Shown: positions 1 to 64,000 of the stretch, one piece after another
How positions within the stretch are numbered: the stretch's first letter is position 1
Layout: every line of letters starts with the position of its first letter
NCBI RefSeq assembly: GCF_964355755.1
Contig: NC_092677.1
Coordinates: 27,808,101-27,872,100 of the forward strand
Length of the DNA: 64,000 nt
From: Antedon mediterranea
Taxonomy: Eukaryota > Echinodermata > Crinoidea > Comatulida > Antedonidae
Direction of reading: 5' to 3'
Program-made: the position numbers and the translations under genes
The notes under the pieces: model-generated
Seen by the model: only the letters and a program-made list of their open reading frames with translations
What the model was told of the DNA's origin: nothing
Database searches by the model: none

Positions 1-2802
1 CTGTCCGTCTTCTTGCTGCCACGATTTTGTGTAAGTATTTATATAGATGGATTAAACAGGCCGAACGTTTCCAAATCAACATCATTGTTCCAATAAAGTA
101 ACACTAAGCAACATGTAATACAATAATTTATTTACAATCTGTAATCTATGAAAAAAAGTGGAAATTATTTTCTTGACACGGTTCTTAGAGAAAGATTTGT
201 TGTAGAATATTAAGAGTTGGTTAAATAAATTATGTAGGATATTAAATTTTTGAACTTTAACTTGTCTATGACGTGACCCAGTCAATGCTCATGGCTATCT
301 CTTCATGTAAACAGAATAATAGCTGATAATGTTTGTTTTCATTGCAGGTGCGGTTTTCTTAGTCAATTGCGTCAGCGTTCCATTAACCTCTCGTTTGAAT
401 GTATTTTTCACAATCGTGAAAGTGTCTGGTTTGATTGTGATTGTCATAGCCGGTATCGTGCTTCTTATCCAAGGTAAGAATGTTATCTGCGAGGCACAAG
501 AATGACCTAATCCATCAGATACATTGACCACCTCTTCATCACTATTGAAAAAACGGTTCAAACGTCTTCACATACGGCTCAAAGCACATATAAAACATTG
601 TCCAAACTTCTTTTGTTTCTTCGATTGTTGACAAAAAACTGGTCAAAGTGGTTCATCCAAATAGACACTAGCAAATTTAGACTCACAACTGTAGGATGGT
701 AGCCATATCATTAGAAAAAGAATGAATGTATGCACCACGTGTTTACGCCAAGTAAAATGTCCTAATGGTTAAGATAAGTTAATTTGTTTCTTTCAGGAAA
801 CACGGAAAACTTTGAAGACGCATTCAAAGGAGACGGACAATTTAAATGGATAGATCTTCCTCTTGCATTTTATTCTGGCCTTTTTGCATTTTCTGGTTGG
901 TAAGTTGCTACTGGTATTACACAATAACTTCATATTAGATTTACTATCCAACATGCAATATAAGAAACCTCTTGATTGTTTGTTAATTGGTAATGACAAA
1001 TATATTTTGTCTTTATCATTAGGCAAATTACAGCTGCTATGGTAGAAGAAGTGATCAACCCATCAAGGTACGGTTTATAAATCTTTAAACATTCTTTAGT
1101 ATATTGAAAGTACTTTCTAATTTGCATTATTATTAAACAAATATAATTACAAATTTTCAGAACTCTTCCTGTTTCAACAGTCATCGCTATGACAGTGATT
1201 ACCAGTGTATACATCATGGCAAATATTGCATATTTCACTGTTCTATCACCAGCTGAGATTCTCGCTTCTGACGCCGTTGCATTGGTAAATACCGTATTGC
1301 CTTGTTCTTTGCATCAAATTCGTCCATCAATTCTTTTCTTTATATTCCTTCTTGACGCAATAACCTCGCTCCTTCTGCCATCTTTCTCATCAGACCTCCA
1401 ATAATCATCATTTTATAGTCATCATTATCGTTTAGTATGTTGCTTTTGTAGAGTTTTGGTCAGAAGGTGTTTGGAGACTGGGCCTGGATATTATCGCTTG
1501 TGGTAGCGTTTTCTTGTATAGGTGCAATTAATGGCGGGATCTTGTCCACTTCAAGGTAATGTTGACAATCATTTATATTACACTCGAACCGAACATTTTT
1601 CTAAATGCAAGATGCAACCTCATTTATACGTTCCCGTTTTGTTCCTTTTCCAAATAATTTCTACTTTTTTGGAAGATTCTCCTTTACTTATGTTCTTATT
1701 TGTTTCTCCTCTTAGAATGAACTTTGCAGCGTCACGTGAGGGTCAATTACCTAAACTGTTATCAATGATTCACATAAACTTCAAAACACCAATGCCGTCT
1801 GCAGTCATTATGGTAATTAGCTGCTGCTATCTTGCAATGCAATTGGTCCAAAGACTACTTAGTGTTACATCTGCATTTCTACTACAACTGAATATAGTTT
1901 AACTTAAGTTCTATATTCTACCACACTTTTGGAAAATCACCTGTATAAACAAAAAACTATTACTAGCTAAATTTCTGAAGTCCATGATTTCTGGTTGATC
2001 ACCCAGGCTAAAAATATATCCAATATCAGAGAGTACAATGTACCATGTTTATTCATTTTCAGATTCCAATTGCTTTGATACTACTTGTTGGTGACAGTGT
2101 GTACAGTCTTATAAACTACTTAAGCTTTACCCGTTGGTTGTTTATCGCTCTCACTGTTGGAACTGTTCCTTACTATAGAATAAAATATCCGGACTGGGAA
2201 CGTCCATTTAAGGTTTGTTATTTAATATAAAAATCAGGAATAGTTTGAAAATAGTACACGGCGAAACGTACCGATAAAAAATGACTGTATTATTGTTTTT
2301 TATTATTTATTTATACTGGGTGACCTCTTCAGTCAAAGACTGGTCTCTCAGAGGACCCAGTTATGATCAGTGGCTGTGATGTACTGGTACACCGGAGTAA
2401 CCCCCTCAAATCCCATTTTCTAGGAGTACGCTCATGTTTGATTTATTTTTTTTTCTCAGGTGAACTTAGCAGTACCAATCATATTCACCTGCTTTGCGTT
2501 GTTGGTCGTTGTTGTATCTCTTTACTCTGCACCAAAGGATTGTGGGATTGGACTAGCTATCATGCTTGCTGGTATACCACTTTATCTCATAGGTGTGCGG
2601 TGGACAAACAAACCATCTTGGTTTGACGAAGGAATGGGTGAGTTTTACAAATTACTGTATAATATAAAGTATAATAATACAACTGCAACGAATACTTCAA
2701 ACACATTCACTAATTCATACTTTTCTTTTATCTTCAGATAATTTCAATTTATTTTGTCAAAAGTTCATGTTGGTGGTTGAAGGCGATAAAAAAGAGGATT
2801 GA
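1..2802 (+). CDS. SLC7-family amino-acid transporter light chain, gene 1 (5' part outside window)
   Basis: Coding exons read on + at 1-30, 348-473, 797-899, 1023-1067, 1161-1284, 1452-1555, 1716-1812, 2063-2212, 2460-2637 and 2738-2802 (TGA at 2800). All internal junctions are GT/AG and phases agree. The product matches the second half of the APC-superfamily L-type transporters (LAT, y+LAT, b0,+AT): an AVFLVNCVSV segment, the FSGW motif, TAAMVEEVINPSR, SREGQLPKLLSMI, and a last membrane pair ending in a short tail, DNFNLFCQKF. These proteins exchange amino acids at the plasma membrane as a disulphide-linked partner of SLC3 (4F2hc/rBAT). The N-terminal membrane segments and the heavy-chain cysteine lie left of the window, so the subtype cannot be assigned. 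The downstream paralogue at 3800-8167 shares nearly all its exon boundaries. A SINE fragment sits in the intron before exon 2460. Confidence 0.9.
2297..2408 (-). mobile_element. Fragment of tRNA-derived SINE family A
   Basis: Carries the 3' body of the family seen in full at 55479-55788: ACTGGGTGACCTCTTCAGTC and GATGTACTGGTACACCGG. The tRNA-like head is absent. It lies in the intron before exon 2460 of SLC7 gene 1. Confidence 0.7.
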
Positions 2803-2844
2803 AATGTTAAAACTAAACTAGAACTATACATTTATATATTAAGT

Positions 2845-3219
2845 TTATGGACCCTGTATAAAACTCCACATATAGACCCTGTATAAAACTCCACATATGG
2901 ACCTTATATTACTGGTTCTCTATAGACCCTGTATCACTCGCCATCTATGGACCCTGAATCACTCGCCATCTATGGACCCTGTATCCCCGTCGAAATATGG
3001 ACCCTGTATCTCCGTCGAAATATGGACCCTGTATCTCCGTCGAAATATGGACCCTGAATAACTCGCCATCTATGGACCCTGAATCACTCGCCATCTATGG
3101 ACCCTGTATCCCCGTCGAAATATGGACCCTGTATCACCTTCCAACTGATTCATTCTTTACTTTGTACCTTTTAAATTCTTATTATAGTCCTGCATCACTT
3201 TCTATTTATGGACCCGAAT
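2845..3219. repeat. 25-bp minisatellite just after SLC7 gene 1
   Basis: About fifteen imperfect copies of a 25-base unit built on TATGGACCCTGTATC, with alternating second halves (CCCCGTCGAAA or ACTCGCCATC). It starts about 40 bases after the stop codon of SLC7 gene 1, so it probably lies in the 3' UTR. A short + frame stays open through it by chance. Confidence 0.9.
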
Positions 3220-3799
3220 ATTAACCTTGAGCCCTGGCTAAGATCATCCTTCTCTCATATCAAACAGAGGTGCATATATGTATATATATAATGATTCTCT
3301 CTTATTTCATAAATAACAAATTTAAATTGCAGTTTCTAAATGAAATTGCAATATTCTATTAATAAAATAATGACTTTAAATTATGTAAATATTAGTTCTT
3401 TAAACCATTAATGAAATCTGTAATAATACAATAAGTTTTCTTAGATTAAATAAAAACAAAAATGTATAATAAAATGTATTATATTGCATCTAGTTTTTTT
3501 GTTATATAAAAATGTCAACCGCTTCAAAATCGTTTAAGTGTTAGTTACATTTTTCAATGGTGGTTCTACTTCAGGTGGATTTGCTCAATAGATATATATA
3601 TATTATAACTTTTACTAATTTATTAAAAATAAAATATATTTAAAATATAAATTCAAAAGCACACACTATATATTTAGTGGGTTTATATATTCGGTGAAAC
3701 ACACCGGTATAAATTTCATATCCATAATGATATAACCAGGAAGATAGTAAAAAGTAATATTTTGTTTCTCCCTGATATAAGTTCCTCTACCAACACAGG

Positions 3800-6700
3800 T
3801 TAGTCTATGTAAGTACACTTTTCTTGTTGAACAATAAGTACAAGTTTCTGCAACCAAGTTGTTATGTAGCCTAAAAAATAAATTGCAGAATTTTAATTTT
3901 TGAAGGGGTCCTTTTTTTTCGACAAAGATCAAAATGAACAAAGGTAGTTTGGCTTATTTACCATAAAACCTCTTACTATGGGTTTGCATAAAATTGGTAA
4001 CATTTCAGTGATCGCTGACTCGAAACAACTATGCACGTGACAGCATAATGTCATCCTCATGACCTACTGCTTCGCTGAAACACGTTTATATTTCATCTCC
4101 GTATACTGTTTTCCGCGACTATTTATATAAGACTTTTTCTAGTCCAAAAGTTCCGCAATTATTTTTAACTATTAAAACACATTCCGAACAAATTTAGACC
4201 AGCGCAAATTTTCTTATTGGAAATGTACTGTATTCCAATAATTCTAATTTAACATTTTTGTGCTAGTTGCAATTTCTGATTTTCCAGTAAAAATTAAAAT
4301 GGGTGTACTCACTTTGTTTGCCAATGCATTGTCTTCTACTAATCAGGTAAACAGGTATCCCAGAAAGCATCAGACCTAAACCAATACCACACTCAATAGG
4401 AGCAGAGTACAAACTTAAGGTGACCAGGAATAAACAAAACAAGACAAACGTGATGGGTACCAACAGGGGAACCTGAAGCAATATACAAATGATAACAACA
4501 ATAGATTGCAAATGAATGATTTGATGATTATACATAATAATATTTAACATTGAAAATCAAAATTGATGACATAAAATACAGGATAGAATAATGACACTAC
4601 ATTAATATAAATACTATCTTCTGATAACAGTCAGGGGAAGATGGCAAAAGATTTCCTACTTTTTAAGAGTTTTATCAGATAATCTATATTGTTTTGACAA
4701 CTTGACCACAGTGCTGATTTTGCTATTTTTCCTCTAACTAAAAAGGATTAGAACCAAATATTTTGTTTAAAAAAAATTACTTCTCCAAAACTTCACCCTA
4801 CCTTAAATGGTCTGTTCCATTCTGGATGCTTCCATCTGTTGTATAGTATGGTTGATGCAGATAATCCAAGAAAAAGCCATTTGGTAAAACTTAAGTAGTT
4901 TATTAGGCTGTAGACACTGCTACTTGTTAAACATAGTAAGCAAAATGGAACCTACCAACAATAAAAGAACATGTGATGTGAATCTGTAGACATGGATAAA
5001 AGGTAAATAGCATGCTTCACAAACACGCACTTCAAGACTAATAAAGATAATGAAATTAAATCATTCATTCTTCATTTAGCTTTTTAAATAGATTTAAATG
5101 TAGGTCAGATGGAAATGGAACACTATCAAACTTTATGTGACAAAAAAATGTGATGTGTCCATATATGGACACGATGATGTCATATCACTACCATATTTGA
5201 GCATATCACTACCATATGTGGGCACATCACACTTTGTTTTTGTCAAACTAGTTTGATTGTGTAGACAGAGCTTATGGAAAAGCAATATAAATTACTGTAA
5301 ATAAACAATGAGTCTAATAGAGTATTTCACAAATATTATAGCATATAGTTTTGTGGTAAATACATAAAAATTTAAAAAATGTCAACGTAATGACAAACCA
5401 TTAAAAGTATAGCAGGTATTGGCGTCTTGCAGTTAACTTGAATCATTGAAAAGAATGATGGCAGCTGTCCCTCACGTGATGAAACAAAATACATTCTACA
5501 AGAAAACAATTTGAGATAGTAGGTAACTTTGAACTACGTCATGTTATATTGGACGTGTGTCCTCGCTCTTCACCAAAACACAAGTTTGTTGGTTTCAACA
5601 TCGATTGCCCCGACTTAGGTTGGTCGTCGCAAAACAAAAGCTCTCTAAATACCTTTTAAACTAATATTCAATTTGTATTTGTTATTGCTGAATCTGATAT
5701 AATAAGGAACACAGTCAATCCAACTGACCTTGATGTACTAAGAATTGAGGCATTGGCGGACCCAATACAAGATGCTGACACAGTTAGTGCGATGATCCAT
5801 GACATCTTATTAAATGCAGACTGCCAGTAGGTCTATCGAAAGAGTGAAATGTTTAATAATCAATAAACCATATAGATCATCAAATTTAGGGTACGCTAGG
5901 ATTATAGGGAAAACCCACCGACCTGAAATGACCCTTTCCGAAAAATAGTATATACTGTATACAGCAGAGAGTACAAATTAATGTTAGTTTGAATAAACAC
6001 TTTAACATGTTTGCGATGTGATATATTATAGTTTTGTTCTGTAACTACTTTTGTTGTAGAATGTCAACAACGTAATGGGGTTCATTGTGTGTACACATTG
6101 GGTACAATGGTGTAAAGCAACTCACCAGGGCAACGGCCTCAGAGTTAAGAATATCGTCAACAGACAGAACAGTGAAGTAGGACACGTTGACCAGAAGGTA
6201 TAATGATGTAATAATCACCATGGAGATGATAATAGCAACTGGAATGGTTCTGAAAACAAACAAAATATGATATATATCGTAAACCACAATTATTATTATA
6301 ATATGCTATTTTTATTACTAATTTAATTAAGTTTATATTAGTATTAATTGGCTAATTACTCGCTGTTGGATGTGTATGAAATTAAATAAAAATTGTTCTT
6401 CCCCCTTTCTTATAATAATAATGGTCTTATATAGCGCCTAATAAAATGTTGCTAAGCGCTTATGTCTGTTTATTTACCTATGTGGTCTCTTTATTTCTTC
6501 AGTCATTTGAGGAAGACACTGCCTATAAATAAGAGGAAAATTATTTTTTTTTAACTTTCTAAAAAACAAATTGTACTCAAAAGTTATTCTTTAAAAAATG
6601 ACAAAAATAAAATCGTACCATCCTGAATATGCATACATCCCTGAATATAAAGCTAGAGGAAGTTTTGTGATTTCAATGTGTGATTCAATACCATTTGAGA

Positions 6701-8167
6701 AATTATCTCTATTACCTGAAAAAATAATAATAATGAAATCATTTTAAAGACAACCTGGTTTAGTTAATTCCAGAATGTAAAACTGCGCCCAACAAATCGC
6801 CTAACAATACTAGCATTATTTATTAAAAAGAAAAGTTTTAAGTTGATAGATAGAGGTACGTTTAAAAACATATTCTCTAGTTATTTTTTACCTTGTTACT
6901 ACGAGCATTTTTAGTTTTGTTTGTAAATAAATTAGATTCCTTGTGTGTCAAAAAAAAGAGTTACTGTGTTAACTAGAGTCTATACTCCTTCATTTAAAAA
7001 TCTAGTGTTTGAATATTGTGTGCAAGGATCTGTACTACTGTATTGATAACCAAATGCATGCATAGGAACTTATTTCACCTTGAATAAATAGAAATATCCC
7101 TGGTACCAAAATGATGATGAGTCCAAGAACTTTCGCTAATGTTAGGAACTGTTGTAATCTTGACGTCCATTTAACACTTACACAATTCAGGTAAAACAGA
7201 CAATCTATAAAACAAAAGAGTAGAATTATAAAAATTATATCACACATAATATACAGAATCAAGATTATAATTTTGTATAGGAAAAGGTTTGTATGGCGAT
7301 TAAAAAGTTTGGTTTTTCCAAAAAAGGAAGAAAAGGCATCATTTTTTGATCTAAAGCTCTGCCTACACTATCAAACTAATTTGACAAAAAATTGAGTGCC
7401 TAAATATGGTAGTGATATGCACAAATATGGTAGCTTTATAAATGATTGACACTGGGGTCCTGACTTAAAGTTCAATGAACTTACTGTGACCTCCATCCAC
7501 TCATATACAGTACACTGTATATACTTATGTTAAAACTGTTTAAATTCATTTGAAGAGTGGAAAAGGAACGAAACTGTATACTGTACTGCGGGTCACAGAA
7601 GATATAAGTGTGAGATAATATACACTTACACATTGATATTAAGGTAATCAAACTTATAACAATATCTGGAACTTCCTGGCAATGTGAAACCAACGGTTTG
7701 ACAATGTAAACAGAAGCTGTTAAAAGGACAACCATGATGCTTCCGGAGCGTACTGCGATCAACGAAGTCCAAATCCGCAAGAAACCGACCATCGGTCCAA
7801 AACTTTCAAGCAGGTAGACATAATCGCCACCAGACTTTGAGTAGGTAGTGCCGAGTTCTCCGTAACAAAGGGCTCCAAGTGTGTTCGCAACGCCACAAAT
7901 AACCCATAACATTAACGACAAACTGACATCGGGCACCTCTTGAAGAATGCCTTTCGGTGAGATGAAGATTCCAGACCCAATAACAGAACCAACTATTAAT
8001 GCAATACATGAACCAAGGCCTAGTTGCCTTTTAAGTACTATAGGAGAGTCGTCTGCAGCAGCAGCAGGTGATAATTTGGAAGATTTAGGGTAGAGTTCCT
8101 CATCCTCTTCACTTGTTGTAGTGTCTTCAGCAAGCAGCGGTACAGACTGTCCAATAAAGTTGTTCAT
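3800..8167 (-). CDS. SLC7-family amino-acid transporter light chain, gene 2 (complete)
   Basis: Ten coding exons on -: 8167-7630, 7204-7079, 6715-6619, 6522-6478, 6249-6126, 5832-5729, 5495-5399, 4951-4802, 4472-4313 and 3870-3800. They total 1512 nt, an unbroken 503-aa protein, the usual length for SLC7 light chains with 12 membrane segments. The N-terminus is a cytosolic acidic tail, then KRQLGLGSCIALIVGSVIG, containing the GSVIGSGIF substrate-binding loop of membrane segment 1, then GELGTTYSKSGGDYVYL. In YIVKPLVSHCQEVPD the Cys aligns with the LAT1 Cys that bonds the SLC3 heavy chain, so a heteromeric exchanger is likely. A splice acceptor lies directly before the ATG, so at least one non-coding 5' exon exists upstream. 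The last exon (SYITTWLQKL) was placed by similarity to the end of gene 1. It is tail-to-tail with gene 1. Substrate preference cannot be told. Confidence 0.92.
5118..5278. mobile_element. MITE, family with ACACTATCAAACT termini
   Basis: Short non-coding element with inverted ends (ACACTATCAAACTT... and ...AGTTTGATTGTGTAGACAG) and internal repeats of CATATCACTACCATAT. Related copies occur at 7352-7455 (partial) and 42017-42318. It lies in an intron of SLC7 gene 2. Confidence 0.7.
6408..6466 (-). repeat. 3' tail fragment of a SINE/LINE
   Basis: On the minus strand this reads TAAGCGCTTAGCAACATT, then GGCGCTATATAAGACC and a (TTA)n end. It resembles the 3' ends of the LINE at 45065-46085 and the SINE at 34405-34697. 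It lies in an SLC7 intron. Confidence 0.5.
7352..7455. mobile_element. Partial MITE, same family as 5118-5278
   Basis: The left end reads CTCTGCCTACACTATCAAAC, followed by TTTGACAAAAAATTGAGTGC and an ATATGGTAGTGATATG segment, as in the other copies. The right end is missing. Confidence 0.55.
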
Positions 8168-11100
8168 TTTTATCTGAAAAGAAAATTAAGGGATAAATAA
8201 CGCGATTCCTCTTATAAAATTGTACAGTATTTAAAATAAAATGACTTTGCTTATTAATATAGTCTTAATTGTTGAAACAGATACTACATAGGCCTAGTCT
8301 ACAGTAGCTTGAATTTCCCCTCCTGGCCTAGTACTATTGCACAATAGGACTAGCCCTAGTAGTAGTTACTACTACAGTCTGGCTTCTGCTGCAGCATTCC
8401 TCAAAATGCATGTAGGGTATATAGATTGAAATAGGCCTATAAATAGGCTAGTAATAGGCCTATAGAAGTATAATACAGTATCTATATATAAATTATGGTT
8501 AATTCTGACATAGGCGAGCACAATGCAAAAACTTCGGTACAAATCTCCGCCTTGGATACCTACCTTATCTATCCGAGATGTACCGCGAAACGTAGATTTG
8601 ATAACATTAGTGTGCACGCCGACGCTATTGTTCCATATTTATATCTTAGGAAGATATTATAAAGAGTTTTTTAACAACATTTATGATTTCAACATTGGAT
8701 TTTCCTCTCAATTTCAATTCTTCCCGGTCAAAGTAATTTCCGGGTTTAAGATAAGTTCGCCTTAGTTTCAAATATTTTCTCTCTTTTATACACAAGGGAG
8801 CAGTTAAAATAATAGATTTGACCCTAAAGGTGACTGGAAACAGGCACTTTCCATCAATCAATACAGTGTCCCTTTGGAAGACGAAAAAAAAATTGGCCAT
8901 TAATCATAGCCATTTCAGTTTTTTGTTTATTTTAAAACATACCACACGTGTGTGAAGGTACAGTAGTTAAATAATAGGAATTATACTGCAAATTAATAAA
9001 GATGAAATTAATTATACGCCATAAAGAATCAGAATATATTGTGGGGAATAGTATTATAAAATTACATAGGGAGATTTGATAAGACATTTGGAAGACGAAA
9101 AATATGTCAGAATTAACCATAATTTATATATAGATACCACGCGTGTGTGAAGGTACAGTAGTTAAATAATAGGAATTATACTGCAAATTAATAAAGATCA
9201 AATTAAATATACGCTATAAACAATCAGAATATATTGTGGGGAATAGTATTATAAAATTACATAGGGAGATTTGATGATAAGACATTTTTCGAGTGAAATC
9301 CCGATAGCTGAGTTTTATTGAGTAAGCTTGCAGGAATAACTGTAGGCGATCTTCCTGTGTCCCATTAGGCCCAAGATGTCTGCCCATGTTGCAAGCCGTA
9401 ATGTCTTCTTTCTTGGGCCCACTCTGTCACGACAGTTAGTTTCAAAAGATGATTAAATTAAATAATGTATTAATAATTATTAGGATGGTATTCATTTGAA
9501 TAAACGCCTCTCCAATAAAACATCACTTTGAATAATAAACCCCCCCCCCCCAACCCAACTATCTAATAAACGTCCATCCACATATTTATAATAACACAAT
9601 TATACTATTTGTAGTAAAATTCACCGCACTGTTATCTACAATTTACCAAGCATTTGTTATTCTTTTTTAGCACTTTTCATATCTATTAGAGGATTTCATT
9701 TGATTATAAATGTTACCATATTATTAAAACTAAAAAATTTAACATATATCCCTCGAATAAGCACCTCCCTCAAATGACCTCCGCCTCCCCAAAGGGCCCT
9801 ACCAAACAATAAAAACTATACTTTAAAATGTTATTAATCATCTAAAACACTGTGATACAAAGTAGTTTAGTTTTACGAATGTCAAGCATTTTCAATAATG
9901 GTAACCGACAGAAAACGTATAAGGAGAACATTATCATTCCGAGAACCATCGTCTACACTTCCTAGTTAGAGGGGGAGCGAGCGAAGCGAGCTCACCCTCT
10001 AGTTCTATTAAATTATTAGTAAATAAAATAGTAGTATTACCTACTGCTCAGTGTACAGCACTGAGCTGCATCCATAATAAATATAATATGATGACAACAA
10101 ATATGCTACTTCAATTTCAATGGGACGAGTTGACCTCTCTTTCTCCCTACTGCTTTCCACCAGGCTGAACTATGTAGAGGGCTCGCTAGCATAAACAAAA
10201 TCTTGTTAGTTTTGCTAGCTAGACCATGGATTAAAGAATAGACTAGGCCTAGGCTAGATAGACGGTCCCGACTAGACGACGGAAGGCCGTATTTATTAGT
10301 ATTACTATTATTAGTTAGGCCTAACTAAAAAGGAGGCTCTAGCAATTAATCTAGAAATTAAAAGTATACTACACACGTCAATTCGTCAAGTAGTGATATT
10401 CATTGCGAAGTTCCGTAAAAATCAAGGGAAAACATTCCATCTGCTAGCTCTTTATAGGCTAGGCCTGCCGGGTGTAGCGTGCGTGCAGGAGAATAGGGGG
10501 AGGAGACTAGACAGCTGCAGCTACATACAATACAAAGATAGTACACATGCGCAGACACGACGTATAAAACGTGCGCAAAATAAAACAAAATTGTACATAA
10601 AAACAAAATTGTGACCCCGTTACTGACCTCGTTGGAAACGTTTCTTCATTGTTCAATTGTTTGTAATTTAACTTTTCCCTGGTTTGACAAACACTTTGAT
10701 TATTCTGTCTTTGGTTTGAATTCAGCGAATTACTAGGCCCAGGCCTACTATTATGTAGGATTAGGCCTTTTTGGTTGTTATTACATGAGTGTGTCAATTC
10801 CTTTTCTCTATTATTAAATGAAAGTCAACAATTACTTAAATTCATAATATTGAATTTTTTCTTTTTACTGTCTCCTATAAAATACATTTCATGTAGGCTT
10901 AATAACATTTTTTTCGGTGTACTTTTTAGTATTATAGCCTACTGTAATCTAATCGGTTGAGTCCTCTTTCTTAATTAAAACAATCATACAGGAAGACAAA
11001 CAATAAAATAAACCTAGAGATGAAAAAAACATGTAGGCCTACTGTTCCAGTAATGACAATTGATTTATTTTATGTTATCATTCATTATCATCTTGAAGTA

Positions 11101-11485
11101 ATTTATTATACATGATGGTGTTTTTTTGTTCGTCTGTAGGCATGAAATATCCAAATACAGTAAAACATTTAGTATTAAAAATTACACTTCTGTAAATTTT
11201 TATTTTACCTTAACTTTCTATTACTATTAGGTCAGTCTACTGGTACCTTTACAAAAAGATTATTGTTTGAAACAAAATTATTATTTAATGTTTAACCGAT
11301 ATACATTGAAATACGTTATAGCCTTACGGTATGATTTAATTATTTCCCCATGAAATATTCTAAACGACTACGTTTTTACAAATTTCAATTATTAGATTAC
11401 ATTCACCTAAAAAATAACAAAGAACACGATTACAAATGTTAACAAAGATCGATGTGACTGGAAACAACCTCTCACTCACAGGCTA
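8168..11485. other. Intergenic stretch; no coding gene seen
   Basis: Lies upstream of SLC7 gene 2 and should hold its promoter and non-coding first exon, but no element can be pinned down. It contains a tandem duplication (8940-9285), a C-run near 9541, a short GC-rich inverted repeat (AGAGGGGGAGCGAGCG / CGAGCTCACCCTCT) near 9968-10004, and many TAGGCCTA-like words. The small open frames lack recognisable motifs. Confidence 0.6.
8940..9285. repeat. Tandem duplication, about 195-bp unit, two copies
   Basis: The block beginning ACCACACGTGTGTGAAGGTA recurs 195 bases later as ACCACGCGTGTGTGAAGGTA. About 150 bases of each copy are nearly identical, including GGGGAATAGTATTATAAAA. Non-coding. Confidence 0.85.
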
Positions 11486-11739
11486 CTATATTATGCAGAA
11501 GTATTGGCAGTCGGAACCTATTAAACACAAGCCGCCATTCTGACAAGGTGAAGATTCGCACGGATTTGTATCTGAAATCAAACCAATCAAATTGATTCAT
11601 CCTTTGATCATAATACCAGCTGTGTCTTAACTTATTTAAAATCAAACTTAAAAATTGTAAATTGTATTTTAAAAACTAATTAAGTAGCAATGTTCCAGTT
11701 TTAATTAAAGTTTCGAATTTTTCTTTGTATACCTTGTTT

Positions 11740-11743
11740 TATG

Positions 11744-11785
<42 letters not shown>
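11740..11785. repeat. (CAAT)n microsatellite
   Basis: About eleven CAAT/AATC tetranucleotides in a row. This may be the simple 3' tail of an eroded retroelement on +. Confidence 0.85.
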
Positions 11786-11786
<1 letters not shown>

Positions 11787-12680
11787 TCTACAAGAATGCC
11801 AATAATTCCATGATCTTATCGCAATTTGTGGCGCAATCCACAAAACACATAGTTCTACGTAGATAAATGTTTATGATTTCTTTTGTCATGAAATGATGTT
11901 ACGGTCCAATATCCATCAAGCGACTCCGACTTTTTGAAGAGAAATTTGTTCCGTGCAAACTCACACGAATTTAATATTATGCCTACACATACATTATAAC
12001 TCTTCAAATCAATCTATTACTTACAGTTTTCGCAATTTGTTCCCGAATAACAAGGAGGACACGTGCACTCATATAGCAGGCAGGTTTCTCTTGGGCCGAC
12101 AGAACATGTCCCGCCGTTCATACACACATTCTGATCTTCACATGGGTCATCTAAAAACAATGGTATAGAAGAAGAATGAGAGCCAAAGTATTCCTGGTTT
12201 TGCTGCAGTTAAAGATGTATTGTCCCCCTGAAAAAATAATTCTTACAAAATGTTTTGTTGAATATTCCATTTTAATGTAACATAATAGTTATCCACTTTG
12301 ACCAAAAATTGGATCGAAAAAAAAATGGATTTTTGGTCGAATTTAACCATTTATTTTGTCAGAGTGAAAACATAATTTTATTTTTTTTCTATGGAAGTGA
12401 TTAACTTTATTAAAACTACAAAATAACATATTCAAAGTCTGATTTAATTAATTTTCATTTTTCATGTTTTTGGGGGACAATACATCTTTAAGAAGATTTG
12501 ATTTCATTTTTTCGGCGGCCTATGGCTTACACGCATTGTCGTCGGGTAGTCGCCAACTGGACCTAGAATTCTCCAAAACTGTAGCACTATACTAATGGTG
12601 CAACGCACAACAAGGACGTTACAACCATAAGAAAATTGAAATGCCACATAATTGTGTTGGTCAACTCACTTTGCGCTAAA

Positions 12681-13240
12681 GATTGGTTCGCACTAGCAAC
12701 GCAACGCAAGGAAGGAATATATTTTTGTAGATTTTTAATGTTGTGAATATTTTAGTGAATAATTGTGCAATGTTGCCACCTATACTAAAAGATAATAATA
12801 ATAATAATCAAATAAAGAACAGTGCAGATAGGTTTTACTTTAGTATATTATAATGCAAATTTTTCGTTTTTTTTTAAATAAAAGTGCAATTGTATTTTCC
12901 AAAATTGTGTATATATTTTAAGATTCTTAATATTTTAAATTTTAGTGAATAATTGTGAAATTTTGTAATTGTATATTCCGAATTTATTATTGTAGTTTTT
13001 ATAGATTTCATTTCAATATTTTTTATTGTAATACAAACGTTATTAGCTATGTGCTATTGTTTTTGTAATTTTATATATACCGTAATAAATAAAAAAAAAA
13101 AAAAAAAAAAAAAAAATAAAGTAACGCAACGATTTGACCCATCACACGATGGATTATTCGAACAGTGGTTTGTCATTGGTCAACTCGTTTGCTTTTCGAG
13201 TACGTCCTTGCGTTGCGTCTCTAGTGGGAACCACGCTTTA
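12681..13240. mobile_element. MITE (CCCACTAG / ACGCAACGCAA ends) split by a poly-A retro-insertion
   Basis: The left end TTGGTTCGCACTAGCAACGC and right end GCGTCTCTAGTGGGAACC are inverted copies. The internal GATGGATTATTCGAACAGTG is shared with other copies. About 400 bases of unrelated DNA ending in a roughly 28-base A-run (13089-13116) interrupts it, which looks like a later retrotransposed insertion on +. Confidence 0.6.
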
Positions 13241-13982
13241 CGTCACGCTTACGTCGTTGTGTTGGATTCAATTAATGGGAATCAAAGTGTGTTATTTTTA
13301 CTTACATGTTACACAACAAAAATATGATCGGCATTGGGCCTCTATCAAACACGTTTCCTTTTCTTTACAAGGTGAAGATTGGCAAGGGTCTGGGTTACAT
13401 GGATCCCCTAAAAAAGTAAATTTGTAATGTTAAAATATAAATATGGAAACAATTCAGTGTCCGTTAAATAAAACGGTTCAAAATATAAAATCATAAAAGA
13501 TTATAACATACAACTGACACTCATTGAAAAGTAATACCTTATTTAGGCCTACCTTTCTTTCCATCTTTTAGAAAATTTGGCGGCAACTATAACTACATAG
13601 GAACGATTCTCATATTTAGAATCAATCAATGTCATTCGCGCGCATGACCAGCATATGCCCCCCATAGTGCGAAATTTACTCTACTTTTAGTTTTAACCAT
13701 AATGTTTACCTTATTTCCAAATTTACCAATTACTTCACGGTTAGATCATGTTTGTAAATTTTATCCGAAAGCTGTTCCGGAACTAGCCAAACTGACTTTC
13801 GGGAAAGAAATGAGTTAAGAATAAGAAAGCACTCGCTGGCGGGCAATAAGATTTTTCATTTAATTTCTACATTTAAAACCGTCAAATATTATGAATAACT
13901 TGCACTAATGTCTCTAATGCTAGTCATTATCGAGTGAATACGCCAATGGCCGCATTTCAATCCGGCGTAAGCCACGCTAGCC

Positions 13983-16900
13983 TTACGATTTATGTGTGAA
14001 CAACGTACTGGAGTAAGTAACTATACGTCCGTTTAATGCTTGCAGTGGTCGAAAATTGTCTTGAATAATTTTGTTGCCACTTCGAAGTGTTCTTAGCATT
14101 TGAATCTGAAACAAATTAAAGAAACACAACTGAAAATCTATAATGATACAAAATCAATCTTGTATCAAACTTTAAAAGCGATATTTGATGTAAAATGTCA
14201 GTAGACTTTATAATGATCAAATACATCCTCGCCTCGTTTACAGTTTGCGATGCTATATAGTAGTGCAACACACATGCGTGCAGTAAAATGCGCAATAATT
14301 ATATTTTTGAAATTAGAATGTGTAATCAGAGGGAAGAAAAGTCAGAGCAACAACAATCAATTTATGCAGACCTGGGTGCTAGATAAGTATATCAGCTCTT
14401 TGAACATTGTCCAGATGACGGCTTCATTGCAACCAGGAGTTGTCAGCGAACCATTATATCGGTAGAATTCAACAAGATTGTCTGGTAAAAGACTCTCCAG
14501 AGTAAAAACATCATTTGGAGGAATGTTGTATGTATCGCCTGTTGTAAGAAACCAAATAACAAATTTCGATTTTTGTCCGGTCCATGAATCTAACCTAACT
14601 TAGCTGGTAGGCTACTTTACTTTAAACAGAAATAACTAACCATACCTTCTTCTTGCACATTCGTTAGAGAGCTCAGAAGAGTTTCGAAATTTGCGTTGTC
14701 TTCGTCAGACACCTACAAAGAATAATTGTTACGTTCTCGTGAGGGCGGTTCATTGTATAGGCATACTTGAAATGATATTAAGAAATCTACACAAAATACA
14801 TCAATAAAAATTATACGAGGAGTGTACGCGGCGAGATACTAGTTCAGTACCAAAAAAAATCTCGCCCAAAATATGCACATTATGATATACTGTAGGCCGA
14901 TTTAAAACACCCCACATTATTTGAAATTAAAGCTTTCTTCAACACGTACCTGGAAGAAAAAGCCAAGTACAGCAAGTCCAGTGCTACCGCCTTGTTGAAC
15001 AGCGTCAGTTGTACTTGAATATATGCTATTGTAATGCACAATGTGCATCTAAAATAGAAAACAAACACAATATAAAAGACAGCTTAAACTCGAGCGGCAG
15101 ACTAACACAGAAGAAACTGCTTAGAATGGCCGCGGTGATGCTGGAAATAGATTCTAACCTCTTCTGTGTTTTTATCAATAATCTAGCCTACATTCAATAT
15201 AAACCGAAATCCAGAGTGAAGTGGCGGACTCAAGGTCGAACTTAGGCAAGATTTGTAGGTGATAAGGCTGTAGGTCTCCCGATATTGTCACCAAACTCAT
15301 TTAAATCAGGGATAGATGGAGAAATAATGTTCTAAGTACTAATGATTGTCTTTATGAAGTTTTCCTTAATTGATGTAAATTCCAAATAAAGATTGAGGAA
15401 TCAATACTGAATATGATATTGTTGTCAAAATGATCAATGGTAAGGCACCATTCTTTTTCCCACTACACAATGCGACTATATGAACGTACACCATTAACAT
15501 TACTTATCAGTTATTTTGTTATGTTCTTTGGTCACGAATGTATTACTGAAAGAATGGACATGAATTAATACTATCATTGTACGGCGTTATTATTAAAGGA
15601 TGACTCCATTGCATTAGTTTGTGATGATTATTGTTACACCACTTTTCATGATATTACTTGAAGCATAACTGCATTGTGTTACCAGTAAATGCCTTGATCC
15701 TATTTATATACCGTATATTGTTATATAACTGATTTAACAAATAAATGAATGGATAATAGCCTTGGTTTAAAATTTGTAGGGTGGCAATAAAAACTCATTT
15801 TGCTGACAAGTTTTCTTTTAAATCAATCATGTGTTACCTCTACAGGGTATTGAACGTTGTTAAGCGTGTGTTCAGATCCAACAGCATCACGGCTACCCCA
15901 ATGAAAATGAAATTGAGCAGTTTTATAGGTACCACCAAGTCCACCACCAGAAACTGAATAATCTCCTGTCAGGTCTATTTGCACTTAAATAAAAAACAAG
16001 ATTATAAGGAATAAGATAGGAATAAGATCATACGTTTTAAACAATGAGAAAGGTGTTTCAAAACAGTTTCGTTTGGCTTAATAGCTAGACTTCTTCGGGT
16101 CTTCGTTAAAAATATACGGTAGGCTAAAAAAAAAAAACCAAAAATAAAATTGTAAATTATTATATGAAATTATGATATAGTTACAAAACCATTATTATGT
16201 ATAGATAATGTTATATACGAAGCAAAACATGATTAAAGTTGAAATAATTACTTTCAAAAGGAATTATACATTTATACTTATTTATATTTAATGTGTATAA
16301 TATATAATACAATAAGAAATATGAAGGTAGTGTAAAAAAGTAGCTTATTCTATGTAATTTATGTATAAATGAAATGAAAAAACGTGAGAGACACCCATTA
16401 AAGAGATAAATATATATAGACTTATCGGAGCAGACTTATTTCTAACCGATCAAACATTAAATTATTCCCCATTTATACTTCCGATATTTTCAGTGATAGA
16501 ACAGTGGTAATGCCTCAAGCTACTTGACACTGGAATAAGCTAGTTAAACCAGGGAGAGTGACATTTCATTTTGAAGGATGCACCTTTGTGCTAAGTGTGC
16601 CACCGATCTAAAGGTGTAATTCCAAATAAATAAATAAAAATTACCCAATAAAGAATTGAACGGTGCCGGTTGATTAGAGTTTGTGAATGTAGCTTCATGC
16701 TGCGGTAATTTTAAGGTTTATGCTTACGTGAATGGCCATTGTTTGTTACTACCATGGATTTATCTGCGACATCTCCAAATCCAACGAAAGTGAACGTTCC
16801 CAAATTGCCTTTCTCTGCACTGGAAGGGTCGATGTTAATAGGCGATTGATTGTCTCCGCCACAGTTTGGAAATGTATTAGCCCAGTTAGCAGGACCTATC

Positions 16901-17811
16901 GAAGCAAAACAATTAAGTTAATTCAATGATGAGGAGGTTAAAAACTCAAAATATTTTCGTATATAGCTTCAGAAAGATATAATGAATATGGAATGGTTAA
17001 AACAATAAAATGTACTATACCATCCTCGCCCGAGTAACTCCATTTTTCTATATAGAAAAAAAAAGAAAAATACCAAATTAATGCCTTTAAATCTTGAATA
17101 ACTATAGGTTATTATAATTATTATATCATTGCTCTTACCTAATCCTCGTAAACCCAGTCGGATTGAATCATTTGATCGTCAAATATGTCACCATTTCATA
17201 GAATAGTTTTGTTTGTTTTATTGGTTTCACCACACATTTTAAAATAAAAGATAAAAATTACAAATTGCAAAAAGAAAATTATGATAAGGTTAAAACAACT
17301 TGATATATTTCCAAAAAGGCGTAGTGTTTTATCTTAAAATTTGTTGAATTGACAAGGTATCTTTTCAGTAAACAAAAATCCAAAATATCAACTTAATTTT
17401 CAAAAACTTAATTGCAAAAAAGTCAAGAGTCACGTGTCTTTATACTTTATAATTATAAAAAAATATATATATAGAAAATCAGGCTTATTGATTTTATTAA
17501 GAAATGAGATTTTTTTATCATCCTTAATTTTGGTAATACTGTTTAATTATCAGAGGAAAGAGTGAAACTACTATATTTCAAATATTATACAGATATGTAA
17601 TATAATAAAATAAAATACATATACAGTACATATTGAACAACTTATTTATCTATGGTCCTACTTATTATAATTATAAGAGATGGTCTTCTACTTTTATTCG
17701 CTTCCAAAGTTTGAAAATCTAAAATTGTAAATGGTAAAATAATTTCTTACCTGCGGCGATAGCAACTGACACTGCAGTAAAGGCGAGGATAGCTCTATAC
17801 AAGATCGTCAT
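13983..17811 (-). CDS. Alpha-carbonic anhydrase A, secreted form
   Basis: Eight exons on -: 17811-17751, 17047-17021, 16895-16728, 15983-15838, 15048-14950, 14712-14646, 14538-14372 and 14105-13983. Together they make 858 nt and 285 aa, in frame with GT/AG throughout. Alpha-CAs interconvert CO2 and bicarbonate at a zinc ion. A 20-residue signal peptide precedes WSYSGEDG and CGGDNQSPINI. Zinc ligands are the two His of FHFHWG (residues 111, 113) and the first His of MHIVHYN (136). SLTTPGC carries the substrate-orienting Thr. Cysteines in the CGG and TTPGC motifs fit the disulphide of extracellular CAs. It ends YSSTLFTHKS with no hydrophobic tail, so it should be secreted, unlike its neighbour B. 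All eight exons match B in phase. Confidence 0.93.
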
Positions 17812-19434
17812 CTTGTTACGGCTTACGTATCAGCATACAAATGACATTTCCAATTTATCCTATTTATTGCTATAATTACGGCTTATGGAGGTCAACATAG
17901 ATAACACAGTCTCCAGCCAAACAATAGCAATGAATAAGAGCACTCGACACGTATCTGGGGTAGCAGTAATACGATTAACCTATTAGAAAGATCATTGAAT
18001 GGTAGTATACAATGTCCATTCATGCCGCTCAATGATTGGTATTTTAGTATTAGACAGATACCAATCAATAAGAGTCACAACATAGGCCTATTACGAGAGT
18101 GAAAACACGATTCAAAGGTTAAAATTCTAATATAAATAATATCTGGAATATATAAATGTTTTAAATTGAAGGATATGCATTGTATTGTGTAGAATTTCGC
18201 AATGATGTACCGTGTAGTAGACTTTTAAAGTATTTGCGGTTCGGAGAACAAACGCAACCAATGTTACGTTTCCGGATCATTGTTCGATCGTATTTTATGG
18301 ATTTGACACAGAAAACACATCTTTATATATAAAGGGATAAACATAATACAGTAGTGTGGAGTTTGTGAATAAAAAAATATAGGACAATTTCAATAGACAC
18401 TCACGTCAATCACGTGACATGATTTTAATCTGATGACGCATTTAAATAGTGATTGTATATTGGTACACGTCTTAGTGTCATTTGATTAGTTCATTAATTT
18501 AAGCATCACGTACTTTACTTTCATACTGAACGAAATGTAATAGTAAGTGTCACCGAGGGGCACCGAGAGCATGACAATACTGCGTTATAGTAAACAATAA
18601 AACACCATACAATGTTACAGTACAAATATATATTGCGTTTGTTTATGCTTTGGCTCATGTTTAGCCTATTGGAACAGTGATTTTAGATAGAAACTTGTAT
18701 TAACTGCCGCCTGTTAGAAGTCTTCAAATAATACTTGCATACAAATAAATCAAGAAACTTAGAATAAAACACGTATATGCAGATGGCACAATTCGACTAA
18801 TTAGCATATATTTATTTATATATAATTGTCTATTGATCATAAATATATCGGAACTGAAATATTATTATGTTATACTATGAAGGAATTAATTCTTCCAAAG
18901 TTACAGTCATTAAAGCTTTAAACTAATTACGAACATTCGTATCTTATGAGCTGTTTTTCATAGAGCATTTACCACTTTTAGTACAGTACCGTACTTGCAG
19001 TGTTGGAATGTAAAGTCTTTGGTTGTACAGTACTGTGAAACGTACACACAACGCAAAAAGTGGCAAATCGTAAAACGCGATTGAACGAACGCACAAGGCA
19101 ATTGACCAATTAAAAGCAATATAAAAATTTAAAAAAATTACAAATATATAAAAACCCACAAAACCAGCAAGCGAATAATGACGTCATCAATCAAGTAGAT
19201 AGCCGGTACTCTTCCCTGCTAATATTTAAAGCCGTTTGATCTCAATCATTAATTGACATAAGCATTAAAAATGTTTTGACATGCGCAGGACATGGTGTAA
19301 AGCGAGTTTTTGAGCAATAGAGGGCGCTAGAAAGGACTGCGTGAAACATTGTCGGTGTTTTCCTATTTTTTCGACAAGATCAGAAAAAAAAAATGGTAAC
19401 AAAAAGAGAATGTACAAAAGAGAATGAGATAGAT
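17812..19434. other. Intergenic DNA between carbonic anhydrases B and A
   Basis: Lies 5' of gene A and 3' of gene B. No exon, RNA gene or transposon end is recognisable. It must include the promoter of A, but no clear core element stands out. Confidence 0.5.
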
Positions 19435-22400
19435 CTACTTCATAACAGAAAAGATCAAGAAAGTCAAGAACGAAACCATAATTGAGGGCGCAATGATATT
19501 GCTGTGAGATGGCTCGTAGTCCGGATCAGAGTATATAACTGTGCGGCCGTTGAGGGCTTGTACTGGTCGAAAGGTATCTTCAATCGTCTCGTTGTGGCTG
19601 TTTTGGAGAGTTCTGAACATTTGAATCTGAAAATAAAAAAGTAAATAAAAGTTAGTTTTATGCATACATATCAAATTATAAACCAGACCTATGAAAATAC
19701 CCTCAACAAAATCTTCAGTATTCAGTTAATTGTCAGTGTATCGATTTCGCATGCTCGCCATCGTCAAGCGTGAGAGCGAATAAACCCCCTGTAAAAAAGC
19801 AAATTAACGATGAATAATCGATCGCGATCACACGTCCAGATCACCACAATATGACGTCAAGATTACCACAATATTATGACGTCAGGATCACCACAATATG
19901 ACATCAGATCATTATCATCGATGCGAAGGTGTTTGGAGAAACAACAATCAAAAGATATATTATTCTGACCTGGCTGCTAGATAGAGATATCGGCTCTTTG
20001 AACATTGTCCAGATGATAGCTTCAGCACAATTCGGAGTTGTCAGCGAACCATTATATCGGTAGAATTCACCAAGATTGTCTGGTAAAAGACTCTCCAGAG
20101 TAAAAACATCATTTGCAGGAATGTCGTATGTAGCTTCTGTTGTAAGAAACCAAATAATATAAATAGTATTTCAATATACAACAATTAAGCAGGCCATTTT
20201 GCAGTTTTAATTATTTAAAATAAAATAGTTTTGTGGGAAAAAAACAAAAGAAAAAGAATGTTTTCACTTTAAAAAAAGACAAAAACACTTTAAAATGGCA
20301 TATTTAAAAAAACAAAAATGTTTTTCATGCGGGCAATATCTAACATACCGTATAATATAATTTATATATAACAGTTACAGGTTACAAATCAGCTTCATGA
20401 AATTTAATTTTATTGATTTATTTCTCCATGGTGTGGCGTAACTTACGTACGAAATACCTCCATCTCGCACATTAAACAGAACTAACTAACCATACCTTCT
20501 TCTTGCACATTCGTTAGAGAGTTCAGAAGAGTTTCGAAATTTGAGTTGTCTTCGTTAGACACCTACAAAGAATAATGGTTACGTTCTTGTGAGGGCGGTT
20601 CATTGTATAGGCATACTTGAAATGATATTAAGAAATATACACAAAATACATCAATAAAAATTATCCCCTCCACCCCATTAGGCCTATACCAACTATTTAA
20701 AATTAAAGTTTTCTTCAACACGTACCTGGAAGAAAAAGCCAAGTACAGCAAGTCCAGTGCTACCACCTTGTTCAATAGCGTCAGTTGTACTTGAATATAT
20801 GCTATTGTAATGAACCATGTGCATCTAAAATAGAAAACAAAAGTATGCAGAACTTAACAACACATCTGAGAGACTCATGAAAAATAGGTCAACTTGAGGG
20901 GGCAATGCTTTGGCAAAATTGATTCTATCAAACTTACTCTGCGCATGTCATTTAAAGGTATCGATAATTCATTTGTATAAAATCAATTTTTTTAATAGTT
21001 GCTATTTTTTATAACAACGTGCTTTACATATTTTGCCAAATTATTTGGTTTGGTGTTGTTTAGGACAAATAAAATAAATTTGTTATTGTAATTATTTCCA
21101 ACCTCTGCAGGATATTGAGCGTTGTTTAGCTTGTGTTCAGATCCAACAGCATCACTGCTACCCCAATGAAAATGAAATTGATCAGTATTATAGGTACCAC
21201 CAAGTCCACCACCAGAAACTGAATAATCTCCTGTCAGACTTACTTGCACTACAACAAAACAAAATTAGATAATATTTCATAATCTAAGTTGATTTGACTA
21301 AAGTCCAAATCAGACAATGTCGTACGACGAGGCCTGAGTACGAATCGTCTCGTCGGGAGAAAGTAAAGCATGTTTAATGTTCTAGCGACGACCTAAAAAC
21401 TACGCCCGACGCTATCTCAAGACGAGTCGTCTCATCGGGATTCAACTCCGACAGCACCGACGAGTCAAGACGTTTCGTCAGGACTCGTCCTACGATGCTG
21501 TCTGAGTAGGCCTTGATATATACCACGGTATCATTACACATATACTCTAAATACAAGACAAGAAGGCCTGTAGAGATGAAATCAAGATTTGGTCGATGAC
21601 GACGATGAATACAATACTCAAATACCCTTAGTCATGTACTTCGTGAGTCATGTCATATAGTGCTTAATTTGTTATACTTACATGAATGACCATTGTTAGT
21701 TACTTTCATGGATTTTTCTGTAACATCTCCAAATCCAACAAAAGTGAACGTTCCCAAATTGCCTTCTTCTGTACTGGAAGTGTCGATGTTAATAGGCGAT
21801 TGATTTTCTCCGCCACAGGGTGGGTATGATTCAGCCCAGTAAGCAGGACCTATCGAAACACAAAGTGTTACAATTGAGAGCCAGGAGAACACGTGGTTAA
21901 TGTGATGATAAGAGGTAGTAAACTAATGTGTTCTAAAGCGATCAGATGTTTTACTAAACATATTCACGATAGGTTTTATATAAGTATGACATGGTTATAA
22001 ATTTAAATATACCATACCGTCATTGCCTGAGTAACTCCAACCTAAAAAAAAAGAGAAAACAAAAATTAATTTCATAACCAAATCTGCTAATAATATTGTA
22101 TACGGTATATATGTGTGTTTTTTACATTATAGTACACTTACAAAAAGAGTTGGTGATTAACAAAAGGAGAGAGGGAGAGTTTTTTAAGGCACAGGGGGAA
22201 TGACCGTAAGAGACAAGATGAGGTATGGTATGGTTTTGTTATGTTTTGTGCGTCGGTATGTTCTTTGTTGACTTACTTTATTCTAATTCTTATACATTAC
22301 TACAACATATACAATTGAAACAATGGTTAACCTGAGTTTGAGCCTAGCATCAGCGACTTTTAATAAGACTATGGAAGAATCAAGTGTTTGTGAGTCCTTA

Positions 22401-25400
22401 TGCGAAGATATGACATCGGATACTGGATTTCAATATTTTCTACACCCAATTACTTCAACGCCAAGGTGTATAAAGAAGTCAAGACCATCAAGAGGAAATG
22501 TTAGGCCAAAATACTGCGATTCTATAACTCAGACTACAAAAACTAGAACATTTGATATTGGTATACAGACACCGATAAGTTGGGATCAAACCCCATTACT
22601 GAAGAACAAGATTAAAAGCTGTGAGGACAAAATTGCTGAATCTAAAAGGAAGTTGCAAGAGTACCAAGATGTTAACTCTAATTTCGTTCAGCTTGCATCA
22701 TCTTTTAAGGAGTTATGTGAGCGAAATGCCTCTTTGGAAACTCAGATTGCCAGCCTTCAAGCTTTATTAACAGAAAATGAGTTTCATACAGCTTCTCATC
22801 CCATTAGCAATCCTGTAATGTGTAAGTCAAACTCACAGTCTATTGCACTACACAACTCTTTTAATGCTTTGCAGAAAGAATTTAAGTCTCCAGCCTTAGC
22901 TTCTGAAAAAAATCATGCAGCTGAAAACTTTCAGTCTGATATTACCATACAGAATAAAAGAAACCTAATAATTGGCGACTCAATGTTGAAATTAGTCAAG
23001 ACTAAGGGTCTGTGTGACACAGCGGTGAAGACACTACGCGGTGCTATCACAACTCAGGTTTCTGATACTTTGGATCAAATGGATCTTAGCAAAGTACAAA
23101 ATGTCATATTGCACGTTGGCACAAATGATTGTAGTGAGCTGAACTTTAAATTAGATCAGTTAAAGGAGGATTTCAGTGATCTTATGGTTCGTTTGAGGCA
23201 TAAAACATCTGGTAACATCTATGTTTCAAGTATTTGCCCGCGTTTGGATGATCCAGAAATAAATATGAGAGTGCTAGAAGCAAATAAGATGCTGAAATCA
23301 GTTTATGGAAATTGTTTTATAGACCACACTCTGGCATTCTCTTCCGAGAAAGGATATGATGCTTCCAAATTTACACGCCATGGTCTCCACCTTAACAAAT
23401 ATGGAACATCTACACTGATAAAGAGTATAAATAAAGTAGTGTCTATTCTCTTCCCAGTCAAGAGACAAGAGCGCACAAAATCAGCGAATGTTCGATGTCA
23501 CTACTGTAGCGAAAGTGGACATACAAATAGAGTGTGTCGGCATGGAGGTCCAGTTATCTGCTGGAAATGCAAGCAGAGCGGACATAAAGCAAAGCTATGC
23601 CAAGTTCAAGACATGCGAAAGTGAGTTATTGGCAAAGAAGATATAGCCGACACAAACTTAATGGTGTTAAACTTAATGGTGTTAAACGATCAAGAACGAA
23701 ATGTAAATTAATATAATCAATGTTAATGCTTCACAACCAATTACTATTACTAATGCTAAAATTAATGCTGAATGTACTTATGATAATAGTTTAAGTAATA
23801 ATGTAAACCAAAGTGATTTTATGATAGATTCAAAATTAGGTTCTGATAGTAAAAACAAGCTAAACGTATTCTATTGCAATGTAAGAAGTGTTAAAAATAA
23901 GTTGCATGATATAAATTCTCGATTTAATTCTTCATTTTATGATATTATATCTATGACAGAAACATGGCTTGACAATTCCATTTATGATAGTCAAATATTT
24001 AATAACGATTATATAGTTTTTAGAAAGGATAGAAACTCACATGGTGGGGGAGTACTTATTGCTGTAAAAACATCATTACACCCATCTAAGTGTCATGAAC
24101 TAAATGATAATATACTGGAGTTATTGTGGTTAGAGTGTTACACTGGTATTGGGAAAATTCTTATAGGTGTATATTACAGACCACCATCTTCCAATATTCA
24201 ATACACAAATGCTTTATACACCAATTTAGAAAAAGTACAAAGAAAAATGACTCAGTACAAATGGGTTTCGCTTATTGGTGATTTTAATATACATATTGAA
24301 TGGAATGATATACAGGTAGATAAAAGTAGTGGTTTAACTAGCCTAGCGAATGGTCTATTAGATGCAACAAACTCTACTGGGTTAGTTCAAGTCTTAAAAC
24401 AACCATCGTATATTACACGTGACAGTAAAGGACATTTCTTAGATTTAGTATTTGTTTCTAATCCACTACTGATTGAAAAATGTCGTACAATTTATAATTT
24501 TGAATCATGTGATCATGAAGCAGTTGAGATCTCTGTTAAGGTGTCGTATAAACGTGCTAAGGACATAACTAAAACTGTATATGCTCTTAAAAAGGCTGAT
24601 TTTTCAAAAATGCAGACTATATTAGATAATTTTAATTGGGAGAATTGTTTTCAATATAATAATATTAGTGATATATGGGAAACTATTTCTAGTAATATCA
24701 ATTTTGCAATTTCAAAATCTGTACCAAATAAGAAAGGTAAAAAATCAAAATCTTTTCCCTGGATAACTCCAGAAATCAAAAAGCTTTGCACAAAGAAAAG
24801 AAAGTTGTACAAAATTGCTAAACAAGTAGGAACTGAAGAAAGCATAAATAAATTCAAATCTTGTAGCAGGGAATTAAAAAAGTCAATATATTGTAGCCAT
24901 CGGGATTATGTTGTAAATATTTCAAACAAAGCTACAACTGATATAAAACAATTCTGGGCGTATATAAGGTCTATAAAAAATGACTCAGATGTTATTAGCT
25001 TTAAGATAAATAACACAATAGTATCTGATGCTAATGTGTTGGCTAATCTTTTCAATACACAATTTGTAAACAACTTTTGCATAGATAATGATCAGCATTG
25101 TGATTTGGATACAATAGATTGTCTTACCAACTTTGAATGTGAACCCTTTGTGATGCCTGAGGTATTTTATGCCCTCTCACAGTTAAATGTATCCAAATCA
25201 CCAGGACCTGATTGTTTGCTTCCAATATTCTTAAAGTCATGTAAGGCACAATTGGCTAATGTTTTATGTACATTCTTTAATTTAACTGTACAAAAAGGTA
25301 TTTTACCAAAACAATGGAAGGATGCAAATGTTGTACCTATTTTCAAAAGAAATGGAAAACCCAAAGACGAAATGAAAAGCTATCGTCCAGTGTCTTTAAC

Positions 25401-28400
25401 TCCCATAATTTGTAAGATTATTGAGAAATTGCTTTGCTATCGTTTAAGGGAATATCTAGAATATAATAATATCCTTTCAGAAAATCAGTTTGGGTTTAGA
25501 CAAATGTATAGTACTGAACTTTTACTTTCAAAAGTTTTTAATTCATGGGCAAAGAGCTTAGAACTTAAAGGCTGTAAAAATATTGATATTATTTTTCTTG
25601 ATTTTTCGTCTGCATTTGACAAGGTGTCTCATAAAAGATTAATTAAGAAACTTAATAACTGTGGTATTGGTGGGAACACTAATGCATGGATTACAGATTT
25701 TCTTTCAAATAGACGCCAAAGGGTTATTTACAGAGGAGAAAAGTCAGAGTGGGTAAATGTTACTTCAGGGGTACCACAAGGGTCAGTTTTGGGCCCTCTT
25801 TTATTTTTGATTTACATAAGTGATATTGTAAATAATATTTCTTCTTCACTTTTTCAATTTGCTGATGATCACACATTATCACGTCCTATTTATAACAATA
25901 ATGATTGTAAATTACTTCAAAAGGATTTAGATTCAATTGCTAAATGGGCAAATGTAAACAAACTTCCCTTAAATCCTGTCAAATGCGCCGTAATGCATGT
26001 TACAAGATGTAAAGATATAGTTAACTGGGATTATACCATAGAATCAGACAATATTCCTAAAGTTACAGAATTCAAATTTCTAGGTGTTTATGTAAATATT
26101 TCGTTGTCTTGTCATACACAAACTAATTATATATGTTGTAAAGCAAGCAGATTGCTTGGTTTCATTTCAAAATGTAGTAAAAATATGTCCTGGTTAGCTA
26201 TGTTGAACTTATACAAAGCTCTATTACTTCCAGTGATTACCTACTGTTGTTCAATGTGGGCACCATTTGAGAAATCACATATTAATAGAATAGAAAGTAT
26301 ACAAAGGAAAGCAACAAGGATAATAATGTTTAGAAAGAAAGGTTCCTGGGACACATCTTATTTTCATAGGTTGAAAGTGCTTGAATTATCTATTGATGAC
26401 TTGTTTAAATTACATAGACTTTCATTAGGATTTAAGTTATTGAAAGGTTACTGCCCCCATTCTTTCAATGAGTATATTAAAACTAGTGAAAGATGTCCGG
26501 GTAGGCTTTTACGTTGGAATTCGAAAGGCAATACTTTTCATAATTCTGTATTTGTTTCCTTTCCTAGACTATGGGAGCAAATACCAAATGACATAAAAGA
26601 TTCACAAACAATTTCAATATTTAAGGCTGCTCTAACAAAACACTATATTTCATGTTATGTATAGTTTATTTGTATTTTTCTTGTATATGGTTTATCTTAA
26701 CTGTTTGTATTGTATGGAGTGAGTGCAGAATCTGTTTGGGCTTTAGCCTATTCTCATTCCTGGTTATTTTTACATTGATGACCAAATAAATATTATTATT
26801 ATTATTATTAAGATCTGGGTAGAATACTTCAAGCTCATGAATGCTATTCCTATTGAATGGAAGGAAGTATTGGCACGACATAGATTAGAGAAAGAACAAG
26901 TTAATGTTGATATTAAAAATGAATTATTCAAATCAAATGTTAAAACAGGTTTTTATGATAAGTTTATATTTGAACTAAAGACAGTGCCAATCTCCCAAGT
27001 AAAATGGGAAGCAGAGTTTTTAAATAAGACTATGGTATGGAACAAAATATGGAATAATAAAGTCAAAGATATGAAACATATGGTAAAAGTTGCGCAATTC
27101 AATTTTAAACTTTTACATCGCATACTTGTTTGTAATAAAAGATTACATATTTGGAAATTGTCTAAAATTAATATTTGCGATAGATGTAAGAATGTGATAG
27201 AAAACGAAGAACATATGTTACTTAAGTGTAAAGTGATTAAGCCAGTTTGAAGGAAATTCAATAATCTTATTGTTGAATGTTTTCCTAATGAAACGCCAAT
27301 ACATTGGTTTGATATAGTTACTGGTTCCAAAGATAAACTTGTAAATGAGCTAACATCTATCTTTACGTTTTGTATATACAAATCCCGCATAAGGCTTAGT
27401 TTATTAGATAACATGATGGGTAACGAATCAAAAAGTATCTTGAATATGTTTAAATTTGAATTAAAAAATCTTATAGAAAATGAATACGCATGTAATCAGT
27501 ATAAAGCAGTTATAAAATGGAATGATGTTAAAATTAAATTATTAGAATTCATAAAATAAGAAAAATATAAAACTAGTACAAGCTGTAGTGTAAAACTAAC
27601 ACCTAGACTTATACTAAAACTAATACATGATAGAAATAAATGTATTAGGGTAAAACATAGACTGAAACACACGGTCAAACATATAAGTAAACAAACTGGT
27701 AAATGTAAAGGGCCAACATAGTAAGAAAAGAACTTTTAAGGAATAGAAATAGTGGAATGAAACAAATGTTATACAAGGCCAAAACATAAAAAGTAGCATA
27801 ATTATAATGTGTTTATAATAACTAGATTAAACTGATTCGTAAATGTAAATAGGTATATTAATGTGTGTATGTGTGTATATATTTGTAACGGATGTAATAT
27901 AAGGTCAAAAGAAATAAAGAAACAAATTGTGAGTACTGATTTAAGATATAATAAAAGAAACAGCTACTTTTTAATACATTTCTTAATATAAAGTAAATTT
28001 AAATGATAAATAGTTGTACTTTTACTATAACTTGCAATAAACATAAAATGTATGTTTTTAAAGCATACTTTTACTCCATCGATTTTATGTACATGTATAG
28101 ATATAGTGCCTTTTTAGCTGTTATATTGCATTTTATTGTTCTTTATTTTTATAAAAATGTATGTATGTTATATAATATATATTTGTAAAAAGAATGAATA
28201 AATGTGGGTGACCCCCACGAAAGAGAAAAAAAAAAAAAAAAAAAAAAAGATCTGGGTAGTACGATAGTAGCCTTGAAATGAAACTTTCCCAGTTAACATT
28301 TCAGTTGAGCGGCAAGGGAAAAATCCCCCTATATTCGAACGTTAGGGAGGGGAACTTGAATTACAGTCGGTATTGGATAACCAACTACCACCATTTTGAA

Positions 28401-31400
28401 AGCAAACCATATTTTCCTATGCATTTGACCAATGATTTGAATTTTTGGTTAATATTTGACAAGTGAATTGCCGAGTGAATTGCTTGGTAAATAAACCTTT
28501 TCTAAGGAAATTAAATTGAACTAACTGAAGTAGTACAAACAGATAAAAATAACAAATGGTGAGGGTAGGTTTACTATTCGCTATTTTAATGAAAAACCAA
28601 ATTAAACTGTTGGCTGACTGAAACATCTTTATTAACAGTTTACAACGAAACTGGACAGAACAATTACAAAAAATCCATCAGTTATTTTTTTGAATACCAA
28701 AATGGAAAACGAATTCCAGATTTGAAAGAAATCATCATAATAATTATTTTTTAGTCACGTGTATTTATTTTACAACAACAATCAGTTGTAGTTTTCCAAA
28801 AAAAAAGATTTAATTAGCAACATTCCGTAAATATAATTTCTGCTACACACTAATAATCAGCATAGAAAGTGTCAATGCCTCAATTGGATCTGTACAAGAA
28901 AACATTTGTTATGCAGTTGTTAATTTATAGCCTTGGGTCTAGATTTTGGATTGTATTATTATTGGCTTATTAAGAGTTGAAGCGTACTGGATGAAACCGA
29001 ACGTTGAAACGTATCAGTACCTGTTTGTGTCATCAGTCAAAAAAGACAGACAATGTGGAGGAATCTACTGTAGAAAAGCACAGTTAAACCACATTTTGCG
29101 TCACGTCAAAAGCTACATTCTCACGTCTTGTTCCATTTTGCTTTTATCATCAGTCATTAAATACACTTCATGGATTTGAATGAATATGAATATGTATTTA
29201 CCGAAACAAAGTTACTTATAGAATTGAATTTAATTGTAGTATTACCATTTAAAGCTTATGCCTTTGATAATCTAAGCTTATGCCTTTGATAATCTTGGAT
29301 CAGCCCCTAAAAAGAAATATACGCGACGAAGTTTAGGCCTTTGATAATCCTATATTTTGGATCATTCCCCTAAGAAATATACGCGATGACGACACGAATA
29401 CAGAATAAATGCTTCGTAATTGTCATCCAAGTAAAGTTTAATGAAGGGCCGAGAATGTTTTAAGTGGTGGTTAATTTTAAGTGGTGACATATATTATAAA
29501 CACTTGTATGGACTGTTCAAAGGGTACTCGGTGAAACAATATACAACGGCAAAATTCATCATTGTCGCACGTTTGTACTTTACACCAATTGGTAAATATG
29601 CTAAGAAGGCATTTATCACTGAATACTGACTTTGGAAACAAAAACCGACTGTACCAACAGAATACCGACTGTAGAAACAGAATACCGACTGTAGAAACAG
29701 AATACCGAGTGTAGAAACAGAATACCGAGTGTAGAAACTGAATACCGACTGTAGAAACTGAATACCGACTGTAGAAACAGAATACCGACTGTAGAAACTG
29801 AATACCGACTGTAGAAACTGAATACCGACTGTAGAAACTGAATACCGACTGTAGAAACTGAATACCGACTGTAGAAACTGAATACCGACTGTAGAAACTG
29901 AATACCGACTGTAGAAACAGAATACCGACTGTAGAAACAGAATACCAATTGTAGAAACAGAATACCGACTGTAGAAACAGAATATCGACTGTAGAAACTG
30001 AATATCGACTGTAGAAACAGAATACCGACTGTAGAAACAGAATACCGACTGTAGAAACAGAATACTGACTGTAGAAACAGAATACCGACTGTAGAAACTG
30101 AATACCGACTGTAGAAACAGAATACCGACTGTAGAAACAGAATACCGACTGGATAAACAGAATACCGATTGTAGAAACAGAAACCGACTGTAGAAACAGA
30201 ATACCGACCGTAGAAACAGAAACCGACTGTAGAAACAGAATACCGACTGTAGAAACAGAATACCGACTGGATAAAACAGAATACCGACTGGATAAAACAG
30301 AATACCGACTGTAGAAACAGAATACCGACTGGATAAAACAGAATACAGACTGTAGAAACAGAAACCGACTGTAGAAACAGAATACCAACTGGATAAACAG
30401 AATACCGACTTTGGAAACAGAAATCGAATGTAGCAACAACATAAATATTTATTTTTATTTTTGATCTTATTTAAAAAAAATTGTTTCCTTCTCAGCCAGT
30501 CAGAAAAGCTTCCAAGATCAAGTAAAAACTGAAAAAATAAAATAATTTCATTTCATTAATATTATTGCCAATATTTATTACCAATGCCAGAATTGCGAAG
30601 TAAAAAAACCAATTATAACATTTCGAGATTAAAATCGGACAATAAAATAATATATCAATAATCAATCAATATGTTTTTTTTCTCTCCTCAGGCAGTACTG
30701 TAATCCTATTTCTCTTTCTTTACTCAGGTAGTGTCCGTTTATAATCCCCATTCTCTTTAATTTGGTTAACAGAGTCAGAAGGTTAAATCTTAAAGAACAA
30801 TTATGACAGACTGATGAAAACAAAATATTTTATTTTTTCAACAAAATAATTTCCCTTCAATCAAAGTAACATTTATTTCTCTTGTCTTTCATAGAAAATA
30901 AAATTAACAGTAAAAATTATTAAAATAAGAGGGGCAACATTCCTAAAAAGCAAAGCTTGTATAAGGCAGCCCATAGAAAATGAAAAAAAAAAAACAGGAC
31001 AACACGGGAACCGGAAACAGGACAAAAACAGTAATGAAGACTTTTAGATTCAGGGTACCGAAAAGACTAAAAATATCAAAACTACAATGAGTGAAAGGAT
31101 AATTAAACATAACTAGATAAGAGGTGCCGTTTCAATTTAAAAGAAAAACTCTTCTTAGACAAAGCACTTTTTATATTAACTGGTACGTTATCCCAAAGTT
31201 TAGGACCAGTGAACTTAATGCTATGTTTAAAAGAAGTAGTTTTAAAAAAAGGAATACGTATTTGATTTGCGCTCCGAGTACTGTGGTTATGAAAATTAAG
31301 ATTGAAACTAAATAAATCATCAAAGTGTGATGGCAGGATCGAGTTTAGCCATGAATAAAGGAAAACACTTTGTTGAAGATGGTTAATATCCTGAATTTTA

Positions 31401-34400
31401 AGAAGACCAAATGAAGAAAATAAAGGATTGGAATGGGATAAAGGAGGAGCATTTGCTATGTATCTTACGGTTTTCCTTTGGATCAATAACAGTTTGTTTA
31501 AGTAGGACGGGTATGTATTACCCAAATAATATTACAATAAGTGAGGTAAGGGAGGATTAGTGAACAGTAAAGAATCCGGAGTATGTTTTGAGGGATGAAA
31601 GATGATAATCTATATATGATACCAGAACTTTTGGATATTTTGTTTTCGACTTGAGTAATCTGATGTTTCCAATTTAGCTTACAGTCCAGATAAACACCAA
31701 GAAATTTAGTTTTCTCAACAATAGGTATTAATTGATCTTTAATTTTTAGTTTAAAAGTACTAGTATTTAGTGGTATTTGAGAATTTTTGAACACCATACA
31801 ACAGCACTTCTTTAGATTAACAGAAAGTTTGTTTGCAGAAAAGTATGTTAACATTTTGGGTAGATTTTCGCCGTTGATATTTTAAAAAGGGAATCTATAT
31901 TTTTATCAGTGTAAATAAGGGTTGTGTCATCAGCATACAACAGAAAAGAAAACATATTTGAGGCATTATGGATATCATTTATGTATAATAAAAATAATAG
32001 AGGCCCAAGCAGGGAACCTTGAGGGACTCCACAAATAATAGGAAGAAAATCCTTCCAGTACCGGTAATTTGTTTTCTTTCAATTATTGGCATGGTCAAGT
32101 ACTTAAGTTGCAGCGAAACTCAATATATAGTGAACACCACACAACAGGTGTTGTAAGTTTGACCGCCTGTGTCCAATGTTAGGTCCAGTCGTCGTACTGA
32201 AATATGTCACCACTTAAAATGAAGTCACTGTAAATTGGTTCGCGAATAGACCTACAGTACAAAGTTCATATAAATCACAATCTTATATACTCATTTTATA
32301 TACTGTTCATATCAAATTGTTTTGTTTGAATATAGATTATGAAATACTACCGAACGTTTACAATGGTAAAGTTCAGTCGTTATTTTTATACCGAGGGAGG
32401 TGTAGTCACTATCAATACTATAGGCCTACCCATATGACAACAATATTTATAAATTTTGAATATCAGAATTCGTTTGTAATTGCTGGTATTCCCATGCTAT
32501 TACCTTAGTTATGGAAGCCAGAGGAATAAATGCATTTTTACACTTTTCCTATATACAGTATTTTCATATAAATGTATTATTGATTGATTGATTGAAATAT
32601 TTATTTATACTGGGTAACCTCTTCAGTCAATGACTGGTCTCCCAGAGGGCCCAGTTGGTGATCAGTGGCTGTGATGTACTAATACACCGGGGTAACCCCC
32701 TACTCGTCTCGAAAGATGTACTAGGTTCTTTAAAGTGCACACGAGCTAGATGTATACACTGGACCTACGGTTTATAGTCCTTATCCGAGAATCTTGTTGT
32801 TCTTGTCTGCTCTTCTTTTTGTTTTTCTTAAGCTATTTACTATCATTGCTATTGTTTGTAATCTTTTTCTTGTCTTTTATTATGAATTAATAATTGTGTT
32901 TACATAGTACACAGTGTACTCAGAAGAATACAAATTATTGTATTGATTATCACATACTTGGTGTTCAATTTAGCCTAACTAACGTTGTTTCAAAATGCCT
33001 ATGGGCGTGGTGTAGGCAATGTTTAACTTTTAATCTTCCTTGTCTTTTATTATGAATTAAAAATTGTGTTTACATAGTACACAGTGTAACTCAGAAGAAT
33101 ACATATTATTGTATTGATTATCACATACTTGGTGTTCAATTTAGCCTAACTAACGTTGTTTCAAAATGCCCAAGGCGTGGTGTAGGCAATGTTTAACCTT
33201 TAATCTTCCTTGGTATTCCAAATACCTGGCACCATGCCGATATAAAAATAAAAGATTGGAAGAACAAATGAGAAAATAAGGGAAAACACAGTAAACTAAT
33301 GATGTGGAATACATTGGTATCAAATGCCCAATGGTTAATAACACTGAAAAATAAATATTAATTTAAGGAAAGAAAAATGAAAGGTGGACAAATTAGTGTA
33401 AAACAAGAATATTTCTTACAAAAAACGCTGCTCGCTTATTGTTATTGCTAAGGTCAAGTCTGGGGGTCACTTCATCACGCCTAGATACTTCAAGTATCCT
33501 ATTACAAACAAAAACTTCAATGGACTGTTTTGATAATAATTCAATGATTATCTTACAGTGAATTATAGTAATATCATGGGACTCATAAATACCAGAAATG
33601 CTTTGGGATTTGTCATTAGACTCTTTTCCCAGCCGTTTTTTTGGACTCAACAGGTGGTACCTATAAATTAATTATAGTCGAGTTTCCATTTTAACAAAAA
33701 TATCAAAATGTAATACGGTACTATACTGCTGCTTGATTTCATCTAATGAATGAGTCATCTCGTTTGACGTAGCGGGCTAGAGCAGCAGCGTGAAAAAAGT
33801 ACAGATATAATACTATGTATAAATTACTATGTATTAAGCAGAAAAGACTAAGAGTGACATAATTTCATTCTTCTCTGGTAATAAGCAGGTCGAACCAACC
33901 ATTTATTTTATTTATTTCAACATAATTTAGTGTTGTTCATCCAGCCGAAGCTGATTAACATAAAACGGGAAACTACATTTTAATATAACTGATTCAATTT
34001 TGGTTGGTGCTTAAAACAAGCTTTTAAAATGTTGATGATCATAAATATTAGCTTAAAAAATAAGTTAATAGGACAGAAAATACGATTTCATAAGAAAAGG
34101 CTGTTTAGTTGAATTGGTAAACCTGTCGTTAAAAAATTCCAGTAGTAAGAAACAAACGATTTTTTTTAGATTCTTCTTTAATTTTTAAAACAAACTAAGT
34201 TTTGAATTCTAATTACGTTATAACAAATAATAAATACACACTCCATTAATACAGAATTAGAATAGGCTAGTTTTAATTGTCTTTATGTTCCTAATGTTAT
34301 CATTAATAATAATTATGAATATTGTAGCCTATATTTAGATTTGGACCGAGTCCTTCTAAGTACTAAGTACCGTTTTTTGACTTATCCTGGAAGACGACAA

Positions 34401-35218
34401 ATGTTACGTGAGGGCGTGTGGCGCATTGTGTTGGACGTTGGACTACCGATCGTCAGACCTAGGTTCGAATCCAACTCTCGCCGCATTGCTTGTATCCGTA
34501 GGCAAGGTACTTTACTTACGTTGCCTCTCTCCACCCAGGTGTATAAATGGGTACCCAGTTAGATCTAGACACAACTGCGCTGGTTACCGGCTGCATTATG
34601 GGAGTATGTTTCCATACGTGTTTGATCCCAAAAAATACTGGGGTAATAATGCTTGTAAAGCGCCTTTGAGCATGATTACTCATTATTATTACTAACAATT
34701 TTATTTTAAACGATGCTGAAAACTAAAATAGACCTAATCCTAATAGTAGGGCCTACATAGAGAACCGTTCCTAAAAAAACAACTCTCTGACAATAAAAAT
34801 AATCATAATTGGTCTCAAATGTTGAAAGTTAGACATCGACGTAGGCCTAGGTTGAAATATAGGCGGCTATGGCCATTCCATTCACAGGTAAAAACCACTT
34901 AAAATTCAAACGATGTTTAAATTTGTACGAGTATTGTACTTATTTGATCATTGTTTGTTAACAAGTCTATTCAATTCCCAGTAAAAAATAAAATTTATTA
35001 ACATTATGTTATTAAATTCCCAATTAATAAATCACCAAATTGGAAAATAAATACACTTTACGGCATGAATAATTTACTAGACATAATGACATGAAACAAA
35101 TATTATTATAATATGCTTATTATTCGATTCAGAAAAAAAAACATCAATTACCTGTTGAGGCCGTAGCAATTGATACCACAGCTGAGGCGGCGAGGACAAG
35201 AATATACCAGGTGTTCAT
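19435..35218 (-). CDS. Alpha-carbonic anhydrase B, probable GPI-anchored form, with giant intron 1
   Basis: Exons on -: 35218-35152 (signal peptide), 22041-22018, 21849-21682, 21248-21103, 20824-20726, 20562-20496, 20136-19970 and 19626-19435. They total 930 nt and 309 aa, fully in frame. WSYSGND, CGGENQSPINI, the zinc His of FHFHWG (112, 114) and MHMVHYN (137), and SLTTPNC are all present, so an active enzyme is expected. The C-terminus runs on to a hydrophobic segment (about residues 290-308) after SHSN, as in GPI-anchored CA IV-type enzymes. Exon 1 was assigned because its phase, donor and signal-peptide composition mirror gene A, and it joins the WSYSG exon in frame. It lies about 13.1 kb upstream, behind several transposons. 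If exon 1 belongs to another transcript, B would lack a signal peptide. Confidence 0.85.
19840..19915. repeat. Short tandem repeat with TGACGTCA-like cores
   Basis: Three imperfect copies of ATCACCACAATATGACGTCA-like units in an intron of carbonic anhydrase B. Confidence 0.7.
21311..21504. mobile_element. MITE-like element with CAGACA ends
   Basis: The left end CAGACAATGTCGTACGACGA and right end (reverse complement) CAGACAGCATCGTAGGACGA are inverted copies around about 150 bases rich in ACGAGTCGTCTC-type palindromes. It lies in intron 3 of carbonic anhydrase B. No target duplication is obvious. Confidence 0.55.
22323..23624 (+). CDS. LINE ORF1: coiled coil, SGNH-like domain, two zinc knuckles
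   Basis: 433 aa. Order: Ser/Thr-rich N-terminus; a coiled-coil-like stretch at about residues 95-150; an SGNH-hydrolase-like domain with IIGDSM (about 218), LHVGTND (about 264) and HGLHLNKYG; then two CCHC zinc knuckles, CHYCSESGHTNRVC and CWKCKQSGHKAKLC, from residue 392. This is the esterase-type ORF1 known from part of the CR1 group: a nucleic-acid-binding protein of the retrotransposition particle. The Asp usually found shortly before the catalytic His (DGLHLN) reads RHGLHLN, so esterase activity is uncertain. Confidence 0.88.
   Translation: MVNLSLSLASATFNKTMEESSVCESLCEDMTSDTGFQYFLHPITSTPRCIKKSRPSRGNVRPKYCDSITQTTKTRTFDIGIQTPISWDQTPLLKNKIKSCEDKIAESKRKLQEYQDVNSNFVQLASSFKELCERNASLETQIASLQALLTENEFHTASHPISNPVMCKSNSQSIALHNSFNALQKEFKSPALASEKNHAAENFQSDITIQNKRNLIIGDSMLKLVKTKGLCDTAVKTLRGAITTQVSDTLDQMDLSKVQNVILHVGTNDCSELNFKLDQLKEDFSDLMVRLRHKTSGNIYVSSICPRLDDPEINMRVLEANKMLKSVYGNCFIDHTLAFSSEKGYDASKFTRHGLHLNKYGTSTLIKSINKVVSILFPVKRQERTKSANVRCHYCSESGHTNRVCRHGGPVICWKCKQSGHKAKLCQVQDMRK
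23821..26664 (+). CDS. LINE ORF2: APE-type endonuclease and reverse transcriptase
   Basis: 947 aa. The endonuclease shows FYCNVRSVKNKL, the catalytic Glu in SMTETWLD, GGGVLIAV, YYRPPSS, LIGDFNIH and a terminal CDHEAVEI. The reverse transcriptase shows SYRPVSLTPIICKIIEKLL, NQFGFR, IFLDFSSAFDKVSH, SGVPQGSVLGPLLFLIYISD and the active-site box FADD. All catalytic positions seem present. The enzyme nicks target DNA and copies the element RNA there. The first Met is taken as the start; translation might begin slightly upstream. The ORF lies in the same orientation as ORF1. Confidence 0.93.
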   Translation: MIDSKLGSDSKNKLNVFYCNVRSVKNKLHDINSRFNSSFYDIISMTETWLDNSIYDSQIFNNDYIVFRKDRNSHGGGVLIAVKTSLHPSKCHELNDNILELLWLECYTGIGKILIGVYYRPPSSNIQYTNALYTNLEKVQRKMTQYKWVSLIGDFNIHIEWNDIQVDKSSGLTSLANGLLDATNSTGLVQVLKQPSYITRDSKGHFLDLVFVSNPLLIEKCRTIYNFESCDHEAVEISVKVSYKRAKDITKTVYALKKADFSKMQTILDNFNWENCFQYNNISDIWETISSNINFAISKSVPNKKGKKSKSFPWITPEIKKLCTKKRKLYKIAKQVGTEESINKFKSCSRELKKSIYCSHRDYVVNISNKATTDIKQFWAYIRSIKNDSDVISFKINNTIVSDANVLANLFNTQFVNNFCIDNDQHCDLDTIDCLTNFECEPFVMPEVFYALSQLNVSKSPGPDCLLPIFLKSCKAQLANVLCTFFNLTVQKGILPKQWKDANVVPIFKRNGKPKDEMKSYRPVSLTPIICKIIEKLLCYRLREYLEYNNILSENQFGFRQMYSTELLLSKVFNSWAKSLELKGCKNIDIIFLDFSSAFDKVSHKRLIKKLNNCGIGGNTNAWITDFLSNRRQRVIYRGEKSEWVNVTSGVPQGSVLGPLLFLIYISDIVNNISSSLFQFADDHTLSRPIYNNNDCKLLQKDLDSIAKWANVNKLPLNPVKCAVMHVTRCKDIVNWDYTIESDNIPKVTEFKFLGVYVNISLSCHTQTNYICCKASRLLGFISKCSKNMSWLAMLNLYKALLLPVITYCCSMWAPFEKSHINRIESIQRKATRIIMFRKKGSWDTSYFHRLKVLELSIDDLFKLHRLSLGFKLLKGYCPHSFNEYIKTSERCPGRLLRWNSKGNTFHNSVFVSFPRLWEQIPNDIKDSQTISIFKAALTKHYISCYV
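26811..28259 (+). mobile_element. 5'-truncated L1/Tx1-like LINE with 12-bp target-site duplication and poly-A
   Basis: The duplication AGATCTGGGTAG is at 26811-26822 and again at 28248-28259, directly after an A-run (about 28227-28248). Only the C-terminal part of ORF2 remains (26837 to about 27559), with the L1-type cysteine motif CDRCKNVIENEEHMLLKC. A TGA at 27248-27250 interrupts the frame, which otherwise stays open to a TAA near 27559. The element landed exactly at the (ATT)n end of the LINE at 22150-26810. Confidence 0.85.
26837..27559 (+). pseudogene. Remnant of L1-like ORF2 C-terminus
   Basis: Two in-frame segments, 26837-27250 and 27251-27559, separated by one stop codon. The first has the WN..WN, LLHRILVCNKRL and Cys-His cluster of L1/Tx1 ORF2 C-termini. 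The reverse transcriptase and endonuclease are missing through 5' truncation. Confidence 0.8.
28260..29627. other. Intron 1 DNA of carbonic anhydrase B, unassigned
   Basis: No exon recognised. Near 29255-29390 two to three diverged copies of a roughly 70-base phrase (GCCTTTGATAATC...GAAATATACGCGA) form a small local repeat. Confidence 0.5.
29628..30430. repeat. 20-bp minisatellite, about 40 copies
   Basis: Tandem units of AATACCGACTGTAGAAACAG with AACTG and GGATAAA variants. Three units (60 bases) restore the reading frame, so long minus-strand frames (up to 321 codons) stay open without meaning. Lies in intron 1 of carbonic anhydrase B. Confidence 0.97.
30860..32063 (-). mobile_element. Decayed non-LTR retrotransposon fragment (RT C-terminal half)
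   Basis: On - it shows ICGVPQGSLLGPLLFLLYIN, then the active-site box YADD (about 31940), then KTKFLGVYLDCKLNW and the typical C-terminal region ending GPKLWDNVPVNIK. Frame changes near 31880 and 31510 break the ORF. The endonuclease and ORF1 are missing. It resembles CR1/Jockey-group elements but differs from the copy at 22150-26810. Left boundary uncertain. Confidence 0.85.
32578..32793 (-). mobile_element. SINE family A copy, head missing
   Basis: From the (TGAT)n tail at about 32580 it follows the 55479-55788 copy closely (ACTGGGTAACCTCTTCAGTC, CTCGTCTCGAAAGATGTACT, GACCTACGGTTTATAGTCC) but stops before the tRNA-like part. Confidence 0.8.
32871..33210. repeat. Tandem duplication, 170-bp unit
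   Basis: TGTCTTTTATTATGAATTAA at 32871 recurs at 33041. The following 160 bases or so match closely, including ACATAGTACACAGTGTA and GGCGTGGTGTAGGCAATG. Confidence 0.88.
33211..34404. other. Intron DNA, nothing recognised
   Basis: AT-rich sequence within intron 1 of carbonic anhydrase B. No exon, repeat array or transposon terminus was identified. Confidence 0.45.
34405..34697 (+). mobile_element. tRNA-derived SINE family B
   Basis: The tRNA-like head has an A-box-like TGGCGCATTGTG and the B box GGTTCGAATCC (34463). The body GGCAAGGTACTTTACTTACG...CACCCAGGTGTATAAATGGG follows. The 3' tail AAAGCGCCTTTGAGCATGA ends in (ATT)n. The tail resembles the 3' end of the LINE at 45065-46085, a likely source of its retrotransposition machinery. 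Confidence 0.8.
35152..35218 (-). CDS. Signal-peptide exon assigned to carbonic anhydrase B
   Basis: Codes MNTWYILVLAASAVVSIATA then ST, ending in phase 1 at a CAG|GTAATT donor. Gene A exon 1 also ends in phase 1 at CAG|GTAAG. Joining to 22041-22018 gives ...STGWSYSGND, matching gene A's ...AAEKWSYSGED. Confidence 0.75.
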
Positions 35219-38154
35219 CTTTCAAAGTCGGTTTACCAAATGAAAGTTCTGTTCTGAATCCAATACGTCAGCTGTGGATAAAATCACTCAAGCATGTCAA
35301 TCAGTTTACTGGCGGTACAAAGATCACCCGCCAGTTATCATTCAAAGACCACTTCATTTTGACCGTTTCAAAAAGCATTTTAATGATTACAAAAATTGTT
35401 TAAGAACCTTTACTACGAATTATATAGACCTGCATTTTACCTTTTTTGTTTCAACAAGTTATCAAATTCGAACATGATGAGCGTACTCTATGCGCATCAC
35501 ATCGATATTACGCGATGACGTCAGGTTCAGGCAGCGTATAAGTGGCAGGAGAGCGAATGGCTCTCTGAGTGGTGGTGGCAGGAGCGGCAGTCGAGAATAG
35601 TGTCACTAGGTCTATACCATTTTGGGAAAATTAGCATATTTATGCTAATTGGTATATTGATGCTGGGTGGCAGACACACGTATTTAGGCCTATATATAGC
35701 CTATTTGAATATGCTAAGGGTATTCAAAGGCTTTGAACTAAAAATAATTCGAGAACAATGATCAACTTCATTACCCGGCACAAATTAGTATATATACACA
35801 CCACGTAATATAGTAGGCCTACCTGATGAGTTGTAGCCTACACATAACCTTCTTCTCATAGAATTAAAAAAAAAAAACGATTTAAAGGCACTTGTTCCGG
35901 TCTCTGGTTATTCTTTTTTATGTTCTATTCTGTGTGCCAAAATATTATTCTTTTTACCAATAAAATGGAAATGCACTTTTATATTTTATATTGCCCTACT
36001 AACGCAGATGTTTTGCATTGGGGTTTATAGCATGGGGTAACGTCTACTCCATGGTTCATAGACATGGGCATTGTTTCCAAAACGAAAGAACTGTAAGAAA
36101 ACAGAACTAAGTCAGGGGTAATGAAAGAAAGGTAAGAAAGAAATAGGGTTTCTGAAAATATGACATTGTTCCGTTCACACGGAAAGCAGAAAGCAGTGCA
36201 TTCATTAAAAAATTAATGAGATGCATCCAGGTCATAAAAAAGATCAGTGAACCCGTAATCAACACTGCCTGCACGTTTTGCATCGAATACAGGTGGTCAA
36301 ACTCATTAAGGAAACGTTTTATAAAAATGATATATTAAATTTTAAACAGAAACCTTGTTGAAAATGTTTTGACATTTCGATTTAATAAAGCGATAAGCCG
36401 CAATACGTCAAGGACTGTTTCCATTAATCATCCAATTGGAGAAGTTACGGTGCTTAACGTGTAACCCGTATGCAGTAAATCATTATTTATAAGAGGGCTA
36501 CAAAACATTTAATGTGTCTACCTCGTCTACTTTGACAGGTGAACCACCACTAGACCATACAGGTATACTAGACGGACTACTAGCTGACTAGACCTACAGT
36601 GTTTTCAACCTTGATCTTGGCTCTGTTTTCAACACCGAACCTGGTTCTCAATTAACTCATTTGTATTTAAAATATTTGTACTGTTCTATGTATGTAACTG
36701 TTTTATGAGTTCTTTATTTTAGGTATTTTAATGTGACAATGCCAAAGGAAAACAAATTTCCAAAATTTATTGGACGAATAAATATATATCTTATATCCTA
36801 TGACGTCCCAACGCAAACAATTTAACCAATCAAGAGACAGTTTGGGACGATCTCGTACAGAAAATAATCTACTGATATTCGTCGTCTGGATTGATCGAAT
36901 TTTTTTCTTTTCTCGAAACTGAACCGCTATCTACAACTCCGGATTCTGAAACGGGGGCGACGGCCTAAAAATTAGGCGCTGAACAAAACCTATATTTTAA
37001 ATTGTAATTTTCGAAATCTACCCCCACCTTTGTATCCGCAAATTACCTTGTATGACCACGTTTGACGAAGACAGACAACCACCGGATAACACATAGCGCT
37101 ACCCCCCGGATCCGCCCTTTGAATCATTTCAAGTTGACCGATTTGTCACCTCGTGTTTTTGAGGAGCCGAAGAAAAAAACAAAGTTGGCCTATTGTTAAC
37201 ATATTTTAACTTAATTTTATGGGTTTGACACAGATACAGATTTTTATACAAATAGTTAATCTTTATGGAGTAGATATAGGTAATAAACAATATAGAACAA
37301 TGTATGAAAATCTTCCGATGTCTTGATGAATGTATCCTGTCTAGCCTTACGGAACAATGACATAACCACTGTTCAACCCGTTCAGTTATTGAATGCCATG
37401 CTTGTTGTCAAAAATTCCTGAAAAACGCATGACTGCAACAATATACCGATTGGGAACTGTTGATTCCGTAAGTAAAAGCATAAGTATAAAAGTTTTATTG
37501 AGTGATCTTGTTTCTACAGTACATTCAATAGTATTTGGAACTTGTTGTATGGTAGGCATACATGTCGCAGACCTTATCACTTCATGATAAAATATCGTAA
37601 AAGTCTTTTATATCGGCCTATATAATATAATAGACAATATATATATAAGACATAAAGCATGAACTATTATAACTATGTTATGACTTTGCTATTAAAATAT
37701 AATAACCTACCTGTACCCTAAATAGTGCCAAAATCGGCAATAATCAGTATATATATATATATATAAATTTATTTTAAATAATTATTTATTATAGATTACA
37801 CAGTTACTTAGGCCTAGAAAAAAATTTATTTGAACTAATTATTTATCTAGAGATAAATGTATATTATATTTGAAAGAAAACAAGTGTTGAATACGGTGAG
37901 ACCGCGCTATACAAAATTTAAATCTTAACAGTAACAATATAGGCTAAACAACAAAATATATGTTTAGTTTCTGGATGCGTCTAAAGGATAATTTATTATT
38001 ATACAAGGGATCATTATTTTACTGGAAACATTTGTTTTTGTTTTCAAGGGAGATTTGTCCTTATTGTAAAACACTTTACATGTTTTAATACTTTAAAAAA
38101 GTCAATAATGTTATGTAAGTTATATTTGTGAGAGTAATAACTTCAAAGTATAAT
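35219..38154. other. Intergenic DNA between the EGF gene and carbonic anhydrase B
   Basis: Lies 5' of carbonic anhydrase B and 3' of the EGF gene. It should include the promoter of the former and the 3' UTR of the latter. Open frames here (for example at 35170-35477 and 37386-37587) lack motifs and look accidental. Confidence 0.5.
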
Positions 38155-38778
38155 TTAGGAAATCTGGTCGTTCATTACATGTTTTTTCTTAAATGTAATC
38201 ACCACAGCAACCAACATTCCAAGAAACATGGTTATTGATACGGCTAGAATAACTCGATCTGTGCCGATCCCAGATGAACTATGTATTCCGTCTCTCAAGC
38301 TTAAATCTACCATCGATACATCTAGTAAAAACGGATTTTATCAAAGTTATACGTTTAGACCACAATTAAAATCAGAACTATTAGGCCTATGTTTCACTTT
38401 TTCTTCTTAAATTAATTACATATATTTTTTATCTGGAAGACCAAACTTAAAACCTTGATTTAATGTGTCCTCACACAATTATATTTAATAATTTATCAAA
38501 TGTTCTGTATATTTTATTATATGATATTGTTTGAAACAAACTTGAACTTGGATATTAATCGCTGCTTAGTCCATTGTCGTCAATATCATCACGTCTTATA
38601 TTTTGTCACTATTGCATTGCACGCACAATTTCGCCTATATTGTCATACTTTTAAAGTTATCATCACTATCATATAAAACAACTTTACCACATGCTATCCT
38701 CATTAAGAATAGTTATCTTGTTTTAATTTAAAATAGCAAATTGTTACTTACCGTTAATTTCTCTTTTCTTTTTCCTAC
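38155..38778 (-). CDS. EGF gene exons 31-32: basic microexon, membrane segment and tail
   Basis: Exon 31 (38778-38752, 27 nt, phase 1-1) codes GRKKKREIN. Exon 32 (38321-38155) codes a Ser/Gly linker, the membrane segment [20 protein letters not shown] (about residues 1278-1298), then the basic stop-transfer FKKKH and the tail VMNDQIS, with TAA at 38155-38157. Both acceptors and the exon 31 donor are GT/AG. An alternative acceptor for exon 32 lies 15 bases further in, in the same phase. The basic stretch lies outside the membrane in a type I protein. Confidence 0.8.
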
Positions 38779-41700
38779 CTACAATAATTAAAGAACAACA
38801 ATAAATATGTTTGATTAATTAATTATAACATATTGCGCATACAATTGACATAGATTAAGATTTTTTTTTTTCTCTCTTTTGCTATGGATATAATATTATG
38901 TCACCATGATATTCCGAAATAAAAAGATGAATGAAATGAATGAAATGAAAATAATATCAATGAATAGAACTTTGTATGGGAGAAAGTGTTAAATTAAAGT
39001 TGCACTTACCAACTACATTAGAACAAGTGGTGCCTGCATACGGTGATGTACATTGACACTCAAAGGAAGTTGTAAACGAGCTGCAAAAGCCGCCATTTTC
39101 ACATGGATTACTGCTACATGGATCTGAAGCTGTAATGGTTATGTTTTAAAAGACTCTTGAAACCGAATTCAATCAATTTACATACATATATATTTTCAGT
39201 GGCATATGATGACGGGCGCATGCTAATATTATTTTCATCGACGTTTAAACGCGCGCGTGTCAAGTATGTTGACGCCATGGTGACAATGTGATGACAAAAA
39301 CGGTATATTGCACATCAAACGATATTAGGCCTAATAATAGATATGAGATTGATATGATTAATAGATTAATGTAATTAAAAAAGATTTTTTTTTCTCTGGT
39401 TGCTGCGTACCACAAAAATATATATTATATTTATACATAAACTACATTGAATATTTATAATATATAACATTTTCATTAATATGGTTTTATCTATTTTACT
39501 ATACAAACATAATTGTATTATGTTATTTTTCCATAACTATTTTATAGTACATATGAATAAATAATTGTTTAAATTAATTTTGTGATATTTCTTCTTATGC
39601 AGATATATTTATATTGTTATAAAGACTTACTAGTGTCAGCACAATGTTTTCCAATAAAACCAGCGGGACAGTCACAAAAGAAGTAGACGTTGATATCCAG
39701 ATCTGTCTGATAGACATTGTAACAAACGCCCCCATTGTCACACACACGCACGCTACACACGTCACCAATAGGATCATTCTCTAAAATTAAAGAACGTTCA
39801 AATGATATCAATATTCATGATTATTATTTAAATAAATTATTTTTTTCTTCTTCAACAATTTTAATTTTAGAAAGATATCAACTAATCCACTGGACTTGTT
39901 TAGTAAATAGCTAGCTACGTGGATTATTTTGATATTTTTATACAATTAATACTACCTGGATGAATGAGAATATTCATATTCTTCTTAAAAAATATGTTTC
40001 GGATAAAAATTGTATCAGACTTTAACACTTTGACTGCCAAACACGAAGATCTTCGTTTTTGGAAACACAACGTTTGACTGCCAAACACGAAGATCTTCGT
40101 TTTTCGCGTTTTTTTACGAAATCCGGTAGATAGGTTAATTATTGGTATATACTATAAATATGAACACTATATTCGGTCTGGACCGTCAATATTTTACAAT
40201 TTGAAAGTAACTAATCTGGTTACGAACGATTGTCAAAATGGTACCTGTCGAAATAACAAACACCGCGCATCACAGTAGCGCGTAGAGCGATGGCTTGGCG
40301 CATTGTGTATCGGTCGCGCGCTAGCTATGCCGCCGAAGCATTACAAAGGTTTTGTGGATTGACATGTTTGTTTGTTATCTGAATAAAAAATAATGGAGTC
40401 ATTTTCAATATGAAGTCTTTAATTTTATTATTGTATGTATACCCTAATTGTTTTGGTGTTTTACTGAAAGTGACCGAGTTTCACGAAACAAACTTGTTTT
40501 GAAATGGTATGGATATTATCATCAGTTTACTATCTAGGCTAGGCTAGTAGTACTAGGCTAGCCTAGGCCTAGGCCTAGTCGTAAAACGGTTCCGGACCAA
40601 CTTTAGGCCTGGTTAACTAGGCCTGGTGTCTTTACTATGTGGATTTTGGCGAAACATTGATATAAGATTTATGATTTATAAAATGTAATACATTTTTCGA
40701 TAGTGATAACTTATTTTTATAGGCCTATCGGTGCCGTGTAAGTAACTTTTTCGTTGTTTGTTGATCTCACCGGGCGATATTTTCATATTGTAATGTCTTG
40801 CACAAAATCGCGAATATCTCGACTTTCTTGCGCGAAACTACGAAAAACTCAAAAAGTGGGTTACTTTCATTTTACTATTACGATTTACATATTGTGATTT
40901 AAAAATCGTTCTTGATACCATTGTAAAGCTAAAATCTTTATGATTATTTTAGTCTAAATTAAATATAAATCAGATCACATAAATGGTTTCAATCAGCTTT
41001 AATATAAACATCGAATTGGGCTAAAAACGCTGGCGGTGGCAGTTTCTAACTTGAAAAACCTCTGGCAGTCAAAGTGTTAACGGTAGTAACGTGTCCATTG
41101 CCACTACTGTAGAAGGCCTAATTCCATATAACGAATTGTTGTCGCATAATGAGCAAAATTCAAATTTGTTTTTACTATGAATCGAAATATTATGGAATGG
41201 TAAATTAATAGCATCTTTTTAAATATTGACTTATTTCATGATATAATAATATTGTGATCGGACTATTGAATGAATATTTATGAGGTCATTATCAAGATCA
41301 ATTAAAAGATTCTAAGAATGCGCGCCAAAATAATCCGTTGGTGGTAGAACAGACGATATTCATCAATCAACAGTGTGTTGTATGGCGCGCCAAGCTGTCA
41401 TTTATTCGGAAATAAAGATATCTTAGTTGCGATATCTCTATTGCTTGAATAAATGACAGCTTGGCGCGCCATAGTGTTGTGTCAATTTTAAAGCGACTTG
41501 TTGTTGTATGCATACAAGGTATTCAGTCAAGAACACACTGATGTTGCCAACGCAATGTTCAATTTAAAATAGATCAAATGTTACACAAGTCTAGACATAA
41601 TTGCCTCAAGCCTTAGTTTTAGTTGTCTTTTGTAGGCCTACTGTGTGTACTCTTTGATTTTGATTGATTATGACACACTATGTGTGCCAAAATACCGGGC

Positions 41701-44700
41701 AAAATACTAAGCAGATTCGCTGTTTAGAACATATAACTTTTAGTCTTCTAATAAATTCAGGATTGATATTTTTCGATTTAATTTCTTCAATATTTATTCT
41801 TTTCATTTCTTTTGAATCGAACGATGTAACAAAATATAGTTGAAAAATTATTAGAGGCAAAAGCCCTATAATTTAGACGCATTAACAAGATGTTCGTAGC
41901 GCACGCGGATCGAGTTTCTTATTTCTGTAAAATCATGTAAGAACACACGGGAATAAGCATATTATAATTAAGTTCTACTGACTATGGACCAACAAAGTTC
42001 ATGTACTAATTTTACTGTAAAGCTTTGTCTACACTATCAAACTTTATGTGACACAAAAATGTGATGTGCCCATATAAAGGAAAGTCTTTAAACAGTGATT
42101 GGGTTCGCTTGTGACAATCCTGGCTTTTTGTTTCATTATATATTTTTCTGTTGTAATTGTAATGAGCCGATATTGAATAAATCAAAATCAAATATATGGA
42201 CATGATGATGTCATATCACTATCATAATTGGTCATATCACTACCATATTTGGGGATATCACTACTATATATGGTCAGATCACATTGTGTCAAACTAGATT
42301 GATAATGTACAGCTTTATGGAGCTTTTGTAGTGTATACGTACGTGTTGTCGACGCACAGTTGACTCCAGTGAAACCGGGAGGGCATATACAAGCGTACTG
42401 CATCTGGTAGAACCCTGAGTTACCCATACTACTCAGGTAGCTGTTACGACAAGTGGATTCGTTCTCGCATGGATCACTAGAACAAGCATTAGTCTCAGGG
42501 GATAACTCTAAAAGAAATAAAATATACGAGGTCTTCACGAGTGATCTAATAACCCCAGACATCATAACGCTACCCCAAAAAACTACCCTTTACCACTATA
42601 ACCTGTCGTACTTTCTCAAGAGCTTGTTGTTTTCGTACAAAGTTACAACAAATTCTAGACACCTTTTTTCACGCTTAATACAGACTTTCACTTATGGCTA
42701 AAAAAATAGAAAACGTGTAAACAACTACTATTCGGTGATGAACATGCTGGACATTTGTTTTGCTTACCATCACTTGCACAGTGTTTTTCTGTGTACCCTG
42801 GAGCACACAAACACACATAATGACCATCTTCCAGTGTCATGCAGGACCCTCCATTCATGCATGGGTCACTCAGGCAACTGTCGCTGTTTACGATTGTCGC
42901 TGGAGAGAAATTATTAATAATATCTAAATAAATTACTAAAATTATCATTAGTATTTCAATCATGACATAGTATACGTATACGTCATCCGATGACTCACTA
43001 TTCTGACGTACTTATACTGTACGTCAGAATTACACCAGCGGCGGAATCATTCAGGACTTGGTACGTTTAGACTAGAGTTACGTCGGATGGGGACATTATG
43101 GTAATTACGTCAACCGAGAACTACCTATCCTTACGCATTATGACGTCAACATAGAACTCCCTATTTTAACCTAGTACTGTTACGCACTATGACGTCAACA
43201 TAGAACTCCCTATTTTTACGTTGTACTGTTATGCACTATGACGTCAACATAGAACTCCCTATCTTAACGTAGTATTGTTTTGGACTATGACGTCAACATA
43301 GAACTCCCTATCTTAACGTAGTACTGTTACGCACTGTGACGTGAACATAGAACTCCCTATCTTAACGTAGTACTGTTATGAACTATGACGTCAACATAGA
43401 ACTCTCTATCTTAACGTAGTACTGTTATGGACTATGACGTCAACATAGAACTCCCTATCTTAACGTAGTACTGTTACGCACTGTGACGTCAACATAGAAC
43501 TCCCTATCTTAACGTAGTACTGTTATGCACTATGACGTCAACATAGAACTCCCTATCTTAACGTAGTACGGTTAGGGACTATGACGTCAACATAGAACTC
43601 CCTATCTTAACGTAGTACTGTTACGCAGTACGAAATTAGAGGACTCACTATACTTTGACGTTCGTTAGCGGAGGACTCATTATCATAATGTAGAAAAAAA
43701 AACCGTCTTACATTGTTCACAGTTTGTTCCAGTGAATCCAAATTGACAAACACATGAATACAGATTAGTTCCGCACGGGCCATTATTTTGGCATTCTCCT
43801 TGATTTTTACACGGATTTGTATCACATGGTGACAGTTTACCTTTAACAAATATATATATATATATATCTTTTAAACATATTCTTAGTGGCATATCTAGAA
43901 AGCAAATGGTATATTATAACCAGATCCATGCGGGGATCGTGGTTTCTATTCTTAACGAATTACGGGTTTTTTTGGACGAAAAGTAAAACGTTTAATTATT
44001 CACACTTTATCGTTAAAATCTCTCCCTAACATGAACAACATTTAAAATTCATGATTTAGAATTACCTAAAGATTCAATTTTAAGGTAGCCATGATTTGAG
44101 TAGAGACAGGTAATACAACAAATAAACAACGAACATAACGTAACATAAACGAAAGGTTTGATTTCAATTGTGATACAAGATATTTTAAGGCAGTTTTCCT
44201 ATTTATCAAATGCCTCAAATGCGTTATTTTAACTCGAAAGTTCAGTGGAATCATTCATAATTGGGATACTATTGTCAAAACATCGTTAAGGAAGTACAAA
44301 CGATGTATAATTATTTACATAAACACTTACGTAGTTCACATCGTGTTCCCTCATAACAATCCTGGCACTCGCATTCAAATGTCGTGCAATCAGTTTTGAT
44401 GCATGTGCCATCGTTGCCACAAGGATTACTAGAGCACGGGTTAGGGAACGCTGAAGCGTAAAAAAGGTAGGATAATTAGACGATAAAAGTTCATTCAAGA
44501 GGTAGCAAAATAAATTAAAAATAAATAAAAACTAAATAAACAGATACAATAATAATAAAAGAAAATAAATAAAAAAAATAAGTAAAAAATAAATGAACAA
44601 ATAAAAAAAAAATAAATAAAAAAAATACATAAAAAAGAAATAAACTATAGGAACCATCAATTCAAAAATTATATACAGATAATTGTTAGATGCCCAATAA

Positions 44701-47700
44701 AATTCTTCCCGTTGTTATGACGTTTACCATACGTGCGCGCAACGCACGAAATGTAACCAATCACAATTGATGAACATTATAGCTTTCTCGTGTGATTGGT
44801 CACATTAATTCGTACGTTGCGCGTAGCCTAGAGTGGGAAAATGTATTTTTTTTGGCATTTGCATCTGTCATCTTTTCAAAAACAAATCCAGCTTACCCAT
44901 TTCGTCACAAAATTGTCCATGAAAGCACGGAGGGCATGTACAGTTATATCGATAGCATGTGGAGAGGTCTGACATGTCTGGTTGACACGTGGCACCATTT
45001 ACACACAAATGATCACCAGTACTGCATGGATGAATTTCTGAGGGAAACGATAAACAGCTAATATAAATAATAATAAATAAAATAATAACAGGATTTTTAT
45101 AGCGCACATACCACTCAAGAGTGCTCAAGGCGCATTAAAAAAAATAAAACAAATCATACAAATGCCCGACAAATAAAATGCAATTTCTTTGGAGGGTCCC
45201 CATCCGTTCTCGTTCTGTCGCGGTCCCGGACCCCTACCTAGGTGACCAAACAAAGGAACAGGATACACATTTGCCTTGCCACAGACGACCGGGTGCTCAG
45301 AGACAACAACCAAGACAGAGGCACCCCAAAGATAATGCTGGTTAGGAAAAAGTATACTATACAATTCTAGAACTTTAAGAAACCTCATGATTTCCATATG
45401 CCTTAATGAATAAATGTGTTTTTAATAATTTTTTAAAAGTATCAACAGTTTTGCAAAATCTGATAGAGCTCGGTAGAGCATTCCATAGACGAGGAGCAGT
45501 AACGGTGAAAGCTCTGTCTCCCCATGAGTGGTGAGACTTAGGTTGATGTAGAAGCAGCGTATCACTAGAACGCAGATTCCGTCTGGGAACATACAGCCAA
45601 AGCATGTCAGAAATATATTCAGGAGCCATGCCATTAATAGACTTAAAAACAAAGAGTAATATTTTAAAAACAATGCGGTACCTAACAGGAAGCCAATGCA
45701 AAGTTTCCAAGGTATTTGATATGTGTGCATATCTTGGTAGTTTTTTAACAACTCGTGCCGCTGTATTTTGAATCAGCTGAAGCCTGTGGAGTTGTTTTTG
45801 TGGTAGCCCATATAGCAATGAGTTTCCCATATCCAGTCGTGAAGTGACAAAAGCATGAACAAGTTGTTTAGCTGCTGCCTCATTAATAAACTTTCGAATC
45901 CTTCGGATGTTTCGTAAGTGAAAAGACGACGTAGAAATAGTTTTTGAGATATGAGAAATCATAGTCATACCTGCATCCATTTCAACCCCTAGATTTCTAT
46001 CCTGCCTAGCCGGGTCTATTTGGGTTTCACCAATGTAAATAAAACTTGGTGGCAGTTTTTCCAACTGCAGCTTTGATCCAAAGAGAATATATTATATGGT
46101 GCTCGTAAAAATTGTGTGTAGGCCTAGAATGACCGATTTATTTATCGAGCATAAAAAGTTACTGGACGTTCTTTGGAGATTTCAACATTTGAACTTTTTT
46201 GCCAAAACTATTTTGTAGTATTCGATTCGAAGTCTTTTTGCTGTTTAGTGGTTGGTATACGTTGTTTCACTTCCTTTTCCGATCCCTGAAAAAGTTCCGA
46301 TCCCTGAAACAGTTCCTATTTATTGCTACCATTTAACTAAATGTAAATGTAAATTGGTTTTTTTTTTCATTTTTCCTGGACTGTCTCAAATAAATGTTAA
46401 TGTTAATTTTAAAAAAACTGTTGAGCTCATCAGAAAATTCTTTTGCTTTTTGTGGTTTTATCGCACAATTTAGTTTCTTTGAAAATTTTCTAAAAATAGT
46501 ATAACTTACTAGTCTCGCATAGATGACCTGTGACACACATAGGGCATTTGCATTCATAGGCGGCGCAATTACTTTGAGCACGCACACACGTTCCACCATT
46601 TTTACATGGATCATTTTGACATCCGATGTTGAAGTCTGTACAAAAATAAAAACAACAAATAAGTCACAGATTGAATCACGTCATCACACTTTGTTGTTTT
46701 TTTTCCTTTAAATGTTGTTATATTCATCTTATGTGTTTGTTTCTATCGATATTGATTTTTTTTGATTGATTGAGTATTCTTTATTTTTCACACAAAATTC
46801 AAAATATATATCAAAAGAAGAACAGATGCAAAGTGTGAAAAACATGATATCTACAAGCAAGCAAAGTTGTTGATCTGTGGCACCCTTAACTTAAAATATA
46901 AATTTACATATACATTACAAAATTGTTTTCAAGTAGTAGATTATAAAAATCATATTAGTAGATATAAAATCACAAAATAGCCGGTAGCCTACCTGTTTCA
47001 CAGAATTGTCCTGAGTAGCAGGGCGGACAAGTACATGTGTAGTCTGTACAAGAGTTATTTCCTGCGACACATGTGGCTCCGTTCAGACATAAATTAGCGG
47101 AACATTTACCAATTTCTAAAAGTTTTCAGATGAAAAACAAAATTGGAAAAACTTTTGAAAAAAATCCTTGAAATCAGCAGCTGACATAAACTACTTAAAA
47201 CATTCGGCGTTTTCCGAAATATAAAAAAAATAATTATTAAATCAAAGTCGAAATTACTTGATTACTCGAATATCTTATTTTTAAAAGTAGACATTATTCT
47301 TGAGTAAAACCGTTCTGCTCAACGGTTCGCTTCCAGTTAGGCTACTTGTAGTGAATTAGCGTGTACACTCATCACAGATGGATCCTGCCATCAAGGCAGA
47401 CTAACGTCCTTCCATCAAGGCAGACTAACGTCCTGCCATCAAGGCAGACTAACGTCCTGCCATCAAGGCAGACCAGGATCCTGCCATTAAGCCAGACTAA
47501 CGTCCTGCTATTAAGGCAGACTAACGTCCTGCCATCAAGGCAGACTAACGTCCTGCCATCAAGGCAGACTAACGTCCTGCCATCAAGGCAGACCAGGATC
47601 CTGCCATCAAGGCAGACTAACGTCCTGCCATCAAGGCAGACCAGGATCCTGCCATCAAGGCAGACTAACGTTCTGCCATCAAGGCAGACCAGGATCCTGC

Positions 47701-50700
47701 CATCAAGGCAGACTAACGTTCTGCCATCAAGGCAGACCAGGATCCTGCCATCAAGGCAGACCAGGATCCTGCCATCAAGGCAGACCAGGATCCTGCCATC
47801 AAGGCAGACTAACGTTCTGCCATCAAGGCAGACCAGGATCCTGCCATCAAGGCAGACCAGGATCCTGCCATCAAGGCAGACCATAATACTTGATGACTTC
47901 TTACCGGTTTGACAGAGTTGTCCAGTGAAACATCCAGTACATGAGCAACTGAAACTGCACGAGCCATTTTCGTATTCACAAGAAGCACCATTCAAACACT
48001 CAATACCTTGACACGGACTTATATCTGTTGATAACATTACACTTATTATGATTCAATTCATTTCATTCACATTTATTTAGTCATCGTTTTATATTATTAT
48101 ATTATATTGATTACCGCAGAAACTCTTATCCGATGGCAGCCAGCCACACACTACCCTTTCAACCAGTTAGTACACTACAGCTATCCATACGAGATGATTT
48201 TACGTCACATTAAACGAAGCCTGGACAACTGAGACACTTACTGTAGTAGGTTGTCTTTTACGTTGTCAATTATACAATACAATCTATTATTTTTTTAAAC
48301 CAACCAACAGCAAAAAGAAATTGGCCAATAACAGAAGGGTATTACTGGCTTAAATATAGCAATACTTGCCACACACACAACCTCATTACTTACACGTCTG
48401 GCATTGAGTTTCAGCATAGCAAGGTGGGCAGGTGCACGATGGGACGTCACATGGTGTCAGTCCAGGTACGCATGTGCCTCCGTTTTTACAGCTATCCACG
48501 TTACAATCAGATTGGGCTGAAACGACAATAAATAATGGATTCAGTATTTATTCTTCCAGTTCGTTTTTGATATTTTCAATATAATGTAACCTTGCCCACT
48601 ACCACTACCAGGCTGTAGAGTTTTATGTAACTTTGTCATTACAGAAGGAGAGAGGTTCCATCATGTGGACTAACATTACAGTGTAGTGTGATAAAACAAT
48701 CTGAACACAATGTAGACTGTTAAAACATAGCATAATAGGATACTACTTTACCTATCTCGCATAGTGATCCACTGTAGCAAGATTCACATAAGCAAACATA
48801 CTGATTACATGTTCCTTCAACTGGTTGACATGTCCCACCATTTTGACATTCATGGTTGTCACATCCTGTTACCACTTTAAAGAATGTAAAGGAGTTAAGC
48901 TTGGGTTCTCACTAGAAAAAACGCAACGAAACGTAACCGACGCAACGTAATAAAATACTCTTTAAAAAAAATCAATTTCGCATAACTTTTTGCGACGTAC
49001 ACAAAGCAGCAGACAATGGTGTTCGGTTCCCAATTTTGACGCGTAACGTTACGTTTTTACGGCACTATGCGTCGATACGTTGCGTCTACGTTCTTGCTTC
49101 CTAGTGGGAACCAAGCTTAAAGATAAACTAGAATGTATGCATAACCATTCTCTACATTAAACTTTCGTTATACTTTACTTGCATCATAAAGATAATAATT
49201 TAATATTTCCAATCATAAAGTTGGTATATTAAATGATGCTGCAATGATCTTGATTTTGATTAAACATAATTCAGAATTTAAAGATCATTAAGCGAGGAAT
49301 ATCTAATCCCCACTTACAACTTACATGTTTCACAATATCGTCCAGTATTGCAAGCTGGACATGCACATGTGTAAATGGAACAGGAGGCAGGAGTTGAAGT
49401 CTGCATACGGATACAAACTCCACCATTTTGGCACTGATGCGTTTGGCATGGGTCAGCAATAGCTGTTACAAACAATATTTTAGATATCATTAATTCAATT
49501 GATAGTTTAGTCAAAAGTCATTGGTCAAGAGAAGTCTTTTCACACACCAAAGTATCCGTTTGAGTTTCTACACGAAGTGTACGTTATTGCATAAGGTATA
49601 ATAAACATAACATTCAAAATCAATGTTTGGCAACACCACTATTTTGATGATTATAATGCCAATATTTGATCAAAGTGTCTTCTTAACCTCGTGGTCAACC
49701 TCAACTGTTTTCAAAGTGCTTCAACCCCCTTCAGCTGGTTAAAGTTTAAGGGAAGTTACCACAATCATTAAAATATATTGCCGCCTAGGCCTACCTATTT
49801 CACAACTTGACCCTTCATAGCATCCGTTACATTGGCAGAGGTACGATTGGCAGTTATCAGCTGTCAAACACAAGCCGCCATTCTGGCAAGGTGAAGATTG
49901 GCAAGGGTCTGTATCTGAAATCAAATAAATACACGGTGTATCTTTACAATCAAACTATAGCAAACATTCTGTAGGTTGAATGTGAGTTGAATGCTATCTA
50001 ACAATCTTTGTTTCCAGTGCGAATTTTGTTTTTCAATCTGTACAGGCATTGCCACGAATATCAGAATCTTGCGTAATTGATGTACAGTAGTGGTACTTCC
50101 AACCGCCAGTCTCTCTGTCAAAATTCATACAGTAAGAATTTATGCATTGCATATCACACACGCACACACAAACAAAAAGATCCTTCGATAGTATACTGAT
50201 GGTATGATTGTGGATTATTTACTTACAATTTTCACATTTTTCACCAGTGTAACAGCCCGTACAATCGCATGCATAATCTTGACAAGTTCCAACAAGATTG
50301 GTACAAACTCCTCCATTCATACATTCATGATTTGCACATGGATCGACCACTTCATTCAAAATATAATAACAAATCGCCCGAAACGATTGGTCATTGATTA
50401 AAAATAAAAGTTATGAAAGTATCAACTTAACTACAAATTTAAGTTTTTACTGAACGCAAAGAAAAGTTTTAACTCATTAACGTTTACAATTATAATTGAT
50501 TGTGCCAAAAGATCAACAGTAACAATAATAATGGAAAATAGTTTGGTATAGGAAATTGATTTAGTAATAATTTGTTCATTTAGTCACAAATTTCACATTT
50601 TTCACCAGTGTAACAGCCAGCACAAACGCATTGATAATCTTGACAAGTTCAAACAAGATTGGTACAAACTCCTCCATTCATACATTCGTTATTCGCACAT

Positions 50701-53700
50701 GGATCGACCACTTCATTCAAAATATAATAACAACAAATTGCCCGAAACGATTGGTTATTATTTAAAACTAAAACTACAAAGTTACTGAATGCAAAGAAAA
50801 GTTTCAACTCAAAAATTGAAAATTATACTTGATTGGTCATAAAAGAAAAAAGTACAACTAGAATTTAATTCGTCACTTTGACGAATTATAGGTGATCATT
50901 TTTATCATTTTAATGAAATAAATTTTTTTTAAACATGTACGTACGTTAACATACGATAGGAAAATGTTGATGTATGCCATCCTATTATACGCTTATAGTG
51001 CTGAGTTATGCCTATTATATGCCATATACAATGTACAGTATATACTGTATATCTATATACAGTGTAGCATAGGTGAAATTATGGGACACACATCAAGTTC
51101 AAATTTTTTGGTATGATGGAATTATCAAAATAAACTCGAAGATGACAATTTCGAAAGATAATGAATTGAGCAAATAGATATAAGGATTGGAAGAGAATTT
51201 GACACGTAGAAGCGCAATGCGCGCTCTTTGAAATTCTTATAACTTCGACTAAAGAAATTTAAAAACTACTTTTTAACTTCAACTGGCCATATGATAACAT
51301 CACAACATCCGATACGCTTAATTTTTATATGAATTCATATCTACATTTCATCAGCTTTCATAATAAATTATAATCTTCAAGGTCACCTTTAATTCTGAAG
51401 AGCTTTAAGATATTCAAATGTATGGTGTAGCTGAAATTACACGACCTAGGTTATTCAAGTTTTTACGCGTGATGAAGTAATCAAAATAAAAATGTTGACT
51501 ACTCATTAGAAAGATAATTAATTGAGCAAGCACATACTAAAATTTGTGCGAAAATCGGGCTCAAATAACGGAGATGCGCTCTATTGAATGTGATAACCCA
51601 CACAAAACGATAAAAATTCCTAATTTCTAAATTCAAGTGGCCATTTGATGACGTCATACCATTTTGTACGTCTAATGTGTATATACATTTGTATATACAA
51701 CTTATTGGCTTCCATAATAAGTTAAAAAAATTGGGGGTCACCTGCCATTCTGAATAGTTATATTCATTTTAAAAAGTCCTTATTTTTTACCATTTTTAGC
51801 ACTTTTGTACAATTAAAGTGCGTATTTTGTCATTTTTAACGTGCTCGTATAGCGTTATTTTAAGTCGGAATGGACTCAAAGTCGGAGAATGTACTAAGGA
51901 TTGTGAGTAGAATATGATGTATACATCAAATTTTATTTTTTACCCTTTTTAAAAATCGCGTGCGCAAAAATGTGTTTTTGCGCAGTAATTTTTTTAAACA
52001 CACAAATGGCCTATTTCATGCTCTAAATTGATAAAAACTAAATTTTGAGCTTTTTAAAATTTCAACGCGCGATTTCACGTGCATGACCTTGAAACGCCCG
52101 AGTTTTTATTTGCTAATATTTTTTACCTTGACCTCAAGTTTACGTGTAGTGATTTTCATTAATATGTGATAATGAATTATGGAGATATGATTGATAATGT
52201 GATTTCACAAAATGGCGTATACGTGACGTCACGGATGAGTGATCACGCTGAAAAGCTTATTAGGACTAAGTTAACGTATTTGAAAGACATTGTGAAATTT
52301 TGGTAATCATTAACATTAAACTTTTTGAGATATTTGTTACACAAAATCTGTACAGAGAGAAATAAATAATAAGAATAAGAATAAAGATTTCATACAATAA
52401 CAATAGGTGATCATTTTATTCTAAATGATCACCTAATAATAATGGAAACTTTTGTATAGGAAGTTCATTTAGTAATAATTTGTTCATTTACTCACAAATT
52501 TCACATTTGTCACCAGTGTAACAGTCAGGACAAACGCATTGATAATCTTGACAAGTTCCAGCTAGATTAAGATTGGTAGGCGTACAAACTCCTTCATTCA
52601 TACATGTATGATTTACACATGGATCGACCACTAAGTTAAAACATAATTAATAAGTACATACATTTTCCCAAAATGTTATATAATTATTATTATTACGAAT
52701 AAAAAGTTCGATTTTGACTGAACGCAAATAAAAATTTCAACTCAGTAAAATCAAAGACTGTGCCAAACTATCTCGCTTTAACAGCAATACTTTAAAAATG
52801 CATTATATAATGGAGAAAGCATTCGTATCTGAAATTGATTTAGTAATAATTTGTTTATTTACTTACACATTTCACATTTGTCACCAGTGTAACAGTCAGG
52901 ACAAACGCATTGATAATCTTGACAAGTTCCAGCTAGATTAAGATTGGTAGGCGTACAAACTCCTTCATTCATACATGTATGATTTACACATGGATCGACC
53001 ACTAAGTTAAAACATAATTAATAAGTACATACATTTTCCCAAAATGTTATATAATTATTATTATTACGAATAAAAAGTTCGATTTTGACTGAACGCAAAT
53101 AAAAATTTCAACTCAGTAAAATCAAAGACTGTGCCAAACTATCTCGCTTTAACAGCAATACTTTAAAAATGCATTATATAATGGAGAAAGCATTCGTATC
53201 TGAAATTGATTTAGTAATAATTTGTTTATTTACTTACACATTTCACATTTTTCACCAGTGTAACAGCCCTGACAATCGCATTCATAATCTTGACAAGTTC
53301 CAACTAGATTGGTACAAACTCCGTCATTCTTACAAGCATGATTTAAACATGGATCGACCACTAGTAGTAGAAAAATAACCAACTTATTACTGACATATTT
53401 ATGCTAGTAACAGCAGCATGTACTACTGTCAGGTCCAGGGAACAAATACTGAAAAATCTAGTTTTTTCGGATCGGAGTTTTTCATCAGAAAAAGCAGCTA
53501 AAAATATAAAATTCAGGTGTACATACCGTCTTCACAAAATGTTCCTTCGTAGCATTCAAGACATAAGCATTTGAACTCGGTACAACTATTCTCCGTGATT
53601 AAACACGTACCACCATTTAGGCATTCATTTCTTTCACATGGAGTTGGTATGGCTAATCAGAAATACATTTAATTCATTCACGACTTCAAATAAATTAATT

Positions 53701-56700
53701 AATTGCCTTTAATGAATTATTCACTCACAAGTTTACGACATTTAATAATAAAAAATGTTTTTTGCTTAATGAAGTTTTCGGTTTACTCATGAAAAAGCAA
53801 GATTCCTTCTCTAAAAGTGGCAGATGTTTGTATAATTACAAATTCAATTTTGATTTTGCTATAAAAAGAAGTAAATTGATGAGTTTCAACCATTATCAAG
53901 CTCATAGCCAGTGCTGGTGTGTTTAATAAACTCCTTTTTCTTTAGTTCTATTTTGAAACTAGAGAGGAAAGTGATGAAAATAGCCTTAACATAATGGCGA
54001 TGTCTGCGGAAAGTGTTTTGTTTAAAAAAGTGCCATTTGTGGAAAAGGTGTCTTTTTGTGGAAAAGTGCCATTTAGGGTAAAAATTGCCATTTAGGGTAA
54101 AAAGTGCCTTTTGTGAACAAAATCCCCTGTACAAATACTATACTATGCTACGGGATTGACCATGTATACTTACGTAGTTCGCACTTAATTCCAAGGAAGC
54201 AGGGAGGACAAGTACATAAATATTCTGTACAAGATCCAGTCATTGGTGTACATACGCCACCATTCATACATGCTTGGTCTATGCATGGACTAACAACTGC
54301 AATAGTAAATATTAAACTAATTTCTAACTAACTGTATCATTAAATTAAGTGAAAAAAGATTTGTTATACTGTATATTCAAAACAAGATTGATGTTCTTCC
54401 ATTTACAAAAAATTATTATTATTGGAAATTTTGTTCACCGTAGTTCTTCTCTCAATTTATGGGATTATTTTTTGCTGGTTGTTACTTTCCCATAGTCAAT
54501 TGTTTCAGAGATTGTGGATCTTGGGTGAAGATAAAGTGGTACGAATTGCATACATGCTCCAACTTAATTTTAATCATTAATATTTTTTTTACTTTAATGA
54601 AATAAATGCATACACTGTTCACAATTTGGTCCTGTATAACATGGGGTACAACTGCAGGTATAACGGTTACAGAGGATAGGATCATCAAAACACTGTCCGC
54701 CATTTTGACACAACATACCAGAAGTTGAACAAATAGATGTAATAACTGTAAGAAATAACAACATTATTTTCTTCATTCAGGCATTTTATAAAAAGCTATT
54801 GTAAATATTCACAAAATCATATATATGTTAGAAGGCTTAAGTGTTTTACAGAACGCGTCACTGTCAGGCACGACTATTTTTGTTTGTTGAAATATTGTTT
54901 TACCAATAAAATTTGAAATACACTACAATATACGTACTTGTGGCACAGTATTGACCGGTGGAACATTCAGGACAGACACAGGTATAGCCAGAGCAATCGG
55001 AAGCAGGTACGCATGCGCCACCATTTTGACACAGATGACCGTCACATGGGTCAAACTCTGAAAATAATCTAAATATGTATTTGTTTGTATTCTCTTGAAA
55101 TGTTTATGTTTTATCTGGCGGAACTAGCCTTAAAGCATTCTGGGCTTATTTACGTTTCTTCAGCCTATGTGCATTCTACTTTTTTAAACTTTATTTTTGT
55201 TATTATATATTATGATGTATCATGAGAATAAAATAAAATTGAAGTATTTTGGAATAGTTGTATACGTAAATGTTGAAGAATGCTAGTAGTAGTACATCGA
55301 GATTTACCTATTTCACAGTTGCTCCCTGTATAGCATGCTGGACAAACACAAGTTGAACTCGAACATGTGCCAGGAAGAGTTTGGCATATACCTCCATTCA
55401 CACAGCCAGTATTTGCGCAAACAGCAGGAGCTGTAATTCAAAATGAAAACCAACTTATGTGTGAAACAACACGTAAAATGTTTGTTTGTTTGTTTGTTTT
55501 ATCTTTATACTGGGTGACCTCTTCAGTCAAAGACTGATCTCCCAGAGGGCCCAGTTGGTGATGTACTAGTACACCGGGGTAACCCCCTACTCGTCTCGAA
55601 AGATGTACTAGGTTCTTTAAAGTGCACACGAGCAAGTTGTGTACACTGGACCTACGGTTTATAGTCCTTATCCGAGAAGACTCGTTCTACCACCAGAACC
55701 ATGGAGTGAGTGAGCCTCGAACCCCTGCCGATGTTATGGCTACGTGATTACGGTTCCACTGTCTTAACCGCTCGGCCACTCACTCACTACATAAAAAAAA
55801 TAAACATATAAAAATTAATTTAGTTTATAGCGGTAATTTTAACTATAAAATGTTTAAAAAAATTGCGTACGTAATTCACAGAAATCGCCTTGATAACAAC
55901 CTGAACAGATACAAGTTGCCACCGAGCACGTAACGTCATGGTAACACTGTCCACCATTTTGACACGGAGATGAGCTACAAGCCGGAGCTTTAAATATAAT
56001 AAGTAAAACGTGTGACGACACAAGACGTTTGGGCGCATGTATGTTTGAATACGCGCCAGTATACGCGCGTCAATTAATGATAGCGTATTGTACTTACGAG
56101 TGGCACAGAATTGACCAGTGAAACAATTTGGACAGACACATGTATATCCAGAACAATCTGAATCAGGTACGCATGCGCCGCCATTTTGACACTGATGGTT
56201 TTCACATGGTGGTATCATCTCTGAAATCAATTGATTCGTTTATATGTTATTTTTTTTTTTCATTTATGACAAAAAATACTTTCACAGAGACCTGGGCCGA
56301 ATTGCATACACTTGTGACCATATAACTTAATATTTATATACCAATAGGCCTACTATATAATGAATATGAATATAACAAATAATATTTTAAAATAAAATTT
56401 CACAATATCATCCATTGTAACAAACAGGAAACTGACAGATACTACTGAAAATAATTGAAATGAGGTGTGCGGCAGGGTGAGATTACTAACCTATTTCACA
56501 TCGAGATCCAGAAACACACGATGAAGTACATGAACAAATGAAACTATTAGACTGAGCCACACAAACACCATCACTGGAACAAGGATTTGATTCACATGGA
56601 TCCACAACTAAAATAATAAATATGTAATGGTAAAACATAAATATGGAAACAATTCAGTGTCCGTTCAATCACAACGGTTCAAAATAATAAAATCAGGTAC

Positions 56701-59350
56701 CATAAAACCTCGAAAGAAGCCCTCTGGCCCCACCTATTTATTTTTCCCCCTAAAGATGCCCATCTTTAAAGATTTAAGCCCCTCTCTTTAGTTTACAAAA
56801 TCGAGAACAGAAGCGCCACCAAGTTATGGTCTTTTTTATTTATTTATTTATTTATTTATTCGACTTCTCACTAACACAGTTAGTGAAGGATCTGGACCAA
56901 CTCTAAAACGGTCCAGTCCCAATTTGCAGTGGCTGTGTGTGACAGTGGCTGTGTTTGTGTGAACTAGTACACCGGGGTAGCCCCCTACTCGTCTCGAAAG
57001 ATGTACTAGGTTCTTTAAAGTGCGCATGAGCTACGTGTACACTGGACCTACGGTTTATAGTCCTTATCCAAGAAGACTCGTTCTACCACCAGAACCATGG
57101 AGCGAGTGAGCCTCGAACCCTTGCCGATGTTATGGCTACGTAATTACGGTTCCACTGTCTTAACCGCTCGGCCACTCACTCTTTAAAGTTGTTACGGTAT
57201 TAAGCTTATAGCACGTAAACAAACGGGCATTATATTTTAAATATGCATTTACTTTACAGGTGTGTGTGCAATCTAGGTATTTCGCGCGTAGACTGTGATA
57301 ATCGTGTCCTATTTTACGCATGTATCTTGTGGTATGCTTAATATTTTGACTAATTCAATTGAATATTTATAATGTCCACTACTATGTTTACCCATGTAGA
57401 ATAATTCTGTGATAATAGATATGAAATACAATACATTGGAACTCACCGAGTTGACATTGTGGACCGTTGAAACCAGAGGGACAAGCACAGAGATAATGGT
57501 TACCAGAAGGTGTGCACACGCCACCATTTAGACACGGGTTGTCCGTGCAACCTGAAAGATAATTCAATTCATATAAATTGTTATTCTCTTGGTTGTTAAG
57601 ACGTCCGGTGACCAGTGCAAAAACTTAGAACCTACTAAAATGTAGAATTCAGATTTAGTAGCCTACAGTCCCATACATGCGGTCTCTGTCTCCGCACATT
57701 GTTGTTGTATACTTCTTAAACTGCTGCTGAGCTCGCTCTATGCTTAATTTTCCACTGCAAATACTGTTATTACGTACGTCATAAGGTTATTCAAAGCGAA
57801 ACTTTACGAATGGTTGCATGCAATGATAGGAGTGCTGTGGACAATTACCAGACAAGCACAACATTTCAATCTGTTTCAATGTGGAAATACAAACAAATCG
57901 CTCGGTTTATTTATCAGAAAGAAAGTTTTTGAACGATTATGTATTGTAAATATAGTTTGCAATTCAGCCAGACAGCAGTGTTTTATTTTCTTTGTAATTT
58001 TGCTTGTTTCAATAAAAAAATCCATTATATATTGTCTTTAGTGATAAAAGTGAAAATTAATGAATATAGTAATTGTTTTCCGATTTTCTTCCAAGCGGCT
58101 TTCTAAATGTAGGCCTAATTATCTATCTCACTGCAGTACTTCTACGACTTTTATCAAACCCGGACGCCGCACCCGCGGACGCAACGCAACGACGTCGTTC
58201 GTAAGCACAACGCAAGTAATTTGACAAATCACAAGCGATGGATACAAACTGTCGTTTGTCATTAGTCAATTCGCTTCTTGCGTTGTGGGCTTACGTTATT
58301 GCGTTGTGTCACGGATGTAGGCCTACGCTAAACGAAAGTAATTTGATAACGTCATAATCTGTTGCTTGTGATTGGACAAAGTACTTGCGTTCCGTTCAAT
58401 GGTAAACTTTCACAACTTATATTTAGGTTTACTCAAATACCAGATTTCAACTCATCCTTAAAAATCAATTGATACATTCGTGTCTATTCATGGTGGTATT
58501 TTGTCAGCGATAAATAACTGTTTATTGTGAAAATATAAATCAGAAACGATATAGATATATAATAAATACATTTTCTATAAAGAAATATTGTCAACATTAT
58601 AAGTAAAGATTGATTCTCACTAGAGACGCAACGCAAGCGAATTGACAAGCGACTGTTGTTAGAATAATCCATTGCTTGTGATTTGTCAAATCACTTTGCG
58701 TTACGTCCTTGCGTTGCGTTTCTCGTGAAAACCAAGCTTAATAAAAGCTAATAATACATTTAAGTTTATATAAAATAACAAAATATTGATACTGGCTGAC
58801 CTGGTGGACATTCAAACATTATATCGCCAACTTGACAAAGGCAAATATACGACGAATCACTGGAAATTGAACATATTCCATTGGTGTTACATGGAGAACT
58901 TGCACACGGTGAAACAGATGCTGTAAAATAAATAAAATAATTAAAATAGACAATAAAACATTTACAGATGTGTCTAGTTGCTTGTCGTCTCACTAGGACA
59001 CAATGCAGCAAGGGTGTAGCGCAACGTAAGTGAGTTGACCAATCACAAGTGATGGATTATTCGTGCTGTCGCTTGTCATTTGTCAACACGCTTGCGCTGC
59101 GTTTACGTCTTTGCGTTACGTCTTAGTGGCAACCAAGCTTAAGAGTCGGCGCGTAAAACGTTGTGATAATCTGTCTGTTTTACGCGCGCATGCATGTTTG
59201 TTATCTTAATGTTTTGATCAATACAAAACAATACATGCATCCAAAGTCAAGTTACATTGCGTAGATTTTTGAATAAAGATTATTCTTACCTTGACCAATA
59301 ACGACATCAACAATCGCAAGAAAGACAACTACAGAAATTGACGACATCAT
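38155..59350 (-). CDS. Large multi-EGF type I membrane protein with eight-cysteine EGF modules
   Basis: Thirty-two deduced exons on -, total 3930 nt, 1309 codons plus stop. All 31 introns lie in phase 1. Order: signal peptide (exon 1), 29 EGF-like modules one per exon (exons 2-30), a 9-codon basic microexon (31), then a membrane segment and an 11-residue cytosolic tail (32). Modules 1-2 and 26-29 have the standard six cysteines, the 3rd and 25th have seven, and the 21 between have eight. EGF arrays act in extracellular binding or as spacers. No calcium-binding consensus, DSL, LamG or other domain was seen, so it is not an obvious Notch, Delta, fibropellin or crumbs. Exon 15 carries a stop codon, so the functional mRNA probably omits it (1268 aa). 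Exon coordinates are in the four part entries. Confidence 0.88.
39010..43840 (-). CDS. EGF gene part 4: membrane-proximal EGF modules (exons 26-30)
   Basis: Exons on -: 43840-43712 (seven Cys, [12 protein letters not shown]), 42899-42768 ([12 protein letters not shown]), 42507-42343 ([12 protein letters not shown], long central loop), 39780-39631 ([12 protein letters not shown]) and 39129-39010 ([12 protein letters not shown]). The last four have the standard six Cys, unlike the array N-terminal to them. The seven-Cys module sits at the switch point: it keeps the extra Cys before Cys4 but has Gly where the array has Cys. Confidence 0.88.
40022..41080. mobile_element. Non-autonomous piggyBac-like element
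   Basis: TTAA followed by CACTTTGACTGCCA at 40022, and the inverted TGGCAGTCAAAGTG then TTAA at 41063-41080. The TTAA target and terminal sequence fit piggyBac-type transposons. A roughly 44-base subterminal repeat (TTTGACTGCCAAACACGAAG) occurs twice at the left end. No transposase ORF is present. It lies in the EGF intron between exons 29 and 28. Confidence 0.7.
41382..41472. repeat. Perfect 26-bp-stem palindrome
   Basis: ATGGCGCGCCAAGCTGTCAT TTATTC at 41382-41407 is exactly inverted at 41447-41472. The spacer itself is an imperfect continuation (AAAGATATC / GATATCTCT). It would form a long hairpin. It lies in an EGF gene intron. Confidence 0.9.
42017..42318. mobile_element. MITE, same family as 5118-5278, with nested insert
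   Basis: The ends TAAAGCTTTGTCTACACTAT and GATAATGTACAGCTTTA are inverted. Internal CATATCACTACCATATTTGG repeats match the other copies. About 120 bases (about 42077-42196) ending GAATAAATCAAAATCAAATA interrupt the shared part. Confidence 0.7.
43088..43640. repeat. 49-bp minisatellite with a TGACGTCA core in most units
   Basis: About eleven copies of a 49-base unit (TATGACGTCAACATAGAACT, then CCCTATCTTAACGTAGTACT). Most units contain the palindrome TGACGTCA, the consensus for CREB/ATF factors. It lies in the EGF intron between exons 26 and 27, about 70 bases from exon 26. Confidence 0.93.
44331..50710 (-). CDS. EGF gene part 3: exons 15-25
   Basis: Exons on -: 50710-50588 (has a stop codon; separate entry), 50349-50227, 49914-49795, 49462-49325, 48874-48752, 48516-48394, 48024-47905, 47115-46993, 46635-46510, 45037-44897 and 44450-44331. 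All code eight-Cys modules, such as [14 protein letters not shown] with [12 protein letters not shown]. Divergence between them is much greater than within exons 12-16, so this is the older part of the array. Introns hold a 24-bp minisatellite (next to 47905), a LINE fragment and MITEs. Confidence 0.9.
45065..46085 (-). mobile_element. 5'-truncated LINE fragment (L2/CR1 type)
   Basis: An open frame of 229 codons (46064-45375) codes the C-terminal reverse-transcriptase region: [52 protein letters not shown]. The 3' UTR ends GCGCCTTGAGCACTC... and then (TTA)n at about 45065. It lies between EGF exons 23 and 24. The coding part is intact but lacks the catalytic box and endonuclease. Confidence 0.9.
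46740..46975 (-). repeat. Probable retroelement 3' end with (CAAT)n tail
   Basis: On - the stretch ends AAATAAAGAATACTCAATCA. The tail motif resembles those of LINE/SINE 3' ends elsewhere in the window. No coding remnant is visible. Confidence 0.4.
47385..47886. repeat. 24-bp minisatellite beside EGF exon 21
   Basis: About twenty-one copies of TGCCATCAAGGCAGACTAAC plus GTCC, alternating with a CAGGATCC variant. It lies in the intron immediately after exon 21 (ends at 47905). As the unit is a multiple of three, frames stay open on both strands. On - exon 21 would continue through it as an eight-residue repeat (LVCLDGRI) if the intron were retained. Confidence 0.95.
48897..49118. mobile_element. 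MITE, CCCACTAG/ACGCAACG family
   Basis: The inverted ends AAGCTTGGGTTCTCACTAG and CTAGTGGGAACCAAGCTT bracket ACGCAACG-rich sequence. It lies between EGF exons 18 and 19. Confidence 0.75.
50588..50710 (-). pseudogene. EGF gene exon 15: duplicated module with in-frame stop
   Basis: Nearly a copy of exon 16 (50349-50227), 361 bases away. In the CTNLVGTC segment the Gly codon is lost and TGA appears at 50649-50651. The donor reads GTGACT instead of the GTAAGT of its neighbours. The exon is 123 nt, phase 1-1, so skipping it keeps the frame. It is probably a dead or rarely used exon, although a sequencing error or a regulated nonsense exon is possible. Confidence 0.75.
50853..52437. mobile_element. 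Hairpin-ended non-autonomous transposon, copy 1 (Helentron/Helitron-like candidate)
   Basis: Starts TACAACTAGAATTTAATTCG followed by a 9-bp-stem hairpin (AATTCGTCA/TGACGAATT), and ends with a 12-bp-stem hairpin (AGGTGATCATTT/AAATGATCACCT) then AAT. GGTGATCATTTT occurs near both ends. No terminal inverted repeat, target duplication or ORF is clear. A second, shorter copy is at 60794-62200. It separates EGF exons 14 and 15. Confidence 0.7.
52496..53237. repeat. 371-bp tandem duplication of an EGF exon with its intron
   Basis: 52490-52860 and 52861-53231 are near identical, including exon 13/14 (135 nt each) and about 236 bases of intron. The shared period is 371 bases. The exon at 53360-53238 is an older relative. 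Confidence 0.93.
52496..56607 (-). CDS. EGF gene part 2: exons 4-14
   Basis: Exons on -: 56607-56491 (seven Cys), 56220-56098, 55987-55871, 55430-55308, 55057-54938, 54745-54614, 54296-54174, 53652-53527, 53360-53238, 53001-52867 and 52630-52496. From 56220 on, each has eight Cys in the order C-x(4-5)-C-x5-C-xn-C-x3-C-x-C-x2-C-x-x-G-x2-C, for example [13 protein letters not shown] then [15 protein letters not shown]. In standard EGF the seventh position is Gly (G-aromatic-x-G). Each exon is phase 1-1, so modules can be duplicated or skipped freely. The last two exons are essentially identical, including flanking intron. Confidence 0.9.
55479..55788 (-). mobile_element. SINE family A, full copy with tRNA-Ser/Leu-like head
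   Basis: On - the head reads GAGTGAGTGGCCGAGCGGTT (A box) ... GGGGTTCGAGGCTCACTC (B box), with a seven-base acceptor stem GAGTGAG/CTCACTC and a long variable arm, so it derives from a class II tRNA. The body (GGACTATAAACCGTAGGTCC, AGTACATCTTTCGAGACGAG) follows, with an (ACAA)n tail at about 55479-55499. It lies in the intron between EGF exons 6 and 7. Confidence 0.85.
56392..56440 (-). pseudogene. Remnant of an EGF exon
   Basis: On - a short stretch reads [10 protein letters not shown], a stop, then YCEI, matching the end of an eight-Cys module (C-x-C-x2-CYxGxxCE). No complete exon surrounds it. A dead module between exons 4 and 5. Confidence 0.5.
56832..57182 (-). mobile_element. SINE family A copy with a different 3' tail
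   Basis: The same tRNA-like head and central body as 55479-55788, but beyond TAGTACACCGGGGTAGCCCC the 3' part is unrelated (GGACCGTTTTAGAGTTGGTC on -) and ends in (AAAT)n. This suggests two subfamilies that swapped tails. It lies between EGF exons 3 and 4. Confidence 0.82.
57447..59350 (-). CDS. EGF gene part 1: signal peptide and first two EGF modules (exons 1-3)
   Basis: Exon 1, 59350-59290: [20 protein letters not shown], a typical signal peptide, ending in phase 1. Two adjacent Met codons offer alternative starts. Exon 2, 58920-58801: a six-Cys module with an unusual last loop ([12 protein letters not shown]). Exon 3, 57551-57447: a standard module, CLNGGVC...[12 protein letters not shown]. 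Introns 1 and 2 hold several MITEs. Confidence 0.88.
58160..58400. mobile_element. Diverged MITE pair, ACGCAACG family
   Basis: GACGCAACGCAACGACGTCG, ATCACAAGCGATGGATACAA, GTCATTAGTCAATTCGCTTC and TTGCGTTGTGTCACGG follow the family order. A second partial piece (CTTGTGATTGGACAAAGTAC) adjoins. It lies in EGF intron 2. Confidence 0.55.
58611..58741. mobile_element. MITE, CCCACTAG/ACGCAACG family
   Basis: TTCTCACTAGAGACGCAACG on the left and CGTTGCGTTTCTCGTGAAAA with CCAAGCTTA on the right are inverted. The centre has ATCCATTGCTTGTGATTTGT. About 130 bases, in EGF intron 2. Confidence 0.75.
58988..59142. mobile_element. MITE, CCCACTAG/ACGCAACG family
   Basis: GTCTCACTAGGACACAATGC at the left and CGTCTTAGTGGCAACCAAGC at the right, with ACCAATCACAAGTGATGGAT and GTCATTTGTCAACACGCTTG inside. 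It lies in EGF intron 1, near exon 1. Confidence 0.72.
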
Positions 59351-60793
59351 TGTGGATGTTCTACGGTAAAAGATGGGTCACCAGTCGACTGCAGCGACTG
59401 TTAAAATGCGGAAACCTACTTCGTACCTGGTAGAATTTCTGTCAACGATCGACAACAAAAGAACCTATATGCTTCATTTTATCTTATGTATTTCATTGTG
59501 TTTACTGCACGCCAATTAGCCGATACGAAATTTGTAACGAAACACGATGTAGGAATGACACGCAGAGAGGCGGCGATTTTACTTTCACAATGGTCGATGA
59601 TGGAGGTTACTCAATAGAAAGATTGTCATGATTTCAAAGAACCCCATATTGTTAGATAATAATGATGATAATAATAAGTAAGGATTTAATTTAGAACGTT
59701 ATGTAATGCCTACTAAACGTAGCCGATCTGATTCTTTTCTTTTGTTGTAGTTAGCTTTATGTTTCAATCCGCGCCGCGTAAAATGTGTAAAAGGACGTGC
59801 GCGTGCAGGTTTCACCAAACTTTTCAATTGTGCGCATGTGGGACAATCACAGCCCTGATTTATTTGCTATCTTGAGAAAGGCACCCATAATATGTGGAAA
59901 TAAGACAACTTTAGACCAATGCGCATATATAAACATAAACATTAAACGCTTAAAGGGGACAGAGGTGACCTAAACTGCAGTAAATAGAAAAAGATAAATT
60001 CATCAAGAAAACGGAAATAGACAGAAATTACTAACAATGAATTTAAATGCCTGGGCATTTGTGTAATTTGATAACATACAATGTGTGTCTTACACAATGA
60101 AATTAGTTACTCTTTCAACCAATGTATTGCATCCTGTATAACTAGTTTAATATTAAAGAATCACATTTTATTATTGAAACTCATATGATAATAAAATAAG
60201 CATAACAAACAGCTAGGATTTCTAGAGAAGTTTTGAGTTACACTTTGTCACGAACTCAGTCAGTTTAGATTGTGAAACTCAAAAGATATTCTTCGCTTGA
60301 GGAACTGTTAACTAAATTTGAAGTAGAGAAGTTTTGACAGAAAACAACCCCGTTGGTTGAGTTTCTAGAAACGTGTTGATGAACGCAGTACGTTCACACT
60401 ATGCATTACTTAGTTTTGTTCCGGTTCATTCGATCATATTAGCACTGGCTGGTTAGATGTAAGTCAGGGTTACCATCCATTCATAACATGTATTATACAA
60501 ACATAGCGGCGTCAATAAACCTACAGCATATACATATCTGTATGCATATTCACCCTGGAATTGACCTTACATGTTCGATAATTTGATTAAGATTAATAAA
60601 ATATCGAAAACTAATCATAATAAATATGGTATTCTTTTATTAGGACAATGAAACGAAATGACGTTTAAGCGCAACGTAAGTTGATTAATCAAAATGGATC
60701 ATTCGAACAGCTGAAATAGTCTATTTTTTAGTCCATTTATAAACAAACGCAAGACAAACTAAGTTATTAAACCAGCAACAAATAAATAAAAGA
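59351..60793. other. Upstream region of the EGF gene
   Basis: No coding exon seen. It should hold the promoter and 5' UTR of the EGF gene. A small MITE-family remnant (AAGCGCAACGTAAG, GGATCATTCGAACAGCTG) is at about 60655-60720. Confidence 0.5.
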
Positions 60794-62200
60794 TACAACT
60801 AGAATTTAATTCGTCACTTTGACGAATTATAGGTGATCATTTTTATCATTTTACTGAAATTAATTTTTTTTAAACATGCACGTACGTTAACATACGGTCG
60901 GAAAATGTTGATGTATGCCATCCTATTATACGCTTATAGTGCTGAGTTGTGCCTATTATGCCATATACAATATGTACAGTATATACTGTATATCTATATA
61001 CAGTGTAGCATAGGTGAAATTACGGGACACACATGTTCTAATTTTTTGGCATGATGACGTTATCAAACTAAACTTTAAGATGACAATTTCGAAAGATAAG
61101 TAATTGAGCAAAAAAATATAAGATTTGGAAAAAAATTTGGCACGTAGAAGCGCTGTGCGCGCTCTTTGAAATGTGTATAACTTTGAGGAAAAATATGAAA
61201 AAAAGGTAACCTTCAATTCTGAAGACCTGTAAGATATTCAAATTTACTGCGAAGGTGAAATTACACGGCCTACGTTATTCAAGTTTTTACGCGTGATGAC
61301 GTCATTAAAATGAAAATAGTGTCAACTCATGATAAAGATAATTAATTAAGCAAGCACATACTGACATTTATGCGAAATTCGAGCACACATAACCAAGATG
61401 CGCTCTGTTGAATGTGATAATCTACAGAAAAAGATAACAAATCCTAATTTTTAAATTCAAGTGGCCATTTGATGACGTCAAAACATTTTGTACGTAAAAT
61501 GTGTACATGAATTCATATCTACAACTAAATGGCTTCCAGAATAAGTTAAAAAATCGGGGGTCATCTTGCATTCTGAAGAATTATTTTCATTTAAAAAAAA
61601 ACCTATTTTTCACCATTTTCAGAACTTTTGTAAAATTAATGTGCGCATTTTGTCATTTTTAACGTGCGCGTATAGCGTTATTTTAAGTCGGAACTGACTC
61701 AAATTTGGTGAATGTACTAAGGATGGCGAGTAGAATGAGATTTGTAAAAACAAATTTTTGAAACAGGCAAATGGCCTAATTCATGCTCTAAATTGATCAA
61801 AACTTAATTTTGAGCGTTTTAAATTTTTAACACGCGATTTCACGTGCATGACCCTACGTGCGCGTGCGTTTTTATTTGCTAATATTTTTACCCTTGACCT
61901 GAAGTTTACGTGTAGTGAATTTCATTAATATGTGACAATGAATTATGGAGATATGATTGATAATGTGTTTTCGCAAAATGGCGTATAAATGACGTCACGG
62001 ATGAGTGATCACGCTGGAAAGCTTATTAGGATTAAGTTTTATTATTTGAAAGATATTCTGAAATTTTGGTAATCATTGACATTAAACTTTTTTAGATAAT
62101 TGTTACACAAAATAGTGTACAGAAACAATAAAAAGAAAAAAAAATAAAGATTTCATACAATAACAATAGGTGATCATTTTATTCTAAATGATCACCTAAT
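60794..62200. mobile_element. Hairpin-ended transposon, copy 2
   Basis: The same start and end as 50853-52437 (TACAACTAGAATTTAATTCG ... ATGATCACCTAAT) and high similarity inside, but about 180 bases shorter through internal deletions. It lies in intergenic DNA upstream of the EGF gene. Confidence 0.72.
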
Positions 62201-64000
62201 TAAAGCCACACGTACCTCAATTACACAAAATAAATAAGCGACAAGTCATAATCTATTGGATGCCATAGAATTCGCGATTAATAACCATATAATTTACATA
62301 ATTTTCAGGTCAAATCAGGTAAACGATGACGATGATTACCTTAATGTTTACCAATATAATATCAAATTGATGGTAGTAGAGTAATTAAATTACAGTCGTC
62401 TTATTAATAAACGGTTAAAGTCTATTTACACGATCTATATTAATAAGCGGTTAAAGTCTATTTACACGATCTATAGATATAGAACTTAGCTTGCAGATGT
62501 TTGCCTGTAATAAGTATCATGCGTGATGGTAAGTGATTATGACTTAAGTCACGAGTCAAAATCCTTCATGTTTATGATGGTCTGAGGTAGGTCTACAACA
62601 GTTACCAAGGAATTAATAATCATACATGAGTAAGTATGAAAACGATGTTCTATAGTTTAAGAATGTTTATGATGATTATTGGGGGGGGGGGGGGGCGGAG
62701 GAGAAAGACTAAGAATGAGGAGAAATACTAACAAAAATATCAAAAGTACGGTAAATTTACAATAGTATACACACGGCAACGAATAGCTATAGAATTGGTC
62801 TAATGGTTAGGACATCTGCATATCAAGCAGAAGGTTCCGCGTTCGCATTTTGGTTGGGGCGACTTTTTCTCATTCTCACAGATATTTCCTCATCTTTATC
62901 GTTACAAATTAATTCATAAAAAATGGGCGGTTTAGAATGAATGTTCTGTGCCTGATCTCTTTATATAAATAACTTCAATATGAATCAATACAATTTACAT
63001 TGTATTGTTTTTATATTTTCCCCCCTCAGTCTCTCTCTCTTTTAAAGATGAATTTTAATAACTTTTATTATACCCAAAATCATTTGCGTTTTTACTTTGA
63101 TGCATGTAATAAGAATCATTAATTTGTAATTAAACTTTTCTAGGCTTCGCTAGTTGTCGCTCAAATATCATACTAATTTACTTAAGTAACTGTGCTTAAA
63201 ATTAGATGTTAACACATTAATGTTAAATACTTCATCGGTAATGACAATTTGGTATAGATAAGTATGTTTATCCGGTTGTCTTAAATTTGTTACAAATAAT
63301 GATTAGTGTTCTACTAAATAATTGCTTTGCTTTCCTCTCAGATTAGTTATTCTATCATTTGGAAACAATAAATCATAAAAATAATACAGTTTACGAAACA
63401 GAACATTTCAGAAGCTTAAGATATTATTATATAGGCTATTTCTGATAGCGTGTTAATAAAAAAATTTATAAATTATTCTTTACAAGTATTGTTTAATCAT
63501 TGTACATAACAACGATTCGGGCTATAATATCTCGAAACTTGTTAGTTAAATGAGATATTGTAAATCAAATATTTTACATGCATTCAATTTGTTACGGTAT
63601 TGTATCTTAATGTTTATGACTGGTTCGAGATCGGTAGCTTACAGTGAGAAAACGATTCATATCGACATTTTAATTTGTTTTGAATTTATAATTCTGTAAT
63701 AAAACATTATCTTAAAATAATAAATATACTATCGACGTCTTCCCAGCTCTTTATTATTTATTGGGTTTCTCAGCATTCATACCAAACAATGTAATAGCAA
63801 CAACAACATTAGTAATATACGTCTGGTAGACATCAGAGATAACAAGGCCATATACAGTAGTCGCGCGCTCAAGTTAGTGTTTACCGACCAACCGACCGAC
63901 CGACTGACATAGTGAGCTGTAGACTAAAAAAACACTATGTTTTAGCGAGGTTCCTCAAACGTTCCACAAGCTATAAATCCTTATTAAGGTTGTTACACTG
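62201..64000. other. Intergenic DNA, no gene seen
   Basis: Contains a roughly 30-base direct repeat (GGTTAAAGTCTATTTACACG at 62413 and 62449), a G-run near 62681-62696 and a tRNA-like sequence at 62797. Otherwise nothing is recognised. Confidence 0.5.
62797..62868 (+). repeat. tRNA-like sequence, probably a pseudogene or SINE head
   Basis: TGGTCTAATGGTTAGGACAT matches a tRNA A box and D arm, followed by a five-pair anticodon stem TCTGC/GCAGA with loop ATATCAA. The T arm (GTTCCGCGTTCGCATTTTGG) does not pair and the acceptor stem is lost, so a working tRNA is unlikely. Confidence 0.5.

What the first reader, a model, noticed from the sequence alone, without database searches (positions are those of the whole stretch)
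44331..56220. Array of about 21 EGF modules with eight cysteines
Seen: exons 5-25 each code C-x(4-5)-C-x5-C-xn-C-x3-C-x-C-x2-C-x-x-G-x2-C. Two cysteines are added to the six of EGF: one before Cys4, and one replacing the Gly that normally follows Cys5 by two residues. Both are gained together in essentially every module and both are absent in most flanking modules, which suggests a fourth disulphide. The spacing differs from laminin-type and integrin-type eight-Cys EGF. I do not recall a named family of this form.
Basis: partly seen in the sequence, partly recalled or inferred. Interest (0 to 1): 0.78.

Follow-up and report, generated by a model that had tools for sequence, protein, structure and literature searches.

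The report
Cysteine-stapled chains of EGF modules
A membrane protein gene in an animal genome encodes a chain of about 20 EGF modules whose two extra cysteines most likely tie each module to the next one, rather than bridging within a module, so that the whole chain becomes a covalently locked rod; at least seven related loci in the same genome follow the same rule.

Summary
On the minus strand a 31-exon gene (59350-38155, 1268 aa) encodes a signal peptide, 28 EGF modules (one phase-1 exon each), an RKKKR micro-exon, one transmembrane segment and a short tail. Exons 5-24 (44331-56220) are 20 intact eight-Cys modules; a 21st copy is decayed. Spacing is Ca-x4-C4-x-C5-x2-Cb.

The module before the array (exon 4) carries only Cb, and the one after it (exon 25) only Ca. 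This offset is expected if Cb of module n bonds Ca of module n+1. In the window and its paralogues, 203 of 206 junctions agree, and 30 of 33 informative ones. One locus is built of blocks (0,1)(1,1)(1,0). Stapled junctions nearly always have a 6-residue linker; unstapled ones vary. A single-module model superposes on Notch1 EGF12 at 1.0 A, with Ca in the hairpin loop and Cb in the C5-C6 loop. In Notch these regions contact the previous and the next module.

Best reading: a calcium-independent EGF rod with a disulphide staple at each joint. The bonds are inferred, not measured. I found no description of such arrays.

The parts
59290..59350 (-). exon 1: signal peptide [20 protein letters not shown]
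   Evidence: ATG, hydrophobic core, GTAAGA donor, phase 1
58801..58920 (-). exon 2: EGF module, 6 Cys
57447..57551 (-). exon 3: EGF module, 6 Cys
56491..56607 (-). exon 4: N-terminal capping EGF module, 7 Cys: extra Cb only (0,1)
   Evidence: [33 protein letters not shown]
56098..56220 (-). exon 5: first eight-Cys EGF module (1,1)
55871..55987 (-). exon 6: eight-Cys EGF module
55308..55430 (-). exon 7: eight-Cys EGF module
54938..55057 (-). exon 8: eight-Cys EGF module
54614..54745 (-). exon 9: eight-Cys EGF module
54174..54296 (-). exon 10: eight-Cys EGF module
53527..53652 (-). exon 11: eight-Cys EGF module
53238..53360 (-). exon 12: eight-Cys EGF module
52867..53001 (-). exon 13: eight-Cys EGF module (recent tandem duplicate of exon 14)
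52496..52630 (-). exon 14: eight-Cys EGF module (recent tandem duplicate of exon 13)
50588..50710 (-). decayed copy of an eight-Cys exon: in-frame TGA for Gly, donor GTGACT; phase 1-1, so skipping it keeps the frame
50227..50349 (-). exon 15: eight-Cys EGF module
49795..49914 (-). exon 16: eight-Cys EGF module
49325..49462 (-). exon 17: eight-Cys EGF module
48752..48874 (-). exon 18: eight-Cys EGF module
48394..48516 (-). exon 19: eight-Cys EGF module
47905..48024 (-). exon 20: eight-Cys EGF module (Ca-x3-C4)
46993..47115 (-). exon 21: eight-Cys EGF module
46510..46635 (-). exon 22: eight-Cys EGF module
44897..45037 (-). exon 23: eight-Cys EGF module
44331..44450 (-). exon 24: last eight-Cys EGF module
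43712..43840 (-). exon 25: C-terminal capping EGF module, 7 Cys: extra Ca only (1,0)
   Evidence: [36 protein letters not shown]
42768..42899 (-). exon 26: EGF module, 6 Cys
42343..42507 (-). exon 27: EGF module, 6 Cys
39631..39780 (-). exon 28: EGF module, 6 Cys
39010..39129 (-). exon 29: EGF module, 6 Cys
38752..38778 (-). exon 30: 27-nt micro-exon, GRKKKREIN (furin-like site)
   Evidence: a micro-exon with GRRRRDVE is found in a paralogue
38155..38321 (-). exon 31: transmembrane segment and short cytoplasmic tail, stop codon

Best explanation
The gene encodes a type I membrane protein whose ectodomain is a row of EGF modules stapled head to tail by disulphides. The extra Cys three residues after C5 (Cb) of module n bonds the extra Cys five residues before C4 (Ca), in the major-hairpin turn, of module n+1. 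The array is opened by a module with Cb only and closed by one with Ca only, so every extra Cys has a partner (21 staples in this protein). The bond sits where Notch- and fibrillin-type EGF pairs pack an aromatic (C5+4) on the next module's hairpin turn. It would replace calcium as the joint stiffener and give a rigid, calcium-independent, reduction-sensitive rod on the cell surface, which may be released at the RKKKR site. Shown: gene structure, cysteine register, its recurrence in paralogues, near-constant linker length, canonical module fold. Inferred: the bonds themselves, rigidity, shedding.
For: Window: Cb in modules 4-24, Ca in modules 5-25. Paralogous arrays on C1, C2 and C8: every readable edge but those of one array opens with (0,1) and closes with (1,0). 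One array ends (1,1)(1,0)(0,1)(1,0)(0,0), and the locus at C2:15.144M reads (1,0)(0,1)(1,1)(1,0)(0,1)(1,1)(1,0), all 6 junctions fitting. Over all loci 203/206 junctions are concordant; shuffling module order within segments gave mean 153 and maximum 171 in 20000 trials; flipping half-modules at random gave maximum 201. The C6-C1 linker is 6 residues in 136/153 stapled versus 15/35 unstapled junctions, Fisher p 2e-8; rigid Notch linkers are also six residues (PMC4826273). Cb is followed by F/Y/W in 153/160 modules, keeping the packing aromatic. No half-module has a half-module of the same type in another locus as its nearest relative, so caps probably arose repeatedly. The module model superposes on Notch1 EGF12 at 1.0 A over 36 residues, with Ca in the loop between strands 14-17 and 25-28. 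In tandem EGFs the aromatic four after C5 packs on the major hairpin turn of the next module (PMC4826273; PMC3415683). No eight-Cys module of the window has the E/Q before C1 needed for a calcium-binding EGF.
Against: One array (C1:13.836-13.860M) breaks the rule at both ends: (0,0) before its first (1,1), and (1,1) then (0,0) across a 12-residue linker. In a three-module block just upstream of it a linker Cys stands in for one Ca. No bond has been measured. Many modules are recent duplicates, so the junction counts are not independent.
Confidence: 0.82

Rival explanations
1. One reading: Ca and Cb form a fourth disulphide inside each module, giving a new eight-Cys EGF class; the edge modules simply carry an unpaired Cys.
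For: In 160 of about 180 modules with extra Cys both occur together. One array has (1,1) at both edges.
Against: About 20 half-modules would carry an unpaired Cys. Their order (Cb-only opens, Ca-only closes) is unexplained and was not reached by any of 20000 random flips. Ca is in the hairpin loop and Cb in the C5-C6 loop of a canonical EGF model, regions that face opposite neighbours in tandem EGF structures.
Confidence: 0.08
2. The offset pairing is right but lies between chains: Cb(n) of one molecule bonds Ca(n+1) of another, giving laddered dimers or bundles.
For: Sequence parity cannot tell intrachain from interchain bonds. Interchain EGF disulphides occur in other surface proteins (own knowledge, for example teneurins).
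Against: The near-constant 6-residue linker at stapled junctions and the match to the intrachain packing positions favour bonds between neighbours in one chain.
Confidence: 0.06
3. The extra cysteines are surface thiols or intermolecular cross-linkers, as proposed for scallop adhesive protein Sbp9, and the edge pattern is inherited from one ancestral array.
For: EGF arrays with reactive thiols are reported in a marine adhesive (PMC13348336).
Against: Edge modules are not each other's nearest relatives across loci. Internal (0,1)(1,0) blocks recur. Free thiols would not need parity between neighbours.
Confidence: 0.04

Closest known systems
Notch/Delta/fibrillin tandem EGF arrays (EGF and cbEGF, Pfam PF00008 and relatives)
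   Same: Module fold (1.0 A to Notch1 EGF12), 6-residue linkers, aromatic after C5+3 kept.
   Different: Two extra Cys at or next to the positions used for non-covalent interdomain packing; no calcium-binding consensus; joints inferred to be covalent rather than calcium-dependent.
Laminin-type EGF (eight Cys, four intramodule disulphides)
   Same: Eight Cys per module, tandem rods.
   Different: Laminin modules have C-x-C at C1-C2 and an extra C-terminal loop (own knowledge); here C1-C2 is x4-x6 in the window. No laminin-EGF Pfam hit.
Integrin-type I-EGF
   Same: Extra Cys; a recent review describes one interdomain disulphide between EGF1 and EGF2 of integrin beta (PMC12383024).
   Different: Pairing 1-5, 2-4, 3-6, 7-8 within modules. 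The single interdomain bond uses the last Cys of EGF1 and the first Cys of EGF2, at one hinge, not a repeated staple through an array.
Marine adhesive EGF proteins (mussel foot protein 2, sea star Sfp1, scallop Sbp9)
   Same: EGF repeats; disulphide-rigidified rods proposed for Sbp9 (PMC13348336).
   Different: The paper describes six conserved Cys per module; no regular Ca/Cb register is described.

Membership tests
EGF-like domain superfamily (PF00008 and relatives) | Six core Cys in EGF spacing and significant profile match | tested here: met
   14 of 19 distinct modules match PF00008 and 12 match PF07974 at E<=1, best 1e-4; the module profile finds Notch1 and Delta-like chains in the PDB at E down to 2e-24
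EGF-like domain superfamily (PF00008 and relatives) | EGF fold (major beta hairpin) | tested here: met
   AlphaFold2 pLDDT 85, strands 14-17 and 25-28; Z 5.9, rmsd 1.0 A over 36 residues to Notch1 EGF12
Calcium-binding EGF (cbEGF) | D-x-D/N-E/Q before C1 | tested here: not met
   the residue before C1 is never E or Q in the 20 intact window modules (13 have P)
Laminin-type EGF | C1-x-C2 spacing | tested here: not met
   C1 and C2 are separated by 4 to 6 residues in the window modules; no laminin EGF hit in the Pfam scan at E<=1
Integrin-type EGF | intramodule pairing 1-5, 2-4, 3-6, 7-8 | not testable with these tools
   bonds cannot be measured here; no integrin-EGF family among the Pfam hits
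Eight-Cys EGF with intramodule fourth disulphide (reader) | both extra Cys in the same module in every case | tested here: not met
   half-modules at array edges in the window and in paralogous loci
Inter-module stapled EGF array (proposed here) | Cb present in module n exactly when Ca is present in module n+1 | tested here: met
   203 of 206 junctions; the three misses all in one locus, one compensated by a linker Cys
Inter-module stapled EGF array (proposed here) | disulphide between Cb(n) and Ca(n+1) | not testable with these tools
   needs bond mapping or a tandem structure

The most novel reading that the evidence does not exclude
A previously undescribed architecture of extracellular protein: EGF arrays in which consecutive modules are covalently stapled in a fixed register along the whole array, with dedicated opening (Cb-only) and closing (Ca-only) modules that evolved repeatedly, amplified into a multi-locus surface-protein family in one animal lineage.
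Probability: 0.65. Interest if true: 0.82.

Novelty: new variant of a known kind. Interest (0 to 1): 0.7.

Why it matters
EGF arrays are among the commonest rods of animal cell surfaces and matrices, and their stiffness is usually ascribed to calcium at the joints. A natural array that locks each joint with a disulphide would be a second solution. It gives a design rule for building stiff rods from interchangeable exons: any (1,1) exon can be gained or lost without leaving an unpaired Cys. It also warns that 'eight-Cys EGF' counts can hide bonds between modules. The prediction is sharp and cheap to test.

Tried and rejected
A ninth Cys ('CExC') at module ends: rejected, it comes from translating through the donor T|GT. 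The first genome-wide DNA pattern for CxCxxCxxGxxC was one base too short and is ignored. Reverse pairing Ca(n)-Cb(n+1): rejected, it fails at the array edges. A tunicate marker search (GH6) gave no answer, as it rang in no control either; the organism was not identified. Paper searches for interdomain disulphides between EGF modules and for eight-Cys EGF found no description of this form; the library holds only open-licence papers, so this is weak evidence of novelty. Wouters 2005 on EGF classes is not held.
Full report
OBSERVATION. On the minus strand a gene can be read as 31 exons, all introns in phase 1, with an unbroken frame of 1268 codons: a signal-peptide exon, 28 EGF modules of one exon each, a 27-nt micro-exon encoding GRKKKREIN, and an exon with a transmembrane segment and a short tail. 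A further copy at 50588-50710 carries TGA where its sisters have GGA and a poor donor. In alignment A2 of the 19 distinct modules, the eight Cys and the Asn after C2 are invariant. The extra terminal 'C' in raw translations such as CEMC is the donor GT read as a codon, not a residue.

Write each module as (Ca,Cb). The gene then reads (0,0)(0,0)(0,1), twenty (1,1), (1,0), and four (0,0). Exon 4 has only the second extra Cys, exon 25 only the first. If the two bonded inside a module, both edge modules would carry a lone Cys. If Cb of module n bonds Ca of module n+1, every extra Cys in the protein is paired.

TEST ON PARALOGUES. One module used as a query found many similar exons elsewhere in the genome, in at least seven other loci on C1, C2 and C8. 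I fetched array edges and labelled every module. C1:16.42-16.466M opens (0,0)(0,1)(1,1) and ends (1,1)(1,0)(0,1)(1,0)(0,0). C8:15.42-15.44M opens with (0,1) and ends (1,1)(1,0)(0,0). C8:15.34-15.38M opens (0,0)(0,1)(1,1) and ends (1,1)(1,0)(0,0). C8:10.54-10.58M opens (0,0)(0,1)(1,1) and ends (1,1)(1,0)(0,0). C8:1.1966M opens (0,1)(1,1). C2:15.144-15.147M reads (1,0)(0,1)(1,1)(1,0)(0,1)(1,1)(1,0). Two EGF genes fetched as weaker matches, on C6 and C7, have only six-Cys modules. After hand correction of a few misparsed modules, 203 of 206 adjacent junctions satisfy Cb(n)=Ca(n+1), and 30 of the 33 junctions that are not trivially (1,1)(1,1) or (0,0)(0,0). Shuffling the order within segments never exceeded 171 in 20000 trials, and random flips of half-modules never exceeded 201. 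Many modules are duplicates, so these numbers overstate independence; the array edges and the three-module blocks are the independent evidence. With the extra Cys masked, no half-module has as nearest relative a half-module of the same type from another locus, which argues for repeated origin of the caps. A module at C8:10536949 has an extra Cys near C3, not at the Ca position; I treated it as unrelated in the junction count.

EXCEPTIONS. All three misses are in the locus C1:13.83-13.86M. In one, a Cys in the linker before C1 stands where Ca is missing. The other two are the edges of its main array: (0,0) then (1,1) at 13835370/13836164, and (1,1) then (0,0) at 13860348/13860686, the latter across a 12-residue linker. 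I scanned the first gap for a missed exon and saw none. This locus would hold one unpaired Ca and one unpaired Cb.

LINKERS. Using the best-scoring splice sites, the C6-C1 linker is six residues at 136 of 153 stapled junctions and 5-7 at 151, against 15 and 22 of 35 unstapled ones (Fisher p about 2e-8 and 3e-9). The Notch1 linkers studied in PMC4826273 are also six residues except one. A fixed linker is what a bond across the joint would require.

STRUCTURE. A single-module AlphaFold2 model (pLDDT 85) has strands 14-17 and 25-28; Ca (residue 22) lies in the loop between them and Cb (residue 32) beyond the second strand. It superposes on Notch1 EGF12 at 1.0 A over 36 residues, so the extra Cys need no new fold. 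In EGF pairs the aromatic four residues after C5 packs on the major beta-hairpin turn of the next module (PMC4826273). In Notch EGF11-12 these are a Tyr and an Ile-Gly pair, in a rod of about 100 A for three modules (PMC3415683). By sequence position Ca at C4-5 corresponds to that Ile (from my own knowledge of the Notch sequence, not computed here), and Cb at C5+3 is next to that aromatic, which is kept as F/Y/W after Cb in 153 of 160 modules. So Ca should face the preceding module and Cb the following one.

MECHANISM. Most likely each joint is locked by a disulphide instead of by calcium. The window modules lack E/Q before C1, so they do not have the calcium-binding consensus. The result would be a stiff, calcium-independent, reduction-sensitive rod with 21 staples on a membrane anchor. 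The basic micro-exon before the membrane exon suggests furin-type release. A paralogue at C8:15.42-15.44M also has a micro-exon, GRRRRDVE, and a membrane exon with a short tail. Rod stiffness, release and biological role (surface coat, adhesion, defence) are inference.

KNOWN OR NEW. The modules belong to the EGF superfamily. They are not calcium-binding or laminin-type EGFs by the features I could test, and no integrin-EGF family matched. The nearest precedent for an EGF-EGF disulphide that I found is a single bond between EGF1 and EGF2 of integrin beta (PMC12383024), at different cysteines. Disulphide-rigidified EGF rods have been proposed for scallop Sbp9 (PMC13348336), without such a register. 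The five best PDB matches shown residue by residue have neither extra Cys. I did not find this arrangement described, but animal proteomes and subscription papers were not searchable here. I therefore class it as a new variant of a known kind.

Noticed in passing
window 11489-13429 (-): Fragments of another eight-Cys array: one intact (1,1) exon (12020-12208), a degenerate exon (13301-13429) and a truncated one (11489-11596), beyond a carbonic anhydrase gene.
   Followed up: partly
window 19438-21264 (-): Exons of a eukaryotic-type carbonic anhydrase (PF00194), the last one ending in a hydrophobic tail.
   Followed up: partly
window 7484-8185 (-): Exon of an amino-acid permease (PF13520).
   Followed up: no
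window 22287-26661 (+): LINE-type retroelement: a GDSL-like ORF followed by an endonuclease/reverse transcriptase ORF (PF14529, PF00078). Shorter ORFs at 31106-31881 and 45378-46091 look like retroelement remnants (no Pfam hit).
   Followed up: no
window 47383-47881, 29621-30438, 43131-43627: Minisatellites of 24, 20 and 49 bp; the 24-bp one is in the intron between exons 20 and 21 and is open in several frames.
   Followed up: no
window 52460-53310: Recent 371-bp tandem duplication (97%) that created exons 13 and 14.
   Followed up: yes
G000 C2:13.68-13.80M (L073, L074): Many near-identical (1,1) exons, apparently a recent amplification; no capping module found in the stretches fetched.
   Followed up: partly
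L067:4470-4600 (C1:13833991): Module with Cb but with a Cys five residues before C1 in place of Ca: a possible alternative staple position.
   Followed up: partly
L077 (C2:15144082, 15144852): Closing modules with C4-x2-C5 spacing and Ca-x3-C4, in three-module stapled blocks.
   Followed up: yes
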